In this document: positions 1 to 53,556 of the stretch, in pieces
Numbering within the stretch: position 1 is the stretch's first letter
Layout of the letters: every line of letters starts with the position of its first letter
Source of the DNA: a virus
IMG/VR virus record: IMGVR_UViG_3300004369_000021
Location: 1 to 53,556 of that record
Reading direction: 5' to 3' (one strand)
DNA length: 53,556 nucleotides
Made by a program: the position numbers and the translations under genes
Notes under the pieces: generated by a model
The model's input: only the letters and a program-made list of their open reading frames with translations
What the model was told of the DNA's origin: nothing
The model's database searches: none

Positions 1-99
1 GGATCTGGCGGCTCAGGCAAAACCTACGGTGGTGGCGCGGGCAATAATAATCAAACCGGCGGCGTAGGAGCGGTTAGAATTATCTGGCCAGGAACCAGC
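1..99. repeat. Left copy of 99-base terminal direct repeat (circular contig overlap)
   Basis: Bases 1-99 are identical to 53458-53556. The reading frame of the adhesin gene that starts at 52579 continues exactly through the join: base 53556 ends a codon and base 100 begins the next. This is best read as assembler overlap on a circular or circularly permuted genome, not as a biological long terminal repeat, because a repeat ending in the middle of a gene has no obvious function. The unique length is then 53,457 bases. Confidence 0.95.
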
Positions 100-135
100 C
101 GTTCGTTCCCGAACACCAACACGGGGGATCTATAA
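1..135 (+). CDS. 3' end of FnIII/glycine-rich tail adhesin (gene begins at 52579)
   Basis: These 44 codons plus TAA are the C-terminal end of the gene that starts at 52579; 1-99 duplicate its last 33 window codons and 100-135 finish it. The C-terminus reads VRIIWPGTSR then FPNTNTGDL. The same ending, with small changes, closes the two adhesins at 135-1232 and 1676-2923. The stop TAA (133-135) shares its last base with the ATG of the next gene, so translation is probably coupled. The full protein is about 337 aa. See the entry at 52579 for its domains. Confidence 0.9.
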   Translation, partial: GSGGSGKTYGGGAGNNNQTGGVGAVRIIWPGTSRSFPNTNTGDL

Positions 136-1232
136 TGCCTAATTTAAGTGGTATTTGGACATCGCGTCAGCAGATGCAGGCTCGTGGGGCGAACATTTGG
201 CCAGCGGCTCCTGGTGCTCCAACGATTGGAACTGCCACAGCGACTGGGGGAGTCTCGGCGAGTGTGACGTTTACCGCTCCTGCTGACACAGGTTATCCGG
301 CTAACGCAATCACCAGCTACACGGTCACTTCAAACCCTGGAAACATAACGGCAACTGGCGCTTCTTCACCGATCGCGGTTTCTGGTTTGACGACTGGAAC
401 AACATACACATTCACGGTCACCGCCACCAACGCTTCAGGAACTGGACCAGCATCTGCCGCGAGCAACACCGTTACACCCATTGCTCAGGGTCAGCAAGCC
501 TACACTACGGCAGGGACTTACTCTTGGGTGGCTCCTGCGGCGGTAACTTCTGTTGCTGTTGTTGCTGTTGGTCCTGGTGGTCGTGGTAGTGCAGGTGCTG
601 GTGGAAACGGTGGCGGTGAGTTGCGTTATACAAATAATATTTCAGTTACTGCTGGAAATAGTTATACAGTAGTTGTTGGTGCAGCCACAGTAAATACTGG
701 CGGTGCATATGGAACATCTAGTACGTTCGCTGGTACTTTGTGTGTGGCAAACGCTGGGCAAAACGCTGTTGCCGGCTCACAAGCTGGTGTTGGTGGTAGT
801 GGCGGAACAGGTACTGGCGGTGGAAATGGTGGCTCTGGCGGTATTGCCCAGAACTCTTATGGCTCTGGTGGAGGTGCTGGTGGATATGCTGGTGCTGGTG
901 GAAACGGCTCTGGCACAGGCTCTCCCTCTTCAGGCAGCGGTGGCGGTGGCGGTGGCGGTGCGTCATACACAGGCTCCAATTATTTGGTTGCATATGGCGG
1001 CGGTGGCGTTGGGATACTTGGCCAAGGCGCAAACGGGGCTGCAGGCGGTGGCGGTGGTTCAGGGGGCAGCAATGGACTACAAGCTAACGCTCAAGGCGGC
1101 ACTTATGGTGGCGGTGGCGGCGCTGCCGATGGTTCATCAACAGTTTCAGGCCTTCCTGGTGGTGGTGCAGTCCGCATCATCTGGCCAGGAAGCAGCCGTT
1201 CGTTCCCTTCAACTAACACCGGCGATCTGTAA
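135..1232 (+). CDS. FnIII plus glycine-rich tail adhesin, paralogue 2
   Basis: This 365-aa protein has three parts. A short N-terminal stretch (about 1-28) is followed by one fibronectin type III-like domain (about 29-115, with SGLTTGTTYTFTV and ending SAASNTVTP). The rest is a glycine-rich domain that opens with QQAYTTAGTYSWVAPA and ends in VRIIWPGSSRSFPSTNTGDL. The glycine-rich part has long runs of GGGG and GSGG, as in phage tip adhesins that form polyglycine-II sandwiches (T4-like gp38 adhesins); similar structure here is inference. It is the second of three tandem paralogues and starts at the last base of the previous stop. It is likely a receptor-binding tail protein. The + strand reading at 703-1341 and the - strand readings here are shadows. 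Confidence 0.8.
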   Translation: MPNLSGIWTSRQQMQARGANIWPAAPGAPTIGTATATGGVSASVTFTAPADTGYPANAITSYTVTSNPGNITATGASSPIAVSGLTTGTTYTFTVTATNASGTGPASAASNTVTPIAQGQQAYTTAGTYSWVAPAAVTSVAVVAVGPGGRGSAGAGGNGGGELRYTNNISVTAGNSYTVVVGAATVNTGGAYGTSSTFAGTLCVANAGQNAVAGSQAGVGGSGGTGTGGGNGGSGGIAQNSYGSGGGAGGYAGAGGNGSGTGSPSSGSGGGGGGGASYTGSNYLVAYGGGGVGILGQGANGAAGGGGGSGGSNGLQANAQGGTYGGGGGAADGSSTVSGLPGGGAVRIIWPGSSRSFPSTNTGDL

Positions 1233-1247
1233 ATCAAGGAGAAAACC

Positions 1248-1679
1248 ATGGAACTTTTCATTCGCATCAAAGACGGCCAGCCGTTCGAGCATCCTATCTT
1301 CGGCGACAACTTCCGCCAAGCGTTTCCTGACGTTGACGTGAACAACCTGCCGCCTGAGTTTGCACGCTTCGAGCGTTTTGAGCCTCCTGCTCTTGGAGTT
1401 TACGAAAAGAACTTGCGCGTGCAGTACGAGCGCGGCGCGGACGGCGTGTACCGCGACGTTTGGCGCTGCGACAAGATGACAGCTGAAGAAGTCAAAGCCA
1501 AGCAGGATGAAGTCAAAGCGCAGTGGGCCGCAAACCCCGACGCACCCAAGTCTTGGGTTTTCAACACTGGAACTTGCGCGTTCGAGGCTCCCGTGCCTTA
1601 TCCGACAACGGGAAAGTTTTACCGTTGGGACGAACCTTCTATTTCTTGGGTTGAAATCACGCCAGAGGTGGTGGAATGA
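1248..1679 (+). CDS. Small fibre-associated protein, possible fibre chaperone
   Basis: The protein is 143 aa and begins MELFIRIKDGQPFEHPIFGD. The ATG has a good ribosome site (AAGGAG, 7 bases away). It contains a compact N-terminal domain with DVDVNNLPPEFARF and a tryptophan-rich C-terminal half with KSWVFNTGTCAFEAP and YRWDE. There is no signal peptide or membrane helix. It sits between two paralogous adhesins and its stop overlaps the next start (ATGA at 1676-1679). Proteins of this type recur beside fibre genes in aquatic phages. A role as a fibre assembly chaperone or capping subunit is plausible from position only. I do not recognise a catalytic motif. Confidence 0.6.
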   Translation: MELFIRIKDGQPFEHPIFGDNFRQAFPDVDVNNLPPEFARFERFEPPALGVYEKNLRVQYERGADGVYRDVWRCDKMTAEEVKAKQDEVKAQWAANPDAPKSWVFNTGTCAFEAPVPYPTTGKFYRWDEPSISWVEITPEVVE

Positions 1680-2923
1680 GCGAGCAATATCCTGGTGGTT
1701 ATATAACCAAGACACCTCCGACCCCGACGGCAACTACGGCTCCTGGTCTTTGGAGTTTGAGCCAACAAGCTGGTTACCGCAAACTTGGGTTGTGGCCGGT
1801 GTCTCCAGGAGCGCCAACCATTGGCACCGCTACGGTCACGAGCAGCACCGCCGTGAGCGTAGCGTTCACTGCGCCCGCTGACGCAGGAAGTTCTGCAATA
1901 ACGCAATACACGGCGACCTCTTCTCCAGGAGGACTCACGGGGACGGCTTCCTCTTCTCCGATAACCGTTTCTGGTTTGACAACCGGAACGACTTACACAT
2001 TCACGGTCACAGCAACCAATGGTGCAGGAACAGGACCAGCATCTGCGGCGAGTAATAGCGTCACGCCGCAAATAGTTACAGGGCAACAAGCCTACACGAC
2101 AGCGGGAACATATAGCTGGGTTGCCCCAGCGGGTGTCACTTCAGTCAGTGTCGTAACCGTCGGCGGCGGTGGCGGCGGTTCTGCCGGGCGCAGGGGAGAC
2201 AACGGCGGCGGTGGCGGCGGTGGTGGCGCGCTAGCTTATCTCAATAATTATTCCGTAACGCCAGCCAGTTCATACACCGTTGTTGTTGGGGCCGCCGGTA
2301 ATGGTTCTTCTGGTGGAGACGGTTCTGCCGGAGGATCATCATATTTTGTAAGCACGGCGACCGTTGGTGCTGGAGGAGGCGCTCAAGGGTTGTACAGTAG
2401 TGGCAACGGCGGCGCTGGTGGGTCTGTTCTTGCGGGAACGGGAGGTTCTGGCGGGGCGGGCGGTACACGCTCATCGTTGGACGCTGGAGGCGGCGGAGGG
2501 GCGGCGGGTTACGCTGGCAACGGCGGCGCTGGCGCAGCGGCTGGAACTACGGGTGCTTCAGGTTCTGGCGGCGGTGCGGGTGGCGGAACAAGCGGTGTCG
2601 GAGGACCTTTCGGGCCTCCGTACGGTTGCGGCTCAGGAGGCGGCGGTGTAGGTATTCTCGGGCAAGGAACTAACGGGTCTGGTGGCTCTCTTTCAGGAAC
2701 AACGGTCAATGGCGGCGGCGCAGGCTCAAGCGGCACAGCAGGAACAAACGCAAGTACAAATTCACAAAACGGCACGGTCGGTGGTGCGTATGGTGGCGGA
2801 GGCGGCGGAGGCGCAGCTAACGACACAACCGGAGCAGGTGCGGCTGGCGCGGTAGGCGCAGTCCGAATCATATGGCCTGGAACAACTCGCCAATTCCCTT
2901 CAACCGACACAGGAAACCTTTGA
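1676..2923 (+). CDS. FnIII plus glycine-rich tail adhesin, paralogue 3
   Basis: This 415-aa protein is the longest of the three adhesin paralogues. An N-terminal segment of about 40 aa precedes one FnIII-like domain (about 40-132, containing SGLTTGTTYTFTVTATN and ending SAASNSVTP). The glycine-rich domain then opens with QQAYTTAGTYSWVAPAGVTS and is packed with GGGGGG, GAGG and GSGG runs. It ends VRIIWPGTTRQFPSTDTGNL. FnIII and both ends of the glycine-rich domain are close to those of the proteins ending at 135 and 1232, while the glycine tracts differ in length and spacing. It overlaps the upstream gene by four bases and precedes the lysis genes. The role is likely host recognition at the tail tip. 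Confidence 0.8.
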   Translation: MSEQYPGGYITKTPPTPTATTAPGLWSLSQQAGYRKLGLWPVSPGAPTIGTATVTSSTAVSVAFTAPADAGSSAITQYTATSSPGGLTGTASSSPITVSGLTTGTTYTFTVTATNGAGTGPASAASNSVTPQIVTGQQAYTTAGTYSWVAPAGVTSVSVVTVGGGGGGSAGRRGDNGGGGGGGGALAYLNNYSVTPASSYTVVVGAAGNGSSGGDGSAGGSSYFVSTATVGAGGGAQGLYSSGNGGAGGSVLAGTGGSGGAGGTRSSLDAGGGGGAAGYAGNGGAGAAAGTTGASGSGGGAGGGTSGVGGPFGPPYGCGSGGGGVGILGQGTNGSGGSLSGTTVNGGGAGSSGTAGTNASTNSQNGTVGGAYGGGGGGGAANDTTGAGAAGAVGAVRIIWPGTTRQFPSTDTGNL

Positions 2924-2955
2924 GCGTCAACAAAAGAGGATGAACGAGGCTAAAG

Positions 2956-3420
2956 ATGGATTTGCCAAAGATCACACCAGTGGTGCAGTTTGTGACCGCT
3001 TCGTTTGCTTTGGCGGTGGGCGGTTACACGGCTGGAGACAAATTCGGATGGTTTCAAAGACCGATCCTAGAGTGGGCTCCAGAGCACTTCAGCATTGCGA
3101 CGGCAAAAATCGGAGAACCAATAACCGTGACCGTTGCTAGAATCAAAAAGAGGGACGATTGTTCTGTGGAAAGTTTCGAACCAACTGTCAGAGACTTTTC
3201 AGGCATGGTTCATGCCGCTGTCCCGAGCATGAGCAAGTTCACTGGGCCAGCCGGTCCAGAGATCGACACGTTCACCTACGAATTGACACTATCCGACGAA
3301 GAAACTGTAGCTGCAGGACAAGCAACTTTGTTGGCAATCATAAAATACAAGTGTCCTGAAGGAGAGCGAACTGTGACGTACCCGCGTCATCAAAACCTAA
3401 CCTTTATGATGGAGGAATGA
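2956..3420 (+). CDS. Membrane-anchored hypothetical protein before the holin
   Basis: The protein is 154 aa. After MDLPKITP comes a hydrophobic segment (about residues 9-28, VVQFVTASFALAVGGYTAG) that looks like a single membrane anchor or uncleaved signal; there is no lipobox cysteine. The remainder is soluble and beta-rich, with three cysteines, and includes SIATAKIGEPITVTVARIKK and TFTYELTLSD. Its stop TGA (3418-3420) abuts the holin ATG at 3421, so it belongs to the lysis cassette. A spanin-like or lysis-accessory role is possible, but it lacks the coiled-coil of an Rz protein. I do not recognise the family. Confidence 0.6.
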   Translation: MDLPKITPVVQFVTASFALAVGGYTAGDKFGWFQRPILEWAPEHFSIATAKIGEPITVTVARIKKRDDCSVESFEPTVRDFSGMVHAAVPSMSKFTGPAGPEIDTFTYELTLSDEETVAAGQATLLAIIKYKCPEGERTVTYPRHQNLTFMMEE

Positions 3421-3891
3421 ATGCTTGAAACGCTGTTAGGAGGGGTCTTTGGAGGCGTGCTGCGGCTTGCGCCGGAAGTCTTCAAGATCTTCGACAAGAA
3501 AAACGAGCGGTCGCACGAGTTGGCGATGCTCAGTGCGGAAATGGAATTCACCCGTCTACGCGGCGAGATCGCCATGCGCCAGACCGAAGCCGCAATGACC
3601 GTGGCGGAACTGGACACGATGGCCGAGGCGTTCAAGGAACAAAGCCGCACGGCGTCCAATGCAGGGAAATTGGTTTCTGCGATCTCTGCTCTGGTGCGCC
3701 CGTTCGTGACTTACCTGTTCGTTTTCTTGTTCGCGGCTGTGAAGGTGGCTGGTTACTTGATCGCGCTGCAGCAAGGTGGTGAATGGAAGACCGTTCTGGT
3801 CGAACTTTGGGGTGTGGACGACATGGCCGTGCTCAACATGATCTTGTCGTTCTGGTTTGTGGGTCGGGTCTATGAACGCACCCGTAAGTGA
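3421..3891 (+). CDS. Holin of the three-TM gene-transfer-agent type
   Basis: The protein is 156 aa. It begins with a short amphipathic helix (MLETLLGGVFGGVLRLAPEV), followed by a charged coiled-coil (about 20-75, rich in E, R and K). Two or three membrane helices follow: about 78-95 (LVSAISALVRPFVTYLFV), 96-113 (FLFAAVKVAGYLIAL) and 130-150 (MAVLNMILSFWFVGRVYE). This arrangement is that of the 3-TM holin family first noted in gene transfer agents. It would permeabilise the inner membrane and release the endolysin, which is encoded immediately downstream and overlaps it by 20 bases. The RBS GGAGGAATG lies just before the start. Confidence 0.8.
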   Translation: MLETLLGGVFGGVLRLAPEVFKIFDKKNERSHELAMLSAEMEFTRLRGEIAMRQTEAAMTVAELDTMAEAFKEQSRTASNAGKLVSAISALVRPFVTYLFVFLFAAVKVAGYLIALQQGGEWKTVLVELWGVDDMAVLNMILSFWFVGRVYERTRK

Positions 3892-4330
3892 AGCTGTCGA
3901 GATCGCAGCCGCTCTTTGCCGACCCTTTGAGGGGTTGCGCCTCAAACCGTACATCTGTCCGGCTGGCTATCCCACGATCGGTTACGGCACGGTCTACAAG
4001 CCAGACGGCACCAAAGTGACGATGGATCATCCGCCGATCAGCAAAGAAACTGCTGAAGAATGGTTGATGGTTGAACTCCAGAAGACTTATGTTTCTGGCG
4101 TTTTGCAAGCGTCACCACACTTGATTGCGTACCCGAACATCTTGGGTGCGCTCGGCGATTTTGCCTACAATCTTGGTGTTCCGCGATATCGCGCCAGCAC
4201 TCTGAAGCGCAGAATCGATGAAAAAGACTGGGAAAGTGCTAAGACAGAACTGATGCGATGGGTGCGTGGAGGCGGTCGCGTTCTGCCTGGATTGGTGAAA
4301 AGAAGGAAGGCAGAATGTGAAATCTTCTGA
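3872..4330 (+). CDS. Endolysin, GH24 (T4/R21-like) lysozyme
   Basis: I take the ATG at 3872 (MNAPVSEAVE), giving 152 aa; a TTG at 3857 in the same frame is less likely. Residues 19-39 hold the GH24 signature: FEG with catalytic E20, then C29, then T35 in PTIGYGT, so the spacing is E-8aa-C-5aa-T. Classical T4 lysozyme has Asp where this enzyme has Cys; both forms are known in the R21-type family. Later motifs NILGALGDFAYNLGV and RWVRGGGRVLPGLVKRRKAE also fit the fold. No signal peptide or SAR helix is visible, so export probably depends on the upstream holin. The enzyme hydrolyses peptidoglycan glycosidic bonds at lysis. Confidence 0.93.
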   Translation: MNAPVSEAVEIAAALCRPFEGLRLKPYICPAGYPTIGYGTVYKPDGTKVTMDHPPISKETAEEWLMVELQKTYVSGVLQASPHLIAYPNILGALGDFAYNLGVPRYRASTLKRRIDEKDWESAKTELMRWVRGGGRVLPGLVKRRKAECEIF

Positions 4331-4336
4331 AATCAC

Positions 4337-4366
4337 TTGTCTTTTACACACTTTCGAGACTATAAT
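4337..4366 (+). promoter_or_regulatory. Candidate promoter for the tail/ejection operon
   Basis: TTGTCT (4337-4342), 18 bases, then TATAAT (4361-4366). It lies in the gap between the endolysin stop (4330) and the adaptor start (4418). It is a weaker relative of the TTGCCT-N17-CATAAT promoters elsewhere in the genome. It would drive 4418-16448. Confidence 0.55.
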
Positions 4367-4417
4367 TAACACAAAACGGCGCATGCTGTATCAGCTGCTT
4401 GAACCTACGGAGTGGTC

Positions 4418-5050
4418 ATGGCATACAGTATGACATATGACAGTTTGCTGACGGACGCACGCCGTTACCTTGAGCGCGGTTTCACCGCCGAAAGTGACGA
4501 AGTCGTCTACGAGCAATTGCCTCGCCTGATAACGCTAGGCGAGCGTCGCATTGCGCGCGAACTGAAGATTCAAGGATTCATTCGTGCCGTGCAAACCCCA
4601 TTGCAGGTCGGTGTGGCGGTTTACCTCAAGCCAGACCGCTGGCGCGACACCATCTCCATGACGGTCGACGGTTCGCCGATCTACGCACGCTCTTACGAGT
4701 ATTGCCGTAGCTATTGGCCGAACGAAGCCGAAACAGGTTCTCCGAACTTCTACGCCGACTACGACTATCAACACTGGCTTGTCACACCGACACCGGCTTC
4801 TGCTCAGACGCTGGAGGTGATGTATTACGAACAGCCAGCGTTGTTGGGCGATGATTCTCAAACCAACTGGCTCACCGAGTATGCACCCGACTTGTTGACT
4901 TATGCGACACTGTTGGAGGCGACGCCGTTTCTGAAAAACGACGAGCGCATCCAGACTTGGCAGGCCATGTACGATCGTGCAGCGCAGGCGTTGAACGGCG
5001 AAGACCTCAAGCGCATCATGGATCGTTCAGCGAATAGGAGTGAAGCGTAA
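4418..5050 (+). CDS. Head-tail adaptor-like protein
   Basis: I choose the ATG at 4418 (MAYSMTYDSLL, 210 aa) because GGAG at 4409-4412 is correctly spaced from it; an upstream GTG at 4412 is less likely. The protein is largely helical, with DSLLTDARRYLERGF near the N-terminus, PRLITLGERRIARELKI, then RSYEYCRSYWPNEAE and TEYAPDLLTYATLLEATPFL. This pattern is typical of adaptor (tail tubular A-like) proteins of short-tailed phages, which form the ring below the portal. It is the first gene of a long + strand tail operon and its stop overlaps the next ATG at 5050. The function is inferred from family resemblance and position. Confidence 0.65.
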   Translation: MAYSMTYDSLLTDARRYLERGFTAESDEVVYEQLPRLITLGERRIARELKIQGFIRAVQTPLQVGVAVYLKPDRWRDTISMTVDGSPIYARSYEYCRSYWPNEAETGSPNFYADYDYQHWLVTPTPASAQTLEVMYYEQPALLGDDSQTNWLTEYAPDLLTYATLLEATPFLKNDERIQTWQAMYDRAAQALNGEDLKRIMDRSANRSEA

Positions 5051-6252
5051 TGCCAATTTACACAGACGTGTTCGGCGGCGCGAACATTTATCCCAGCGAA
5101 ATCAGCTACAGCGCCATTGCGTTGTCCGCTGACGTCACCCTAAGCTGGCCTGAAGAGACCTCGACCAACACCAACCTCGCAACCCGCATCATCGATGTGA
5201 CGCCGTCCGCTTCTGGTTTCAGCGTCATCCTTCCGGACGCCGACAAGACCGGCACAGGAAACACGATCCTTTTCAACAACCGTGGTGCGAACACTTTCAC
5301 GGTCAAAAATTCGAGCGGCGTTCAGGTTGTTTCGATCGCAGCTGGAACGCTTTGGCAGGTTTACGTTGCTGACAACAGCACGGCGGCTGGTGTTTGGCGT
5401 TCACTGCAGTACGGCGCGACCACTTCTACAGCCAACGCCTCTGCTCTCGCTGGGACAGGCATCGTTGCGGTGGGTGCGTTGCTCAGCCAATCAGTTCCGG
5501 TCACCGAGTTCAACTCAAATTACACAACCACAGCTGCTGACCGCGCCAAGATGTTTAACTGGACAGGAGCAGGTGGAACTTTTTCGTTGCCGGACGTAAC
5601 AGCGGTCGGAAATAACTGGTTCGTCTATCTCCGCAATTCCGGATCTGGAGCTATTGTGGCAGATCCTCCAGGAGCCATCAACATTGATGGTTCGGCTTCT
5701 TTAAGCATTCAGCCAAATGAATCTGCGATCATCGTGTCAGACGGAGTCAATTTCTACACGATTGGCTTCGGACAATCAGCCACGTTCGCCTTTGACTACA
5801 CCGTCATCAATGTCCCTGGAACTGGCACATATACTCTGACCGGCTCTGAGTTGAACCGCGTTTCCTACCGCTTTACCGGCACCTTGACGGGGAACCGAAC
5901 CGTTGTAATCCCCGCGACCGTGCAGCAGTATTGGGTTGACAACCAGACGACGGGTGCTTACGCCTTCACGATTTCTCCTTCTGGCGGTGGAACAAGTTTC
6001 GTCGTTGCTCAAGGCGAGCGCGTAATCCTTTATTGCGACGGCACAGACGTGCTGAATGCTTCGACGCAAGGCATTTCTGTCCCTTTGACGATTTCGGAAG
6101 GCGGCACAGGCGCGACAACCGCTGGCGCAGCACTGATCAATCTCGGTGGAACTTCAGTCGGTATTGGTGTTTTCACTGCTGTTGATGGGGCAGCAGCTTA
6201 TGCGGCTCTTGGCGCTTTGCCTGCTGGCGTTGTTGATGGAGGCGCGTTCTGA
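5050..6252 (+). CDS. Beta-rich tail or fibre structural protein
   Basis: The protein is 400 aa, dominated by small polar residues (S, T, G, N, A), with no charged helices. It contains repeated beta segments: SVILPDADKTGTGNTILFNNRG (a motif often found in phage tail baseplate/fibre proteins), NYTTTAADRAKMFNWTGA and the hinge-like ISEGGTGATTAGAAL near the C-terminus. GGTGATT-type motifs recur in tail fibres and also in the 895-aa protein at 49100. Placed between the adaptor and the nozzle-like protein, it is probably a tail-attached fibre or spike subunit. Start and stop overlap the neighbours (TAATG and TGATG), pointing to coupled translation. Confidence 0.6.
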   Translation: MPIYTDVFGGANIYPSEISYSAIALSADVTLSWPEETSTNTNLATRIIDVTPSASGFSVILPDADKTGTGNTILFNNRGANTFTVKNSSGVQVVSIAAGTLWQVYVADNSTAAGVWRSLQYGATTSTANASALAGTGIVAVGALLSQSVPVTEFNSNYTTTAADRAKMFNWTGAGGTFSLPDVTAVGNNWFVYLRNSGSGAIVADPPGAINIDGSASLSIQPNESAIIVSDGVNFYTIGFGQSATFAFDYTVINVPGTGTYTLTGSELNRVSYRFTGTLTGNRTVVIPATVQQYWVDNQTTGAYAFTISPSGGGTSFVVAQGERVILYCDGTDVLNASTQGISVPLTISEGGTGATTAGAALINLGGTSVGIGVFTAVDGAAAYAALGALPAGVVDGGAF

Positions 6253-8099
6253 TGCCTGAGTCGACCATCATCCTTCGTTCTAATCCTGGAATCAAGCGGG
6301 ACGGAACTAAATTTGAAGGCGACCACTACACCGACGGCCAGTGGGTTCGTTGGCAGCGTGGGTTGCCTCGGAAGATGGGCGGCTATCGTGCAACGCAGAA
6401 GTACCTCAACGAAATCAGCCGTGGGTTTTCGAACTTCACGCAGCAGAACTTCGTTTATTGTCACTCTGGCGGTGCGACCAAGATGGAGCGTTTCACGCTC
6501 GACGAAACAGCCAACAGTTCCGTCGTCACTGACCGCACGCCGGTCGTTGCACCAGCAAGTGGCACGGTCACGCTTGTTTCCGGCGCGGCAGGTTCGGTCG
6601 ACAGCATAACGGTCGATGGCGTCAACGTCATGTCTGGCGCGGTTTCATTCACGGCAGACCTTGCCACGACAGCCACCGCCGTAGCCGCAAACATAACCGC
6701 GCACACCTCGGTTCCGAACTACACCGCTGCAGCTGTTGGACAAGTCATAACGATCACCGCTGACGACGACGGTTCGTATCAGAACGGTTACGCTGTGGTC
6801 ACGACCACCACGACGATCGTTGCGACCGACACGGACATGGACGGCGGGTGCGACGCCTACGTGACCAGCAACAACAACATGTGGATGTTCGATTATCAGT
6901 ACGACTCGTCCACCAACCAAAACTACATCATCGCTCAAGTCGCTCCAAACCTTGATTGCTCGTGCAACGACGAAGGCGGACAGATTTTCTTCGGTGAGGT
7001 GCTCGGCACCGCGCCGTTCCAGAGCGTCAACCTCCCTCCAGACGCCAACTGTACGGGTGGAATAGTTTCGCTCCACCCGTACCTTTTTTACTACGGCACG
7101 GACGGAATCATCGGGTGGTCGGTTCCTGGAGAGCCGACAAACTTGACTTACCTTTCTGGCGGTGCAGGGTTGGCTCGTGTTTGGGGTCAAAAGATCATCA
7201 AGGGCATGCCTCTGCGAGCCGGTTCCGGTACTGCACCCGCTGGCATCTTCTGGGCGTATGACGCCGTAATCCGTGCGACTTTCACCGGTGGTGCGACGAC
7301 GTTCCAGTTCGACACGGTGGCGACCGACACTTCAATCATCTCGCCCAACAGCGTTGTCGACTACGACGGTGTTTTCTTCTGGTGCGGCGTTGACCGGTTC
7401 TTGATGTTCAACGGCGTGGTGCGCGAAGTTCCGAACACGATGAACTTGAATTATTTTTTCGACGGCATCAACATGCGTCAAGCGATGAAGGTCTTCGCCT
7501 TCAAAGTTCCGAAGTATGGAGAAATCTGGTGGTGCTATCCGCGTGGTGAGGCCACCGAATGCACGCATGCTGTTGTTTACAACGTGCGTGAGAACACTTG
7601 GTACGACACCGAGTTGCCCAACGAAGGTCGCGCAGCAGGTCAGTTCAACAACTCTTTCCGTGCTCCGATCCTCGCCGGAACGCAAGCAACGAACAACGAC
7701 TACCGCGTCTGGGTGCACGAGCAGGGTGTGGACGAATTCGACGGCTCCAACATCTCCCCGATCAAGTCCTACTTCGAGACAGCCGACCTTTCCAACCTTG
7801 TCCAAGGAAGAAACCAATACATGCGCATCACGCGCATCGAACCCGACTTCGTGCAAAATGGACCGATGACCGTGCAAATAACCGGTCGCGCCAACGCACG
7901 CGCTCCAGAAATTTACAGCAGCATCTTCACGTTCTTGGATCCGGAAGACATCACAGAACCACAACAACAGATCGTGATGTTGAAAGAACAGCGCAGGGAA
8001 CTGCGGGTGCGGTTCGAAAGCAACTCCGTCTACGGCGACTACCAAATGGGACAGATCATCGGTCACATCTCGACCGGCGACGGGACGGTGTTGGGATGA
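6252..8099 (+). CDS. Nozzle-like tail protein (P22 gp10 / T7 gp12-like role)
   Basis: The protein is 615 aa. The N-terminus (ILRSNPGIKRDGTKFEGDHY followed by DGQWVRWQRGLPRKMGGY) is the characteristic opening of the large tail-hub or nozzle proteins of short-tailed phages. Later repeated blade-like segments contain W-rich motifs (IFWAYDAVIRATF, FFWCGVDRFLMFNGVVREV, EIWWCYPRGE, AVVYNVRENTWYDTELP), as expected for a beta-propeller-like hub. Residues of about 98-198 form a threonine- and valine-rich insert (GSVDSITVDGVNVMSGAVSF, then LATTATAVAANI) that looks like an added surface domain. Position after adaptor and before ejection proteins agrees. Function is inferred from sequence pattern and synteny. 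Confidence 0.7.
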   Translation: MPESTIILRSNPGIKRDGTKFEGDHYTDGQWVRWQRGLPRKMGGYRATQKYLNEISRGFSNFTQQNFVYCHSGGATKMERFTLDETANSSVVTDRTPVVAPASGTVTLVSGAAGSVDSITVDGVNVMSGAVSFTADLATTATAVAANITAHTSVPNYTAAAVGQVITITADDDGSYQNGYAVVTTTTTIVATDTDMDGGCDAYVTSNNNMWMFDYQYDSSTNQNYIIAQVAPNLDCSCNDEGGQIFFGEVLGTAPFQSVNLPPDANCTGGIVSLHPYLFYYGTDGIIGWSVPGEPTNLTYLSGGAGLARVWGQKIIKGMPLRAGSGTAPAGIFWAYDAVIRATFTGGATTFQFDTVATDTSIISPNSVVDYDGVFFWCGVDRFLMFNGVVREVPNTMNLNYFFDGINMRQAMKVFAFKVPKYGEIWWCYPRGEATECTHAVVYNVRENTWYDTELPNEGRAAGQFNNSFRAPILAGTQATNNDYRVWVHEQGVDEFDGSNISPIKSYFETADLSNLVQGRNQYMRITRIEPDFVQNGPMTVQITGRANARAPEIYSSIFTFLDPEDITEPQQQIVMLKEQRRELRVRFESNSVYGDYQMGQIIGHISTGDGTVLG

Positions 8100-8332
8100 G
8101 CAGCATTCGCGTCACTTTGCCGACTGGGATGGGCTTGCGGGACTGGGCAGACCAGATCGCGCTCGACCTTGACCCTTATGGTGCGTTCGGTCGGCTGGAC
8201 GACGAGAACCAATGGCAAAACTGGGCGATGCAATTCCTGAATAACATGTCCTTGAAAGAGAACGTACCCGTTCCTTACAACTTTGAAAACTGGCGGGAGT
8301 GGGCTGAAAGGTTCTGTCAGGTGTTGGAATGA
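8096..8332 (+). CDS. Small conserved hypothetical protein in the tail operon
   Basis: The protein is 78 aa, starting MSSIRVTLPTGMGLRDWADQ. Its ATG overlaps the previous stop (ATGA at 8096-8099) and its own stop overlaps the next ATG (8329). It is rich in tryptophan (W18, W41, W44, W66, W69) and acidic, with no membrane segment or known motif. The longer open frame upstream of 8096 lies inside the nozzle gene and is not expected to be translated. It may be a small virion or assembly protein. I do not recognise the family. Confidence 0.6.
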   Translation: MSSIRVTLPTGMGLRDWADQIALDLDPYGAFGRLDDENQWQNWAMQFLNNMSLKENVPVPYNFENWREWAERFCQVLE

Positions 8333-8766
8333 AGTTTGTTGGGTTCGCACGAGAAGAAGAGGCTGAACAATGGGCACGCAAGAAGTTGGGTTTGGAGCAC
8401 GCGCCGGAGTTTTTCCGAGCGATGAGTGCTGTAGACGAGACGGGAGAATTCATGTGCGTTGTTGTGATGACGAACTTCAACTCGACGAACGTCGACATAA
8501 GCATCGCGATGGACGGTAAGAAAATGAGACCGAAAGCAACAATCGAGATGTTCAACGAGGTGTTCGGCTTTTTGTTCGACCGGCTGCACGTCAAGCGTTC
8601 GACAGGTTTGACGGACAGCGACAACAAGTCTGCGCAACGCATCATTGAACATTTTGGGTTCAAATTAGAAGGCGTCATGCGCAAGGCAGCAGCGCGTGGC
8701 CGCGACCTGATGGTCTACGGCTTCTTGGCTGAAGAGTATCACAATCACGCTTGGCGGAGAGGTTAA
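8329..8766 (+). CDS. GNAT-fold N-acetyltransferase-like protein
   Basis: The protein is 145 aa. The central beta strands (EFMCVVVMTNFNSTNVDISI) followed by a helix and the late stretch LTDSDNKSAQRIIEHFGFKLEG match the C-terminal half of GNAT acetyltransferases, in which N-x-x-S-x-R/K-(I/L)xEKxGF precedes the final strands. A clear acetyl-CoA loop (Q/RxxGxG/A) is not obvious. T7-like phages also carry GNAT-like sequences among virion genes (gp13 region), so it may be a structural or assembly protein and not an active enzyme. It lies just before the ejection proteins and is coupled to its neighbour by ATGA overlap. Confidence 0.65.
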   Translation: MKFVGFAREEEAEQWARKKLGLEHAPEFFRAMSAVDETGEFMCVVVMTNFNSTNVDISIAMDGKKMRPKATIEMFNEVFGFLFDRLHVKRSTGLTDSDNKSAQRIIEHFGFKLEGVMRKAAARGRDLMVYGFLAEEYHNHAWRRG

Positions 8767-8767
8767 C

Positions 8768-10687
8768 ATGCAAATCAAAGAAGCAATCATGGGGATGGCT
8801 AGCAACGACCCTTCGTTCGGCCAAGGCATCAACGCAATCGAAGCCCAACTCGGTGCAACACCGATTGTTCCTGAAGACCTCGACGAAGCAATCAAGCTGC
8901 TCGAATTCGTTTTGCAGAACCCCGACCGCTATGAAGAAGTCGTCGCGGCGGCGATCCGCGATGGTCTGATCGACGAAGGCATGGTGCCTCCGCAGTTCGA
9001 TCAAGCGTTCATTGTCTCTTTGCTTATCGCTCTCTACGGTCTGCAAGAGCGCACGTCCCAGAAGATGGCGCGTGGCGGCTTGACTTACGCGGGACGCCGT
9101 GCAATGACCGGCGGTCAAGGCGGCGACACCGAGTTGGTGCACGTCAACCGTCGCGAAGCCGAAATGCTGCGTCGGATGGGCGGTCAAGGAACCGTCAACC
9201 CCAACACCGGCCTGCGTGAATACAAGAGCGTGAAGAAGATCCTTGGTGCGGTGCTGCCAATCGCCGCTTCGATCTTCGTTCCTGGCTTGGGTGCTGCAAT
9301 CGGCGGCGCATTGGGTGCTTCTGGCGTTGGCGCATCCATCGTCGGCGGAGCAGTGATCGGCGGTGCTTCTTCGGCACTCACCGGAGGAAACGTTCTCAAA
9401 GGCGCACTCATGGGCGGTCTGGGCGGCGGTGTGGGCGACGTGGTTGGCAGCGCAGCGAACAGCGCACTCGGTCTGGGTCTCGGCGAAACCGGTCAGGCGA
9501 TCCTCGGCAGCGGCTTGGTGGGTGCTGGCGCTGGGGCCGTTACAGGGGAAGGCGTCCTCAAGGGTGCAGTGCAAGGTGTTGCCGGTGGCGCAATCGGCCA
9601 GCTGGCTGGCGGCGTGGCTGGTCCGACGGCATTCGAACAAGGTGTCAGTTCCGCTGGTCGGACATTCGGTCAGGCGCTCACGGCGGGTTACGACCCCAAG
9701 ACTGCGGCCACCGCTGGCGCTTTGAGCGGTCTGGCAACTGGGATCACCTACAAACCTTCAGACGCCGCTGTCAACAACCTGCGCACAGGCGAACAACCCG
9801 CTGCTGGCGAATCGACGACCGTGCGACTGCCGGACGGCACGACCACGACCAACGTTCCTGGAACCCAAGGCGTCAACGCTGCTGGTCAAACCGGATCCTA
9901 TCAACTGAATCCGCAGACTGGTGCGGTCGAATTCCAAGTCGCTCCTGGAACGTACCAATTCAACCCGCAGACCAACGCGGTTGAATGGAAAGCGGCTGAA
10001 CCGACGTTTTTTGAACGCATCACGGCTGGTGGTCCTCTGGCTGGCACCAACGCTCTTGGAGCGGGTGGTGAAGGTGGCGGTCTCTCGATGGGCACGCTCG
10101 GCAAGGTCGCGTTGGCCGGTGCTACACTCAGCGGCTTGGGTGCGGCTCCGCCCGAGGTTCAGCAAGCTGTTTCGACGCTTCCTCCCGAGCAGCAAGAATA
10201 TTTCAATCGTCCAAGTGTTGCTTGGGACTGGAATAAGTTGCAAAATGACGCTAACCTCAACAACATGAGTCTCAGCCAATACATGGCACGCAATTGGAAC
10301 AACATCACCTCTGGCCAGTACAACATGGCAACCACACCGACCGGAATGGCGCGTGGCGGCTATCACATGATGCCGGACGGCACGATGATGCGCAATTCAG
10401 AACACGCCATGGCCAACGGTGGAAGTCCCCTGAGCGCGGTTGCACGCTTTGCGCGTGGTGCCGGTTCCGGTCGCGACGACACGATCAATGCTCGGCTGTC
10501 CGATGGTGAATACGTGATGGACGCAGAAACAGTTGCAATGCTTGGAGACGGTTCCAGCGAGGACGGCGCACGCAAATTGGATGCGATGCGGTCTCAATTG
10601 CGCAAACACAAAGGCAAGACATTGGCCAAGGGAGAATTCAGCCCCAACGCTAAGTCTCCGTTGACTTACCTCAAAGGAGTCGCATAA
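8768..10687 (+). CDS. Internal virion / DNA-ejection protein with glycine zippers
   Basis: The protein is 639 aa. The helical N-terminus (about 1-95) is followed by MARGGLTYAGRR. Residues 155-330 contain long glycine-zipper membrane-compatible stretches (ILGAVLPIAASIFVPGLGAA and several GGxxGG runs). Such segments are typical of proteins that leave the virion and line a channel through the host envelope. The middle part has a duplicated unit, SYQLNPQTGAVEFQVAPG and TYQFNPQTNAVEW. The C-terminus has MARGGYHMMPDG, then the element GSGRDDTINARLSDGEYVMD, which recurs in aquatic phage virion proteins. SD AGAGG precedes the ATG. Its role as an ejection protein is inference. Confidence 0.65.
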   Translation: MQIKEAIMGMASNDPSFGQGINAIEAQLGATPIVPEDLDEAIKLLEFVLQNPDRYEEVVAAAIRDGLIDEGMVPPQFDQAFIVSLLIALYGLQERTSQKMARGGLTYAGRRAMTGGQGGDTELVHVNRREAEMLRRMGGQGTVNPNTGLREYKSVKKILGAVLPIAASIFVPGLGAAIGGALGASGVGASIVGGAVIGGASSALTGGNVLKGALMGGLGGGVGDVVGSAANSALGLGLGETGQAILGSGLVGAGAGAVTGEGVLKGAVQGVAGGAIGQLAGGVAGPTAFEQGVSSAGRTFGQALTAGYDPKTAATAGALSGLATGITYKPSDAAVNNLRTGEQPAAGESTTVRLPDGTTTTNVPGTQGVNAAGQTGSYQLNPQTGAVEFQVAPGTYQFNPQTNAVEWKAAEPTFFERITAGGPLAGTNALGAGGEGGGLSMGTLGKVALAGATLSGLGAAPPEVQQAVSTLPPEQQEYFNRPSVAWDWNKLQNDANLNNMSLSQYMARNWNNITSGQYNMATTPTGMARGGYHMMPDGTMMRNSEHAMANGGSPLSAVARFARGAGSGRDDTINARLSDGEYVMDAETVAMLGDGSSEDGARKLDAMRSQLRKHKGKTLAKGEFSPNAKSPLTYLKGVA

Positions 10688-12027
10688 TGGGCAGTATTTT
10701 CCAAGGCACGCCGCAAACGGCGACCTCTTACGCAACTTCTTCGTCCGAGACCCCAAAGTGGATGCAGGACGCCATCTACAATCAGGTGCAGTGGGCGCAA
10801 AACATCGCCAACACACCCTACCAGTCCTACGACATGCCGACTGTCGCGGAACTTTCTCCGCTGCAACAGCAGGCTTACGCTGACGTCGTTGCAAACCAAG
10901 GCTCTTGGAAAGAAGCAATGGGCAAGGCGCAAAGCGGGATGGAAGGTTTCAGTTCAAAAGGAACTGCAGACACTCTGAGGGTTGCGCAAGGCGACTATTT
11001 GCGCAAGGACTTGGTCGGGACAGGCTTAGACACCGGACAACAACTTTTCGGTCGAGCGGCAGGCATGGACACCGTTGGTGCTGGTCAACCTTACCTCACC
11101 CAAGCCGGTTCGACGACCGCGCAGGCACTTTCTGAGCGTGCGTTGGCGGCTGCATCGCCTTACCTGCAAGGTGCAGGCCAGACGTCCGCAAGTCAGGTCG
11201 GCCAATACATGTCGCCTTACCAACAAGGTGTGCTCGACGTCATCGCCAAACAAGGCGCACGCAACCTGACCGAGAACATCCTTCCTGGAGTTTCAGACTC
11301 CTTCATCAAAGCCGGTCAGTTCGGTTCCAGCCGCATGGGTGAGATGGGCGCACGCGCTCTGCGCGACACGCAGGAAGCGATCTTGAATCAACAGGCTCAG
11401 GCGGCGCAACAAGGTTACGGCCAAGCAATGCAGGCGGCTCAAACCGATCTCGCACGCCAAGCGCAGCTGGCCGGAACGGTCGGAAGCATCAGCGGTGCAG
11501 ATCTTTCCCGCATCATGCAAGGCGGTTCTCAATACGGCAACTTGGCGCAAACTGCTGGTCAGCTTACAAGTCAGCAAATGCAAAACCTCGCCAACCTCGG
11601 ACAGCTGCAAACGCAGTCTGGTCAGGCACAACAGCAGTTCGGTCTCACTTCGGCTCAACAAGCGCAGGCGGCAGAGGCGCAGGATTATCAGCGTCAGATG
11701 AACGCATTGCAACAGATGGCTGCTATGGCTCAACAGGAGCAAGGAATGCGTGCGGCAGACGTCGCCGCTTTGGAAACCGCTGGCGCTGCTCAACAGGCTC
11801 AACAGCAACGTCAGCTGAACGCCGCTCAAACGCAATTCCAAACCGAGCAGATGTATCCGAAGCAACAGCTGGACTTCTTGAGCACGCAGGTTCGCGGTTT
11901 GGCTCCGATCACGCCACAAATACGAAATGAATCTTCATCGACCATGGGTGCGACTTACTCGCCATCGCCGCTCTCACAGCTGGCAACAGGCTTGTACACG
12001 TACAAAGGTCTGCAGAACCTAGGTTAA
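10687..12027 (+). CDS. Internal virion protein, Gln/Ala-rich coiled-coil
   Basis: The protein is 446 aa. The N-terminal third begins MGSIFQGTPQTATSYATSSS and contains PKWMQDAIYNQVQWAQNIAN; the later half is an extremely Q- and A-rich helix (about 225-395, for example QQAQAAQQGYGQAMQAAQTD). This composition is common in podovirus core/ejection proteins with long coiled-coils. No catalytic residues are visible. The ATG overlaps the stop of the upstream gene (TAATG) and follows AAAGGAG. It is probably packed inside the capsid beside the proteins at 8768, 12037 and 14409. Exact function is unknown. Confidence 0.6.
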   Translation: MGSIFQGTPQTATSYATSSSETPKWMQDAIYNQVQWAQNIANTPYQSYDMPTVAELSPLQQQAYADVVANQGSWKEAMGKAQSGMEGFSSKGTADTLRVAQGDYLRKDLVGTGLDTGQQLFGRAAGMDTVGAGQPYLTQAGSTTAQALSERALAAASPYLQGAGQTSASQVGQYMSPYQQGVLDVIAKQGARNLTENILPGVSDSFIKAGQFGSSRMGEMGARALRDTQEAILNQQAQAAQQGYGQAMQAAQTDLARQAQLAGTVGSISGADLSRIMQGGSQYGNLAQTAGQLTSQQMQNLANLGQLQTQSGQAQQQFGLTSAQQAQAAEAQDYQRQMNALQQMAAMAQQEQGMRAADVAALETAGAAQQAQQQRQLNAAQTQFQTEQMYPKQQLDFLSTQVRGLAPITPQIRNESSSTMGATYSPSPLSQLATGLYTYKGLQNLG

Positions 12028-12036
12028 GGAGCGGTC

Positions 12037-14409
12037 ATGGGATACGAACTCAACAGATTGATGAAACAATACGGGGTGGCAACCCCAACCATGGCACCTG
12101 CACCGCAAATGCCTGGATCGCCTCCTGTGCAAAGTGCATACACGGGCGCAGAAGGTTCACCTGGAAACGCCGAAAAGTACGCCGCCGACAAAGCTGCGTT
12201 CGACGAAAGAGTCCGCAAGTACGGTCTGGCGCAAAAAGAGTACGACCAGTACCAAGGCGAATTTCAAAACCGCTTGGCCAACACCAACATGTACAACCAA
12301 GCGCAGTTCAGCACGACCGGTGCGAACGTTCCTGGAGCGATGAGTTACGTTCCGCAAGAAGACGGGAGCATGAAATTCGAGCGCGTTTCGAGGGAAACAG
12401 GCACGCAATACGGCACACCGCAGTACACAGACACTGTTCTTGCACCAAGCTACGGCGTCGCGCCGATCACTCTTGCAGGCAAACCCATTCAAGAAAACGC
12501 TGATTGGTACCTCGGTCAGCGCGGCATCGGTTACACCGACGCAGATTTGCGCGGCGGTTCTGAGAAGACCTTTGGACCGATCGACGATGCATCTTGGCGC
12601 AACCTTCTCAACACAGCTTATCCGCAATATTCTGGAACGATCGAGTCTGCTTATTCACCGCTCGGTCGCAGTGGTTACGGAACAAATGTTGGTCAGATCG
12701 ACGACGCAGGTTACAACTACTGGTTGAACCAACTCAGCACGGGTGCAGTTTCGCCGCAAGACTTGAATCAGGCAGTTTACAAAGCTGGTGTCAACTGGAA
12801 CCCCGAGCAAGGTGTCTCATACGACCTGAATGGCGTGCCGCAGAATTTCGATTGGACTTATTACGTCAACCAGAACCCAGACCTGCTCAAAGCAGGGATC
12901 GACACCCTCCCTGAAGCGCAAATGCACTACGCTGCTTACGGCATGAACGAAGGTCGTTCGCCGTACGAAGGTTGGACGCCGTACGAAGGTTGGACGCCAC
13001 CGCAACTTCCTGATGATCCTCCTGCGACTGTCTTGGATCCTGTCTTGGATCCTGTCTTGGATCCTGGTTTTCACGTCGATTTGTTTCAAGAATACGACTT
13101 GCAAGGTCGCATGGCAGAAGGCGGCGCTGTGAAAGGTTACCAAGCAGGCGGTCTCGAAGACAGTGGAATTGTAGATCCGGAAACTGGCGTGATCGTTTAT
13201 CCGGTTCCTGGATCCGGACCGATCACCTCAAGACCGCTTTACGACGATCCGGTTCTCGAAGGCGCGGCTCAAGCCATCGAACGTGCCGAGGTTGCGGCGG
13301 CTCCTGCTGCTGTTGCTCCTGCTGTTCCTGTCACTCCTGTGGTGGACGAGCGCACCGCCGCTTTGCAAGCGATGTTAGAGCGGTATGGCCCACAAGACGT
13401 TGACTACAGCGGCCAGATCAACACGGCACGCGAACGTCAGGCCAGCGAACAGCGAGCGTTCGAAGAGATGTTGCGCGCACAACTTGATTCTCCGGAAGAC
13501 GCCGCGTCTTCGAAGGCTGAGATGTACTTCCGCCTCGCTGCGGCTTTCGGTGCACCGACCAAGACCGGTCACTTCACGGAAAACTTGTCGCTGGCTGGCA
13601 AAGAGATGGCTGAAACCGCAAAAGGTCAGCGTGAGTCTCGCGCCAAGAAGTTGGGCGTACGCATGGAACTTCAGAAGATGCGCATGGACGCCGCTGGCGC
13701 GGAACTGGACACCTTGCGTGCGTTGGAACAAGAAAGTTCTCGCGACCGCCGTGTCATCGTGCAAGAAATGATTCGCGAATACATCGCTTCTGGCAAACCG
13801 CAATCCACCGCTGGCAAAACAGCCTTGGACATGGGCTTTAAACCAGGAACACCAGAGTTCAACGCGAAAGTTGAAGAGTTGACGGCTTTGGAAATCAACC
13901 GGCAAACCGCCTTGATCAACGCGCAGTTGGCTTCTACAGCCGCAACAACGACGCGTGCAAATCAGATGTCTCCGGCTGAGATCGCTCTCCGAACAACCAC
14001 CGAAAACAACCTCGCCAACCTCAATCAGGCGAAGCAAGACGTTCAAGAGGCTTACCGTCTGAACCCCAACAGCTACGCTGGTGGTTGGTTGAACCAAGGT
14101 CAACGTTGGCTCTACGAGGTTGCTGGTTCCGACGATCCGAAAATCGTCAACACACGCCGCATCGACAACCTGTTGGGCGCGCAGGCTTTGGGGTCGTTGC
14201 GTGCAACCTTCGGAGGCAACCCGACAGAAGGCGAACGCGCGATCTTGCTAGAATTGCAAGGCATCGGCTCCAAGTCGTTGGAAGAGCGTCGTCAAATCAT
14301 GCTGCGTCTCTATGAGGTGCTGGAAGACCGCACTGCGCGAGAAACCAAGCGTTTAGAAGACATTCTCAGCGGCGCATACCGCACCTACACACCGCTCGAA
14401 GGAGAATAA
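12037..14409 (+). CDS. Large internal virion protein with DUF4214-like and GG-motif regions
   Basis: The protein is 790 aa. Residues 215-250 (GQIDDAGYNYWLNQLSTGAV) resemble the DUF4214-type repeat. Residues 267-310 (FDWTYYVNQNPDLLKAGID and AQMHYAAYGMNEGRSPYEGW) match another short repeat found in secreted and virion proteins. Two short tandem repeats follow: PYEGWT twice and VLDP three times. Then comes the motif MAEGGAVKGYQAGG (nt 13111-13152), shared with other virion proteins here. The C-terminal 330 residues are helical with long charged coiled-coil (for example KELGVRMELQKMRMD-like stretch near nt 13650). It starts at an ATG after AAGGAG and stops in the next gene's start. It is probably an ejection or capsid core protein. 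Confidence 0.6.
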   Translation: MGYELNRLMKQYGVATPTMAPAPQMPGSPPVQSAYTGAEGSPGNAEKYAADKAAFDERVRKYGLAQKEYDQYQGEFQNRLANTNMYNQAQFSTTGANVPGAMSYVPQEDGSMKFERVSRETGTQYGTPQYTDTVLAPSYGVAPITLAGKPIQENADWYLGQRGIGYTDADLRGGSEKTFGPIDDASWRNLLNTAYPQYSGTIESAYSPLGRSGYGTNVGQIDDAGYNYWLNQLSTGAVSPQDLNQAVYKAGVNWNPEQGVSYDLNGVPQNFDWTYYVNQNPDLLKAGIDTLPEAQMHYAAYGMNEGRSPYEGWTPYEGWTPPQLPDDPPATVLDPVLDPVLDPGFHVDLFQEYDLQGRMAEGGAVKGYQAGGLEDSGIVDPETGVIVYPVPGSGPITSRPLYDDPVLEGAAQAIERAEVAAAPAAVAPAVPVTPVVDERTAALQAMLERYGPQDVDYSGQINTARERQASEQRAFEEMLRAQLDSPEDAASSKAEMYFRLAAAFGAPTKTGHFTENLSLAGKEMAETAKGQRESRAKKLGVRMELQKMRMDAAGAELDTLRALEQESSRDRRVIVQEMIREYIASGKPQSTAGKTALDMGFKPGTPEFNAKVEELTALEINRQTALINAQLASTAATTTRANQMSPAEIALRTTTENNLANLNQAKQDVQEAYRLNPNSYAGGWLNQGQRWLYEVAGSDDPKIVNTRRIDNLLGAQALGSLRATFGGNPTEGERAILLELQGIGSKSLEERRQIMLRLYEVLEDRTARETKRLEDILSGAYRTYTPLEGE
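12960..12995 (+). repeat. 18-base tandem repeat, two copies
   Basis: CCGTACGAAGGTTGGACG occurs twice in a row and encodes PYEGWT-PYEGWT inside the virion protein at 12037. It is in frame, so slippage would change the linker length without breaking the gene. Confidence 0.85.
13029..13064 (+). repeat. 12-base tandem repeat, three copies
   Basis: TGTCTTGGATCC occurs three times and encodes VLDP units in a proline-rich linker of the protein at 12037. The period is a multiple of three. Confidence 0.85.
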
Positions 14410-16448
14410 TGATGGGAGACGTGGCAAATTTCACCCGTGCCTTGCTCGGTCAAGGTCTTGGGATGGGTTGGGGCGACGAAGCCGAAGCGTGGCTTCGTTC
14501 GAAAGTCGGCGAAGAGACCTACGAACAGGAACTGGAAAAAATCAATCGTGGATACGGTGAATTCTCTCAACGCAACCCATTCTTAGCACCGCTCACTGAG
14601 TTCGCCGGTGGCGTGCTTCCGATGGCAGCTGCCTACGTTGCGACACCGTTCACTGGCGGTGCTGCAGCACCCGCCGCTGCTGCGACCACGGCAAGAACCG
14701 CTGGCGCATTGACGCGGTTGGCTCAAAACCCAGTGGTGCGCGGTGCGTTGGTCGGCGGAACAACGGGCGCAATCGCTGGCGCTGGCTCAGAGCAACCAGG
14801 AGAGCGTGACCAAGGCGCGGTCGTCGGCGGAACGGTAGGGACGATCTTGGGCGGTGGTGCACCGATCGTGATTCGAGGAACCGGCGCAGGTTACAACTGG
14901 TTGCGCGACCGTCTTGCGCCGAGCGAAGAGGTTATCACCCGTAACGCAACAACCCGCGTCAACCGTGCTCTTGAACAGGCTCAGGGAGGCCAAGGCATGA
15001 CGGCTCAAGAAGCCGCAGACATGGTCGCTGCTGACCGCGCTCGTGGCATCCCTTCGACGGTGGCCAACGCGGATCCTGCTCTGGTCAACTTGGCAGAGGT
15101 CGCCGCCCAACGCACAGGAACCGGCGCAACGCGGATTGACACCGTGTTGGGCGAAAACACCGCTGGCTCACGAGATCGCGTTTACCAGCGCGTGCGTTCA
15201 GAACTTGGTTCAGGCAACTACTACGACGACGAAATGCGCATGGTGGATGAATTGCGCGGTCGTGCCGGTACGATGTACGATGAAGCCTATGCGTTCGGCG
15301 GCGTTTCCGACCCGCGCATCCGCCGCATCCTTGAGTCTCCTCAGTTCCGCAGCTTCTACGATCGTGCACGCGAGATCGCCGACAACGAGCGTTTGGCGGC
15401 AGAACTTCGCGGCGAAGACACCAGCCGGTTTGACCTCAGCGACATTTACGTGGCTGACGCGGATGGCAACGTGGTCGTGCAAAGCATTCCGGACGTGCGC
15501 ACGCTGGATTACATCAAGCGCGGCATCGACGCAACGATCGAACGCGGCTTCGATGGCAAAGGTCTCAGCACCGCTGAAGCAAGTGCTCTGCGTGACCTCC
15601 GTCGCCAGTTTGTGAACGTGATTGACGAAGCAACTGTCGATCCGCAAACAGGCGTTTCCGCCTACGCGCAAGCAAGACGAAGCTATGCTGGAGACATGGA
15701 GGTTCTCGACGCACTGCGCACCGGTCGAAACGATTTCAACCGCCTTGACCACGAGGAGATCGCTCTGATGGTCAAGGAAATGAGTGACGCTGAAAAAGAC
15801 GCATTCCGCACGGGTGCGATCCGCAACGTCTACGACAAACTGATGACTCCTTCTGGAAACATCAACGCCGCTCAACGCATCATTGGTTCGCCTGAATATG
15901 CCGCCAAGCTGCGACCGCTTTTCGATTCACCGGCTCAGTTCGATCTTTTCCAGTCTGCGATGCAACGCGAGATGCAGCTGTTCCAGCAATCCAACCGCAT
16001 CCTTAGTGGTTCAGCAACCGCTCGCCGCACGCAGGGTCGCGATGCATTCGAACAAGGTTCGCCGGTCGGCGACGTTGTGGCCGACACGATCACCGGTTCT
16101 TTCGGCAACTCACTGACCAACCTTGTTGCGCGCATCGTACGCAGCGCGACGATGACCGACGACATGGCGGATGAAGTTTCTCGCCTGTTGATGTCGAGCG
16201 ATCCAACCGATGTTGCCGCCGCCGTCAAGTTGTTGGAAGATTATGGCCAAAGAGCAGCGGTCGGTGCGGCTCAACTGAACAGAGCAGAAACCGGCGTGAT
16301 TATGGGAACGGCAGTTGCTCTGCCTCCGCCTCCGCCGACGGAAGAAGCGCCGGACGTGACCCAAGACGTTCTCGGCTTGAACGCGGCGCGCACTCAAGAA
16401 GGTGGCCCAAGCATTCAAGACGACCTAGAAGCCATGCGGGGTCAGTGA
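14409..16448 (+). CDS. Internal virion / ejection protein sharing an N-terminal module with the M15 fusion
   Basis: The protein is 679 aa, starting at the ATG directly after GAAGGAG. Residues 8-95 (RALLGQGLGMGWGDEAEAWL, then FAGGVLPMAAAYVATPFTGG and APAAAATTAR) are closely related to residues 309-396 of the 952-aa protein at 36650. Glycine- and alanine-rich membrane-compatible segments follow to about residue 170. The rest is helical, with charged stretches and a proline-rich tail (LPPPPPTEEAPD) near the C-terminus. No catalytic residues are seen. It is the last gene before the terminator at 16487. It is likely ejected with DNA and inserted in the host envelope; this is inference from the glycine-zipper module and position. 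Confidence 0.6.
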   Translation: MMGDVANFTRALLGQGLGMGWGDEAEAWLRSKVGEETYEQELEKINRGYGEFSQRNPFLAPLTEFAGGVLPMAAAYVATPFTGGAAAPAAAATTARTAGALTRLAQNPVVRGALVGGTTGAIAGAGSEQPGERDQGAVVGGTVGTILGGGAPIVIRGTGAGYNWLRDRLAPSEEVITRNATTRVNRALEQAQGGQGMTAQEAADMVAADRARGIPSTVANADPALVNLAEVAAQRTGTGATRIDTVLGENTAGSRDRVYQRVRSELGSGNYYDDEMRMVDELRGRAGTMYDEAYAFGGVSDPRIRRILESPQFRSFYDRAREIADNERLAAELRGEDTSRFDLSDIYVADADGNVVVQSIPDVRTLDYIKRGIDATIERGFDGKGLSTAEASALRDLRRQFVNVIDEATVDPQTGVSAYAQARRSYAGDMEVLDALRTGRNDFNRLDHEEIALMVKEMSDAEKDAFRTGAIRNVYDKLMTPSGNINAAQRIIGSPEYAAKLRPLFDSPAQFDLFQSAMQREMQLFQQSNRILSGSATARRTQGRDAFEQGSPVGDVVADTITGSFGNSLTNLVARIVRSATMTDDMADEVSRLLMSSDPTDVAAAVKLLEDYGQRAAVGAAQLNRAETGVIMGTAVALPPPPPTEEAPDVTQDVLGLNAARTQEGGPSIQDDLEAMRGQ

Positions 16449-16486
16449 CCTCGTCTCCTTCGTCGTGAGTTCTCATCGACGTTCAA

Positions 16487-16517
16487 ACCCCGACCTGATT
16501 AGGGTCGGGGTTCTTTT
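16487..16517 (+). terminator. Intrinsic terminator between converging operons
   Basis: ACCCCGACC (16487-16495) pairs perfectly with GGTCGGGGT (16503-16511) around a 7-base loop, followed by TTCTTTT on the + strand. It closes the tail operon. On the - strand the same stem is followed by only three T residues, so it may act weakly in both directions. It ends just at the stop of the converging - strand gene. Confidence 0.9.
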
Positions 16518-16732
16518 CACATGTTGCAGGGAACGTCTTCACCTTTGTAAGGTGGCCATCCGGCTCGGTTTTCGGGTGGCACACCGCGTGCTGCGTCGTC
16601 TTCCCAAATTCTCACCATCTCGCAGTAAGCTTTTTCCTGCATGACAGCGTCTTCGTAGTCTGATTGTCCGGCTATGCCCATCAACACGAGGAGGAAGGCA
16701 AAGCCGACGAAGTACATGAAATTCGTCTTCAT
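16517..16732 (-). CDS. Small single-TM protein
   Basis: The protein is 71 aa, starting MKTNFMYFVGFAFLLVLMGI at 16732, where GGAGA is well placed; a longer frame upstream lies within the DUF932 gene and is not used. Residues 4-20 form one hydrophobic helix, likely a membrane anchor or signal. The C-terminal part (YEDAVMQEKAYCEMVRIWED, later ENRAGWPPYKGEDVPC) has two cysteines that could form a disulphide outside the membrane. Similar tiny proteins with YCEMV and a PGWPPY-like tail occur in other phages, with no known function. It follows the DUF932 gene with a 14-base gap and shares its promoter. Confidence 0.7.
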   Translation of the reverse strand: MKTNFMYFVGFAFLLVLMGIAGQSDYEDAVMQEKAYCEMVRIWEDDAARGVPPENRAGWPPYKGEDVPCNM

Positions 16733-16746
16733 CGGCTTTCTCCGGT

Positions 16747-17742
16747 TCAGGCTGCTTCGAGCAGACGGTTGGTGACGTTCACCTTGAACGAGGCGCGGTC
16801 GGTCAGGTGCGCACGCTCGAATGCACGGCTCTTGTCTCCTTTGCCACCGGCTTCGTGATCGAAGAACTGAGTCACGGCGTTCACCAGACCCCATGCGGTG
16901 CCTTTGGAGGAGCGGAAGTCGTTGCCGAGGCTCTCGCTGTCGTACAACTTCATGATACGGCGCAGAACGATGGACGAATCAACCATCTCGTCGCGGGTCA
17001 TGTCGTCGCCTTCTTTGTTCTTCCACTCAGCCTTCAGTTCGTCAGCGACGATGTCGATCGCAAAGTCGCGGTCAATGTTCAGGTTAGCCAGCTTGTCGAT
17101 GTTCTGCAGGAAGTTTTCCCATGCGCCTTCGACGATGCCCAACTGACCTTTGACGACGCTGGGATCGAACACCGCTGAGTGCGGCACGCGGATCTGAGCG
17201 TTTTGACCTTGAGCGCCGATCGACATGCGCAGAGTGTTGTTGCAAACAACGCGGACGCTGGTCAGGTGCACGGCGGTTGCCATCGAGCCGTCGCAAGAAG
17301 AGGCCATCAGGAGGTAGGGCTTGATCTCGTCCTGACCCATGATGCGAGCGGTGTCGCCACACTTGGCGAGTGCCCAGAACTTGCGACCGCCGAACAAGCA
17401 ACCGGCAGTTTCCATCTGGAACCCTTGGTCAGCGATCAGGTCGCGGAAGAATTCCAACGCCTCACCAGGATGAACGATTTTGTAGTTGTTGGAAACAACG
17501 CCGAGCGCACCGCTGTTGTCGGAGCGGTAGAGCACGCGACGGTCGGGGAAAATCACGTCTTGGTTCTGTGCGCCTTTGTAAACCAGCGCGGTGTCGTTGA
17601 CGTTCCAGTTCATGCCAGCTTCAACACGCCACGTGTCGAGGTCAGCGTCTTCAGTCAGGGCTTGGCCAAGTCCGTGCCAAGGAAGCGAACCAACGTAAGC
17701 CATGTTAGCGCGGTTGTTCGTCATGTCGAGTTCGTGTGCCAT
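16747..17742 (-). CDS. DUF932 family protein
   Basis: I use the ATG at 17742 (MAHELDMTNNRANMAYVG, 331 aa) because GGAG lies six bases upstream; the ATG at 17748 is too close to it. The sequence is typical of DUF932 (phage/plasmid-like, TIGR03299 type): GSLPWHGLGQALTEDADLDT near the start, RVLYRSDNSGALGVVSNNYK, VRVVCNNTLRMSIGAQG in the middle and DKSRAFERAHLTDRAS at the end. The family is common in phages and mobile elements, but its biochemical role is not established. It has its own promoter and operator at 17794-17822 and is separated from the replication operon, so its expression seems to be independently controlled. Confidence 0.85.
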   Translation of the reverse strand: MAHELDMTNNRANMAYVGSLPWHGLGQALTEDADLDTWRVEAGMNWNVNDTALVYKGAQNQDVIFPDRRVLYRSDNSGALGVVSNNYKIVHPGEALEFFRDLIADQGFQMETAGCLFGGRKFWALAKCGDTARIMGQDEIKPYLLMASSCDGSMATAVHLTSVRVVCNNTLRMSIGAQGQNAQIRVPHSAVFDPSVVKGQLGIVEGAWENFLQNIDKLANLNIDRDFAIDIVADELKAEWKNKEGDDMTRDEMVDSSIVLRRIMKLYDSESLGNDFRSSKGTAWGLVNAVTQFFDHEAGGKGDKSRAFERAHLTDRASFKVNVTNRLLEAA

Positions 17743-17773
17743 TTTCATTCTCCAGTTCTGAGTTGGGTTGAGT

Positions 17774-17787
17774 AGGTCAAGCGACCT
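17774..17787 (-). promoter_or_regulatory. Leader stem-loop upstream of the DUF932 gene
   Basis: On the - strand AGGTC-GCTT-GACCT forms a 5-bp hairpin starting a few bases after the expected transcription start. The genes at 18312 and 27718 have similar leader hairpins. Confidence 0.5.
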
Positions 17788-17793
17788 GAGTGT

Positions 17794-17822
17794 ATCATGC
17801 CTGAACTTTTCAGTTCAGGCAA
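17794..17822 (-). promoter_or_regulatory. Promoter with operator dyad for DUF932 unit
   Basis: On the - strand TTGCCT (17822-17817), 17 bases, CATGAT (17799-17794). A perfect inverted repeat TGCCTGAACT-GAAA-AGTTCAGGCA runs from the -35 box to the -10 box. Its half-sites TGCCTGA-N10-TCAGGCA are repeated in the promoter at 18369-18397. The dyad lies upstream of the start point, so it is more likely a protein-binding site than an RNA structure, although readthrough RNA could also fold there. Confidence 0.8.
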
Positions 17823-17841
17823 CTACTTTGTGAAACTATTT

Positions 17842-18312
17842 TCAGACATCCTCCTTCTTGGTGATTTTGTAGACCGCGATCGCACGCATCGCACGACCAT
17901 TGGTCCAGTCGTGATTGGTGCCGTTGATGATGGTCAGGACGTGACGCTTGGTGAACATCAGGTAGGTGTTGCCGTCAGCCCAGACGCTGTTGAACCGAGC
18001 AGGGTGGTGCGTGGTCACGTTGCGGAGCACGTCACGGTGTCCTTTGGGGTACTGGTCAATGAAGTCCTGGATGTGAGCGCGTTCCGCTTTGCAACCAAGG
18101 TCAGCAACAGCCTTGAAAATGTCGTTGGTGTAAGCACCACGACCGTTGCGGCGACCGTTGACAGCCATGGTGCGGTGGGCGATTTCGTACTCAACACCGC
18201 AAGCCAGCGCAACAGCCTTGACCGAGCAGTCGTTCTTTTCTCCCATCGCGTTGCTTGCTGCAACCAGTTGATTGAATTCGCCTGTGCGGATCGAGGTGTT
18301 GATTCGTGCCAT
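17842..18312 (-). CDS. Hypothetical protein with cysteine-protease-like N-terminal pattern
   Basis: The protein is 156 aa (MARINTSIRTGEFNQLVAAS). The segment KNDCSVKAVALACGVEYEIAHRTM, with a later ANG/GNTYLMFTKRHVLTIINGT, resembles small papain-like or NlpC-like proteins in which a Cys near the start of a helix is followed by a His in a beta strand (C29 and H-containing RHVLTI). This is a pattern resemblance only. No signal peptide is present. It is transcribed alone from the promoter at 18369-18397, with a strong RBS (GGAG) in a leader shared with the DUF932 gene. Function is not established. Confidence 0.6.
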   Translation of the reverse strand: MARINTSIRTGEFNQLVAASNAMGEKNDCSVKAVALACGVEYEIAHRTMAVNGRRNGRGAYTNDIFKAVADLGCKAERAHIQDFIDQYPKGHRDVLRNVTTHHPARFNSVWADGNTYLMFTKRHVLTIINGTNHDWTNGRAMRAIAVYKITKKEDV

Positions 18313-18343
18313 TTTCAGTTCTCCAGTTCTTCAGTTCTAGGTC

Positions 18344-18360
18344 GGTTGAACGCTTCAACC
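18344..18360 (-). promoter_or_regulatory. Leader stem-loop upstream of the 156-aa protein
   Basis: On the - strand GGTTGAA-GCG-TTCAACC is a perfect 7-bp hairpin with a 3-base loop, located just after the predicted transcription start of the promoter at 18369-18397. Confidence 0.55.
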
Positions 18361-18368
18361 TTAAGTGT

Positions 18369-18397
18369 ATTATGCCTGAGTGTTTCACATCAGGCAA
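18369..18397 (-). promoter_or_regulatory. Promoter with operator dyad for the 156-aa protein
   Basis: On the - strand TTGCCT (18397-18392), 17 bases, CATAAT (18374-18369). The dyad TGCCTGA-N10-TCAGGCA spans the promoter, and an outer AAGTGT/ACACTT pair extends the symmetry. The surrounding 60 bases are AT-rich. It sits 45 bases after the helicase stop. Confidence 0.85.
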
Positions 18398-18441
18398 ACA
18401 CTTTTCACAAATATTTTCATATTTTTGTAAGTTGTTGTTTT

Positions 18442-19956
18442 TCAACGAGAAAACAGAGCCATCCCCTTGTCTATGATGGTGTCTGCGATGTCCTTCTTGC
18501 TCATCAGCGTGCGGATCACGACCTCATCGATGGTGCCTTTGGCAGCGATGTTGATGTAGGTGACGTTCTTCTTCTGGCCGATGCGGTGGGCGCGGTCTTC
18601 GCTTTGGAGCCTGTCGCGCAAGCTGAAGTTGTTGCTGAAGTAGATCACGTAGGACGCCGCGACGAGCGTGATGCCAGTGCCACCGGCTTGCTGGTTGCCG
18701 ACGAACACCTGCGCGTCGCCGCGCTCGAATGATTCGATCGCATCCGTGCGGTCGTCCTTGTTCACTCCGCCGTGATACTCAACGCACTGAATTCCGTCCA
18801 AGCGCAGACGCTTCACAATGTCTTCGATCTCAACACGGTAGCGTGCCCACACGATCACCTTCTCGCCGCTTTCGACGATCTTGCCGACCCGATCGACGAG
18901 CAGATCCAGCTTTGGGTTGTCGCCTTCGATGCGCACAGGGTTTTCAGAAAGTGGGTGGATGTAGTAGCCAGACGTGATCTGCGCCAACTTGGTGACCGCG
19001 ACCAGCTTGTTGAACGGTGTTTCTTCGTTCTCGAACACAATGCGGCAATCGTCCTCGGCTTTCTTGTAGATCTTGATCTGCTCTGGCGTCATGCTGAAGA
19101 CCAGCGTCTTGTAGATCTTTTCGGGCAAGTCCAAGCATTCGCTCTTGAGCACACGGAAGCTGTGGGGTGCGATGAGCCGCGACAGCTTTTCGAGGTTGCG
19201 GTACTTGGGTCTCCCACCAGCACCACGGGCAACAACCTGAGGCACGCCGCGCGAGTTGGTGCGACGGCGGATGTTCTCAAGCAAGGGATTTCCCTGCTGC
19301 AACATCTCGGCGTACTCCGCCTTGAACGCATAGAAGCTGGTCGTCCCTAGTATGTGTTCGTCCAGGAACGAAAACTGACTGAAGGCATCGAACGGTGCGT
19401 TGTTGATCGGCGTTCCAGACATGATGCGCCGCCAGTGGCTGTGGTTCTTCAGCTTCATCAAATTCTTGGTGCGCTTGGCGGTGGGGTTCTTGACGCTGTC
19501 GCTCTCGTCGCAAACAATCATCAATCGGCGTGCGCACAACCCGAACCGCTCGGCTTCAGCCATGCCTTTGGCGGTTTGCAGTGCTTCCCAGTTCATGGTC
19601 AAGATCTTCAGTTCGCCGTTGGCTGGCTCGTAGAGCCTCTCCAATTCTTCCTTTTCAGCTTTGCGCGGCGTCGCCGCCCACGATGCTGCGCGGTAGCGAA
19701 CCCAGTCGGGCATGTGCTTGGGCAACTCCAGGCGCGTCCAGTTGGTGTGCACACCGTTGGGTGCGAAGACCAACACAGCGTCACAGTCTCCAGACGCCCA
19801 AAGGTCGGCAGCGTTGTTGATGACGATCCAAGTCTTGCCCGTGCCCATCTCGGCCAGCAATGCGTATGCACGCGAGCGGCCAAACTTGTTGAGGCATTCT
19901 AGTTGGTGCCGGTAGGGCTTGGTTTTGAACTTAGTGTCTGGCGTAATTTTGTCCAT
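18442..19956 (-). CDS. SNF2-type SF2 helicase
   Basis: Using the ATG at 19956 (MDKITPDTKFKTKPYRHQLE) the protein is 504 aa; a TTG at 19992 would add 12 residues. Helicase motifs are in order: motif I GTGKT (38-42), motif II DESD (150-153), motif III SGTP (180-183), then the second RecA domain with VIVWARYRVEIEDIVKRL, GNQQAGGTGITLVAA and motif VI SEDRAHRIGQ. This is the core of SNF2-family DNA translocases, common in phage replication modules. The upstream PD-(D/E)XK nuclease overlaps it by about 58 bases, so the two are translated together and could act in one process such as recombination or fork processing. Confidence 0.9.
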   Translation of the reverse strand: MDKITPDTKFKTKPYRHQLECLNKFGRSRAYALLAEMGTGKTWIVINNAADLWASGDCDAVLVFAPNGVHTNWTRLELPKHMPDWVRYRAASWAATPRKAEKEELERLYEPANGELKILTMNWEALQTAKGMAEAERFGLCARRLMIVCDESDSVKNPTAKRTKNLMKLKNHSHWRRIMSGTPINNAPFDAFSQFSFLDEHILGTTSFYAFKAEYAEMLQQGNPLLENIRRRTNSRGVPQVVARGAGGRPKYRNLEKLSRLIAPHSFRVLKSECLDLPEKIYKTLVFSMTPEQIKIYKKAEDDCRIVFENEETPFNKLVAVTKLAQITSGYYIHPLSENPVRIEGDNPKLDLLVDRVGKIVESGEKVIVWARYRVEIEDIVKRLRLDGIQCVEYHGGVNKDDRTDAIESFERGDAQVFVGNQQAGGTGITLVAASYVIYFSNNFSLRDRLQSEDRAHRIGQKKNVTYINIAAKGTIDEVVIRTLMSKKDIADTIIDKGMALFSR

Positions 19957-20351
19957 GATTCTTTGTCCCGTACTGGTTTGGTTGTGTGCCAAAGTGCAAC
20001 CGCCATCAACTGATCGACGGTCATGTCGTTGATGGTTTCTGTGTGCTCACCGCCGATCAACATCCAACGTTTGTCGGTCACGATCAGGAAGTAAGCATTG
20101 CCCTCAGCCTTCATTTGCCGCATGAACCAGTTCTTCTGGTCTTGCGACACCTTGTGGTTGGAGCCGAACAGCTTGGTTGTTGCGCGCACAGGCTCCTTGG
20201 GTGACTTCTGCTCGATCCAGCACTCAACGCCTTCCGTGCAGTAGTTGATGTCCGGCATGCCGTTCACCACGACATTCTCAACGCGGTCGAGCCGGTCACG
20301 ACCTTGAGGAAGGTTTGCTTTCAACACCTTGTAGTCGTTGCTTTCAGCCAT
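19899..20351 (-). CDS. PD-(D/E)XK nuclease (VRR-NUC-like)
   Basis: The start at 20351 (MAESNDYKVLKANLP, 150 aa) overlaps the polymerase stop and has GGAGG upstream. The catalytic pattern is clear: E25-containing RVENVV, G31-M-P33-D34, and W45-I-E47-Q-K49, which together give PD...ExK. Following strands (YFLIVTDKRWMLI) complete the small nuclease core. Related phage enzymes act on branched DNA or as endonucleases. Lying between a DnaE-type polymerase and a SNF2 helicase, it probably handles replication or recombination intermediates. The exact substrate cannot be told from sequence. Confidence 0.8.
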   Translation of the reverse strand: MAESNDYKVLKANLPQGRDRLDRVENVVVNGMPDINYCTEGVECWIEQKSPKEPVRATTKLFGSNHKVSQDQKNWFMRQMKAEGNAYFLIVTDKRWMLIGGEHTETINDMTVDQLMAVALWHTTKPVRDKESWTKLRQTLSSKPSPTGTN

Positions 20352-23100
20352 CGAGCCTCCGCCACTTGGTGATGAACGCATAGCGAATGTCGTTGAAAAA
20401 CTTGGCGCGAATCATCAAGTGCGCACCCGTCGGCACCCGCTCCAACAACTCCCTGCCGAACCGCTCGAAGTCATACCGCCCGATCCGACCGCCAATGGTG
20501 CCAGAGTCATCGCGCAACCGCACATCCACGAACTCCAGTGGACCGGTGCCGACCTTGCCTCCGCGCTTCTTGACGTTGACCTCTTCGTTGTAGTTGCGAG
20601 CGTTCTTGTAGATCAACTCGCCGAGGAACACCCGCTCTTCGTTGTGGCGGATGTTTTCAAGATCCTTGATCTCGACAACGTCGCTGGCGATGCCGTGCGT
20701 TGCCGGATCCTCGTACAAGTGCAGGTAATGGCGGCGGAACGGGAAGATGTCGGCGAAGATGTTCTCAGCCTTTTCGATTTCTTCGCGCTGCTTGTCGGTT
20801 AGCGTGCCGGAGTTGCGTGCTTCGATCAGCTTGGCGGCTTTGCTTTCGCCGATGCCTTTCAACGCCGTGAACCCGCCGTAGAGCACGCCGTCCTTGGCCG
20901 ACCAATTCATTTCTGACTTGTGCAGGTCGAACGAAACGTATTCAATGCCTTCGCGCACCATCTCGCGCAGCAACTCGACCGCGCTGTCTTCGTCCTTGGC
21001 GTTGCGCAGGTTGGCAGCAGCAAACTCCAGCGGGTGGTGCGCCTTGAGGTACGCCGTCCAGTAGCTGATAACAGCGTAGCTGAACGTGTGCGCCTTGTTC
21101 ATCTGCCAAGCACCCATCGCGTTGATGGTTTCCCACGTGGCGCGTGCTTCGGGTTCGCCGATGCCTTGGCTCGCCGCTCCTTCCTTGAACTTGGTCCAGT
21201 AGGTGTCGAAGAATTCCTTGCCCATGCGCTTAGACATCGCTTTGCGGATGGTGGAGGTTTCCTTCCAGTCGAACTTGCCGATCTCGCGCACGATGGCGAG
21301 CGTCTGCTCTTGGTAGACAGGCAGACCGTAGGTCTCCTTCATGTGCTCTTCCACTAGCGGGTGGATCGGCGTATACGCTTCACCCTTCTTGCGACGAACG
21401 TACTTTTCAGTCACGCCACCGCCGAATGGTCCAGGACGCGCCAGAGCCGTCACCGCGTCGATCTCGACGATGGTCTTGAAGTCGATGTCGCGGCTGATCG
21501 CTCGCAGGGCGTTGCCTTCGAATTGGAAGATCCCGCAAAGCCGACCGGCGTTGAACACGTCGTAGGTTTTCAAGTCATCGAACGGCAAATTGTACCAGTC
21601 AATTCCCAAGCCGCTGTCTTCGAGCACGCCCAGCGTCCGCAGACCGAGCACGTCAATCTTGAGCAACCCCAACTGTTCAGCCGCGCCTTTTTCCATGTGG
21701 GCGATGCCGTTTGCATCCACGGTTGCGTAGTTGGTGATCTCTTCGTTACAAACCAACAGCCCTGCTGCGTGCACACCGCTGTGCGAGGCGTGACCTTCCA
21801 AGAGCATTGCGGCTTTGGCTTGCGGGTATTGCTTGATGAACTCCTGACCAGGAGTGGTTTCGTTGAACGTGTCTTCCAAGCAGTTGTTGGCGCGTGAGTC
21901 GGCGGACGAACGCTCGATCATTGCAACCTTCACCGAACCCGTAGCTTGCGGAGGGATGTTCAACGCTTTGCACACCTGAATGAGTGCTGACTTGGGGCGG
22001 AACTGACCGATGGTGCCGATGTGGGCGACGTTGCTTGAGCCGTACTTCTCGGCCATGTATTCGAAGACCATGTGACGCTTGGAGTCAGGGAAGTCCAAGT
22101 CGATGTCGGGCAGGTCGGTGCGGCTGACGTCGATGAAGCGTTCGAAATACAGCTTGGGCGGGATCGGGTCGATCTCGGTGATGCGCGTCAGGTAACAAAC
22201 CAGCGAACCCGCCGCCGAGCCGCGTGATGGGCCAACGAGCATGTGTTGCTTGGCGTAGTGCACCATGTCGGCCACGATCAAGAAGTAAGACTCAAAGTCC
22301 TTGGAGCGGATCAAATCCAACTCGTACACCATCCGGTCTTCGTACTCCTGCGTCCACCGGTCTTCCATCTTGCGGAACTTGATTCCTTCACGACACCACT
22401 CTTCAAGGTTGCCCTCTGTGCGCACCATGGGTGCTTGCGGCAACTTCAACTCCGCGCATTCAGCGGCAATATCGGCGGCTGCATCTTGGTTTTCAAGCGT
22501 TTCCAAGATCCACTGCGGCGTAACCTTCAACCCTGCTCTGGAAGCCAACTCGAAAACAGCGTCGTCCTCTTTGTAAGCATAGGCATTGTCGCCTGTGCTC
22601 ACGACGCGCAAACCGTGTTGTTCAGCGATGCGCTGCTTGCGCATGTTCAGGATGCGGCTAGACGGGTTCAGGTCGATGACCGCGCCAACTTCCTTCAGGA
22701 ACTCACCGTCAACTATTTCACCAGCGAACTTCAGGATGTCGTCCGACATGTTTAAAACGTCGTTGCGGTACAGGCGCGGCAATGCGCCGGTTTTGGTAGG
22801 AATGGTCTGCTGGTGGCTCTTGCTGGTCGCCCTATACAACTCCCCAAGACCTTGCTGGTTCTTGGCTAGGAACCACATCCTGTGAGGCGTTTCGTCGTCC
22901 GAGACAACGCACTCGACGCCGAGCAGCGGTTGGATGCCTGCGTCCTTGCAACTCTTGTACCAAGCCACGTGTCCCCACGTTGAATTGTCAACGATCGCCG
23001 CCGCCGTGCAACCAATGTCTTGGAGACGCTGGATGACACGCTTGATCGGCGCAAATGTCTGGCCGAACGAGTATTCAGTCTTTACCCTTAGATGAATCAT
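20344..23100 (-). CDS. dnaE: DNA polymerase III alpha-like (family C, DnaE-type)
   Basis: The protein is 918 aa, shorter than bacterial DnaE (about 1160). Order: PHP domain (1-220), palm and fingers (about 260-740) and a C-terminal helix-hairpin-helix plus OB-like region (TALKGIGESKAAKLIEAR; LRDDSGTIGGRIGRYDFERF). Palm motifs are intact: SRGSAAGSLV (292-301), PDIDLDF (331-337) and KIDVLGL (481-487), giving the three catalytic Asp; LARPGP (553-558) and VYQEQ are also present. The PHP entry motif is HLRVKTEYSF where active PHP domains have HSD, so metal-dependent proofreading there is probably lost. A separate DnaQ-type exonuclease starts the overlapping upstream gene. It replicates the phage genome. 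The start has no strong SD, consistent with coupling. Confidence 0.95.
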   Translation of the reverse strand: MIHLRVKTEYSFGQTFAPIKRVIQRLQDIGCTAAAIVDNSTWGHVAWYKSCKDAGIQPLLGVECVVSDDETPHRMWFLAKNQQGLGELYRATSKSHQQTIPTKTGALPRLYRNDVLNMSDDILKFAGEIVDGEFLKEVGAVIDLNPSSRILNMRKQRIAEQHGLRVVSTGDNAYAYKEDDAVFELASRAGLKVTPQWILETLENQDAAADIAAECAELKLPQAPMVRTEGNLEEWCREGIKFRKMEDRWTQEYEDRMVYELDLIRSKDFESYFLIVADMVHYAKQHMLVGPSRGSAAGSLVCYLTRITEIDPIPPKLYFERFIDVSRTDLPDIDLDFPDSKRHMVFEYMAEKYGSSNVAHIGTIGQFRPKSALIQVCKALNIPPQATGSVKVAMIERSSADSRANNCLEDTFNETTPGQEFIKQYPQAKAAMLLEGHASHSGVHAAGLLVCNEEITNYATVDANGIAHMEKGAAEQLGLLKIDVLGLRTLGVLEDSGLGIDWYNLPFDDLKTYDVFNAGRLCGIFQFEGNALRAISRDIDFKTIVEIDAVTALARPGPFGGGVTEKYVRRKKGEAYTPIHPLVEEHMKETYGLPVYQEQTLAIVREIGKFDWKETSTIRKAMSKRMGKEFFDTYWTKFKEGAASQGIGEPEARATWETINAMGAWQMNKAHTFSYAVISYWTAYLKAHHPLEFAAANLRNAKDEDSAVELLREMVREGIEYVSFDLHKSEMNWSAKDGVLYGGFTALKGIGESKAAKLIEARNSGTLTDKQREEIEKAENIFADIFPFRRHYLHLYEDPATHGIASDVVEIKDLENIRHNEERVFLGELIYKNARNYNEEVNVKKRGGKVGTGPLEFVDVRLRDDSGTIGGRIGRYDFERFGRELLERVPTGAHLMIRAKFFNDIRYAFITKWRRLDG

Positions 23101-23653
23101 CAGTCGTTTCCTCCCCGATCAGCAATTCCAAGAATCCGTCCTTTTGAATGCATTCGTGCAATGCCTTCACATCGTCCAGAGCACGGTGCGTTTGCGCCAA
23201 GGGGAAACCCATGATCCGCTCGTACAACTCCAACAGCTTGGGACGCTTGCCGAACTGAGAGTGATATTCCTGAACCGTGCAGACAACCTGCTCTGGCCAC
23301 GGAAAGTCCGTGCACTCAGCACGCTCCAAGTCTAGTTCAAGCATCTTCTTATCGAACGGTGCATTGTGCGCGACCAACACTTGCGTGTCGGTGAAGAATT
23401 CCTTCAGCTGCGGCAGGAAGTCTGTGAAGGTCGGCTTGTTTTCCAACATTTCATTGGTGATGCCGGTGATCTTGGTGATCTCCTCGCTGATCTCGATCTC
23501 CGGATTGATCATCTGGTTCAACTCGCGCAGGACGCCAGTCTTGTCGACCACCACCGCTCCAAGTTCAATGATGCGCGGTTGCTTTTCCAACGGCGCGGTT
23601 TTGGGCAGAGGCAATCCGGTTGTCTCAGTGTCGAATATCGCGACCTTGTTCAT
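23075..23653 (-). CDS. dnaQ: DnaQ-type 3'-5' exonuclease (epsilon-like proofreader)
   Basis: I start at 23653 (MNKVAIFDTETTGLPLP, 192 aa), preceded by AGAGGAA; nine codons further upstream are open but unlikely. DEDDh motifs: Exo I D8-T-E10, Exo II HNAPFD with D101, Exo III H156-RALD-D161. The fold matches bacterial Pol III epsilon and oligoribonuclease relatives. It overlaps the polymerase start by 26 bases (23075-23100), so the two should be made in similar amounts, and it probably supplies the proofreading that the degenerate PHP domain lacks. Whether it binds the polymerase directly is not known. Confidence 0.92.
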   Translation of the reverse strand: MNKVAIFDTETTGLPLPKTAPLEKQPRIIELGAVVVDKTGVLRELNQMINPEIEISEEITKITGITNEMLENKPTFTDFLPQLKEFFTDTQVLVAHNAPFDKKMLELDLERAECTDFPWPEQVVCTVQEYHSQFGKRPKLLELYERIMGFPLAQTHRALDDVKALHECIQKDGFLELLIGEETTDDSSKGKD

Positions 23654-23676
23654 TTCAATTCCTCTTGTTTTCAGGT

Positions 23677-24144
23677 TCACTGATCGATTCGCACGATGAA
23701 CTTCAGGTCAACGCCAAGAACGAACTTGGTGTCGAATATCACGTAGTTGTACTTGCGCTTACCGGCGATGACGGGGTTGGTGTGCGAGTCGGTGAAAACC
23801 TCCTGCGCGACAGGGAACCCGCGTGCGTGGAAGAACTTGCGCCACTCGACCAACTCTTCAGCAGAGCAGTGCATGCCGAGATGGCTAACGGTGTTGCGAC
23901 CGCGCATCAGCGAGTCAACCCAGTTATCGCCGTTCGTGTAGTCCAGGATCTCAAACTCTTTGCCGCCGAACAGTTCATAGTTGAAGCTTAGATCGGCTTC
24001 GTTAGTTCCCTCCTTTCCGAAGACTTTGCCTGTGGCGACGACGTGGTCGTTGTGCCATTCGACCGCACCCATCTCGGCGAGCAACATTTTAGCGCGGACA
24101 GGGTCGGCGGGTGCGATGGCGATTTGTTCAATTACGAATTTCAT
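23677..24144 (-). CDS. VOC (glyoxalase)-superfamily-like protein
   Basis: The protein is 155 aa. It begins MKFVIEQIAIAPADPVRAKMLLAEMG and has the second half HLGMHCSAEELVEWRKFFHARGF and NPVIAGKRKYNYVIFDTKFVLG. A beta-alpha-beta-beta-beta arrangement with H at strand starts and E in late strands is typical of the vicinal oxygen chelate fold, seen in glyoxalases and dioxygenases. The metal site is not fully clear: H89 or H92 and a C-terminal acidic residue are candidates. A catalytic role is therefore uncertain. It lies between an SDR enzyme and the exonuclease in the same operon. Confidence 0.55.
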   Translation of the reverse strand: MKFVIEQIAIAPADPVRAKMLLAEMGAVEWHNDHVVATGKVFGKEGTNEADLSFNYELFGGKEFEILDYTNGDNWVDSLMRGRNTVSHLGMHCSAEELVEWRKFFHARGFPVAQEVFTDSHTNPVIAGKRKYNYVIFDTKFVLGVDLKFIVRIDQ

Positions 24145-24147
24145 GAT

Positions 24148-24816
24148 TTATGCTCCATAGGGAAGAATGCAACCAGTGAGGTGCTTGTGGTGGTCCTTGT
24201 CTTGCAACAAGAAGGCGATGAACTCAGCAACGCGCTCTGGGGGAGTTTCCTCACCGCAAAGCAAACCGTTCAGTTGGTATTGCTGGGCGTACTCTTTGGT
24301 CCAGCCGCGAGTTTTGACGACCTGATCGTCAATGGCGTCGCTCATGCCGGTGCCTTTGAGTTTGTTGGGCGCGACACCGAACACGGTGATGCCGTGCTTC
24401 TTGGTCAACTCACGCGCCAATTGCAGCGTCATGATGTGCGCCGCGCCTTTGGATGCGTTGTAAGCCAGCGAACAAGTCATCGGCATGTGCGCCGCGTTGC
24501 TCACGATGTTTAGGACTGTGCCCTTGCTTTTGATCAGCAGTGGCAGGTACGCTTGGGTCATCTTGAAGATGCCCTTGGCGTTTACGTCCATCACTTCGTC
24601 CCACTTCTCTTCGGTGAAGTTTTCCAGCCAATCAATCAGGTTGACGCCTGCGCAGTTGATCAGCACATCCAGCTTGTCGCATGCGATTTCCGGCTTCAAG
24701 ATGTCTTGGCCGAAGTTGCGGTCGTAGCCGATCACTTCGTGGTTGGCGGCTTCGAGAGCCTTGTAGATGGCTTTGCCGAGACCCTTGGCCGCGCCGGTGA
24801 CGAGGATTGTGCTCAT
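24148..24816 (-). CDS. Short-chain dehydrogenase/reductase (SDR)
   Basis: The protein is 222 aa with the full classical SDR signature: cofactor loop TGAAKGLG (7-14), NCAGVN (54-59), and catalytic S106, Y119 and K123 in YNASK. It would use NAD(H) or NADP(H) on a carbonyl or alcohol substrate; substrate cannot be deduced. SDR genes appear as auxiliary metabolic genes in aquatic phages. It is in the - strand operon beside the VOC-like protein, and the gene stops two bases before that gene's start. Overlap with the upstream gene is four bases (ATGA). The C-terminus (TGCILPYGA) is short, as expected for a minimal SDR. Confidence 0.92.
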   Translation of the reverse strand: MSTILVTGAAKGLGKAIYKALEAANHEVIGYDRNFGQDILKPEIACDKLDVLINCAGVNLIDWLENFTEEKWDEVMDVNAKGIFKMTQAYLPLLIKSKGTVLNIVSNAAHMPMTCSLAYNASKGAAHIMTLQLARELTKKHGITVFGVAPNKLKGTGMSDAIDDQVVKTRGWTKEYAQQYQLNGLLCGEETPPERVAEFIAFLLQDKDHHKHLTGCILPYGA

Positions 24817-25106
24817 TGCTTGTTTTCCTTTTCGATCAGTGATTGAACCATGGCTGCGTAAACTGCGCAGTCGTGAATGCTGTCGACGTGGGTGAGGTTG
24901 CTGTTGGCGAAGCGTGTCAGCTTAACGATCATCAACTCGAACAGGTGCCACGTGTTGAAGTCCTCTTGCGTCTTCAACTCGACGCCTTCAGGGAACAACG
25001 CGACCATCACGTCGCCGACACGCTTGTAGTTGTCGCCATAAACCTTGTTACGCTCGCGGAAGGTCTCGGCCATCTCCGCGAGGATGTCTGCTGCGTTCTT
25101 TTTCAT
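24813..25106 (-). CDS. DUF6378-like phage protein
   Basis: The protein is 97 aa, starting MKKNAADILAEMAETFRERN at 25106, with AAGGAAG upstream. A longer in-frame reading to 25358 is antisense-like noise inside the next gene. The core KVYGDNYKRVGDVMVALFPE and DFNTWHLFELMIVKLTRFAN with DSIHDCAVYAAMV matches a small helical phage family (DUF6378 type). The H/D/E pattern recalls MazG-like helical hydrolases, but the metal motif is not complete. Start and stop both overlap neighbours, which fits tight operon packing. Function unknown. Confidence 0.75.
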   Translation of the reverse strand: MKKNAADILAEMAETFRERNKVYGDNYKRVGDVMVALFPEGVELKTQEDFNTWHLFELMIVKLTRFANSNLTHVDSIHDCAVYAAMVQSLIEKENKQ

Positions 25107-25582
25107 CTCATCTTCCTTGGGTTGGTGTAGGCGCACACGTTGTGAATTGACGTGTGGATGCCTTTGATGTTGTGATCGCGGTACATCTGTACCACGTCCT
25201 GCCGGTCGTCGTACGCGCAAACCACATCGCTCGGTTCGGCGTCCATCAACTTGAAGAACTTGCGCAGCTGGCGCTGTTTCAGTTCCACCGAGTGAGCATG
25301 GTCGTCCGTCGGGCGCATGAGCAGCGCGGCGCAATCGATCTTGTTGCGTTCGAGCCACTCTTGCGTGATGGGCGCGTAAAACTCCGGTCTGGCTGTGAAG
25401 ACAACGATCTCCGTGCCTTCCGGCAGGTTGCGCAGAAGGTATTGGTTGCCGAAGGCGTCGAACCCTGCCAACAAGTGATACCGGTGGTAACGCTCGAAGG
25501 GATGGTCTTTGGACCAGTCGATTTCATTGATGCGCCAGCCGTCATCGCTGATGGTGTTGTCTAGGTCGAAGATGGCGTACAC
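25103..25582 (-). CDS. HAD-superfamily phosphatase (polynucleotide 3'-phosphatase-like)
   Basis: The protein is 159 aa with four HAD motifs: I DLDNT (6-10, nucleophile D6 and acid D8), II FTARP with T63, III K102 in LKQRQL, and IV AYDDRQDV with D125 and D126. The overall layout matches the phosphatase domain of T4 polynucleotide kinase and related phage HAD enzymes. It might repair 3'-phosphate ends on nucleic acid or act on nucleotides. No kinase domain is fused to it. It sits between the DenV-type glycosylase and DUF6378 genes, consistent with a DNA-repair or nucleotide role. Confidence 0.85.
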   Translation of the reverse strand: MYAIFDLDNTISDDGWRINEIDWSKDHPFERYHRYHLLAGFDAFGNQYLLRNLPEGTEIVVFTARPEFYAPITQEWLERNKIDCAALLMRPTDDHAHSVELKQRQLRKFFKLMDAEPSDVVCAYDDRQDVVQMYRDHNIKGIHTSIHNVCAYTNPRKMR

Positions 25583-25584
25583 GG

Positions 25585-25947
25585 TTATTTGCTCCTCTCT
25601 GCGATGCGAGCGCGGTTGGCAGAGATTGCTTCACCGTCGGGGATCCAATGACACCACCAATCCTTGGCAATTATGCCGGTGGGCGGCGGCGTGTCGTAAC
25701 CGACCTTGTAGCCGCGACGCAGCATCTCGCCGCGCAGCTGATAGAAGCGTTGCGTGCAGAACGTGAGCCGCTTGTAAAAGAACTTCACGTGACCCGTGCC
25801 GAGCGTATACCGCTCTGGGGCGGTGACCTTGCGGTTGGCGTGGTAGGCTTTTGCAGCCAAAGTGAACACGCGAGGCAACTCTTTCCATTCGGCGAGCAGG
25901 TGCTGGCGCGACAACTCTTGCGGTGGGACGCAGTTGATCCGTGTCAT
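25585..25947 (-). CDS. denV: Pyrimidine dimer DNA glycosylase / AP lyase (T4 endonuclease V type)
   Basis: The protein is 120 aa, close to T4 DenV (138 aa). The N-terminus MTRINCVPPQELSRQHLLAE is directly alignable with T4 DenV. Catalytic T2 (N-terminal after Met removal), R3, and E23 in KELPRVF are all in the expected positions, and R26 is kept. The later GTGHVKFFYKRLTF corresponds to the T4 GAGHVTFFYDKL stretch. The enzyme cuts the N-glycosyl bond of UV-induced pyrimidine dimers and then the backbone, starting repair of UV damage. The C-terminus is shorter than in T4, and the final aromatic cluster WYKYYGKA is missing, so dimer recognition may be weaker or different. The gene follows ThyX by three bases. 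Confidence 0.93.
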   Translation of the reverse strand: MTRINCVPPQELSRQHLLAEWKELPRVFTLAAKAYHANRKVTAPERYTLGTGHVKFFYKRLTFCTQRFYQLRGEMLRRGYKVGYDTPPPTGIIAKDWWCHWIPDGEAISANRARIAERSK

Positions 25948-25950
25948 GGT

Positions 25951-26670
25951 TCAACCTCCCTTGCGCATCTTGTCGACGATCTTGAGCAGCTTGCCTTTTT
26001 TGAGCAGGTCACCGCCGTATTCACGCTGCGCAAATTCCTCGATCTCAGCGAAGTAGTCGCGTCCCTCTTGGAACAAGAACTTCTCTGCCCATGGGTGCAC
26101 TTCAAGCACCGCGTCCACCATCGCGTTGACGACCTGCTGGTACTCGCCTTGCGTGCGACCACCGGTGCGGGACTTTGCAAGATCGACGAAGGTGCGCAGA
26201 TTGAACTTGCACACGATGTTGGTGGAGATGTTTGTTGGGAGCACGCCTCGTGCGTCCTCAACCGCGTGACCCATGTCGAGCAACTTGTTGTAGGTGTGCT
26301 TGATGACGGTGAGGCACTGGTTGACAGCTTCCATTGCGACAGGGTCGCTCTTGATCTTGTCGCTGTAAATGTAGTCAAACTCTCCCATGTTCAGCACGCG
26401 CATCGTCTGTTGGGCGTAAGACGCCTGACGGGTGCGAACCTGTTGGTGTGTGTACGCTCGGCTCACGCCTTCAACGAGGAAAACGTAGTCCACGAACTCC
26501 CAGCTGCTGGGGATGGTGTTGGCCATGTATTCCAACTCGGCCATCTTCTCGGTTGGGGACTTGGCGCGGATCTCGTCGAGCAGTCCAGGCGACATCGTCA
26601 GGCGCGTCGCCTTCGTGAACATCAAGAGATTTTCGGCATCTGCCGTGTGGCTTATCAAGGTTACTTTCAT
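25951..26670 (-). CDS. thyX: Flavin-dependent thymidylate synthase
   Basis: I use the ATG at 26670 (MKVTLISHTADAENLLMF, 239 aa), with GGAG seven bases away; a GTG at 26673 is less likely. The ThyX motif RxRxxSxxxx(S/T)xR is present at 79-91 as RTRQASYAQQTMR, with T in place of the usual H at the second position. Other family features are SFVDYVFL-like helix (FVDYVFLVEGVSRAYTHQQV) and FNLRTFVDLAKSRTGGRTQGE. The enzyme makes dTMP from dUMP using FAD and NADPH, supporting DNA synthesis. The T for H change in the flavin-binding motif is worth checking. It is transcribed with the DNA metabolism genes. Confidence 0.93.
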   Translation of the reverse strand: MKVTLISHTADAENLLMFTKATRLTMSPGLLDEIRAKSPTEKMAELEYMANTIPSSWEFVDYVFLVEGVSRAYTHQQVRTRQASYAQQTMRVLNMGEFDYIYSDKIKSDPVAMEAVNQCLTVIKHTYNKLLDMGHAVEDARGVLPTNISTNIVCKFNLRTFVDLAKSRTGGRTQGEYQQVVNAMVDAVLEVHPWAEKFLFQEGRDYFAEIEEFAQREYGGDLLKKGKLLKIVDKMRKGG

Positions 26671-26695
26671 CACAATTCTCCATTCTGAGGTTTAT

Positions 26696-26718
26696 GCGAG
26701 GGGCGGTCAACCCCTCGC
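26696..26718 (-). other. Perfect hairpin between ThyX and the 136-aa gene
   Basis: GCGAGGGG (26696-26703) and CCCCTCGC (26711-26718) form a perfect 8-bp stem with a 7-base loop. On the - strand it lies after the stop of the 136-aa gene (26727) and 26 bases before thyX. There is no U tract, so it is more likely an attenuator, RNA-processing or stability element than a full terminator. Confidence 0.6.
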
Positions 26719-26726
26719 CGTTGGGG

Positions 26727-27137
26727 TTACATCAATACGAATTCATGACCATCGAATTCAGCTTTGCCTTCCGCTTTGAGTTTCATGCGGAACTTGATGT
26801 GGGAGCCGATCGGTAGTCCCAGCGCAACGAACGCTGATCTTACCGACTTGTATTCGGTCTTGCCGTTAACCAGCACACCATTGCGTTGAGAACGAGCAGC
26901 CTTCACGTCAGCGTCAGACCAGCTGGCCGCTACTGCCGCGCTGCGTGCTTTGTTCTTGGGCTTGGTTTCAACTTTGGTTTCCATAGGTTTCTCCTGAAGG
27001 GATGGGTGTGCGACACGCGCATTCTCCAGCTGTCGGATGCCTGCCGCACGAGTTGAAAACTTCTTGATGCACTTGCCGGTGAGTTGGTTGTACTCGGCAA
27101 CCATCGCTGAAGTGGTCATTTGGTTGATGTCAATCAT
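26727..27137 (-). CDS. Conserved hypothetical basic protein
   Basis: The protein is 136 aa. The N-terminal part (MTTSAMVAEYNQLTGKCIKK and FSTRAAGIRQLENA) resembles a helical element found in several phage and plasmid proteins. The middle (about 52-75) is lysine- and alanine-rich. The C-terminus has SDADVKAARSQRNGVLVNG and SVRSAFVALGLPIGSHIKFR, a compact DNA- or nucleic-acid-binding look. There are no catalytic residues. RBS GGAG lies in a leader similar to those of several other - strand genes. Function is unknown. Confidence 0.65.
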   Translation of the reverse strand: MIDINQMTTSAMVAEYNQLTGKCIKKFSTRAAGIRQLENARVAHPSLQEKPMETKVETKPKNKARSAAVAASWSDADVKAARSQRNGVLVNGKTEYKSVRSAFVALGLPIGSHIKFRMKLKAEGKAEFDGHEFVLM

Positions 27138-27156
27138 AGCAGTTCTCCATTCTCAG

Positions 27157-27324
27157 TTAGTTAACTCGTGCAAGGGTAATCCACCCATGCTCATACAACT
27201 CGCCGACGGTCATGTCACCGCATTCGAGTAGCATTTCAAAGTGTCCGATCGCCTTGTCTTCGCTGTCGTAGAGCGTGAACTCTGTGCGGTCGTCAAGGTC
27301 GGTGTAGCAGACGTAAACTTCCAT
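27157..27324 (-). CDS. Tiny acidic hypothetical protein
   Basis: The protein is 55 aa (MEVYVCYTDLDDRTEFTLYD at 27324); the longer open frame upstream is spurious. It is acidic and compact, with no membrane segment. An AGGAG lies just upstream of the ATG. It is one of three very small genes in a row (27157-27718) at the promoter-proximal end of the long - strand operon. Such early miniproteins often modulate host functions. I do not recognise this one. Confidence 0.6.
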   Translation of the reverse strand: MEVYVCYTDLDDRTEFTLYDSEDKAIGHFEMLLECGDMTVGELYEHGWITLARVN

Positions 27325-27335
27325 GGCCTCGCTCC

Positions 27336-27509
27336 TCACAGGGTTGGTTGCTGCACGGAGACCGTGTAGCCCAAGTCTTGGATCTGCGCGATGGCGCGGT
27401 CGGTGAAGGTCTTGGTGCCGATCAGGTCGGCCAGCTTGCGCGCAGTGTCGCAAACGGGATACACTGCGCGGTTGCCGAAATTGTTGGTGATGCGGACGAT
27501 GATGTTCAT
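27336..27509 (-). CDS. Tiny hypothetical protein
   Basis: The protein is 57 aa, starting MNIIVRITNNFGNRAVYPVC at 27509, preceded by GAGGAG. The C-terminal half (KLADLIGTKTFTDRAIAQIQ then DLGYTVSV) is helix-strand, resembling a small alpha/beta unit. It has one cysteine. No domain is recognised. Close spacing with neighbours (12-11 bases) indicates co-transcription. Confidence 0.6.
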   Translation of the reverse strand: MNIIVRITNNFGNRAVYPVCDTARKLADLIGTKTFTDRAIAQIQDLGYTVSVQQPTL

Positions 27510-27520
27510 GATCAATCTCC

Positions 27521-27718
27521 TCAACCAACAACATTGAAGTGAAAGTGGATGCCGTTCTGAAGGGCGACTTCGCCGACGAACACGGGGAAGAACCGTCCGT
27601 CCTCGTTTGTCATGATGAAGTGGCGCATACCCTCGAAACCCTTGTTGGCAACAGCCTTGCGAGCGTTGTCGGCAGTGGCGTAGGTCTTAGGGGCTGTGAT
27701 GTTGAATTCGCGGTTCAT
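27521..27718 (-). CDS. Tiny hypothetical protein, first gene of long - strand operon
   Basis: The protein is 65 aa, starting MNREFNITAPKTYATADNAR at 27718, with GGAG upstream. It contains AVANKGFEGMRHFIMTNEDG and RFFPVFVGEVALQNGIHFHF, a beta-rich pattern similar to small phage proteins of unknown role. It is immediately downstream of the promoter at 27767-27795 and so will be among the first - strand products made. A longer frame to 28051 overlaps the neighbouring gene and promoter and is rejected. Confidence 0.65.
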   Translation of the reverse strand: MNREFNITAPKTYATADNARKAVANKGFEGMRHFIMTNEDGRFFPVFVGEVALQNGIHFHFNVVG

Positions 27719-27744
27719 TTCGTTCTCCTCAGTTCTCAGTTCTC

Positions 27745-27759
27745 CGGTCCCATCGACCG
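27745..27759 (-). promoter_or_regulatory. Leader stem-loop upstream of the 65-aa gene
   Basis: On the - strand CGGTC and GACCG form a 5-bp stem around GATGG, seven bases downstream of the -10 box of the promoter at 27767-27795. It matches the position of leader hairpins at 17774 and 18344. Confidence 0.45.
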
Positions 27760-27766
27760 TAACAGT

Positions 27767-27795
27767 ATTATCTAACATAATTTTCTGTCCGGCAA
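27767..27795 (-). promoter_or_regulatory. Promoter for the long - strand DNA metabolism operon
   Basis: On the - strand TTGCCG (27795-27790), 17 bases, GATAAT (27772-27767), followed by AC. It would drive 27718 down to the helicase at 18442. Upstream of the -35 box is an 18-base near-perfect direct repeat. Confidence 0.75.
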
Positions 27796-27830
27796 CGTTT
27801 ATTTTGCGTCCTGCAACATTTATTTTGCGT
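27792..27830 (-). repeat. 18-base direct repeat upstream of the operon promoter
   Basis: GCAACRTTTATTTTGCGT occurs at 27792-27809 and 27813-27830, a 21-base period, which is two helical turns. The second copy overlaps the end of the flavoprotein gene, and the first touches the -35 box. The element TGCGTCCTGCAA between them (27805-27816) is the complement of TTGCAGGACGCA, which also appears in the divergent region at 28732-28924. It may be a regulator site. Confidence 0.6.
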
Positions 27831-28731
27831 TGGCTCTCATGCGGTCGTAAGTCGTTGTGTTCATCAGCTTTTTCAACACCGCGACGTCGTGGATCACGTC
27901 GTCCAGGAGCAGATTTCGCCACGTCCCGAACCGTCCGAGGCTGAAGATGTTGTGCTCGTGGGTGAGGTAGAAGATGAACTGCTTGCGCCATGAGTCGTTG
28001 ATTTTGGCGATCTTGCCGTAGCGTTGTGACACCTTCTCTATAGGCACGCAATCGCTCTCGCTCAAACCGAACGCCTCGAACAGCGGGTAGTCGTCAGAGG
28101 CGTCCACGTACTCCGCAATCAGCAAGTCGCCGGTGATGGAGGCGCGGTACAAACTGGTGTCCAGTCCAGGAAAGTAGACCGACTGAAACACGTCCGCGTT
28201 CGGGATGCGCCATCGCCGCACGACGATCGGTTCGTAGTTGAAGGTTGGGGCGGACTCGATGAACTCGCGGCTCAGTTCGTTGGCCATGAACTTGACCATC
28301 AGGTTCATTGGAAGCGTACTGATGACGGGTTCTTTGTCGGTCAACACTTCTTCACGCGTCAGCGCGTGGTTCCAATTTATGCGACCGGCGCAACGCTCGA
28401 TCAGCCGCTCGATGAAGTCCTCCGGCGCAATGAACCGCTCGGACGCTTCAAGATTCCAGATGCTGCGATCAGCCAACCGCCCGATCACCTTGCGCGAGTA
28501 CCAGTTGGAGAGTTGAATGCTCGGCGCGACCGCCTTGCCGTCCAGCCACAACCCTTTGTGCACTTTCACCTTGCGGAAGTCGATGCCGACCGCGTCCCCA
28601 ACGGCTGAACTCCTGAACCGAAGAACCGCCTTGTGTTGCGCGGTGTTTTCGGGAGACGCTTCGAAAATGCGCGCCTGTTGGAACATGCATCCAGCGAGCA
28701 AACCCGCGATGCCAGCACCATAGATCTTCAT
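27820..28731 (-). CDS. FAD-dependent oxidoreductase, UGM/amine-oxidase-like
   Basis: The protein is 303 aa. The N-terminal dinucleotide motif IYGAGIAGLLAG (residues 3-14) is a GxGxxG FAD-binding fold. The C-terminal FSLGRFGTWRNLLLDDVIHD resembles the GRxGTYRY...DMD region of UDP-galactopyranose mutase and related amine-oxidase-fold enzymes. Substrate is not known; a sugar-nucleotide or other flavin-dependent reaction is possible. It is transcribed alone from the divergent promoter at 28764-28792. Such flavoproteins occur in uncultured aquatic phages as probable auxiliary genes. The protein is shorter than bacterial UGM (about 370-390 aa). Confidence 0.75.
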   Translation of the reverse strand: MKIYGAGIAGLLAGCMFQQARIFEASPENTAQHKAVLRFRSSAVGDAVGIDFRKVKVHKGLWLDGKAVAPSIQLSNWYSRKVIGRLADRSIWNLEASERFIAPEDFIERLIERCAGRINWNHALTREEVLTDKEPVISTLPMNLMVKFMANELSREFIESAPTFNYEPIVVRRWRIPNADVFQSVYFPGLDTSLYRASITGDLLIAEYVDASDDYPLFEAFGLSESDCVPIEKVSQRYGKIAKINDSWRKQFIFYLTHEHNIFSLGRFGTWRNLLLDDVIHDVAVLKKLMNTTTYDRMRANAK

Positions 28732-28763
28732 GTTATGTTCTCCGTTCTGAGTTCGTTGCAGGT

Positions 28764-28792
28764 ATTATGACGCAGTCCTGCAACAATGGCAA
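28764..28792 (-). promoter_or_regulatory. Promoter of the flavoprotein gene
   Basis: On the - strand TTGCCA (28792-28787), 17 bases, CATAAT (28769-28764) followed by AC. It is 33 bases from the ATG at 28731, and CAGAACGGAGAAC supplies the ribosome site. Confidence 0.8.
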
Positions 28793-28818
28793 CTTATTTT
28801 TGACGAGCAAGAAATAGT

Positions 28819-28847
28819 TTGCCTTTTTGCGCAGGACGCAGGATAAT
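28819..28847 (+). promoter_or_regulatory. Promoter of the + strand early/replication block
   Basis: TTGCCT (28819-28824), 17 bases, GATAAT (28842-28847). It is 78 bases before the first + strand gene at 28925 and would drive 28925-30592, with readthrough or a partial stop at 30615. Confidence 0.8.
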
Positions 28848-28924
28848 ATCAGAGCCGAAAATAACCGTTGCGAAAGTTTGAAGACCACGGCATGATCGCA
28901 ACCTATGAAATGGAGAACTGAAGA

Positions 28925-29263
28925 ATGCCGAAAGTTTACATAACACAAGTGCCAAACCGGCGCGACCCAGAGACGAACATGTTCGTCCCGACGGTCAACA
29001 TTGCTCCTGCAGCTGAATGGGGCGAACCAGTCGTCCTCATGCCACCACGGTCATCGTTCTACGCGACAACCGACTTGGTGAAGCAGCTGCGCGAGAAACT
29101 AGAGCACTACGACTACGAAGTTGGCGACAGCATCGTGGCCATGGGCGACCCCGCTGTCATCGCTGTGACCTGTGCAATCCTCGGCAAGCTGCATGGGACA
29201 TTCTTGCTGTTGAAGTGGGACAAGAATGTGGGGCGGTATATTCCGTCGCACGTAAGAGTTTAA
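28925..29263 (+). CDS. Conserved phage hypothetical protein
   Basis: The protein is 112 aa, starting MPKVYITQVPNRRDPETNMF, with GGAG in the shared GGAGAACTGAAG leader. The region DLVKQLREKLEHYDYEVGDS then IVAMGDPAVIAVTCAILGKL fits a conserved phage protein family with an alpha/beta fold; related proteins often have a (L/V)xxGDPxxI motif. No catalytic site is visible. As the first gene of the + early operon, it may modify host or replication functions. The function is unknown. Confidence 0.7.
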   Translation: MPKVYITQVPNRRDPETNMFVPTVNIAPAAEWGEPVVLMPPRSSFYATTDLVKQLREKLEHYDYEVGDSIVAMGDPAVIAVTCAILGKLHGTFLLLKWDKNVGRYIPSHVRV

Positions 29264-29284
29264 CTGAAGAAAGGAGAAAGTAGA

Positions 29285-29785
29285 ATGTCTATCACACTAG
29301 ACGAAATGACCGCCTTGGCTCGTGCCTTGGTGGATGCGGACTCAGCTGTTGAAAACGCTGAAAACGCATTGAAGCACACCAAGGAGATTGCGCGCATCCT
29401 GCGTGAAGAAACAATCCCCTCGGCGATGCAGGAACTGGGCATCGAGAAGCTTGAACTCAGCACCGGTCAGAAGATCACCATCGCACAAGAGGTGTACGCT
29501 TCTATCCCAGCTGCGAGCAAAGATGAGGCTCATCGTTGGCTGGAGGCGAATGGATTCGGCGGCTTGATCAAGGTCGGCGTCACCACCCAGTACGGCAAGG
29601 GCGAACGCGACGAAGCGTTGCAACTGTTCAGCGAACTGCAAGGTCGCGGTCTCAGTGCAAAGTTCGACGAGAGCGTTCACGCTCAGACGTTGAAGGCGTT
29701 CCTCAGGGAACAAATTTCCTCCGGCAACAACGTGCCGTTGGAACTGTTTGGTGCGCGTCCTGTCTGGACCGCAAAGATCAAGTAA
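29285..29785 (+). CDS. Conserved phage protein upstream of the SSB-like gene
   Basis: The protein is 166 aa. It begins with a helix (about 1-50, DEMTALARALVDADSAVENA) likely to be coiled-coil, followed by LGIEKLELSTGQKITIAQEV and a globular C-terminus (HAQTLKAFLREQISSGNNVP then LELFGARPVWTAKIK). The C-terminal region recurs in podovirus proteins encoded beside single-stranded DNA-binding proteins. I do not know its biochemical function. It follows AAAGGAG and is 24 bases before the next ATG. Confidence 0.65.
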   Translation: MSITLDEMTALARALVDADSAVENAENALKHTKEIARILREETIPSAMQELGIEKLELSTGQKITIAQEVYASIPAASKDEAHRWLEANGFGGLIKVGVTTQYGKGERDEALQLFSELQGRGLSAKFDESVHAQTLKAFLREQISSGNNVPLELFGARPVWTAKIK

Positions 29786-29809
29786 TCCCAACTCTCAAGG
29801 AGAATCATC

Positions 29810-30592
29810 ATGGCTACAAAACCCAAAACCGCTGTCGCAGTGAAAGAAGACAACAACCTCCCAATAGCAATGATGGCCGACATGGCCGCAGACGCTGGTA
29901 TGGGGCTGGAAGGCGCGGACAAAGACTCGTTTGCAATCCCGTTCATCGCAATGCTGCAAGGTCTCTCGCCGCAGCTGGAAACGGTTGACAACGCCAAACC
30001 AGGACTGTTCATCAACACCATCACCAACGAGGTGTTCAAGGAAGCGTTGGTCGTGCCTTGCGCCTACCAGCGGCGTTACCTGCGTTGGGCTCCGCGCGAC
30101 GCTGGCGGCGGCTACAAAGGCGACTTCAGCCCGATCGATGTCGAAACCGGCAAGTTGCTTAACGTGGAACGCGGTGACGATGGACGTCTGCGTATCGAAG
30201 GCGACGAACTGAAGGACACGCGCAACCACTTCGTCCTCGTGCGCTCGACGAGCGGCGTTTGGCAACCGGCGTTGTTGTCGCTCAGTTCAACGCAGATCAA
30301 GAAGTCGAAGCGTTGGATGAGCCTAATTCAAGGCATCGAGATGCGCAACCCGCAAGGCAAGGCATTCACCCCGCCGTCGTTCAGCCACGTCTACAAGCTG
30401 ATCGGCGTCAAGGAGGAAAACTCCAAAGGCTCATGGTGGGGCATCAACATCGAGGTTGTCGAGCCGGTCGCCGATCAAGAGTTGTACCTGAAGGCGCGTG
30501 AGTTCAGCAAGCAAGTTGCTGCAGGCGAAGTCAAGGTCTCCGAACCTGTGCCTGAAAGCGTGCACGAAGAAGGCGGCGAAGACCGTTTCTAA
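29810..30592 (+). CDS. Single-stranded DNA-binding-like protein
   Basis: The protein is 260 aa. The core contains SFAIPFIAMLQGLSPQLETV, EALVVPCAYQRRYLRWAPRD and TPPSFSHVYKLIGVKEENSK with WWGINIEVVEPV. The C-terminus is strongly acidic and ends in Phe (VHEEGGEDRF), as in bacterial SSB and T7 gp2.5, where the tail binds other replication proteins. The protein lies directly before the primase-helicase gene, separated by a terminator-like hairpin. A ssDNA-binding role is inferred from the tail and position; an OB fold cannot be proved by eye. Confidence 0.6.
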   Translation: MATKPKTAVAVKEDNNLPIAMMADMAADAGMGLEGADKDSFAIPFIAMLQGLSPQLETVDNAKPGLFINTITNEVFKEALVVPCAYQRRYLRWAPRDAGGGYKGDFSPIDVETGKLLNVERGDDGRLRIEGDELKDTRNHFVLVRSTSGVWQPALLSLSSTQIKKSKRWMSLIQGIEMRNPQGKAFTPPSFSHVYKLIGVKEENSKGSWWGINIEVVEPVADQELYLKAREFSKQVAAGEVKVSEPVPESVHEEGGEDRF

Positions 30593-30614
30593 CGCTGCAC
30601 GAACCTGCAACTAG

Positions 30615-30650
30615 AGGCGTGCGGCTGTAGCAACGGTCGTGCGCCTTTTT
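30615..30650 (+). terminator. Terminator after the SSB-like gene
   Basis: AGGCGTGCGGC pairs with GGTCGTGCGCCT (about 11 bp, with three G-T wobbles) around a short loop and is followed by TTTTTC. It lies 22 bases after the stop and 24 bases before the primase gene, so some readthrough must occur unless another promoter is hidden here. Confidence 0.7.
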
Positions 30651-30673
30651 CTTGATCAACGAGGAGTTTATGA

Positions 30674-32833
30674 ATGAACGACACGCACACAGCTGCGGTC
30701 GAGTATGCCAAGCGCGGATGGATGGTCTTCCCGCTGCACTCGATCAACGACGACGGCGTGTGCACTTGTGGGAACGCGGCTTGCTCAGACGCGGGCAAAC
30801 ATCCACGTGTGCAACGCGGCTTGAAGGAAGCGTCACGCGACCTCAAGCAAATTGACGACTGGTTCGGCGCAACCGCGCCGCGCTCCAACATCGGCATTGT
30901 CACCGGTGAAGTCTCCGGCATCACGGTGCTCGACATCGACGTGGGTGAAGGCAAGTTCGGCGCAGAGTCATGGGCTGAGTTAATCGCCGACCACGGCGAA
31001 CCCGACACGCTCATCGCTGAGACCGGCTCCGGCGGGATGCACGTGATCTTCCAATACAACTCCGCGCTCAAGACAGCCAGCAACGTTCTCGGCAAAGGCG
31101 TCGACAGCCGCAACGACGGAGGCTACATCGTGGCCGCGCCTTCCCGCCACCGCTCGGGAGGAACCTACAAGTGGCTCAACTGGGGAACAGCGTTGGCTGT
31201 GCTCCCCGCGCATCTTTCGCGCCGCAAAGAAACACGTGGCCGTCCGAAGAAAGACGACATGTATCGCGGCAAGTATACCATCGAGCAAGTGGCGACGATG
31301 TTGGAGGCTGTTCCCGCCGACGACCGCGACCTGTGGCGTTCGATCGGGATCATTCTGGGCAGGGAATTCGACCGCGTGGACGAGGCGTGGCAGGTCTACT
31401 CAGACTGGTCCAACAAGTTCAGCGGCAAGAAAGGTCGCAACCACAACGAGATCATGCACGAGGCGTTCTATGAGTTGAGCCAGCAGAACGCCGAAAAGCA
31501 ACTCACCGTCGGCACCATCGTGAAGGCTGCGCTCGACAACGGTTGGGCTCCAAAGAGCGGTGAGGTGCCGCTCGGCAACTTCATCTACTACGGTCCAGGC
31601 AACAACTACATCTACCGCCCCACCAACAGCTTTTGGATTGCAGCAGCGGTGGATTCAGCCGTGTCGACGGTGAACGAGAGTGGCAAGTTGATGAAGGCGT
31701 CAGATTGGTTGCGCAAGAACGCGCTGGTCACCTCAATGACGTCCGACCCTTCGATCGAAGACGACTACGTGAAAGGCTACGATTGCCGCGACGGTGAGAT
31801 CGTGACGAGCGCAGGCGCGGCGTTGTTCAATGCGTACCGCCGCCCGACGATCGAACTTGGCGTGCCCAAGATGGCGAAGCCTTTCCTCGAACACGTCTAC
31901 CGCATCTTCAACAAGGCAGGCGACGCAGAGCAGTTCTTGGATTACATGGCTCACCGCGTGCAAAAGCCTTGGGAGAAGCCGCGATTCGCGCTGTTGATTG
32001 CCGGTGGGCAAGGCGTGGGCAAAGACACGGCAATCGAGTTTTGCTGTCCGGCGATTGGTGCTTGGAACGTCAGCAACATTGACCCTGGAGCCTTCGAGCA
32101 ATCCTTCAACGAGTACGCCGCCGCAACGCTCGTGCGCATCTCGGAAGCCGCCAACCTGCACGAGATGTCCAAGTGGGCGTTCAACGAACGCACCAAGGTG
32201 CTCATCGCCGGTTCGCCCGACACCTGCCAGATCAACCCCAAGTATGGCCAGAAGTTTTCGGTGCGCATGTACTGCGGCGTGATCATCACGACCAACCATC
32301 TCGCCAACGGCATCTACATCCCCGAGGACGACCGCCGCTACGACGTGATCGATTGCGCCTCGATGGACGAGATGGGGCTGCGCAAGGAGGACGCGCGACG
32401 CCAGTACTTTTCTGAACTGTGGGAGTGGTTCTTCGAAGGCGGTGCGAGCCACGTGGCCGCTTACCTCCACGAACACGACATCAGCAAGTTCAATGCAAGC
32501 AACGGTCAACGCAAGACAGATGCGCACAAAACGGTCGTGGCTTCCGGCATGACAGGCGACCAGTGGCTGGACGACATCCTCGAAAGCATGAACAGTCCAA
32601 AAGCCGTTCGGTCAGACTGGGTGCTGACCAAGGCGGTTGCCGAAGGCGAAAAGGAAGGCGACGTCAAGCGCAAACTCTCCAACTCCATGAGCCGCTCAGG
32701 TTACTCGCTGCATCGCTCGGACAGGAAAGATGGCCGGTGGAAGATCGGCAACAAGATCGTCACTGTTTACGTCAAGACCGGAACACCCGCAGATTATGAC
32801 CCAACAGAGGAATTGAGCAATGAACCGTTCTAA
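30674..32833 (+). CDS. Primase-polymerase / SF3-type helicase fusion
   Basis: The protein is 719 aa. Residues 1-190 are a prim-pol domain: a Cys/His cluster with C30, C32, C37 and GKHP (41-44), and the catalytic LDIDVG with D87 and D89, then TGSGGMHVIF. Residues 200-290 (YTIEQVATMLEAVPADDRDL and AWQVYSDWSNKF) are a PriCT-2-like linker domain. Residues about 395-610 are an SF3/D5-like ATPase with Walker A GGQGVGKDT (444-452) and later VIITTNHLANGIYI with EDDRRYDVID. It would unwind the genome and make primers. The ATG at 30674 follows GAGGAG; an ATG at 30670 is out of frame. The C-terminus overlaps the next gene by 14 bases. Confidence 0.9.
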   Translation: MNDTHTAAVEYAKRGWMVFPLHSINDDGVCTCGNAACSDAGKHPRVQRGLKEASRDLKQIDDWFGATAPRSNIGIVTGEVSGITVLDIDVGEGKFGAESWAELIADHGEPDTLIAETGSGGMHVIFQYNSALKTASNVLGKGVDSRNDGGYIVAAPSRHRSGGTYKWLNWGTALAVLPAHLSRRKETRGRPKKDDMYRGKYTIEQVATMLEAVPADDRDLWRSIGIILGREFDRVDEAWQVYSDWSNKFSGKKGRNHNEIMHEAFYELSQQNAEKQLTVGTIVKAALDNGWAPKSGEVPLGNFIYYGPGNNYIYRPTNSFWIAAAVDSAVSTVNESGKLMKASDWLRKNALVTSMTSDPSIEDDYVKGYDCRDGEIVTSAGAALFNAYRRPTIELGVPKMAKPFLEHVYRIFNKAGDAEQFLDYMAHRVQKPWEKPRFALLIAGGQGVGKDTAIEFCCPAIGAWNVSNIDPGAFEQSFNEYAAATLVRISEAANLHEMSKWAFNERTKVLIAGSPDTCQINPKYGQKFSVRMYCGVIITTNHLANGIYIPEDDRRYDVIDCASMDEMGLRKEDARRQYFSELWEWFFEGGASHVAAYLHEHDISKFNASNGQRKTDAHKTVVASGMTGDQWLDDILESMNSPKAVRSDWVLTKAVAEGEKEGDVKRKLSNSMSRSGYSLHRSDRKDGRWKIGNKIVTVYVKTGTPADYDPTEELSNEPF

Positions 32834-33206
32834 CATGTTCGATCCGTTCGACCCGAACAATCGCGACAAGCGCAAGCGTCGCACCAAGGCGCAAATTTCC
32901 GCCGACACAGCCGCATGGAACAACGCCATCGATGAAGCGTTCCGCTCTGCGTTGAACGAACTGAACGATCCAAAATACGCGCAAGGCGATTACCTGCTGG
33001 AAGTGGCTGCTCAACATCACGACAATTACTACGCTCTGCGCCGCAACATCACGCCTTCGTTGGAGCGGCTCGGCTACGTCATCCTGCCCAACGACAAGTC
33101 CTCCGACAAGCGGTGGAAGGCGTTCGGCAAGAGCCTCACCGTCTACCGGAAAGTCGACGCGCCTGTCCTCGACCGCGACGCGCTGGCCGCTGAGTTGGAG
33201 TGGTGA
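32820..33206 (+). CDS. Basic hypothetical protein after the primase
   Basis: The protein is 128 aa, starting MNRSNMFDPFDPNNRDKRKR. The first 30 residues are rich in Arg/Lys. The remainder (TAAWNNAIDEAFRSALNELN, AAQHHDNYYALRRNITPSLE and later RLGYVILPND) is helical and then beta, suggesting a small nucleic-acid-associated protein. No active site is seen. It overlaps the primase stop and probably functions in the same replication unit. Confidence 0.6.
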   Translation: MNRSNMFDPFDPNNRDKRKRRTKAQISADTAAWNNAIDEAFRSALNELNDPKYAQGDYLLEVAAQHHDNYYALRRNITPSLERLGYVILPNDKSSDKRWKAFGKSLTVYRKVDAPVLDRDALAAELEW

Positions 33207-33209
33207 GGG

Positions 33210-33452
33210 ATGGGAAAACCGCTGCCACCTTGGATCAAGATCAACAAGGGCGACCGCCGTCCGACGGAACGGGTGATCGTTTCCTACGAATACAAAGACC
33301 TCAACGTTGAAACGTTGGATTGGGTCACGCGGTGGGGTGTCACCGGCGCATGGTGGAACCCTAAGCGCCAACATTGGGTTGCCGATCATGGCAAGCCGAT
33401 CACGAACGTAACACATTGGATGCCTATGCCTGGAGGGAATGGCGATGACTGA
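33210..33452 (+). CDS. DUF551-like small protein
   Basis: The protein is 80 aa. Its structure (WIKINKGDRRPTERVIVSYE near the start, VTGAWWNPKRQHWV in the middle and VTHWMPMPGG at the end) matches DUF551, in which a conserved W...P...V and a terminal HWMPLP are found. The family is small, widespread in phages and of unknown role. It follows the previous gene by three bases. Confidence 0.75.
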   Translation: MGKPLPPWIKINKGDRRPTERVIVSYEYKDLNVETLDWVTRWGVTGAWWNPKRQHWVADHGKPITNVTHWMPMPGGNGDD

Positions 33453-33678
33453 TATCGAATGTAAAGCAGAACTAGAGGCACTCCACGCATCGCTGCCCGA
33501 GCGTCTGGAGCGCGTGGCCCTGATGGCCGAGATTGCCAACCACCACATCGACGACATGCGGGTCATGCCCGCAGCGGGCGTGGCCGACACACTTTACGAG
33601 GCGCTGGACGAGATCAAGCGGCTGGAAACCAAGCTGGCGAAGGCGGTGGGAGAACTGAAAGGACAAGACGATGAATAA
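33445..33678 (+). CDS. Small helical hypothetical protein
   Basis: The protein is 77 aa from the ATG at 33445 (MTDIECKAELEALHASLPER), which is well spaced from GGAGG; an ATG at 33439 is too close. It is nearly all helix (ERVALMAEIANHHIDDMRVM and ALDEIKRLETKLAKAVGELK), so it may form a coiled-coil dimer. It overlaps both neighbours by eight bases. No family is recognised. Confidence 0.55.
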   Translation: MTDIECKAELEALHASLPERLERVALMAEIANHHIDDMRVMPAAGVADTLYEALDEIKRLETKLAKAVGELKGQDDE

Positions 33679-33862
33679 AGCAATCAAGCATGGCATTCCT
33701 GTTGCCATTGCATTTGTTGTAGGACTTGCACTGGGATCTTGGAGCCACCCTTATGAGCGATGCACGGTTGGCAAAGGTTTCACCAACCCAGAAGACATTG
33801 GCGAATGCATTTGGCTGCTCGAAAATCAACTCGCATTGTTGAAACGAGGTGAGTGGCGATGA
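33671..33862 (+). CDS. Small single-TM protein
   Basis: The protein is 63 aa. Residues 8-24 (GIPVAIAFVVGLALGSW) form one membrane helix; the C-terminal part has two cysteines (C32 and C46), which could be periplasmic and disulphide-bonded. It starts inside the previous gene's last bases and overlaps the next start (ATGA). It may be an inner-membrane accessory factor. I do not recognise the family. Confidence 0.55.
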   Translation: MNKAIKHGIPVAIAFVVGLALGSWSHPYERCTVGKGFTNPEDIGECIWLLENQLALLKRGEWR

Positions 33863-34059
33863 TCCTGCAACTCAATCCTCCAATCCCTCTCGACACGCCC
33901 AAGGGCTCCGCTCTCGCTCACCTCGTCATCGACAATGGACCGGAATACAATCTGCTTTGGGTCTGCTTCAATGACGTTGACGGCGAGTGTTGGACTTGGG
34001 ACAACTCAAAAGTGCGTGGACAGAAAAACATCACCCATGGCAGGCTGACAAATGAATGA
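33859..34059 (+). CDS. Conserved small phage protein
   Basis: The protein is 66 aa, starting MILQLNPPIPLDTPKGSALA at 33859; a GTG at 33853 is less likely. The rest (HLVIDNGPEYNLLWVCFNDV then DGECWTWDNSKVRGQKNITH) is typical of a small conserved phage family that often appears as the last gene of an early cluster. It is beta-rich, with C-W-T-W in the centre. The function is not known. It ends 380 bases before TerS, just before the noncoding region. Confidence 0.7.
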   Translation: MILQLNPPIPLDTPKGSALAHLVIDNGPEYNLLWVCFNDVDGECWTWDNSKVRGQKNITHGRLTNE

Positions 34060-34383
34060 TGAGCAGCCCGACAAACTCTTTTAATAGTGTTAAAACAGAG
34101 ATTTTTGGAGAGAAAATTTCGTGGAGTTATCTTCGACGATCGTGGGTTTAACGGGCGGAAACAGAATGAGGATTTTCGACGATGTAATGGCGTAAGTCGT
34201 TGTTCGACGAGGGAAAATCGACGAATGCACGGCGGTGGTGCGAGGATGCGTAGCCCGTCAAACTTGATAATACTCCCAAAGATATTAATTTATATAACAA
34301 GGAGAATAGAGGGAAAATAGGAATAATAAACGATTAAATATCCAGACGATATTTACCACGTTTATCGGGCTAAAGACTTTCCC
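34060..34383. other. Noncoding region with iteron-like repeats and AT-rich tract (candidate origin)
   Basis: No credible gene is found. The repeat TTCGACGA occurs at 34132, 34175 and 34203 and as ATCGACGA at 34217; spacing is 43, 28 and 14 bases, close to multiples of 14. To the right is a tract rich in A and T (about 34258-34365) enclosed by TAGCCCG (34251-34257) and CGGGCTA (34366-34372). Iterons next to an easily melted tract are usual at replication origins. The region also precedes TerS, so a packaging site is another reading. A 77-codon frame at 34087 has a GTG start, poor SD and unusual content, and is probably not a gene. Confidence 0.5.
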
Positions 34384-34412
34384 TTGCCTTTGTGGTGCAA
34401 TCAGCACATAAT
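34384..34412 (+). promoter_or_regulatory. Promoter of the packaging/head operon
   Basis: TTGCCT (34384-34389), 17 bases, CATAAT (34407-34412), 30 bases before the TerS ATG. It matches the genome consensus exactly. Confidence 0.85.
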
Positions 34413-34442
34413 TCAATCAAACACTTCCATGGAGCGTGCCAG

Positions 34443-34928
34443 ATGGCGACCAAGTACACGGACGCAGACAAGCGCAATATTGCAAACAAGGTCTTCAAAC
34501 TGATGGAGACTGGCATGCCGCTTGGAAAGTCGTGCAAAAAAACTGGTGTCCCGAAAGCAACCGTTCAGGGTTGGATCGCCGCTGACGCGGCCATTGCCGG
34601 CCAGTACGCGCTCGCGCGCGAGGCCCTGCTGGAACATTGGGCTGAGGAAGTGGTCACCGTTGCCGACGATGACCCCGCGCAAGTGGTCGATCAAAACGGC
34701 ATTGCTCGTTATGACTCTGCGGCGGTGCAACATCAACGCTTGCGTGTCGACTCCCGCAAGTGGGTGCTAAGCAAACTGAAGCCGAAAGAGTACGGCGACA
34801 AAGTCACGCAGGAACACACCGGTGCAAACGGCGGTCCAATCGCCATGGCGGCTGTCGACTTGAAGAACCTCAGCGACGAAGAGTTGGCTGCGATGAAAAC
34901 TTTGATGGCGAAGGTAACAAGTTCGTGA
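34443..34928 (+). CDS. terS: Terminase small subunit
   Basis: The ATG at 34443 (MATKYTDADKRNIANKVFKL, 161 aa) has GGAG upstream; a GTG at 34392 lies inside the promoter spacer and is rejected. Residues 20-50 (METGMPLGKSCKKTGVPKAT then VQGWIAADA) form the helix-turn-helix typical of small terminases, which bind the packaging site on phage DNA. Residues 100-125 (DSRKWVLSKLKPKEYGDKVT) are a common motif following the HTH in this family. The protein would form a ring and load the large subunit. It overlaps TerL by four bases (GTGA). Confidence 0.85.
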   Translation: MATKYTDADKRNIANKVFKLMETGMPLGKSCKKTGVPKATVQGWIAADAAIAGQYALAREALLEHWAEEVVTVADDDPAQVVDQNGIARYDSAAVQHQRLRVDSRKWVLSKLKPKEYGDKVTQEHTGANGGPIAMAAVDLKNLSDEELAAMKTLMAKVTSS

Positions 34929-36496
34929 ACGCTTCCATCGAACCCGCATTGATGCTGAAAATGATCGAGGTGGAAGAAAGTCGCCGCGCCGCTTCAGCGT
35001 CTTTGTACGAGTTCGTGCGCCAGTGTTGGCCGACAGTCGAACCAGGAGTGAAGTTCGTCGAGTCATGGCACATTGAAACGATCTGCGAACACCTTGAAGC
35101 AATCACAGCCGGTGAGATCCGCAAGCTGCTGATCAACATTCCGCCGCGCCATTCGAAGTCTACGATCGTTTCGGTCATTTGGCCGATGTGGGAGTGGTTG
35201 ACAGACCCTGCCCAAAAGTACCTGTGCGCATCCTACTCCGGCAACCTGAGCATCCGTGATAACTTGAAGGCAAGACGCTTGGCGCAGTCCCCTTGGTACC
35301 AAGAGCGTTGGGGTCACATGTTCAAGTTGTCCGGTGACCAGAACGCCAAGCAACGCTTCGAGAACGACAAGACCGGCTACCGGCTAGCGACATCCGTGGG
35401 CGGTACAGCGACTGGTGAAGGCGGATCGAGGTTGATCCTCGACGACCCGCATTCCGCGCAAGAGGCGCAATCGGACGTCATCCGGCAGTCGGCGTTGGAG
35501 TGGTTCGACGTTGTTTGGTCCACCCGTCTGAACGACCCCAAAAAAGACGCCATGGTTACGGTCATGCAGCGTCTGCACGAACGCGACATCTCAGGACACA
35601 TCCTTGAGGACATTGGCGGCTGGGAACACTTGATGATCCCTGCTGAGTGGGACGGCGTGAAGCGCAAGACGTTCCTTGGTCCTTATGACCCGCGCAAAAA
35701 GAAAGGCGACCTGATATGCCCTGAACGCTTCGGCGTCAAAGAGATCACCGAACTCAAGCAGCTGCTCGGCACATACGGCACCGCAGGCCAGCTGCAGCAA
35801 GACCCGACGCCGTCTGAAGGCGGCATCCTGAAGACCGCACACATTCAGATGTGGCCGCATGAAAAAGCGTTGCCGCACTTCGAATACATCCTGCAGTCCT
35901 ACGACTGCGCGTTCACCGAAAAGACAACCGGCGACCCGACTGCTTGCACGGTGTGGGCGATGTTCACGCACGAAGGTCAACGCAAGGCGATGCTCATCGA
36001 CGCATGGGACGAGCATCTGTCGTACCCTGAACTTCGCACTCGCGCGATCAAGGACTGGGGAACTGAGTATGGCGGCACGTCCATCAAGGACGGCGTGCGC
36101 CGCGCTCGTAGACCAGACCGCGTGCTCGTTGAAGCCAAGGCGTCAGGCCAATCCTTGCTGCAGGACTTGCGGCTCGCCAAGGTTCCGGCTGTTCCCTACA
36201 ATCCTGGAATGGCCGACAAGATCAGCCGTGCGCACCAAGCCGCGCCGACGCTCGAACTGGAGTTGATCTGGGTTCCTGAGTCGGCCAAGAACCCTGGACA
36301 GCCGGTCAGTTGGGCTGCAGCGTTCTTGAAACAGCTTGCTAAATTCCCTGTTGCAGAGCATGATGACTATGTTGACACGTTCACGCAGGCGATAATTTAC
36401 CTCAAAAACAGCCAATGGTTCGAGTTGCCGCAGGCTCGCGACATCGACGAACCGCGCAGGCTCAACGAACGGAAGGTGAACCCATATGCAATCTAA
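34925..36496 (+). CDS. terL: Terminase large subunit
   Basis: I use the GTG at 34925 (VNASIEPALMLKMIEVEESR, 523 aa), preceded by AAGG and coupled to TerS; an ATG at 34952 is an alternative. Walker A is PPRHSKS (73-79) and Walker B is LILDDPH (170-176), with SVGGTATGEGGSR before it. The nuclease domain begins with YDCAFTEKTTGDPTACTVWA and ends with HDDYVDTFTQAIIYL, containing the acidic residues that cut concatemers. The motor translocates DNA through the portal. The long open frame upstream to 34760 is only an alternative reading of TerS. Gene order TerS-TerL-portal is typical. Confidence 0.93.
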   Translation: MNASIEPALMLKMIEVEESRRAASASLYEFVRQCWPTVEPGVKFVESWHIETICEHLEAITAGEIRKLLINIPPRHSKSTIVSVIWPMWEWLTDPAQKYLCASYSGNLSIRDNLKARRLAQSPWYQERWGHMFKLSGDQNAKQRFENDKTGYRLATSVGGTATGEGGSRLILDDPHSAQEAQSDVIRQSALEWFDVVWSTRLNDPKKDAMVTVMQRLHERDISGHILEDIGGWEHLMIPAEWDGVKRKTFLGPYDPRKKKGDLICPERFGVKEITELKQLLGTYGTAGQLQQDPTPSEGGILKTAHIQMWPHEKALPHFEYILQSYDCAFTEKTTGDPTACTVWAMFTHEGQRKAMLIDAWDEHLSYPELRTRAIKDWGTEYGGTSIKDGVRRARRPDRVLVEAKASGQSLLQDLRLAKVPAVPYNPGMADKISRAHQAAPTLELELIWVPESAKNPGQPVSWAAAFLKQLAKFPVAEHDDYVDTFTQAIIYLKNSQWFELPQARDIDEPRRLNERKVNPYAI

Positions 36497-36653
36497 GAAA
36501 CCTGTTTGGGACAAAAAGCGACCAAAGGATCTTGGTGAGCCTAAGCCGCTCGGCAAGAAAGCTAAGAAGAGCGCAATGGCCGTTGCCAAGGAAGCCGGTC
36601 GTCCGTACCCGAACCTCGTCGACAACATGCGTGCTGCGAGGAAAAAGAAATGA
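36486..36653 (+). CDS. Very small basic protein between TerL and the M15 fusion
   Basis: The protein is 55 aa (MQSKKPVWDKKRPKDLGEPK, ending RAARKKK). It begins inside the TerL end (ATG at 36486) and its stop overlaps the ATG of the next gene (ATGA at 36650-36653). It has 16 Lys and 5 Arg and the late motif KEAGRPYPNLVDNMRA. Similar short basic proteins follow terminase genes in aquatic phages. It probably binds DNA or an acidic partner in packaging. It is easy to miss because of its size. Confidence 0.75.
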   Translation: MQSKKPVWDKKRPKDLGEPKPLGKKAKKSAMAVAKEAGRPYPNLVDNMRAARKKK

Positions 36654-39508
36654 ACCAGCGCGTTGACAAAGACACCCTCCCGCTCGACAAGCCACGTCGC
36701 ACACCGAGCCACCCAACCAAGTCGCACATCGTGAAGACGCGGGTGGACGGCAAAGAGAAGATCATCCGGTTCGGCGAACAAGGAGCCGAGACCGCAGGCA
36801 AGCCCAAGGCAGGCGAGTCTGAACGCATGAAAAACAAACGCGCATCGTTCAAGTCTCGCCACTCCAAGAACATCGCCAAAGGCAAGAGCAGTCCCGCATA
36901 CTGGGCCAACAAAGTCAAGTGGGCTGACGGCGGCTCTGTGAACCTCGAAGAAATGTATCAGAAGTACGAACGAGGCGGCAAGGCTCGCGGCTCGTTGCTC
37001 GAAGGGTTCATGGCTGAGTTGGAGCGTTTGCGTTCGTTGCAGCGCAAGCAGGATTCGCTGGAGTTCCGCCCCGAATACACTGAACGCGGGCAACCCTTGG
37101 CACTTAGATACGACCGCGCTCCGACGCGCTCCGATCCGACGCGCTCCGACGCCGATCCGCAGACCGCTGGGGTGCCGACCGAACGTTCGCCGACAGGGAT
37201 GAACCCGAACTTTGCTTCTGCGTTGGAGAACTTGATTGCTGCGGCATCGGAAGCCGGTCACGATGTGACGATCAACTCAGGTTACCGGTCGCCAGAGCGT
37301 CAAGCAGAACTGTTCGCCGACGCTGTTCGAAAGTACGGCAGTGAAGCAGCGGCACGCCGCTGGGTTGCTCCTCCAGGAAAATCAAGACACAACCATGGCA
37401 TCGCGGCTGACTTGGGTTATGGCAGCGATGAGGCTCGCGATTGGGTTCATGCGAACGCTGAAAAGTATGGCTTGAACTTCCGCATGGATTGGGAGCCATG
37501 GCACATCGAACCGCTCAACATGCAACGAGGCGGCGCAGTGAAGGGTTACGAAACTGGCGGATTTAAGGACATTGCACGCTCTGTCCTCGGTCAAGGTCTT
37601 GGGTTGGGTTGGGGTGACGAGGGCGAAGCTTGGTTGCGGTCTAAACTTGGCGATGAGCGTTATGAAGACGCGCTCGCTGAAATTCAAGCATCGAACCGCG
37701 CCTATGCCGAAAACAACCCGATCGGGTCAATCGTTGGTGAGGTTGCTGGAGGGTTGATCCCGACAACAGCGGCATATCTTGCAACGCCGTTCACGGGTGG
37801 CGCAGCAGCACCCGCCGCCGCCGCGACCACGGCTCGCATGGGCATGTTGGCTCCACGGGTTGCAGCGCAGTTGCCGAACTGGATGAGAGGCGCAGCGGTC
37901 GGCGCAGGCGAAGGCGCGATTGTAGGAGCAGGGATGGCTGACCAAGGAGAGTCTCGCGCAGAAGGCGCAGCCATGGGAGCCGCGATCGGCGCACCGCTCG
38001 GCGCAGCAGCACCAGTTGCGATTGACGCCGTTCAAGGCGCGTTGGACCGCAGAGCGATCCGCACAGCAGCTTCGCAGGTGCCGGACGATTCGGCTTACGA
38101 ACCTCTGCGCCAGCGGTTGTTCGACCAAGGTGTGATGAACTACGCTGTCTTGCCGCAAGGCAATGTCAACTTGCAACCCGCGATCAGCGCCGAAACGCTG
38201 AGGGGTCCAGACGTCCAGACAGTTGAATCATTCTTGGCGCAAATCAAAGGCACTCCTGGCGTCAGCCAAGACGCGCTCGAAGAACTTTCAAGGCGTTACG
38301 AAGACCTGCCTCCTAATTCGACTATCAGCAAGGCTGACTTTGAGGCGAGAATCCCGCCTTCGCAGTACAACACGGTTGACCTGAAGAACTTGGCTGGAAA
38401 CAGCGAGTACGACATGGACCTTTACAGGGAACAAGCAATCGACTGGTTGTATGAACATCCGGACGAGCCTTATCAAAATGTTTTGTACAGCATTGGGCTC
38501 GATCCGAACGAGGACAATTTGCACTTGATCGCCGGTCTGAACGAGGGGGCGATCGACCTTGAGGACGTGCCTGAGGAGTTCCTCAATGCCTTCCGAAGAG
38601 CCAGTTGGGAAGATGACATTTTCGGCAACCTCAGCAAAACAACCGACAGCGCAAGGAACGAACTTGTCGAAGCCATGGCTCAAGACTTCGCAGAGCAAAC
38701 CGGAACTTCCGACGCAGGCTACCGCTACTTAGACTCTCAACGCTTGTTGACCGAAAACACCCAAGATGCGCTGGACGACAACTACTTCGAGATTGGCGTG
38801 ACGCACCCCGACATGGCTGGTAAGAACTACTGGCACTACCCAAATGCCTTGAATCCCGACGACGGCATGATCGGTCACATTCGCGGGACTTACATACCGG
38901 CGGACAAAACCAACGCCACCGTTCGTGCGCCTTTGGCCGACAACGTCCACTTTCCTGACGCGTCGATCCCTGTTCGACCGAACAGCGTTGTGATTGAGGA
39001 GATCCAGTCCGACGCTCAAAAGGATGCAGCCCAGTCCGGCGCACTGCGCCAAACCCACGGGACGCTTTTCAAGGCTGCAATCAACGACGCTCTGAAGCGC
39101 GGAGCAGACACGGTCTACCTCCCCTCGGCGGCGACGATCGCCTTGCCGCGTGGAGGCAATCGCGGAAGGTTCGCGCCGATTTACGATCAACAGATCGTGA
39201 AAGAGGGTCTGAGGCCGTTGTCGCAAATTCCTGGTGTCGAGATCAAGCCGGTCGGAGTCAACGGGGCGTTGGCTTACCACGAGATCACTTTCTCGCCCGA
39301 GGCGGTGGAAACAATCTTGCGCGGTCGCGGTCAGCGCACTCCAGGTTACGCAAAAGGCGGCGCGGTGATGGCCTACGACCCTACAATCGTGGAGGCGCGC
39401 ATCGCTTCTATCGGCAAAGGTTACGCAAAAGGCGGCGCGGTCAGAGCCTACGACCCTGCAACCATCGATCAACTAGTCAAAACCGTCCGAGAGGGTGCAC
39501 ATGTCTGA
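36650..39508 (+). CDS. Multi-domain virion protein: M15 peptidase, ejection module, EEIQSD domain
   Basis: The protein is 952 aa. Residues 20-92 (HIVKTRVDGKEKIIRFGEQG, ending SPAYWANKVKW) form a small basic domain found as a separate protein near terminase genes of other phages. Residues about 180-290 are an M15 D,D-/L,D-carboxypeptidase-like domain: SRHNHG with H247, D254 and the E282-PW-H285 Zn/catalytic set. Residues 292-305 hold RGGAVKGYETGG. Residues 309-460 are a glycine/alanine-rich ejection module related to the N-terminus of the protein at 14409. The C-terminal part has EEIQSD (about 781-787) with ALKRGADTVYLP, a signature of large phage polyvalent proteins. Two YAKGGAV tags close it. 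Probably a virion-borne cell-wall-cutting ejection protein. Confidence 0.75.
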   Translation: MNQRVDKDTLPLDKPRRTPSHPTKSHIVKTRVDGKEKIIRFGEQGAETAGKPKAGESERMKNKRASFKSRHSKNIAKGKSSPAYWANKVKWADGGSVNLEEMYQKYERGGKARGSLLEGFMAELERLRSLQRKQDSLEFRPEYTERGQPLALRYDRAPTRSDPTRSDADPQTAGVPTERSPTGMNPNFASALENLIAAASEAGHDVTINSGYRSPERQAELFADAVRKYGSEAAARRWVAPPGKSRHNHGIAADLGYGSDEARDWVHANAEKYGLNFRMDWEPWHIEPLNMQRGGAVKGYETGGFKDIARSVLGQGLGLGWGDEGEAWLRSKLGDERYEDALAEIQASNRAYAENNPIGSIVGEVAGGLIPTTAAYLATPFTGGAAAPAAAATTARMGMLAPRVAAQLPNWMRGAAVGAGEGAIVGAGMADQGESRAEGAAMGAAIGAPLGAAAPVAIDAVQGALDRRAIRTAASQVPDDSAYEPLRQRLFDQGVMNYAVLPQGNVNLQPAISAETLRGPDVQTVESFLAQIKGTPGVSQDALEELSRRYEDLPPNSTISKADFEARIPPSQYNTVDLKNLAGNSEYDMDLYREQAIDWLYEHPDEPYQNVLYSIGLDPNEDNLHLIAGLNEGAIDLEDVPEEFLNAFRRASWEDDIFGNLSKTTDSARNELVEAMAQDFAEQTGTSDAGYRYLDSQRLLTENTQDALDDNYFEIGVTHPDMAGKNYWHYPNALNPDDGMIGHIRGTYIPADKTNATVRAPLADNVHFPDASIPVRPNSVVIEEIQSDAQKDAAQSGALRQTHGTLFKAAINDALKRGADTVYLPSAATIALPRGGNRGRFAPIYDQQIVKEGLRPLSQIPGVEIKPVGVNGALAYHEITFSPEAVETILRGRGQRTPGYAKGGAVMAYDPTIVEARIASIGKGYAKGGAVRAYDPATIDQLVKTVREGAHV
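39345..39441 (+). repeat. Duplicated C-terminal tag coding sequence
   Basis: The 23-base unit GGTTACGCAAAAGGCGGCGC plus GGT occurs at 39345-39367 and 39419-39441 and encodes GYAKGGAV twice, each followed by a similar AYDP element, in the last 60 residues of the 952-aa protein. Confidence 0.8.
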
Positions 39509-41999
39509 TATAAACGAACGCGACGATGAGTCCCTCGAAAAAGGCGAAACTGTCTCTTACGAGGATTCATTCTCAGAAGTTGAAGACACCGATGACGGTG
39601 GCGCAGTCCTGCGCATGGAAAACGAAGAAGACGAGAAGCGCAACCTCGCGCATTTCGCCAACATTGTCGAAGAGGTTGACCAAGCCGCGCTGAAGGAAGC
39701 GGTCACCGACCTGCTCGACAAGATCGAAAAAGACAAAGAGGCTCGCGAAAAACGCGACAAGCAGTACGAAGAAGGTTTGCGCCGCACCGGTCTCGGCGAC
39801 GACGCTCCTGGAGGCGCGCAGTTCACCGGCGCGAACAAGGTCGTTCACCCGATGTTGGTCGAGGCGTGTGTGGACTTCTCGGCGCGGTTCATGAAAGAAG
39901 TTTTCCCGCCCAATGGTCCAGTCAAGTCGAAGGTCTACGGCGAGCAGGACAAGAAGAAGGTCGAGAAGGCGGAACGCAAGACCGAGTTCATGAACTGGCA
40001 AACGACCAAGCAGATGCCGGAGTTCCGCAGTGAACTTGAACAGCTGAGCACGCAGTTGCCGCTCGGCGGTGGGCAGTACATGAAGTTCATGTGGAACCCG
40101 CAGCGTCGCCGACCCATGAGTGAGTTTGTTGCGATCGACGACATTTACTTGCCGTTCGCCGCCACGAACTTCTACACCGCCGAGCGCAAGACGCACGTTC
40201 AGTACATCACCAAGATGGAATACCAGCGTCGCGTCAAGAGCGAAATGTATGTCGACGTTGACCTCGGCGCTCCTGGAGAGGTTGAGTTCAGCAAGGCGTC
40301 CATCGCCAACGACAAGATCGAAGGTCGCAAGGAGTCCAGCTACAACGAAGACGGTCTGCGCACCATCTTCGAAATTTACACGCATCTCGACTTTGGCGAT
40401 GGTCTTGAGCCTTACATCATCAGCATCGACAAGACCACCGAGTTGCCGTTGGCGCTTTACCGCAACTGGGAACCCGACGACGAACTGCGCAACGAATTGG
40501 ATTGGATCGTTGAATTCCCGTTCGTTCCTTGGCGCGGAGCGTACCCAATCGGTCTCACCCACATGATCGGCGGTCTGAGCGGCGCGGCCACAGGCGCGTT
40601 GCGTGCATTGTTGGACAGCGCACACATCCAGAACGTTCCGACATTGCTGAAGTTGAAGGGTGGTCCAGGCGGACAGACCATCAACCTGCAGCCGACTGAA
40701 GTTGTCGAGATGGATGGCGGCGCAATGGTGGACGACGTACGCAAGCTGGCGATGCCGTTGCCGTTCAATGGTCCAAGTCCTGTGTTGTTCCAGTTGCTTG
40801 GCTTCCTCGTGGACGCAGGCAAAGGCGTTGTGCAAACGTCGTTCGAAAAACTCAGCGATCAGAACCCCAATGCTCCTGTCGGAACGACGATGGCGTTGAT
40901 CGAGCAGGGGATGGTGGTTTTCTCCAGCATTCATTCGCGGCTTCACAACGCGATGGAAAAGTGTTTCGGCATTTTACACCGCCTGAACAGCGCGTACCTT
41001 ACTGAAGAAGACGTCGAGGCGCACAAGTCGGGTTTAGAGATTGACCCGAGCGACTTTGATGGTCCGATGGACGTCATGCCGGTGAGCGACCCCGCGATCT
41101 TCAGCGAGACGCAACGTTTCGCGCAAACGCAAGCGATCATGCAACGCGCTCAAGCAATGCCGCAGATGTATGACCCGCGCAAAGTCGAGCAGATGTTCTT
41201 GCGCACCCTCAAGGTTCCATACGAAGACGTTCTGAAGCCAGAAGCGGCAAGCGAGGACATGGATCCGGTCAGCGAGAACGTGGCTGCGTCGATGGGCAGA
41301 CCGCTTTACGTGCTGCCGCGCCAAGACCACATTGCGCACATCATGACACACATGGCGTTCTTGAAGTCGCCGTTGCTGGGTTCCAACCCGCCGATCATGA
41401 AGACTTGCATCTACGCTCTCGCGCAACACCTCAAGGATCACGTTTTGAATTACTACCTCGTGGAGGCTCACAACGCCGTGGACAAAGCGCAACGCGAAGA
41501 GTTGATCGAGGCGGAAGCCGAAGAGCAGGTTCAGTTGATCATTCAGGTTCAGCAGCTGATCGAAAAGCAGCTTGGGTCGTTCGGTCAGGAACTTGCCCAA
41601 CTCACGGACTTCGCCGAGCAGTTCAAGCCGCAATCCCCTATGCCGCCCGACAACACCATGCAAGTTGCTCAACTCAACGCGCAGGTTCAAGGTCAGGCTC
41701 TACAAGAGCGTGCGCAGTACAATCAGGCACGCGTCCAGCTGGATCAACAAAAGCTGCAAACGCAACAGCAACTGGAAGCCGCCAAGTTGGCTCAACGCCA
41801 GCAAGACGCTCAAGAGAAGTTGCAGGCAGAGCAGATGAGACAAATGGCCGAAAACGAACGCACCGCTGCAGACATCGCTGCACGCGAGCGCATGAACACG
41901 GCAGACAACGACACCGCGAAGCTGCTCGCCGCAGCAGAATTGGCAACCGGCGAACGAGTCTCGGTGAGCACCGGCAGTGGCATCAACCCCAACCCTTGA
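39501..41999 (+). CDS. Portal protein
   Basis: Using the ATG at 39501 (MSDINERDDESLEKGETVSY, 832 aa) with GAGAGGG upstream. The acidic N-terminus is followed by helical and beta parts typical of large podovirus portal proteins: GANKVVHPMLVEACVDFSAR, MKEVFPPNGPVKSKV, FVPWRGAYPIGLTHMIGGLS in the clip/stem region and VDAGKGVVQTSFEKLSDQNP. The C-terminal 200 residues are Q/E-rich coiled-coil, like a barrel extension. It makes the dodecameric gate for DNA entry. It is placed after TerL and the M15 fusion, in the packaging operon. Confidence 0.88.
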   Translation: MSDINERDDESLEKGETVSYEDSFSEVEDTDDGGAVLRMENEEDEKRNLAHFANIVEEVDQAALKEAVTDLLDKIEKDKEAREKRDKQYEEGLRRTGLGDDAPGGAQFTGANKVVHPMLVEACVDFSARFMKEVFPPNGPVKSKVYGEQDKKKVEKAERKTEFMNWQTTKQMPEFRSELEQLSTQLPLGGGQYMKFMWNPQRRRPMSEFVAIDDIYLPFAATNFYTAERKTHVQYITKMEYQRRVKSEMYVDVDLGAPGEVEFSKASIANDKIEGRKESSYNEDGLRTIFEIYTHLDFGDGLEPYIISIDKTTELPLALYRNWEPDDELRNELDWIVEFPFVPWRGAYPIGLTHMIGGLSGAATGALRALLDSAHIQNVPTLLKLKGGPGGQTINLQPTEVVEMDGGAMVDDVRKLAMPLPFNGPSPVLFQLLGFLVDAGKGVVQTSFEKLSDQNPNAPVGTTMALIEQGMVVFSSIHSRLHNAMEKCFGILHRLNSAYLTEEDVEAHKSGLEIDPSDFDGPMDVMPVSDPAIFSETQRFAQTQAIMQRAQAMPQMYDPRKVEQMFLRTLKVPYEDVLKPEAASEDMDPVSENVAASMGRPLYVLPRQDHIAHIMTHMAFLKSPLLGSNPPIMKTCIYALAQHLKDHVLNYYLVEAHNAVDKAQREELIEAEAEEQVQLIIQVQQLIEKQLGSFGQELAQLTDFAEQFKPQSPMPPDNTMQVAQLNAQVQGQALQERAQYNQARVQLDQQKLQTQQQLEAAKLAQRQQDAQEKLQAEQMRQMAENERTAADIAARERMNTADNDTAKLLAAAELATGERVSVSTGSGINPNP

Positions 42000-42012
42000 A
42001 TAGGAGAGCACC

Positions 42013-42156
42013 ATGAGCGACAATCCAAACAAAGCCAAAGAAGTCCCGATGAACACCGCTGAGGTTCCTCAGCATCACCGCCTAGCCGCAGGCGAAAAGT
42101 GTGACGGCCAGAGCACCCCACCTTCCAAAAATTCTGGACCGAAGACACCGGCATGA
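42013..42156 (+). CDS. Very small unstructured protein downstream of the portal
   Basis: The protein is 47 aa (MSDNPNKAKEVPMNTAEVPQ, ending KNSGPKTPA). The ATG has GGAG upstream (TAGGAGAGCACC). The stop overlaps the next ATG (ATGA at 42153-42156). It is rich in P, K, N and S and looks disordered. No function is recognised. Its tight placement in the head operon supports that it is real. Confidence 0.6.
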   Translation: MSDNPNKAKEVPMNTAEVPQHHRLAAGEKCDGQSTPPSKNSGPKTPA

Positions 42157-42350
42157 ATTTTGAAACCACCTTGTTGAACCGCCTCAAGGAAGAGCAGCAC
42201 AAATTTGCTGTTGACGCCTTGAAGCGGCCACAAGAACGCGACGCTTTTGAGTACGGCTTGCGCGTTGGGGTGTTCGCCGGTTATGAGGCGGCGATCAATG
42301 TACTCTTGAAACTTCTTGATGAGGAGAAAAATGGTGACAACGACATCTGA
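42153..42350 (+). CDS. Small helical protein in the head operon
   Basis: The protein is 65 aa (MNFETTLLNRLKEEQHKFAV). It is nearly all helix, ending LLKLLDEEKNGDNDI. The gene overlaps the next start region by 20 bases, and the SD of the GroES-like gene lies inside it. Comparable short helical proteins are found beside head genes in related phages. Function unknown. Confidence 0.6.
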   Translation: MNFETTLLNRLKEEQHKFAVDALKRPQERDAFEYGLRVGVFAGYEAAINVLLKLLDEEKNGDNDI

Positions 42351-42753
42351 GAACGCTTTGGCAGAGGCGTTTCCGGCGGCAGACGCTGGAGTGCAGCCTT
42401 TCGGAAGCCGCGTTCTGGTTCAAATTCGAACGCCGAAGAGCAAAACTTCCGGCGGCATCATCTTGCACAGCGAGTCGCGTGACACTGAAAAGTGGAACAC
42501 ACAAGTTGCCAAGGTGGTCAGCGTTGGACCGCTCGCGTTCAAAAACCGCAACACCATGGAACAGTGGCCTGAAGGCTCTTGGTGCAAAGTCGGCGAATTC
42601 GTTCGCGTGCCGAAGTACGGCGGCGACCGATGGGAAGTCCCGCTCAGCAACAAGATGGGCGACAATGAGTCCGCAATGTTCGTAATTTTCAATGACCTTG
42701 ACATCATCGGGCAGGTAACTGGTGACCCGCTGGCGATCAAGGCGTTCATCTGA
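42331..42753 (+). CDS. GroES/Cpn10-like co-chaperonin
   Basis: The protein is 140 aa from the ATG at 42331 with GAGGAG upstream. The Cpn10 core is recognisable: PFGSRVLVQIRTPKSKTSGG, the mobile-loop region IILHSESRD, the strand AKVVSVGPLA, GEFVRVPKYGG and FNDLDIIGQV. Phage co-chaperonins such as T4 gp31 help host GroEL fold large capsid proteins, and this gene lies between portal and scaffold, in the head module. It has an extra segment (KNRNTMEQWPEGSWCKV) compared with bacterial GroES. A mobile loop with IIL is consistent with GroEL binding. No GroEL gene is visible. Confidence 0.8.
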   Translation: MVTTTSENALAEAFPAADAGVQPFGSRVLVQIRTPKSKTSGGIILHSESRDTEKWNTQVAKVVSVGPLAFKNRNTMEQWPEGSWCKVGEFVRVPKYGGDRWEVPLSNKMGDNESAMFVIFNDLDIIGQVTGDPLAIKAFI

Positions 42754-42766
42754 AAGGAGATGACAA

Positions 42767-43711
42767 ATGAGTGAAGTTATCAAAGAGCAAGACGAAAAAG
42801 ACGAAGAAATCGTAATCGTTGAAGACGAGTCTCAACTTGATAATTCAGTTGAAGATGACGAAGATGAAGACGACGGTCAAGACGATGACGAGCGTCTTTC
42901 TAGCGACAACGAAGAAAGTGAATACGACGAACGCGAAGCAATCCGCGAACGCCGCCGCAAAGAAAAGCTGGAACGCAAACATCGCCGCGAAGGAGCCATC
43001 AAGCGTGACAAACTTGAGTTAGACTTCCTGCGCAACCGCAACGACGACCTTGAGCGCAGGTTGACCGCGCAAGAACAAAGATCGTTCGCGGGAGACCTCA
43101 ATGCGTTCGATGCAGCAATAGCGCAAGCCTCCAAGGAAGCCCAGATGGCCGACAAGGTCATCGCTAAAGCTGTCGCCGCAGGCAACGGTGAAGACGTCAC
43201 CCAAGCCATGCGTTATCGCGATCAGGCACTGGCTCGCATCCAACAGCTGAACGCACAAAAGCAAACCGTCCAACAGCGTCCGCCGCAACCCAAGCAGCAG
43301 ATCGACGAACGCACGATGCATTACGCGCAAGAGTTCATCAAGGAAAACCCTTGGTACGACTCGCAAGGCCGCGATGAGGACTCTTCCATCGTGATTGCCA
43401 TCGATCAGGCTCTGGCCAAAGACGGCTATGACCCTCGCAGCGAGGATTACTGGACAGAACTGCGCAAACGCGCAGCACGCCGGTTGCCCGAGCGGTTCGG
43501 CAAAACACAAACCAAAGAACCGCGCACGCCGCGTGGTGGACCCGCTGTTGGGTCTGGTCGTGAACACGCGCCCACAAGCACGCGCCGAGAAGTTTACATC
43601 AGTCCTGAACGCAAACAGGCTCTGATCGACGCAGGCGTTTGGGACGATCCAGTGTTGCGATCCAAATATGTAAAGAGGTACGCAGAGTATGATCGACAGA
43701 ATAGATCATAA
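42767..43711 (+). CDS. Scaffolding protein
   Basis: The protein is 314 aa. The first 70 residues are extremely acidic (DDEDEDDGQDDDER and similar), followed by a highly basic helical segment (RERRRKEKLERKHRREGAIK) and coiled-coil to about residue 170. The C-terminus has HYAQEFIKENPWYDSQGRDE and RREVYISPERKQALIDAGVW. Position before the capsid genes, charge separation and coiled-coil are typical of podovirus scaffolds. It would organise procapsid assembly and then leave. SD GGAG is 10 bases before the ATG. Confidence 0.8.
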   Translation: MSEVIKEQDEKDEEIVIVEDESQLDNSVEDDEDEDDGQDDDERLSSDNEESEYDEREAIRERRRKEKLERKHRREGAIKRDKLELDFLRNRNDDLERRLTAQEQRSFAGDLNAFDAAIAQASKEAQMADKVIAKAVAAGNGEDVTQAMRYRDQALARIQQLNAQKQTVQQRPPQPKQQIDERTMHYAQEFIKENPWYDSQGRDEDSSIVIAIDQALAKDGYDPRSEDYWTELRKRAARRLPERFGKTQTKEPRTPRGGPAVGSGREHAPTSTRREVYISPERKQALIDAGVWDDPVLRSKYVKRYAEYDRQNRS

Positions 43712-43716
43712 AATGC

Positions 43717-43745
43717 TTGCCTTTTTCACATAAACAGAATTTAAT
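43717..43745 (+). promoter_or_regulatory. Promoter before capsid-associated genes
   Basis: TTGCCT (43717-43722), 17 bases, TTTAAT (43740-43745). It lies in the 63-base gap between scaffold and the 176-aa gene and could boost capsid expression. Confidence 0.65.
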
Positions 43746-43774
43746 TCAATCAATCGCTGAAAGGAGCGAGTATC

Positions 43775-44305
43775 ATGACCGACGAACGACTAAAGAAATC
43801 CGCTGGTGAGGGTCGCGAAAATCGCGCGATGCAGGATCGTGCATCCACTGAAAATCGCGCAATTTCCGATGATGAGCGGGTAGAAATGTTCCGTCAGCAG
43901 TTTCACCAATCCTCTCTACCGGATTTGCCTAAACTTGACGGCTGGCACTTGTGCTGGCTGACGACGACAAACCCGCGTGATTCAATCCAGATGCGCATTC
44001 GTTTGGGCTATGAGCCTGTGAAGCCGGAAGATGTTCCTGGCTGGGAATATGCGACGCTCAAGACGGGCGACTGGACTGGTTTCATCGGGGTCAATGAGAT
44101 GCTTGCCTTCAAGCTGCCCATTTCGCTGTACGAAAAGTACATGCGTGAGGCGCACCATGATGCTCCGTTGCGTGAGGAAGAAAAACTCACCGACACTCAG
44201 GACTTCTTGGAACAACAGGCGCGTGCATCTAAGTCTCGTGTGGACATGGGCGACGGCAACAGGGAGTTTGGTGCGGATAGGGAGCCGATCTTTGATCTCT
44301 CCTGA
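43775..44305 (+). CDS. Head-associated conserved hypothetical protein
   Basis: The protein is 176 aa. It starts MTDERLKKSAGEGRENRAMQ, an acidic-basic low-complexity N-terminus, followed by a compact domain with LDGWHLCWLTTTNPRDSIQM, PEDVPGWEYATLKTGDW and NEMLAFKLPISLYEKYMREA. Similar proteins sit immediately before the capsid gene in uncultured phages. No catalytic motif is seen. It may be a head assembly factor. An AAGGAG lies before its ATG. Confidence 0.65.
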   Translation: MTDERLKKSAGEGRENRAMQDRASTENRAISDDERVEMFRQQFHQSSLPDLPKLDGWHLCWLTTTNPRDSIQMRIRLGYEPVKPEDVPGWEYATLKTGDWTGFIGVNEMLAFKLPISLYEKYMREAHHDAPLREEEKLTDTQDFLEQQARASKSRVDMGDGNREFGADREPIFDLS

Positions 44306-44333
44306 CGAAACCATTCAACCTTAGGAGCAAACT

Positions 44334-44927
44334 ATGTCTTCGACTAGCGCACCCTTTGGCTTTCGTCCGTCTTACCACAACAGTGGCCAGATGCGCCCGA
44401 AAGCCTACACGATCGCTAGCACCTACGCTGCCAACATTTTTCAGGGTGACCCTGTGAAGTTGACGGATGCAGGTGTTATCCAGTTGGGCACCAGTGATGG
44501 TACCCGTTCCGGCACCGTGGATGGGATTTCCCTTCTCGGTATTTTTGCTGGTTGTCAGTACAACGATTCCACCGGTCGTCCGGTTGTTTCGCCGTTCTGG
44601 CCCACCGGCACAACGGCAAGTGACATCGTTGCATGGGTCTACGACGACCCTGAGACGCTGTTTGACGTTCAGTACAACAATCCTTCTCCAGCCACCACGG
44701 TTCAAACCGCTGTTGGCGAAGAGTGTGATTGGACTGTTGCGTCTCCAGGAGGCTCGACCAGCACTGGGCTGAGCACCTGTCTTCTGACGGCTATTCAGGC
44801 GACTTCTGGTCAATTCCAGATCACCGGTTTTGGCTACAACGTCAACGACTCCTTGACTGACGCTTACGTGGTTGCGACTGTTCGCATCAACGAGCATCAG
44901 TACAAGGCTTCTGTCAACTCGGTGTAA
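44334..44927 (+). CDS. Capsid-associated (decoration or stabilisation) protein
   Basis: The protein is 197 aa, starting MSSTSAPFGFRPSYHNSGQM. The segments KAYTIASTYAANIFQGDPVK, SDIVAWVYDDPETLFDVQYN and LTDAYVVATVRINEHQYK are a pattern seen in proteins encoded directly before the major capsid protein of many aquatic podoviruses. The composition is beta-rich, with no catalytic site. It likely forms part of the shell or helps its stability. The ATG follows TTAGGAG. Confidence 0.65.
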   Translation: MSSTSAPFGFRPSYHNSGQMRPKAYTIASTYAANIFQGDPVKLTDAGVIQLGTSDGTRSGTVDGISLLGIFAGCQYNDSTGRPVVSPFWPTGTTASDIVAWVYDDPETLFDVQYNNPSPATTVQTAVGEECDWTVASPGGSTSTGLSTCLLTAIQATSGQFQITGFGYNVNDSLTDAYVVATVRINEHQYKASVNSV

Positions 44928-44941
44928 GGAGGGCTTGAACC

Positions 44942-45856
44942 ATGGCTACACCTATGCGTAGTACTGACTTCCGGTCAGTCGTCGAGCCGATCCTGAACGA
45001 GGTCTTCGACGGAGTTTACGATCAGCGTGCTGATGAATGGAAGATGGTCTTCCGTGAGCAAAAGGGCATTCCCCGCAACTACCATGAAGAACCCGTCCTG
45101 TACGGCTTCGGTGCTGCGCCGGAACTACCTGATGGCATGGCAGTCACCTACCAGTCTGGCGGCGTGCTGTTCATTCAGCGTTACCTCTACAAGGTCTACG
45201 GTCTGGCGTTCAGCCTGACCAAGGTTCTGGTGGAGGATGGCGATCACATTCGTATCGGTCAGACCTATGCCAAGCACTTGGCTCAGTCTCTGATCGAAAC
45301 GAAAGAGACGTTGTCTGCTAACGTGCTGAACCGTGCTTTCAACAGTTCGTATGCGGGTGGTGACGGCGTTTCGCTGATCAACGCATCGCATCCGATTGTG
45401 AGCGGCACCTTCAGCAACCAGCTGACCACTCCAGCCAACCTGTCTCAAACTTCCCTTGAGCAGATGTTGATCCAGATCCGCAACGCTGTTGACAACAACG
45501 GCAAGCGTATCCGCCTGACGCCCAAGAAGATCGTCGCTGGTCCCAGCAACGTCTTCCAGGCCGAAACGCTGCTCAAGAGCGTGTTGCGTTCGGGAACCGC
45601 TGACAACGACATCAACCCTGTGAAATCCATGGGTCTGTTGTCGGAAGGTCAGGCCAACCTGTCGCGTATCACCTCTACCACCGCATGGTGGGTGCAGACT
45701 GATGCTCCGGAAGGTCTGAAGCTGCTGATGCGTCGTGCGTTGGAAAAGAGCATGGAAGGTGACTTCGAAACCGACTCCATGCGCTACAAAGCGACCGAGC
45801 GTTATACCGTTGGTTGGACTGACCCTCGCGGTCTGTACGGCACACCTGGTATTTAA
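44942..45856 (+). CDS. Major capsid protein (HK97-like fold)
   Basis: The protein is 304 aa. The N-arm/E-loop side contains RSVVEPILNEVFDGVYDQRA and RYLYKVYGLAFSLTKVLVED. The A-domain side has LTPKKIVAGPSNVFQAETLL, and ITSTTAWWVQTDAPEGLKLL and the C-terminus RYTVGWTDPRGLYGTPGI match phage major head proteins. No N-terminal delta domain or protease is seen, agreeing with a separate scaffold gene. It is followed by a strong terminator at 45864. AAGGAGG is a strong ribosome site, fitting high expression. Confidence 0.85.
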   Translation: MATPMRSTDFRSVVEPILNEVFDGVYDQRADEWKMVFREQKGIPRNYHEEPVLYGFGAAPELPDGMAVTYQSGGVLFIQRYLYKVYGLAFSLTKVLVEDGDHIRIGQTYAKHLAQSLIETKETLSANVLNRAFNSSYAGGDGVSLINASHPIVSGTFSNQLTTPANLSQTSLEQMLIQIRNAVDNNGKRIRLTPKKIVAGPSNVFQAETLLKSVLRSGTADNDINPVKSMGLLSEGQANLSRITSTTAWWVQTDAPEGLKLLMRRALEKSMEGDFETDSMRYKATERYTVGWTDPRGLYGTPGI

Positions 45857-45978
45857 ATTGATTGGGGGAGCCTCGTGCTTCCCCTTTCTAAAATTCCGAG
45901 GCTAACTCGGTGTGTTGGACAGTCCTCGGCTGACGTCATGCAGACCAACGCACTTAACTCGCATGAGAGGAAAATGCA
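45857..45978 (+). other. Intergenic gap after the capsid gene
   Basis: This gap of 122 bases contains the terminator at 45864-45887 and a second small dyad (CCGAG-gctaa-CTCGG, about 45897-45911). No gene is visible. A possible weak promoter, TTGGAC with a 16-base spacer to CATGCA, is not convincing. Confidence 0.6.
45864..45887 (+). terminator. Terminator after the major capsid gene
   Basis: GGGGGAGC (45864-45871) pairs with GCTTCCCC (45877-45884), one G-T pair, loop CTCGT, followed by TTTCT. It would separate highly expressed capsid mRNA from the downstream neck genes. Confidence 0.8.
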
Positions 45979-46350
45979 ATGGCATCGACTACTTTTTCTG
46001 GTCCAGTCACTTCGATCAACGGCTTCATCGGCAATGTGACCGGTGACATCACTGGCGGCATCGTTGGCGACATCCAGTCGCTCTCCGGCGCAGGTGCAGT
46101 CAACACCACAAACCTGATCACCAACATCACCACCACAGGTGCAAACGCACTGACTCTTGCTGACGGCACAAATGGCCAGATCAAGATCATCACCATGGTT
46201 GTTGATGGCGGCGACGGCACCCTCACCCCAACCACTTTTGCCAATGGCACGACGATGACTTTCGGCGACGCAGGCGACACCGTGATGCTGGTTTTCAACA
46301 GCACCATCGGTTGGACCATTGTTTCCAACAGCGGCGTTGTCGTGGCTTAA
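45979..46350 (+). CDS. Beta-rich head decoration-like protein
   Basis: The protein is 123 aa, made of S, T, G, N, A and V with few charges, including TFSGPVTSINGFIGNVTGDI, TTTGANALTLADGTNGQIKI and VMLVFNSTIGWTIVSNSGVV. This is a jelly-roll or beta-sandwich composition common in small head decoration or tail proteins after the capsid gene. GAGAGGA precedes the ATG. Function is inferred from composition and order. Confidence 0.55.
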   Translation: MASTTFSGPVTSINGFIGNVTGDITGGIVGDIQSLSGAGAVNTTNLITNITTTGANALTLADGTNGQIKIITMVVDGGDGTLTPTTFANGTTMTFGDAGDTVMLVFNSTIGWTIVSNSGVVVA

Positions 46351-46366
46351 TTGAGGGGAGGTCAAC

Positions 46367-46780
46367 ATGGCTGATGCAGTCACGTCACAAACGATTCTTG
46401 ACGGTGAACGACTGTTCATCGCCAAGTTTACCAACATCTCTGACGGCACGGGTGAAGCCGCTGCAACCAAGATCGATGTTTCCGCTCTAAATCCCAGCGA
46501 AGCAGGCAACGCCTGCAACGGCGTCAAGATCCACAAGATCTGGGCGCAAACGCAGGGAATGGGCGTGGACATCATCTGGGACGCAACGACAGACGTGTTG
46601 TGCGAAACGATCACAGAAGACACGTTCTACCTGATGGACTATTCGTCGTTCGGCGGCTTGCCGAACAATGCTGGCGCAGGTGTGACTGGGGACGTTGCAT
46701 TCACAACCGTTGGAGCCTCTGCTGGTGACCGTTACACAATAGTCTTGGAGTGCATCAAGACTTATGGCACGACACCTTGA
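46367..46780 (+). CDS. Small virion structural protein
   Basis: The protein is 137 aa, starting MADAVTSQTILDGERLFIAK. It contains AATKIDVSALNPSEAGNACN, IHKIWAQTQGMGVDIIWD and ETITEDTFYLMDYSSFGGL. It is beta-rich with no known catalytic motif. It follows the decoration-like gene by 16 bases with GGGGAGG as SD. A head or neck role is plausible. Confidence 0.55.
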   Translation: MADAVTSQTILDGERLFIAKFTNISDGTGEAAATKIDVSALNPSEAGNACNGVKIHKIWAQTQGMGVDIIWDATTDVLCETITEDTFYLMDYSSFGGLPNNAGAGVTGDVAFTTVGASAGDRYTIVLECIKTYGTTP

Positions 46781-46786
46781 GGGGGC

Positions 46787-47050
46787 TTGAAATTGGATGT
46801 TGCGACCTTATGGAACGTCGTGCTTTCTTTTGTGAGCGCACTCTTGATCTGGGGTTGGAAAGGCCACGTTGAAGAGGTCAAGCGGCTCCAGATCCTTCTC
46901 AACCGCACTCGCGAAGAGATGGCCAAAGAGTACGTCACGAAAGAAGAAGTTCACGAAGACATCAATCGGGTGATGAATCGGCTAGAGGTGTTGGACGCAA
47001 AGCTAGACCGTCTCATCGAGGGCCACAGAACAAGAGGACAACCAATATGA
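46787..47050 (+). CDS. Single-TM coiled-coil protein (non-ATG start)
   Basis: The protein is 87 aa if it starts at TTG 46787, or 85 aa at TTG 46793, which is better spaced from GAGGGGG. No in-frame ATG lies near the start. Residues 8-24 form a membrane helix (LWNVVLSFVSALLIWGW), then a charged coiled-coil to the end (KRLQILLNRTREEMAKEYVT and VMNRLEVLDAKLDRLIEG). The N-in topology with a long coiled-coil is what inner-membrane spanins (Rz-type) look like, but it is far from the lysis genes. It overlaps the next gene by four bases. Confidence 0.6.
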   Translation: MKLDVATLWNVVLSFVSALLIWGWKGHVEEVKRLQILLNRTREEMAKEYVTKEEVHEDINRVMNRLEVLDAKLDRLIEGHRTRGQPI

Positions 47051-47709
47051 GCAAGTCGTTCAAATATGTAAAGGAGTTCGAATTTCCTCGCGAAGCTGGT
47101 TACACCGGCTCTGCTGGGCAACAGATGGTCAAAGGCTACGCTCGCGGCGGCAAAACTGACGCTGCGCAGGACAAAGCAATGGTGAAGTCCGCCGTGCACA
47201 AACACGAAAAGTCGATGCACAAAGGCGAACCGTTGACCAAACTCGCCCATGGCGGCAAGATCAAAGACACCATCCGCAACGAACGCGAAGAGATGGCGCG
47301 GATCAAGCAGGAAACCCGCAGCGAACGCAAGGACGCTGGTGAAGAAATGTCGCGCGTGCGCAAAGAGATGCGTTACGACGAGGCAAAGATGAAAAACGAC
47401 CGCCCGATGCGCAAGCAATACCCTGTTGATCGCAGCGAACCGATAATTCCTATGAAGCACGGCGGCATGAAGCACGGCGGCATGAAGCACGGCGGCATGA
47501 AGCACGGCGGCATGACTGAAAAGCCGATGATGATGAAGCACGGCGGCATGAACCCGAAGCAAGAAGCCAAGGTTGGCAAGGTTATGGGTGAATTCAAAGA
47601 AGGCAAGCTGCATTCCGGCAGCAAGTCTGGTCCCAAGGTCAACAATCGCAAGCAAGCTGTGGCGATCGCGATGAATGAAGCAAGAAACATGGGCAAAAAG
47701 AAGAAATGA
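47047..47709 (+). CDS. Lys/Met-rich virion protein with KHGGM repeats (DUF6496-like end)
   Basis: The protein is 220 aa. It has QMVKGYARGGK (about 27-37), related to the GGAVKGY motif of other virion proteins here. Residues about 137-157 consist of MKHGG repeated four times; another KHGGM follows. The C-terminus (KVGKVMGEFKEGKLHSGSKS, then NRKQAVAIAMNEARNMGKKK) matches the DUF6496 type of short phage domains. It is very basic and probably DNA-associated inside the head. The gene ends just before a promoter at 47711. Confidence 0.65.
   Translation: MSKSFKYVKEFEFPREAGYTGSAGQQMVKGYARGGKTDAAQDKAMVKSAVHKHEKSMHKGEPLTKLAHGGKIKDTIRNEREEMARIKQETRSERKDAGEEMSRVRKEMRYDEAKMKNDRPMRKQYPVDRSEPIIPMKHGGMKHGGMKHGGMKHGGMTEKPMMMKHGGMNPKQEAKVGKVMGEFKEGKLHSGSKSGPKVNNRKQAVAIAMNEARNMGKKKK
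47456..47515 (+). repeat. 15-base tandem repeat, four copies
   Basis: ATGAAGCACGGCGGC repeats exactly four times within the gene at 47047 and encodes MKHGG. A related single copy occurs at about 47534. Repeat number could vary between isolates in frame. Confidence 0.9.
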
Positions 47710-47710
47710 C

Positions 47711-47739
47711 TTGTTATTTCTTCAGAAATGTACCATAAT
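47711..47739 (+). promoter_or_regulatory. Promoter of neck/fibre operon
   Basis: TTGTTA (47711-47716), 17 bases, CATAAT (47734-47739). It begins two bases after the stop of the KHGGM gene and is 62 bases upstream of the next ATG. Confidence 0.7.
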
Positions 47740-47801
47740 TAAGTGTAAACAAAGTGGGCTAGCTGTACCAGCGGCCATATCTGACCATAGATGGAGTTGG
47801 A

Positions 47802-48791
47802 ATGGCGTATTCTGGTGAAATAGGCAACACCACATTCAATGCGCTGAAGGTCGTTGATCACGCCTTCAGGCGTTGTCGCCTGCCTGCGCAAGCCATAACT
47901 GCAGAAATGCATGATTATGCTGTCGACACGCTCAACACGACATTGGCAGAACTGGCGAGCATCAAAACACCAAGCTGGTGCATCGAGAAAATCATCCTCC
48001 CGATGTACGAGAACCAACCGATTGTCACGCTCCCTTTGGGCACGGTCAGCGTTTTGAACCTGAACTACCGCGTTCTACAATTGTTGAGCGGAGCCAACAC
48101 CACAGCAGGCAACTTGTATCAAGTTTCCTTCACAACCTCGACTGTCGTCGACACGGTTGGAATCAAGTGGTCTGGCACGGCGGTGCCGGTTTATTTCCAA
48201 GTCAGCACGGACGGCGCAAGTTTCACCACAGTCGGCTCTTCAAGCGCAACGGCTTCAGCCGGTGAGATCACTTGGACGGACATCAGCGGTGCACTGGCCT
48301 ATCCTTACTTCAGGATTTACACACAAGACCCGAATGCCGTCTTGAGTTACTCCTCGATCACGCTCGGCAACATGCCGCAAGAGATCCCGCTCGGTCAGCT
48401 GAACCGCGACGGTTACGTCAACCAGTCGAACAAGGTCTTTCCTGGACGTCCCAGCAACTACTACTTCCAGCGCGACCTGCCGCAACCAATTGTGCGCATT
48501 TGGCCTGCGCCGTTTTATGCTGCTGAGCAAGCACAGTTGATCCTCTGGCGTCATCGGCAGATCATGAGCAACTCCAACCTTCAACAAGACGTGGAAATTC
48601 CCGCTCGCTGGTTGGAAGCGATAATCAACACACTCGCGGCACGCGTAGCGGCAGAAACGCCGCAAGTCGATCCGACGACAATGGCTGTCCTGGAGCAAAA
48701 ATCCGCACTAAGCATGCAGCGCGCATGGGACGGCGACAACGACGGGTCTCCGATTCAGATCAATCCTGGCATTGGAGCGTACACAGCATGA
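47802..48791 (+). CDS. Head-tail connector-like neck protein
   Basis: The protein is 329 aa. The N-terminal region is helical (FNALKVVDHAFRRCRLPAQA, then MHDYAVDTLNTTLAELASIK); a beta domain follows (TVDTVGIKWSGTAVPVYFQV). The C-terminus has VFPGRPSNYYFQRDLPQPIV and ARWLEAIINTLAARVAAETP, a combination typical of proteins that dock under the portal (gp4/adaptor-like) in podoviruses. There is also an adaptor-like gene at 4418, so the two may form successive rings. SD GGAG precedes the ATG. Role is inferred. Confidence 0.6.
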   Translation: MAYSGEIGNTTFNALKVVDHAFRRCRLPAQAITAEMHDYAVDTLNTTLAELASIKTPSWCIEKIILPMYENQPIVTLPLGTVSVLNLNYRVLQLLSGANTTAGNLYQVSFTTSTVVDTVGIKWSGTAVPVYFQVSTDGASFTTVGSSSATASAGEITWTDISGALAYPYFRIYTQDPNAVLSYSSITLGNMPQEIPLGQLNRDGYVNQSNKVFPGRPSNYYFQRDLPQPIVRIWPAPFYAAEQAQLILWRHRQIMSNSNLQQDVEIPARWLEAIINTLAARVAAETPQVDPTTMAVLEQKSALSMQRAWDGDNDGSPIQINPGIGAYTA

Positions 48792-49096
48792 GCAACGCAC
48801 TTTACTTAGACCCAACAGGTCAAACAACATACGGCATCGGTATTTGCGGTCGTTGCTCGCGCAAAATGTTCTTGTCTGACTTGCAACCCGATCCGAACTA
48901 TCCAGGACTGATGGTTTGCGAAGCAGACCGCGATCAGTACGATCCTTATCGACTCGCTCCTCGTGCGCCCGACAAGATTGTGTTGCCCTTCAACCGTCCA
49001 GACACGCCAATCAACACGCGCCCAGCAGGTTTGATTCAAGAGGCTGGCAATGAGTTCATCATCACAGAAGATGGTGACGGATATTTGGAGATTTGA
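48788..49096 (+). CDS. Small zinc-ribbon-like conserved phage protein
   Basis: The protein is 102 aa, starting MSNALYLDPTGQTTYGIGIC at 48788 and overlapping the neck gene's stop (ATGA). C20-x2-C23 in CGRCSRKM and C45 in MVCEADRDQYDP suggest a zinc-binding or redox pair. The later RLAPRAPDKIVLPFNRPDTP is a conserved proline-rich strand. Similar proteins occur in uncultured phages next to neck genes. Function is unknown. Confidence 0.65.
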   Translation: MSNALYLDPTGQTTYGIGICGRCSRKMFLSDLQPDPNYPGLMVCEADRDQYDPYRLAPRAPDKIVLPFNRPDTPINTRPAGLIQEAGNEFIITEDGDGYLEI

Positions 49097-49099
49097 CGC

Positions 49100-51787
49100 A
49101 TGTCTGAAGTCCCGAGCAATTTGATCCCAACCCGCGTCACGCAGCTTCCGACTGCGCCGGTTGCGGACGAAAACTCGCTGATGATGATTGTCTATCAGGG
49201 CAACAACTATCAGATCCGCGTTGGTGACTTGTTGAACGTCGCTGGCGTGCCGACTTCGCGGCAGGTCATCGCCGGAACCGGTCTCACCGGTGGTGGTCAG
49301 CTTACAAGCAACGTTACCTTGAGCGTCGCCAACGGCGGCATCGGAACGACGCAGTTGGCTGCTAGTGGTGTGACTGCAGGAACTTACGGCGATGCGACCA
49401 ACATACCTGTGTTCATCGTTGACGCGACCGGTCGCGTGACGGCTGCAACGACCGTCCCAGCAAGCGGTGGCGGCGGCGTTCCGACAAGCACGCAAGTCAT
49501 CGCCGGAACGGGCTTGAACGGCGGCGGCGCACTTACCGGCAACGTCACGCTGAACGCAAACCTTTCTAGCGCAACCCCTCAATCGCTCGATGGGGCTGGA
49601 TCGGCTGGCGCTTCGACCGACATCGCTCGCGCTGACCACACGCATCCCGCTGTCGACCTTGCTGACCAAAATCAAGTAGACGGCATCTTGCCTGTCGATC
49701 AAGGCGGCACGTCACGCAGTCTTGTCCCAGACGAAGGCGCAATCGTTTGGTCTGGTGCTGACGGATTATACATCGGTCCAGCGGGTGTTGCAGGTCAGGT
49801 TCTTCTTTCCGGCGGTATTGGCGAGTACACTTGGGCAGACCAAAACAACCTTGACGTTGGACAAGCAGACAACATCAACGGCGGTTCTGCAAATCAACTC
49901 CTTTACCAAACCGCAGCTGACACGACAGGTTTTGTTCCTGCTCCAACGGTGAGCAACACCGTTCTTTATTGGAACGGGACAAACGTCGTTTGGGGTTCAG
50001 TTCCTGGAACCGGCACCGTGGTCTCTGTTGGTTTGGCTCTTCCTCCCGATTTCACGGTCAGCGGTTCTCCGGTAACCACCAGTGGGACGCTTACAGGTGC
50101 TTGGGCAGCGCAAAACCCGAACATTGTTTTTGCTGGACCTGCTAGCGGTGCATCACCTGCGACACCTTCGTTCCGCTCGCTGAGTAGCGCTGACATCCCG
50201 ACCCTGAACCAAAACACCACCGGCAATGCCGCCACGGCCACCACAGCAACAAACATCGCCGGTGGTGCTGCAGGGTCTGTTCCTTACCAAACTGGTTCTG
50301 GCGCAACCTCGTTGCTGCCTGCAGGGACAGGCGTTTTGGTCGGGGGAGCCACACCCTCCTACACCACAACCCCGACCCTGACTGGCACGAACTTCAGTGC
50401 GATCCCGAATGCCGCGTTGAGCAACAGTTCTGTCACGATCGGCTCAACCGGCGTCGCGCTGGGTGCAACGGCTTCTTCGCTCGCTGGATTGTCTTCTGTT
50501 ACACTGACTGGTAACCCTACGCTGGCGTTGCAAGCAACAACCAAACAGTACGTTGACGCGTTGATCGCGAGCGGCATTCACTTCCACACGCCTGTGATGG
50601 TCGAAAGTCCTACCAATTTGAATGCGACTTACAACAACGGAACAGCCGGAGTTGGCGCAACGCTCACTAACGCGGGAACGCAAGTTGAGTTAATTATTGA
50701 TGGCGTCTTCACGTCTCCAGGTGATCGCGTTTTGGTTTATAACCAAACTAATCAAATCGAGAACGGCATTTATGTTGTCACAGTTGTGGGTACAGTTTCT
50801 ACAAACTGGGTGCTAACACGCGCCAGCGATGCTGACACCTATGTAATTAACGACGCAAACGGCCTGAGCGAAGGTTCCACGGTTTTTGTTCAGCTGGGCG
50901 CAACAGGTTCTGGTAACACCTACACCTGCAACACCTCTGGTGTGATCACGTTCGGAACGACTCCGATAACGTTCGTTCAGATCTCTACTGCGCAAATTTA
51001 CTCTGCCGGCACAGGGTTGACCCTGACCGGAACGGAATTCTCTCTGACAACTCCTGTTTCCGCAACAAATGGTGGAGTTGGTCAGTCTTCTTATACGACC
51101 GGCGACATCATTTACGCCACAGGTTCAACAACGCTGAACAAGCTGGGCATCGGCGCGTCAAGCCGCATCATGACTTCCACAGGTTCGGCTCCAATTTGGA
51201 CTGACCCTGCGAGCGTCACGGTTGGTTCGGCCACGACAGCAACAACCGCAACCAACATCGCTGGCGGTTCAGCCAACAGTATCGCTTACAACACAGGCTC
51301 CGGCGCGACAAATTTCATCACGGCTCCAACCGTTTCCAACACCTACCTTGAATGGTCTGGGTCTGCATTCCAGTGGTCTTCGAACCCGCTCGGTACTGTC
51401 ACGAGCGTCGATGTTTCTGGCGGCACGACCGGTCTGACAACTTCTGGCGGTCCAATCACCAGCAGCGGAACGATCACACTTGCAGGAACGCTCGCGGTCG
51501 CCAACGGTGGCACAGGAGCAACAACCACTGCAAACGCACTCACCAACCTTGGCGCTTACCCTGCCAGCAACCCGTCTGGCTACACCACCAACACCGGCAC
51601 CGTCACCAGCGTGACTGGTGGCTCTTACCTGACCGGCGGAACGATCACGACCAGCGGCACTTTGGCTGTTGACGCAACCAGCGCGAACACAGTTTCCAAA
51701 GTTGTGGCACGTGACGCGAGCGGCAATTTTGCAGCAGGACAAATAACGGCCACTAGCTACGTTGGCATGGATGGAGGGACGTTCTGA
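49100..51787 (+). CDS. Long tail fibre protein
   Basis: The protein is 895 aa and nearly free of charged helices, made of T, S, G, A, N and V. It has repeated fibre units such as VIAGTGLTGGGQLTSNVTLS and VIAGTGLNGGGALTGNVTLN, repeated NGGTGATT/NGGIGTT hinges and ATTATNIAGG twice. The N-terminus (PSNLIPTRVTQLPTAPVADE) is a common fibre attachment element, and the C-terminus is ITATSYVGMDGGTF. A segment about 475-630 (LQATTKQYVDALIASGIHFH) is found in other fibres too. It is probably the main side or central tail fibre. The protein starts within a weak SD context four bases after the zinc-ribbon gene. Confidence 0.8.
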   Translation: MSEVPSNLIPTRVTQLPTAPVADENSLMMIVYQGNNYQIRVGDLLNVAGVPTSRQVIAGTGLTGGGQLTSNVTLSVANGGIGTTQLAASGVTAGTYGDATNIPVFIVDATGRVTAATTVPASGGGGVPTSTQVIAGTGLNGGGALTGNVTLNANLSSATPQSLDGAGSAGASTDIARADHTHPAVDLADQNQVDGILPVDQGGTSRSLVPDEGAIVWSGADGLYIGPAGVAGQVLLSGGIGEYTWADQNNLDVGQADNINGGSANQLLYQTAADTTGFVPAPTVSNTVLYWNGTNVVWGSVPGTGTVVSVGLALPPDFTVSGSPVTTSGTLTGAWAAQNPNIVFAGPASGASPATPSFRSLSSADIPTLNQNTTGNAATATTATNIAGGAAGSVPYQTGSGATSLLPAGTGVLVGGATPSYTTTPTLTGTNFSAIPNAALSNSSVTIGSTGVALGATASSLAGLSSVTLTGNPTLALQATTKQYVDALIASGIHFHTPVMVESPTNLNATYNNGTAGVGATLTNAGTQVELIIDGVFTSPGDRVLVYNQTNQIENGIYVVTVVGTVSTNWVLTRASDADTYVINDANGLSEGSTVFVQLGATGSGNTYTCNTSGVITFGTTPITFVQISTAQIYSAGTGLTLTGTEFSLTTPVSATNGGVGQSSYTTGDIIYATGSTTLNKLGIGASSRIMTSTGSAPIWTDPASVTVGSATTATTATNIAGGSANSIAYNTGSGATNFITAPTVSNTYLEWSGSAFQWSSNPLGTVTSVDVSGGTTGLTTSGGPITSSGTITLAGTLAVANGGTGATTTANALTNLGAYPASNPSGYTTNTGTVTSVTGGSYLTGGTITTSGTLAVDATSANTVSKVVARDASGNFAAGQITATSYVGMDGGTF

Positions 51788-51798
51788 TGAATCAATCG

Positions 51799-51827
51799 TT
51801 GCCTTGTAATGAACTTGAGGGCATAAT
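51799..51827 (+). promoter_or_regulatory. Promoter for adhesin and lysis genes
   Basis: TTGCCT (51799-51804), 17 bases, CATAAT (51822-51827), an exact match to the genome consensus. It would drive 51861 through the circular join to the endolysin at 4330. Confidence 0.85.
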
Positions 51828-51860
51828 GTTTCCAACTAACTTAAGAAAGAGGTAACAGCA

Positions 51861-52178
51861 ATGGCACAGACCGGCTACACCCCAATTCAGTTGTACCGCA
51901 GCACCACTTCCAGTGCAGTGCCTTCTGCAGCGAACTTGAATCCTGGTGAACTTGCGATCAACATCAACAACGCTGACATGGCCTTGTACGCCGAAAATGC
52001 GTCTGGCACTGTGACTCGCATCATGAACAATCCTGCTGGGTTGAAATACCCGACAGCAGATGGATCAAACGGCCAAGTAATCAGCACCGACGGTTCTGGG
52101 AACTTGACATTCTCAACACCGTCAGCTGGTGTGACAACCGGCAAGGCCATCGCCATGGCCATGATTTTTGGATTCTAA
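51861..52178 (+). CDS. Small fibre/tail protein
   Basis: The protein is 105 aa, starting MAQTGYTPIQLYRSTTSSAV. The motif NLNPGELAININNADMALYA is widely found at the N-terminus of phage fibre proteins, where it forms a beta attachment element; here it stands alone with SNGQVISTDGSGNLTFSTPS. It may be a base subunit on which the adhesins assemble. AGAGG is upstream. It is 12 bases from the next gene. Confidence 0.6.
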   Translation: MAQTGYTPIQLYRSTTSSAVPSAANLNPGELAININNADMALYAENASGTVTRIMNNPAGLKYPTADGSNGQVISTDGSGNLTFSTPSAGVTTGKAIAMAMIFGF

Positions 52179-52190
52179 GGAGCGAAAGAA

Positions 52191-52562
52191 ATGGCCAACC
52201 CGAATATCGTCAACGTAACGTCCATCTACGGCGAAACGTCGTATCTCATCCCGAGCACGACCGGCGCTACGACTTGGACTGCACTCACCCCTGCTGCCGG
52301 AACCGTTAACAAGGTCAACAACATCGTTGCTTCCAATGTGACCGGTTCTGCTGTTCCTGTCACCGTTTCGGTTAACAGCGCGACCGGCGGCGGTGGCACC
52401 GCGTACCGAATCGCTTATCAGATCAGCGTGCCGGCAAACGCCTCGTTGATCATCGTCGACAAGACGACCGCGATCTACGTTGGTGAAGCGCAGTCGGTCG
52501 TTGTCACCGTTGGAACTTCGAACGCAATCGAACTGACCTCCAGCTATGAAGCACTGACTTGA
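52191..52562 (+). CDS. Virion structural protein of a cyanophage-type family
   Basis: The protein is 123 aa. The pattern NIVNVTSIYGETSYLI, VNKVNNIVASNVTGSAVPVT and YQISVPANASLIIVDKTTAI with YVGEAQSVVVTVG matches small structural proteins found in many aquatic phage genomes near neck or tail genes. It is beta-rich and has no catalytic site. It has AAGGAG before its ATG and lies just upstream of the first adhesin. Confidence 0.65.
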   Translation: MANPNIVNVTSIYGETSYLIPSTTGATTWTALTPAAGTVNKVNNIVASNVTGSAVPVTVSVNSATGGGGTAYRIAYQISVPANASLIIVDKTTAIYVGEAQSVVVTVGTSNAIELTSSYEALT

Positions 52563-52578
52563 TAGGGAGGACGACAAA

Positions 52579-53556
52579 ATGTCGATGCGCTATCAAGCTG
52601 GTATTTTAACGGCTTCTTATTTTCCGCTGAAAGTTCCAAACTCGCCGACCGCAGCCACGGCTTCGGTTGCTAGCGGAACTTCGGTTTCGGTTGCATTTAC
52701 CGCTCCGACTGATGTTGGCGGGGGTGCCGTTACCAGCTATTTGGTGGTTTCCTCTGATGGACAAACCGGAACAGGCTCTTCTTCTCCAATAACAGTCAGC
52801 GGTCTGATAACTGGAACAGCATACACTTTTGTCGTTTACGCAATCAACGATTTTGGCACTGGCCCCGCCAGCGCTGCAAGCAACAGTGTAACTCCGGTCT
52901 CAATCGGTCAGCAGGCTTATACTTCTGTCGGAACCTACAGCTGGGTCGCTCCGGCTGGAGTAACTTCAGTCTCTGTTGTTGCTGTTGGCGGTGGCGCGGG
53001 TAACGCCGGAGGCGGCGCTCAAGCTGGTGGTGGTGGTCTTGGATACAAGAACAATTACACGGTTGTGGCCGGAAACTCTTACACCGTGGTTGTCGGTCGC
53101 GCTGGTCCTCCAGGTTATTTAGGTGGAACAGATCTGAATAACGGAGGTGACAGTTACTTCATTTCAACAGCAGTTGTTAAAGGTGGTGGCGGCATCGGCT
53201 TTTCTGGCAACGCAGGTGGAACTTACGTCGGAGACGGCGGTGGCAATGGTGGTCTCGGAGGTTATGCAGCAGGCGGCGGCGCAGGCGGTTATTCCGGAAA
53301 TGGCGGCAACGCTGCGCAATCCAGCGGTGTGCTCGGAACAAATGGATCCGGTGGTGGCGGCGGCGGCGCATATTCATGGGCTAGCGGCGCAGATGGCGGT
53401 GGTGTGGGCATACTCGGCCAAGGCGCAAGTGGCTCGGCTGGTGATCCAGGCCAACCTGGATCTGGCGGCTCAGGCAAAACCTACGGTGGTGGCGCGGGCA
53501 ATAATAATCAAACCGGCGGCGTAGGAGCGGTTAGAATTATCTGGCCAGGAACCAGC
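52579..53556 (+). CDS. FnIII plus glycine-rich tail adhesin, paralogue 1 (cut by window end)
   Basis: The gene starts at ATG 52579 with GGGAGG upstream and runs off the window; its end is at 1-135, giving about 337 aa overall. A short N-terminus (MSMRYQAGILTASYFPLKVP) is followed by one FnIII-like domain (about 20-111, with SGLITGTAYTFVVYAINDFG and ending SAASNSVTP) and a glycine-rich domain opening QQAYTSVGTYSWVAPAGVTS. It is the first of three tandem paralogues and is probably a receptor-binding tip protein with alternating specificities. The N-terminal 20 residues differ from those of the others, which may allow a different attachment. Confidence 0.85.
   Translation, partial: MSMRYQAGILTASYFPLKVPNSPTAATASVASGTSVSVAFTAPTDVGGGAVTSYLVVSSDGQTGTGSSSPITVSGLITGTAYTFVVYAINDFGTGPASAASNSVTPVSIGQQAYTSVGTYSWVAPAGVTSVSVVAVGGGAGNAGGGAQAGGGGLGYKNNYTVVAGNSYTVVVGRAGPPGYLGGTDLNNGGDSYFISTAVVKGGGGIGFSGNAGGTYVGDGGGNGGLGGYAAGGGAGGYSGNGGNAAQSSGVLGTNGSGGGGGGAYSWASGADGGGVGILGQGASGSAGDPGQPGSGGSGKTYGGGAGNNNQTGGVGAVRIIWPGTS
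53458..53556. repeat. Right copy of 99-base terminal direct repeat
   Basis: Identical to 1-99. It duplicates the codons just before the C-terminal end of adhesin paralogue 1. Confidence 0.95.

Follow-up and report, generated by a model that had tools for sequence, protein, structure and literature searches.

Two minus-strand promoters in a 53,556-base phage record (hereafter the window, the whole stretch of DNA analysed) carry the same dyad, TGCCTGA-N10-TCAGGCA, and these dyads are real and non-random. On the sequence comparisons below, we put at about even the chance that they are intercistronic RNA hairpins embedded in sigma70-type promoters, and we infer that the dyad is under selection as RNA. 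In the arrangement we propose, the −35 box would be complementary to bases running into the −10 box, so that a short gap behind a same-strand gene would serve both as a host (sigma70-type) promoter and, on upstream read-through, as an RNA stem-loop. The stem-loop would either dampen read-through or cap or trim the upstream message (helicase or 156-aa) at its 3’ end, while the next gene would get a new transcript from the overlapping promoter, one that at three promoters (P3, P4 and P5) is predicted to open with its own small 5’ stem-loop, probably shielding its 5’ end from decay.

A broader proposal, which we hold tentatively and at somewhat less than even confidence, is that a self-complementary sigma70-type promoter is kept behind the replication helicase in several phage genera (Pbunavirus, Wifcevirus, Myosmarvirus, Carpasinavirus, Kylevirus and the window’s group), its 24-nt element acting as the next transcript’s start as DNA and as the previous one’s end or protection as RNA, with the −35/−10 base-pairing itself under selection. 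If true, 24 bases of a compact phage genome would encode both an mRNA end and a promoter, and the boxes of a promoter would covary as base pairs, a pattern that would mislead promoter finders and operator searches.

A shared dyad in two promoters of the window

The record bears a 99-nt direct terminal repeat (1–99 and 53458–53556) and is therefore probably a complete genome. On its minus strand, replication genes ending in a 516-aa helicase gene (18442–19992) are followed by a 156-aa gene (17842–18312; PHROG 3754, function unknown) and a 333-aa DUF932 gene (16747–17748). Predicted promoter P4 (TTGCCT-N17-CATAAT, 18369–18397, minus strand) lies between the helicase gene, its upstream neighbor and the anchor of our cross-phage comparison, and the 156-aa gene, and P5 (TTGCCT-N17-CATGAT, 17794–17822, minus strand) lies between the 156-aa and DUF932 genes. 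Searches of the window yielded zero Rfam matches at the gathering threshold and no tRNA or tmRNA.

The first-pass annotation had reported one 24-base dyad in both promoters and nowhere else in the window. We recovered it exactly at 18373–18396 in P4 and at 17798–17821 in P5, both on the minus strand, and nowhere else in the 53,556 bases; when up to three mismatches are allowed, the whole record holds five matches where 2.88 would be expected, which leaves the exact pair alone as unusual. The P5 dyad is a perfect 10-bp inverted repeat around a GAAA center with a predicted RNA fold of −16 kcal/mol (z −6.9), and the P4 dyad folds at −12.1 (z −5.3). Half-site centers are 17 bp apart within the 24-bp site, or about 1.6 helical turns rather than the two originally described. 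The statement that only the central ten bases differ is correct within the 24-mer, but the likeness between the two cassettes spans 117 nt (70% identity, E 2e-8), from an A/T-rich upstream stretch through the RBS as far as the start codon, and the two dyad sites are thus probably not independent events.

P4 and P5 belong to a family of five promoters in the window that have in common TTGCC, a 17-bp spacer and (C/G)AT(A/G)ATA, and a 56.6-kb relative (G001) likewise contains five promoter matches. P3 (27767–27795, minus strand) lacks the dyad. P2 (28764–28792, minus strand) and the divergent P1 (28819–28847, plus strand), which precedes a Pam3 gp32-like gene, have the same hexamers with neither a dyad in that register nor a leader stem-loop. 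Separately, a promoter-like site at 51799–51827 on the plus strand (TTGCC-N17-CATAAT) has a partial dyad of the outer four pairs and precedes a short gene (51861–52178) with tail-fiber-like matches.

Conservation in close relatives and the window’s helicase family

If the dyad were a common operator, a phage or host homodimer would bind it and block both promoters, and sites would differ among phages by each repressor’s own specificity. We regard this as unlikely, although P4 and P5 do present two identical half-site pairs spanning both hexamers. Both P5 arms are also retained in all five close relative contigs (L056, L057, L058, L059 and L065), whose P5 24-mers are identical to one another and differ from that of the window by one C-G pair changed to G-C and one A-T changed to G-T. 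P4 in these same contigs, by contrast, reads TTGCCGACTATGAAACACTCAGGCATAAT, with the promoter kept and the left arm absent in 5/5, such that half-sites are not retained wherever the promoters are; an outgroup with a homologous 158-aa gene (L169) has the left half-site only. The exact letters are limited to this small clade. A viral-contig scan with the exact pattern returned 55 stretches, five of them these relatives and 49 close to the number expected by chance on our own arithmetic, and a stricter version of the pattern gave none in genome contigs. Two exact matches in contig L027 were read and set aside as not of the P4/P5 promoter class. We found no repressor gene among the window proteins scanned, a subset of the ORFs; the earlier reading had also noted none that was obvious. 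What stands of the proposed shared operator is a dyad present in two promoters beyond chance; the case for its being one dimeric regulator’s common operator is weak.

Alternatively, the dyad could be a by-product without function of its own in the window’s group: three matching bases added to the promoter consensus (TTGCC ... TCAGGCATAAT), and a single copying of the result by cassette duplication. The outer TGCC/GGCA of the dyad is what the family’s −35 and −10 boxes predict, TCAGGCATAAT is already part of the window-family consensus, and the 117-nt likeness of the two cassettes fits a single copying event. Across 19 group promoters, outer pairs number 57 against 57.06 with swapped arms and inner pairs 22 against 19.2 (p 0.21; inner-pair p values range from 0.16 to 0.21), and pair counting in 18 of the group promoters detected no covariation. 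A set of 16 window-family promoters gave the same picture, with 71 against 68.5 for pairs 1–8 (p 0.25, not above the control) and 21/64 against 19.2 for inner pairs (p 0.32); only the window’s P4, L168 and L176 reach at least 6/8 pairs. This set derives from 25 post-helicase regions after removal of near-copies (L164 and L165, of L163; L174 and L175, of L173) and of regions with no convincing TTGC promoter (L177, L178, L179, L191 and L194), with the register of L170 adjusted by hand. Loss of the P4 arm in 5/5 relatives, together with pairing at the swapped level, indicates that the dyad letters are not a conserved operator in the window’s family. Against the by-product explanation, which we consider quite improbable, P5 pairs over 10 bp and stays paired despite a two-sided change and an A-T to G-T change, and distant phages covary clearly in the same register (below).

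In L173 and L175 the helicase is joined straight to DUF932 through a single promoter, which suggests that the 156-aa gene arrived with a second cassette, and L059 (4437–4907) carries a 46%-identical version of the 156-aa gene behind a nearly identical promoter and with the same tail sequence, in what looks like a gene swap.

Pairing behind the helicase in distant phages

In named phages, the promoter directly behind the same helicase repeats the geometry of the dyad in different letters: TGCCCTGG/CCAGGGCA in XcP1, TGCCGTC/GACGGCA in MyoSmar, GCCGTATC/GATGCGGC in Ab28, TGCCTTAC/GTGAGGCA in Kyle and TGACTTGTC/GATGAGTCA in Bas100, while contig L277 forms ten pairs around four bases. From 44 regions, 19 passed a hexamer-only score of at least 23, and 13 distinct promoters were left once copies and near-copies (L247, L251, L252, L255, L256 and L257) were dropped. 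Nine of these 13 have at least 6/8 pairs of −35/−10 in the same register and the other four lack such pairing. Inner pairs 5–8 are formed in 32/52 cases against 13.8 after arm swapping (p 5e-5, the minimum attainable with 20,000 swaps). Pairing kept through letter change is thus found in the distant set (p 5e-5) and not in the window’s family alone (p 0.25), and an earlier conclusion from 19 promoters that the dyad is promoter consensus only was reversed for the wider group by the named phages.

Elsewhere in ten genomes, which had been picked for having a dyad in the helicase slot, one of 72 promoter-like sites was paired; the lone case is a promoter of L253’s phage that also has a leader stem-loop. 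In a preset test on seven further phages picked by name, including PA1 from a genus already seen (Kylevirus) and one phage whose next gene overlaps the helicase, a promoter exceeded the cut-off in two, and both were paired (7/8 and 6/8). Two two-sided changes and one A-U to G-U change separate the hairpins of Pbunavirus from the Wifcevirus-type ones, and among the variants compared, hairpin-internal changes fall in the loop only (Wifcevirus and Myosmarvirus) or are absent (Pbunavirus). Two-sided changes would also be expected if the specificity of a homodimeric repressor drifts. The window joins this wider class through geometry and position, a link that is statistically weak within the window’s own family. 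Pbunavirus phages that infect P. aeruginosa have the element, as do the Wifcevirus-type phages of E. coli, which makes it testable in laboratory hosts.

The mismatches tolerated in these stems bear on whether the dyad acts as RNA or DNA. Non-Watson-Crick cells comprise 11 G-U and one A-C, a ratio that favors the RNA form over a protein-binding site, albeit in 17 hairpins that were chosen as paired and some of which are related (P5 to its relative, and the Kylevirus members Kyle and PA1 to each other), which makes their p value optimistic. Folding was not significantly better in sense than in antisense for the hairpins (p 0.16), and no significant difference was seen for the 60 nt behind the stop codon (p 0.69). 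A further argument against an operator is that the distance between the arms tracks spacer length (16, 17 or 18) from phage to phage, for example in L168 and UALMA. Pairing is present at Pam3 gp32-like genes behind the helicase (XcP1, UALMA and JSF39) and absent where such a gene follows a divergent promoter (the window’s P1 and that of a relative), indicating that it goes with the upstream helicase and not with the downstream gene. Counting against the hairpin reading, P3 follows a same-strand gene as well but is without a dyad.

The sole terminator-like match at either dyad lies at P5 on the opposite strand. With P4 and P5 directly behind same-strand genes, read-through into them is likely, and the suggestion that the two genes are controlled separately from the replication operon becomes doubtful. 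The same scan bears on the possibility that the dyad ends the upstream operon as a weak intrinsic terminator and overlaps a promoter by chance, which we consider highly improbable: a stable stem does follow soon after the stop codon, but the U-run is missing after it on the transcribed strand and the flagged match serves the opposite strand only.

No description of a promoter-embedded hairpin element appeared among the papers listed in literature searches, and the embedded hairpin proposed here resembles several known elements in part. Repressor operators can overlap −35 and −10 boxes, and the 24-bp dyad likewise spans both; it differs in that its letters vary between phages, its arm distance tracks the spacer and the window proteins scanned yielded no repressor for it. 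REP-type intercistronic stem-loops protect upstream mRNA 3’ ends and, like the dyad, come soon after a stop codon, whereas the window’s stem-loop coincides base for base with a promoter. Promoters of the virion RNA polymerase in N4-like phages also contain a hairpin, but the window’s stem is longer and its −35/−10 hexamers are ordinary; moreover, the longest listed ORF of the window, at 952 aa, is too short for an N4-type virion RNA polymerase.

Three side observations concern the phages compared. In MyoSmar (NC_048800.1, 64556–64583), the −35 and −10 boxes of another promoter-like site enclose a perfect 18-bp palindrome, ATAGTGGACGTCCACTAT. In L261, after position 2733, the slot behind the helicase holds a tRNA-like gene flanked by an inverted repeat (by eye). 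For JG024, the promoters predicted in the published account (PMC3008698 or PMC10134795) include those at ORF18 and ORF22, and six terminators are named.

Stem-loops at the 5’ ends of predicted transcripts

Predicted transcripts from P3, P4 and P5 open with small stem-loops of differing letters: CGGTC-gatgg-GACCG at P3 (27745–27759), GGTTGAA-gcg-TTCAACC at P4 (18344–18360) and AGGTC-gctt-GACCT at P5 (17774–17787), all on the minus strand. Taking start sites as inferred from the promoters, 18 of 22 leaders have a stem that begins 7–9 nt past the −10 box, and 15 of the 22 beat mononucleotide shuffles at p < 0.05. In twelve aligned leaders, paired cells make up 88.3% against 80.1% in shuffles and covariation is 0.379 against 0.232, neither value being reached in any of 500 shuffles. 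Whole-leader z-scores are unremarkable (0.10, −0.50, −0.61 and −0.78), and the leader stem-loop accordingly rests on position and covariation and not on energy. A leader model searched against 19 records recovered 15/15 viral-contig records at E of at most 1, the model having been built partly from the same phages; three of the four named phages had no match and the fourth matched at E 0.57.

Stem-loops at 5’ ends slow mRNA decay by hindering 5’-end conversion, according to a review (PMC3997798), and by analogy the leader stem-loops of P3, P4 and P5 likely have this role. As in the ompA/papA type described there, they sit at the extreme 5’ end of the predicted RNA. Unlike that type, they are common to a phage promoter family and show compensatory changes.

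The heptamer GCAGGAC is common to P1 and P2 (28764–28848) and to the stretch ahead of P3 (27795–27815), and its P1 copy is not kept in relatives. P3 itself ends a stretch in which a unit of roughly 21 bp is imperfectly repeated (GCAAAATAAAYGTTGCMGGAC; about 27750–27815, minus strand); by eye, one unit fewer is present in the relatives read.

Follow-up and report, generated by a model that had tools for sequence, protein, structure and literature searches.

The analysed virus record (53,556 bases, hereafter the window) carries an unusual gene between those of the terminase large subunit (TerL) and the portal protein: a single open reading frame that joins a peptidase to several unrelated domains. 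What does such a protein do, and why is it encoded among the head genes? An earlier note had described it as a 952-aa fusion of four parts, i.e. a 'terminase-neighbour' domain, an M15 peptidase, an ejection module and an EEIQSD domain, and had proposed that the virion carries it to open the cell wall, cross the envelope and deliver its C-terminal domain into the cell. Our comparative analysis suggests, with a probability of roughly 0.62, that it is a polyvalent internal virion (ejection-type) protein composed of a delivery module, an exchangeable wall cutter and an exchangeable payload.

Gene position and protein layout

The features of the gene and of the related genes in the window are as follows:

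3857–4330, + strand: GH24-type endolysin (lysis), a separate gene preceded by a holin-like ORF (3421–3891)
10687–12027, + strand: 'DNA ejection protein' (phrog_4287, PHROG annotation), in the cluster of 14409–16448
14409–16448, + strand: ejection-cluster protein (phrog_5880), N-terminus equivalent to the glycine-rich module (52% identity)
34760–36496, + strand: TerL, upstream neighbour (phrog_38, 1e-86)
36650–39508, + strand: 952-aa modular protein (ORF with SD-like GAGGA upstream)
36650–36940, + strand: N-domain, residues 1–97, small and basic, phrog_7595 (profile match over residues 7–91, 1e-32)
36941–37198, + strand: linker, residues 98–183 (part up to 37069 with 91–93% DNA identity to relatives L001 and L002)
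37070–37528, + strand: exchange cassette, without DNA match to L001 and L002 (SLT cassette there, about 485 bp)
37199–37513, + strand: VanY/M15 metallopeptidase domain, residues 184–288 (Pfam and PDB matches; H247, D254, E282, H285)
37550–38044, + strand: GWGDEGEAW/glycine-rich ejection-type module, residues 301–465 (by homology; 97% DNA identity to L002)
38066–38098, + strand: conserved junction AASQVPDDSAY, residues 473–483, beyond which the payload varies among phages
38138–38749, + strand: first part of the C-terminal payload, residues 497–700 (includes the 'FL..L...PGV...(S/T)K.EF' unit)
38750–39364, + strand: EEIQSD domain proper, residues 701–905 (predicted GNAT-like fold)
39495–41999, + strand: portal protein, downstream neighbour (phrog_1216, 1e-11)

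All four parts described by the earlier note are present in an intact frame: the ORF encodes 952 aa without an internal stop, a GAGGA Shine–Dalgarno-like stretch sits 8 bases upstream of its ATG, and both EEIQSD and ALKRGADTVYLP are found in the translated protein. The 3' end of the ORF overlaps the start of the portal gene, with an ATG at 39501 overlapping the fusion-gene stop. Nearly all relatives encode the C-domain at one of two sites, between TerL and portal or immediately 3' of the portal. The cultured Caulobacter phages RW and KcrB, which are relatives by their portal (51%), do not contain the fusion gene, which makes the gene dispensable in the wider lineage. By tblastn, neither the C-domain nor the module had a match in cultured phage records, and a search of a genome collection gave a sole match, to one gammaproteobacterial MAG contig.

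The strict position between TerL and portal, the overlap with the portal start and the frequent co-transcription of head genes with assembly factors would suit a head-assembly or packaging accessory, with a structural or regulatory EEIQSD domain in place of a host-directed effector. However, cultured relatives do without the gene, its payloads give way to unrelated domains and occur together with ART-PolyVal domains (see below), and head assembly offers no evident role for a wall cutter. We consider this explanation unlikely and favour an ejection-type protein.

The name 'terminase-neighbour' holds for part of the distribution of the N-domain. In the window lineage, N-domain copies follow TerL, as a separate gene directly after TerL (L048) or between TerL and the C-domain gene (L057–L059), but three cultured phages with the N-domain that were examined do not have the TerL neighbourhood. 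In the fetched loci, the N-domain precedes the glycine-rich module, either fused to it or as a separate small gene. Neither the N-domain nor the module matches PDB sequences. Two close relatives contain about 730–940 bp of extra coding sequence between N-domain and linker (L001:318–1049 and L002:3515–4456), which is missing from the window (site given as 36942–36929).

Several other genes of the window are recorded here. A GroES-like co-chaperonin gene (42316–42753, by eye) lies between portal and capsid, and GroES is annotated at the corresponding site of several phages whose portals are related. The window also encodes a DNA polymerase III alpha-type polymerase with a PHP domain (20344–23100), adjoined by a separate RNase T-type exonuclease gene (23075–23680), and a FabG-like short-chain dehydrogenase (24151–24816, phrog_3142), which is an auxiliary metabolic gene. 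Two related proteins, both phrog_4474 (135–1232 and 1676–2923), are probably duplicates in the tail-fibre region, and a small ORF just upstream of the ejection cluster (8329–8766) resembles GNAT acetyltransferases weakly (best PDB E=0.007).

The M15 domain and a probable wall-cutter slot

Residues 184–286 match the VanY/M15 Pfam model PF02557 with 69.3 bits (cut-off 25; E=3.6e-19), and the Zn set named in the earlier note (H247, D254, E282 and H285) is located exactly as claimed. The PDB sequence matches of the domain are YodJ, LdcB and D,D-dipeptidase/carboxypeptidases, and their alignments cover H247 and D254 of the Zn/catalytic residues. The domain thus resembles the VanY, LdcB and YodJ peptidases in sequence and in Zn/catalytic residues, but differs from them in being part of a virion-type fusion. 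Within the M15 fold, the VanY/LdcB type comprises carboxypeptidases acting on peptidoglycan stem peptides, and other members are endopeptidases.

We then compared the window with its relatives L001 and L002 at the DNA level. Identity is 88% in TerL, 90% in the N-domain, 91–93% in the linker up to position 37069, about 97% in the module, 65–82% in the C-domain and 90–98% at the portal start, whereas positions 37070–37528 of the window have no DNA match in these two relatives and the breakpoints are sharp. At the site of the M15 domain, the nearest relatives (L001, L002, L004 and L010) instead encode a lytic transglycosylase recognised by the Pfam SLT model (about 5e-23). The folds of M15 and SLT are unrelated, but both enzymes have peptidoglycan as substrate. 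Because unrelated enzymes with the same substrate are exchanged in an otherwise conserved protein, the job of this slot appears to be wall cutting, and the M15/SLT exchange is strong comparative evidence for its peptidoglycan role. An SLT domain is also present in L066 and L154, in proteins with EEIQSD or EIQSDW domains. No hydrolase was recognised in the slot of L054 and L005–L007, and the slot is therefore optional.

In our searches, which may have missed near-identical records, an M15 domain in the slot is found in the window contig only; other copies of the architecture carry SLT or nothing, and a search for a second such contig gave standalone M15 loci only. In one case (L020), a standalone M15 relative is flanked by a head-closure gene and a phrog_5880 protein, and the M15 homologues L015 and L017 were not seen beside head genes. 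Restriction to one contig might point to an assembly artefact (a chimera) or to an accidental fusion in decay. This is hardly credible, given that the reading frame is intact, that both flanks resemble the same relatives, with identities of 91% and 97% and not 100%, and that the modules are under purifying selection (see below).

A second alternative is that the M15 domain is a self-processing protease of the long protein and not a peptidoglycan cutter. According to the part of Iyer et al. 2017 (PMC5512222) considered here, auto-processing metallopeptidases are a theme of polyvalent proteins and have been proposed for P1 DdrB and the N4 virion RNA polymerase. However, the slot of the near relatives holds a lytic transglycosylase, an enzyme that does not cut peptides. 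The stem-peptide activity of the VanY/LdcB type, as known for the family, also speaks against self-processing, which we regard as quite improbable. A third alternative is a phage lysis enzyme or late-release factor, as M15/VanY domains are common in endolysins and several PHROG matches are named endolysin. But the separate GH24 endolysin, encoded beside a holin-like ORF, makes such a role very improbable, and the M15 domain is embedded in mid-protein, between the N-domain and the ejection-type module. In brief, the auto-protease, the lysis enzyme and the assembly chimera were rejected because of the SLT in the slot, the GH24 endolysin, and the intact frame with non-identical flanks, respectively, and a wall cutter within an ejection-type protein remains our preferred reading of the M15 domain.

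Other arrangements of similar domains were observed in three further contigs. In L208 (MW202675.1), a GNAT + M15_3 + ART-PolyVal protein (9136–11355) is encoded directly after the portal and next to an EIQSD protein (11352–13895), i.e. the same functions are present as unfused neighbour genes. The TerL–portal EEIQSD protein of L057 (5527–8196) contains near its N-terminus a stretch, HTHP...S..D, that by eye resembles the JAMM/MPN metalloprotease motif and has no Pfam match. The EEIQSD protein of L077 (4141–9282; 1714 aa) has an ART-PolyVal match and, by eye, a further M15/LAS-like peptidase stretch (GYR...HGQGKAVDF...HLD) that Pfam did not recognise.

The ejection-type module and a probable payload slot

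Residues 303–463 match phrog_5880 and the N-terminus of the window ORF 14409–16448 (52% identity, E=3e-40). The phrog_5880 match is limited to profile positions 62–211 of 661, and similarity to the full-length family, including its C-terminal ~500 aa, is absent from the window protein, which shares the module and is not a family member. A profile search of the fetched loci found the module in 84 ejection-type ORFs (with the ejection-protein C-terminal part) and in 30 other ORFs, nearly all of them TerL–portal proteins; these counts include overlapping copies of one contig and are not independent. This near restriction to ejection-type proteins and the window protein is our main reason to think that the latter would be loaded into the virion and leave it again. 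The 'ejection module' of the earlier note is therefore upheld by homology to the ejection-cluster protein but not by a formal glycine pattern, as the Gly-zipper Pfam match, at 18.5 bits, falls short of its cut-off of 28.9 bits. The glycine-rich stretch is just borderline hydrophobic (best 19-residue Kyte–Doolittle mean 1.6), so that membrane passage is something we infer.

Known internal virion or ejection proteins include T7 gp16 and P22 gp16/gp20, and T7 gp16 joins ejection-type sequence with wall cutting, as the window protein does. In contrast to podophage ejection proteins, the window protein is encoded apart, between TerL and portal. It has the N-terminal module of the phrog_5880 ejection protein of its own genome in common with that protein, but carries it in mid-protein and adds a C-terminal payload that is absent there.

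Among phages, the module before the AASQVPDDSAY junction is constant and the sequence beyond it differs. The payload behind the module is (i) a divergent EEIQSD region in the window (~430 aa), L001 and L054; (ii) a canonical EIQSDW region in L013, L014 and L043; or (iii) a third C-terminal region in the TerL–portal proteins of L215, L248, L260 and L265, where it follows the N-domain/module. For the third-type payload of L215, a homologue (E=3e-15) was found in DSL-LC04, in a protein that Pfam assigns a PcfJ match; Pfam did not detect the PcfJ domain itself in L215, L248 and L260, and these payloads are 'PcfJ-like' by relationship. ART-PolyVal domains are found in homologues with the same C-domain, i.e. 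in L009 (just above the Pfam cut-off) and in L011 and L077 (below it), and the window protein itself contains none.

Between the window and L001, dS is 0.09 in the module and 0.74–1.29 in the C-domain, whereas the order is reversed between the window and L054 (2.04 in the module and 0.58–0.69 in the C-domain). The dN/dS ratios per module are 0.13–0.38 in all parts, and the modules are under purifying selection. The different synonymous divergence of the modules, together with low dN/dS, indicates that they recombined separately and were kept functional. The earlier picture of a fixed four-part fusion thus gives way to a mosaic, in which the wall-cutter and payload slots are exchanged and the N-domain often has a gene of its own.

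The part of Iyer et al. 2017 (PMC5512222) considered here describes predicted packaged and injected polyvalent proteins of portal–terminase phages, which pair a lysozyme, SpoIID-like or DD-peptidase domain with effector domains, and in whose class ART and GNAT domains occur. The window protein is likewise a long, multidomain protein of a portal–terminase phage with a peptidoglycan enzyme and an effector-type region, but that part mentions neither a module common to an ejection-cluster protein nor the exchange of enzyme and payload as cassettes. It contains at least two functionally unrelated domains (phrog_7595, M15, the ejection-type module and the EEIQSD region), it is encoded between TerL and portal among the late genes, and ART-PolyVal, a member of the polyvalent inventory, is present in its homologues L009, L011 and L077. 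The protein therefore has the features of the polyvalent class that are open to computation, and its packaging in the virion and delivery are predicted. It also resembles polymorphic toxins and MuF-fused effectors, as known generally and from the same paper, in having a constant delivery part and an exchangeable C-terminal payload; in contrast to these, it adds an exchangeable wall-cutting cassette in mid-protein.

The EEIQSD domain and a possible delivery mechanism

Profile comparison, with collinear similarity, joins the EEIQSD region to the much wider EIQSDW family (hhalign probability 96.5–97%), with the PGV..TK unit as the confident core and the EIQSD half alone at 76%. The 'FL..L...PGV...(S/T)K.EF' unit of the window payload is common to canonical EIQSDW proteins, and a pattern scan found the EIQSDW family in at least 120 viral contigs. 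No Pfam model was found for the EIQSD family, Pfam (its polyvalent-protein models included) gave no match to the EEIQSD region, and the C-domain and canonical EIQSD profiles gave nothing useful against PDB sequences.

The earlier note regarded the function of EEIQSD domains as open; this need no longer be wholly so, as AlphaFold models give mainly GNAT-fold matches, albeit individually weak ones. For the window domain (pLDDT 79), the first 13 PDB matches in Foldseek are all of the GNAT fold, with Naa50, the NcdE acyltransferase, AstA, HAT1, EsaI and TmcA among the matches (best E 0.015). The second modelled protein, a compact canonical member (pLDDT 90), again has mostly GNAT-fold matches (NatD, EsaI, FeeM, Naa50, KKT23 and TofI); others are interspersed, and the E values start at 0.07. 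TM-scores of the GNAT-fold matches are <0.5. By eye, the segment 'RQVHGTLFKAAIQHALEKGADTVYLP...YASIYDQQ' aligns with the GNAT A/B motif region. The modelled domain resembles GNATs (e.g. Naa50, NatD, EsaI, NcdE and FeeM) in predicted strand/helix order and in its leading Foldseek matches. However, the scores are weak, no GNAT profile match was obtained by HMMER/Pfam among 26 C-domain members, and the acyl-CoA loop R/QxxGxG/A of GNATs is not evident. On balance, the models tip slightly towards a GNAT-like fold, and catalytic activity of the domain seems doubtful. Ten of the 26 members also match DUF6282 (best 5e-4), which was judged a short helix–strand coincidence.

We propose the following mechanism. 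The N-domain and the glycine-rich GWGDE module would place the protein in the particle, where it may be packaged together with the ejection proteins, and would carry it out with the DNA through portal and tail. During entry, the M15 or SLT cassette may open or trim the wall locally, as the exchange of the two enzymes suggests. The C-terminal payload, which in the window is a divergent EEIQSD domain with probably a GNAT-like acyltransferase fold, could then enter the cytoplasm and modify a host target. We infer virion presence, ejection, cutting of the wall during entry, delivery to the cytoplasm and EEIQSD enzymatic activity. The reading of the earlier note, a virion-carried protein that would open the wall, cross the envelope and deliver its C-terminus, finds good comparative support in the module, the M15/SLT and payload exchanges, and the separate endolysin. 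A more far-reaching and tentative idea is that the protein is a virion-borne analogue of polymorphic toxins, with an ejection-derived delivery module and two independently exchanged slots (one for a wall-breaching enzyme, one for a cytoplasmic payload), and that EEIQSD/EIQSDW might be an unrecognised family of injected GNAT-fold acyltransferases.

New here are the DNA-level exchange of the wall-enzyme cassette, the ejection module in common with a protein of the same genome, the exchange of payloads and the GNAT-like hypothesis for the EEIQSD domain. With these, the general prediction of injected polyvalent proteins becomes a testable design. The small module present in both the ejection-cluster protein and the fusion should act as a portable signal for virion loading and ejection, and the natural replacement of M15 by SLT in close relatives offers a ready comparison for wall breaching at entry. 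For the EIQSD family, which is found in at least 120 viral contigs, the GNAT-like fold is the first hypothesis on structure.
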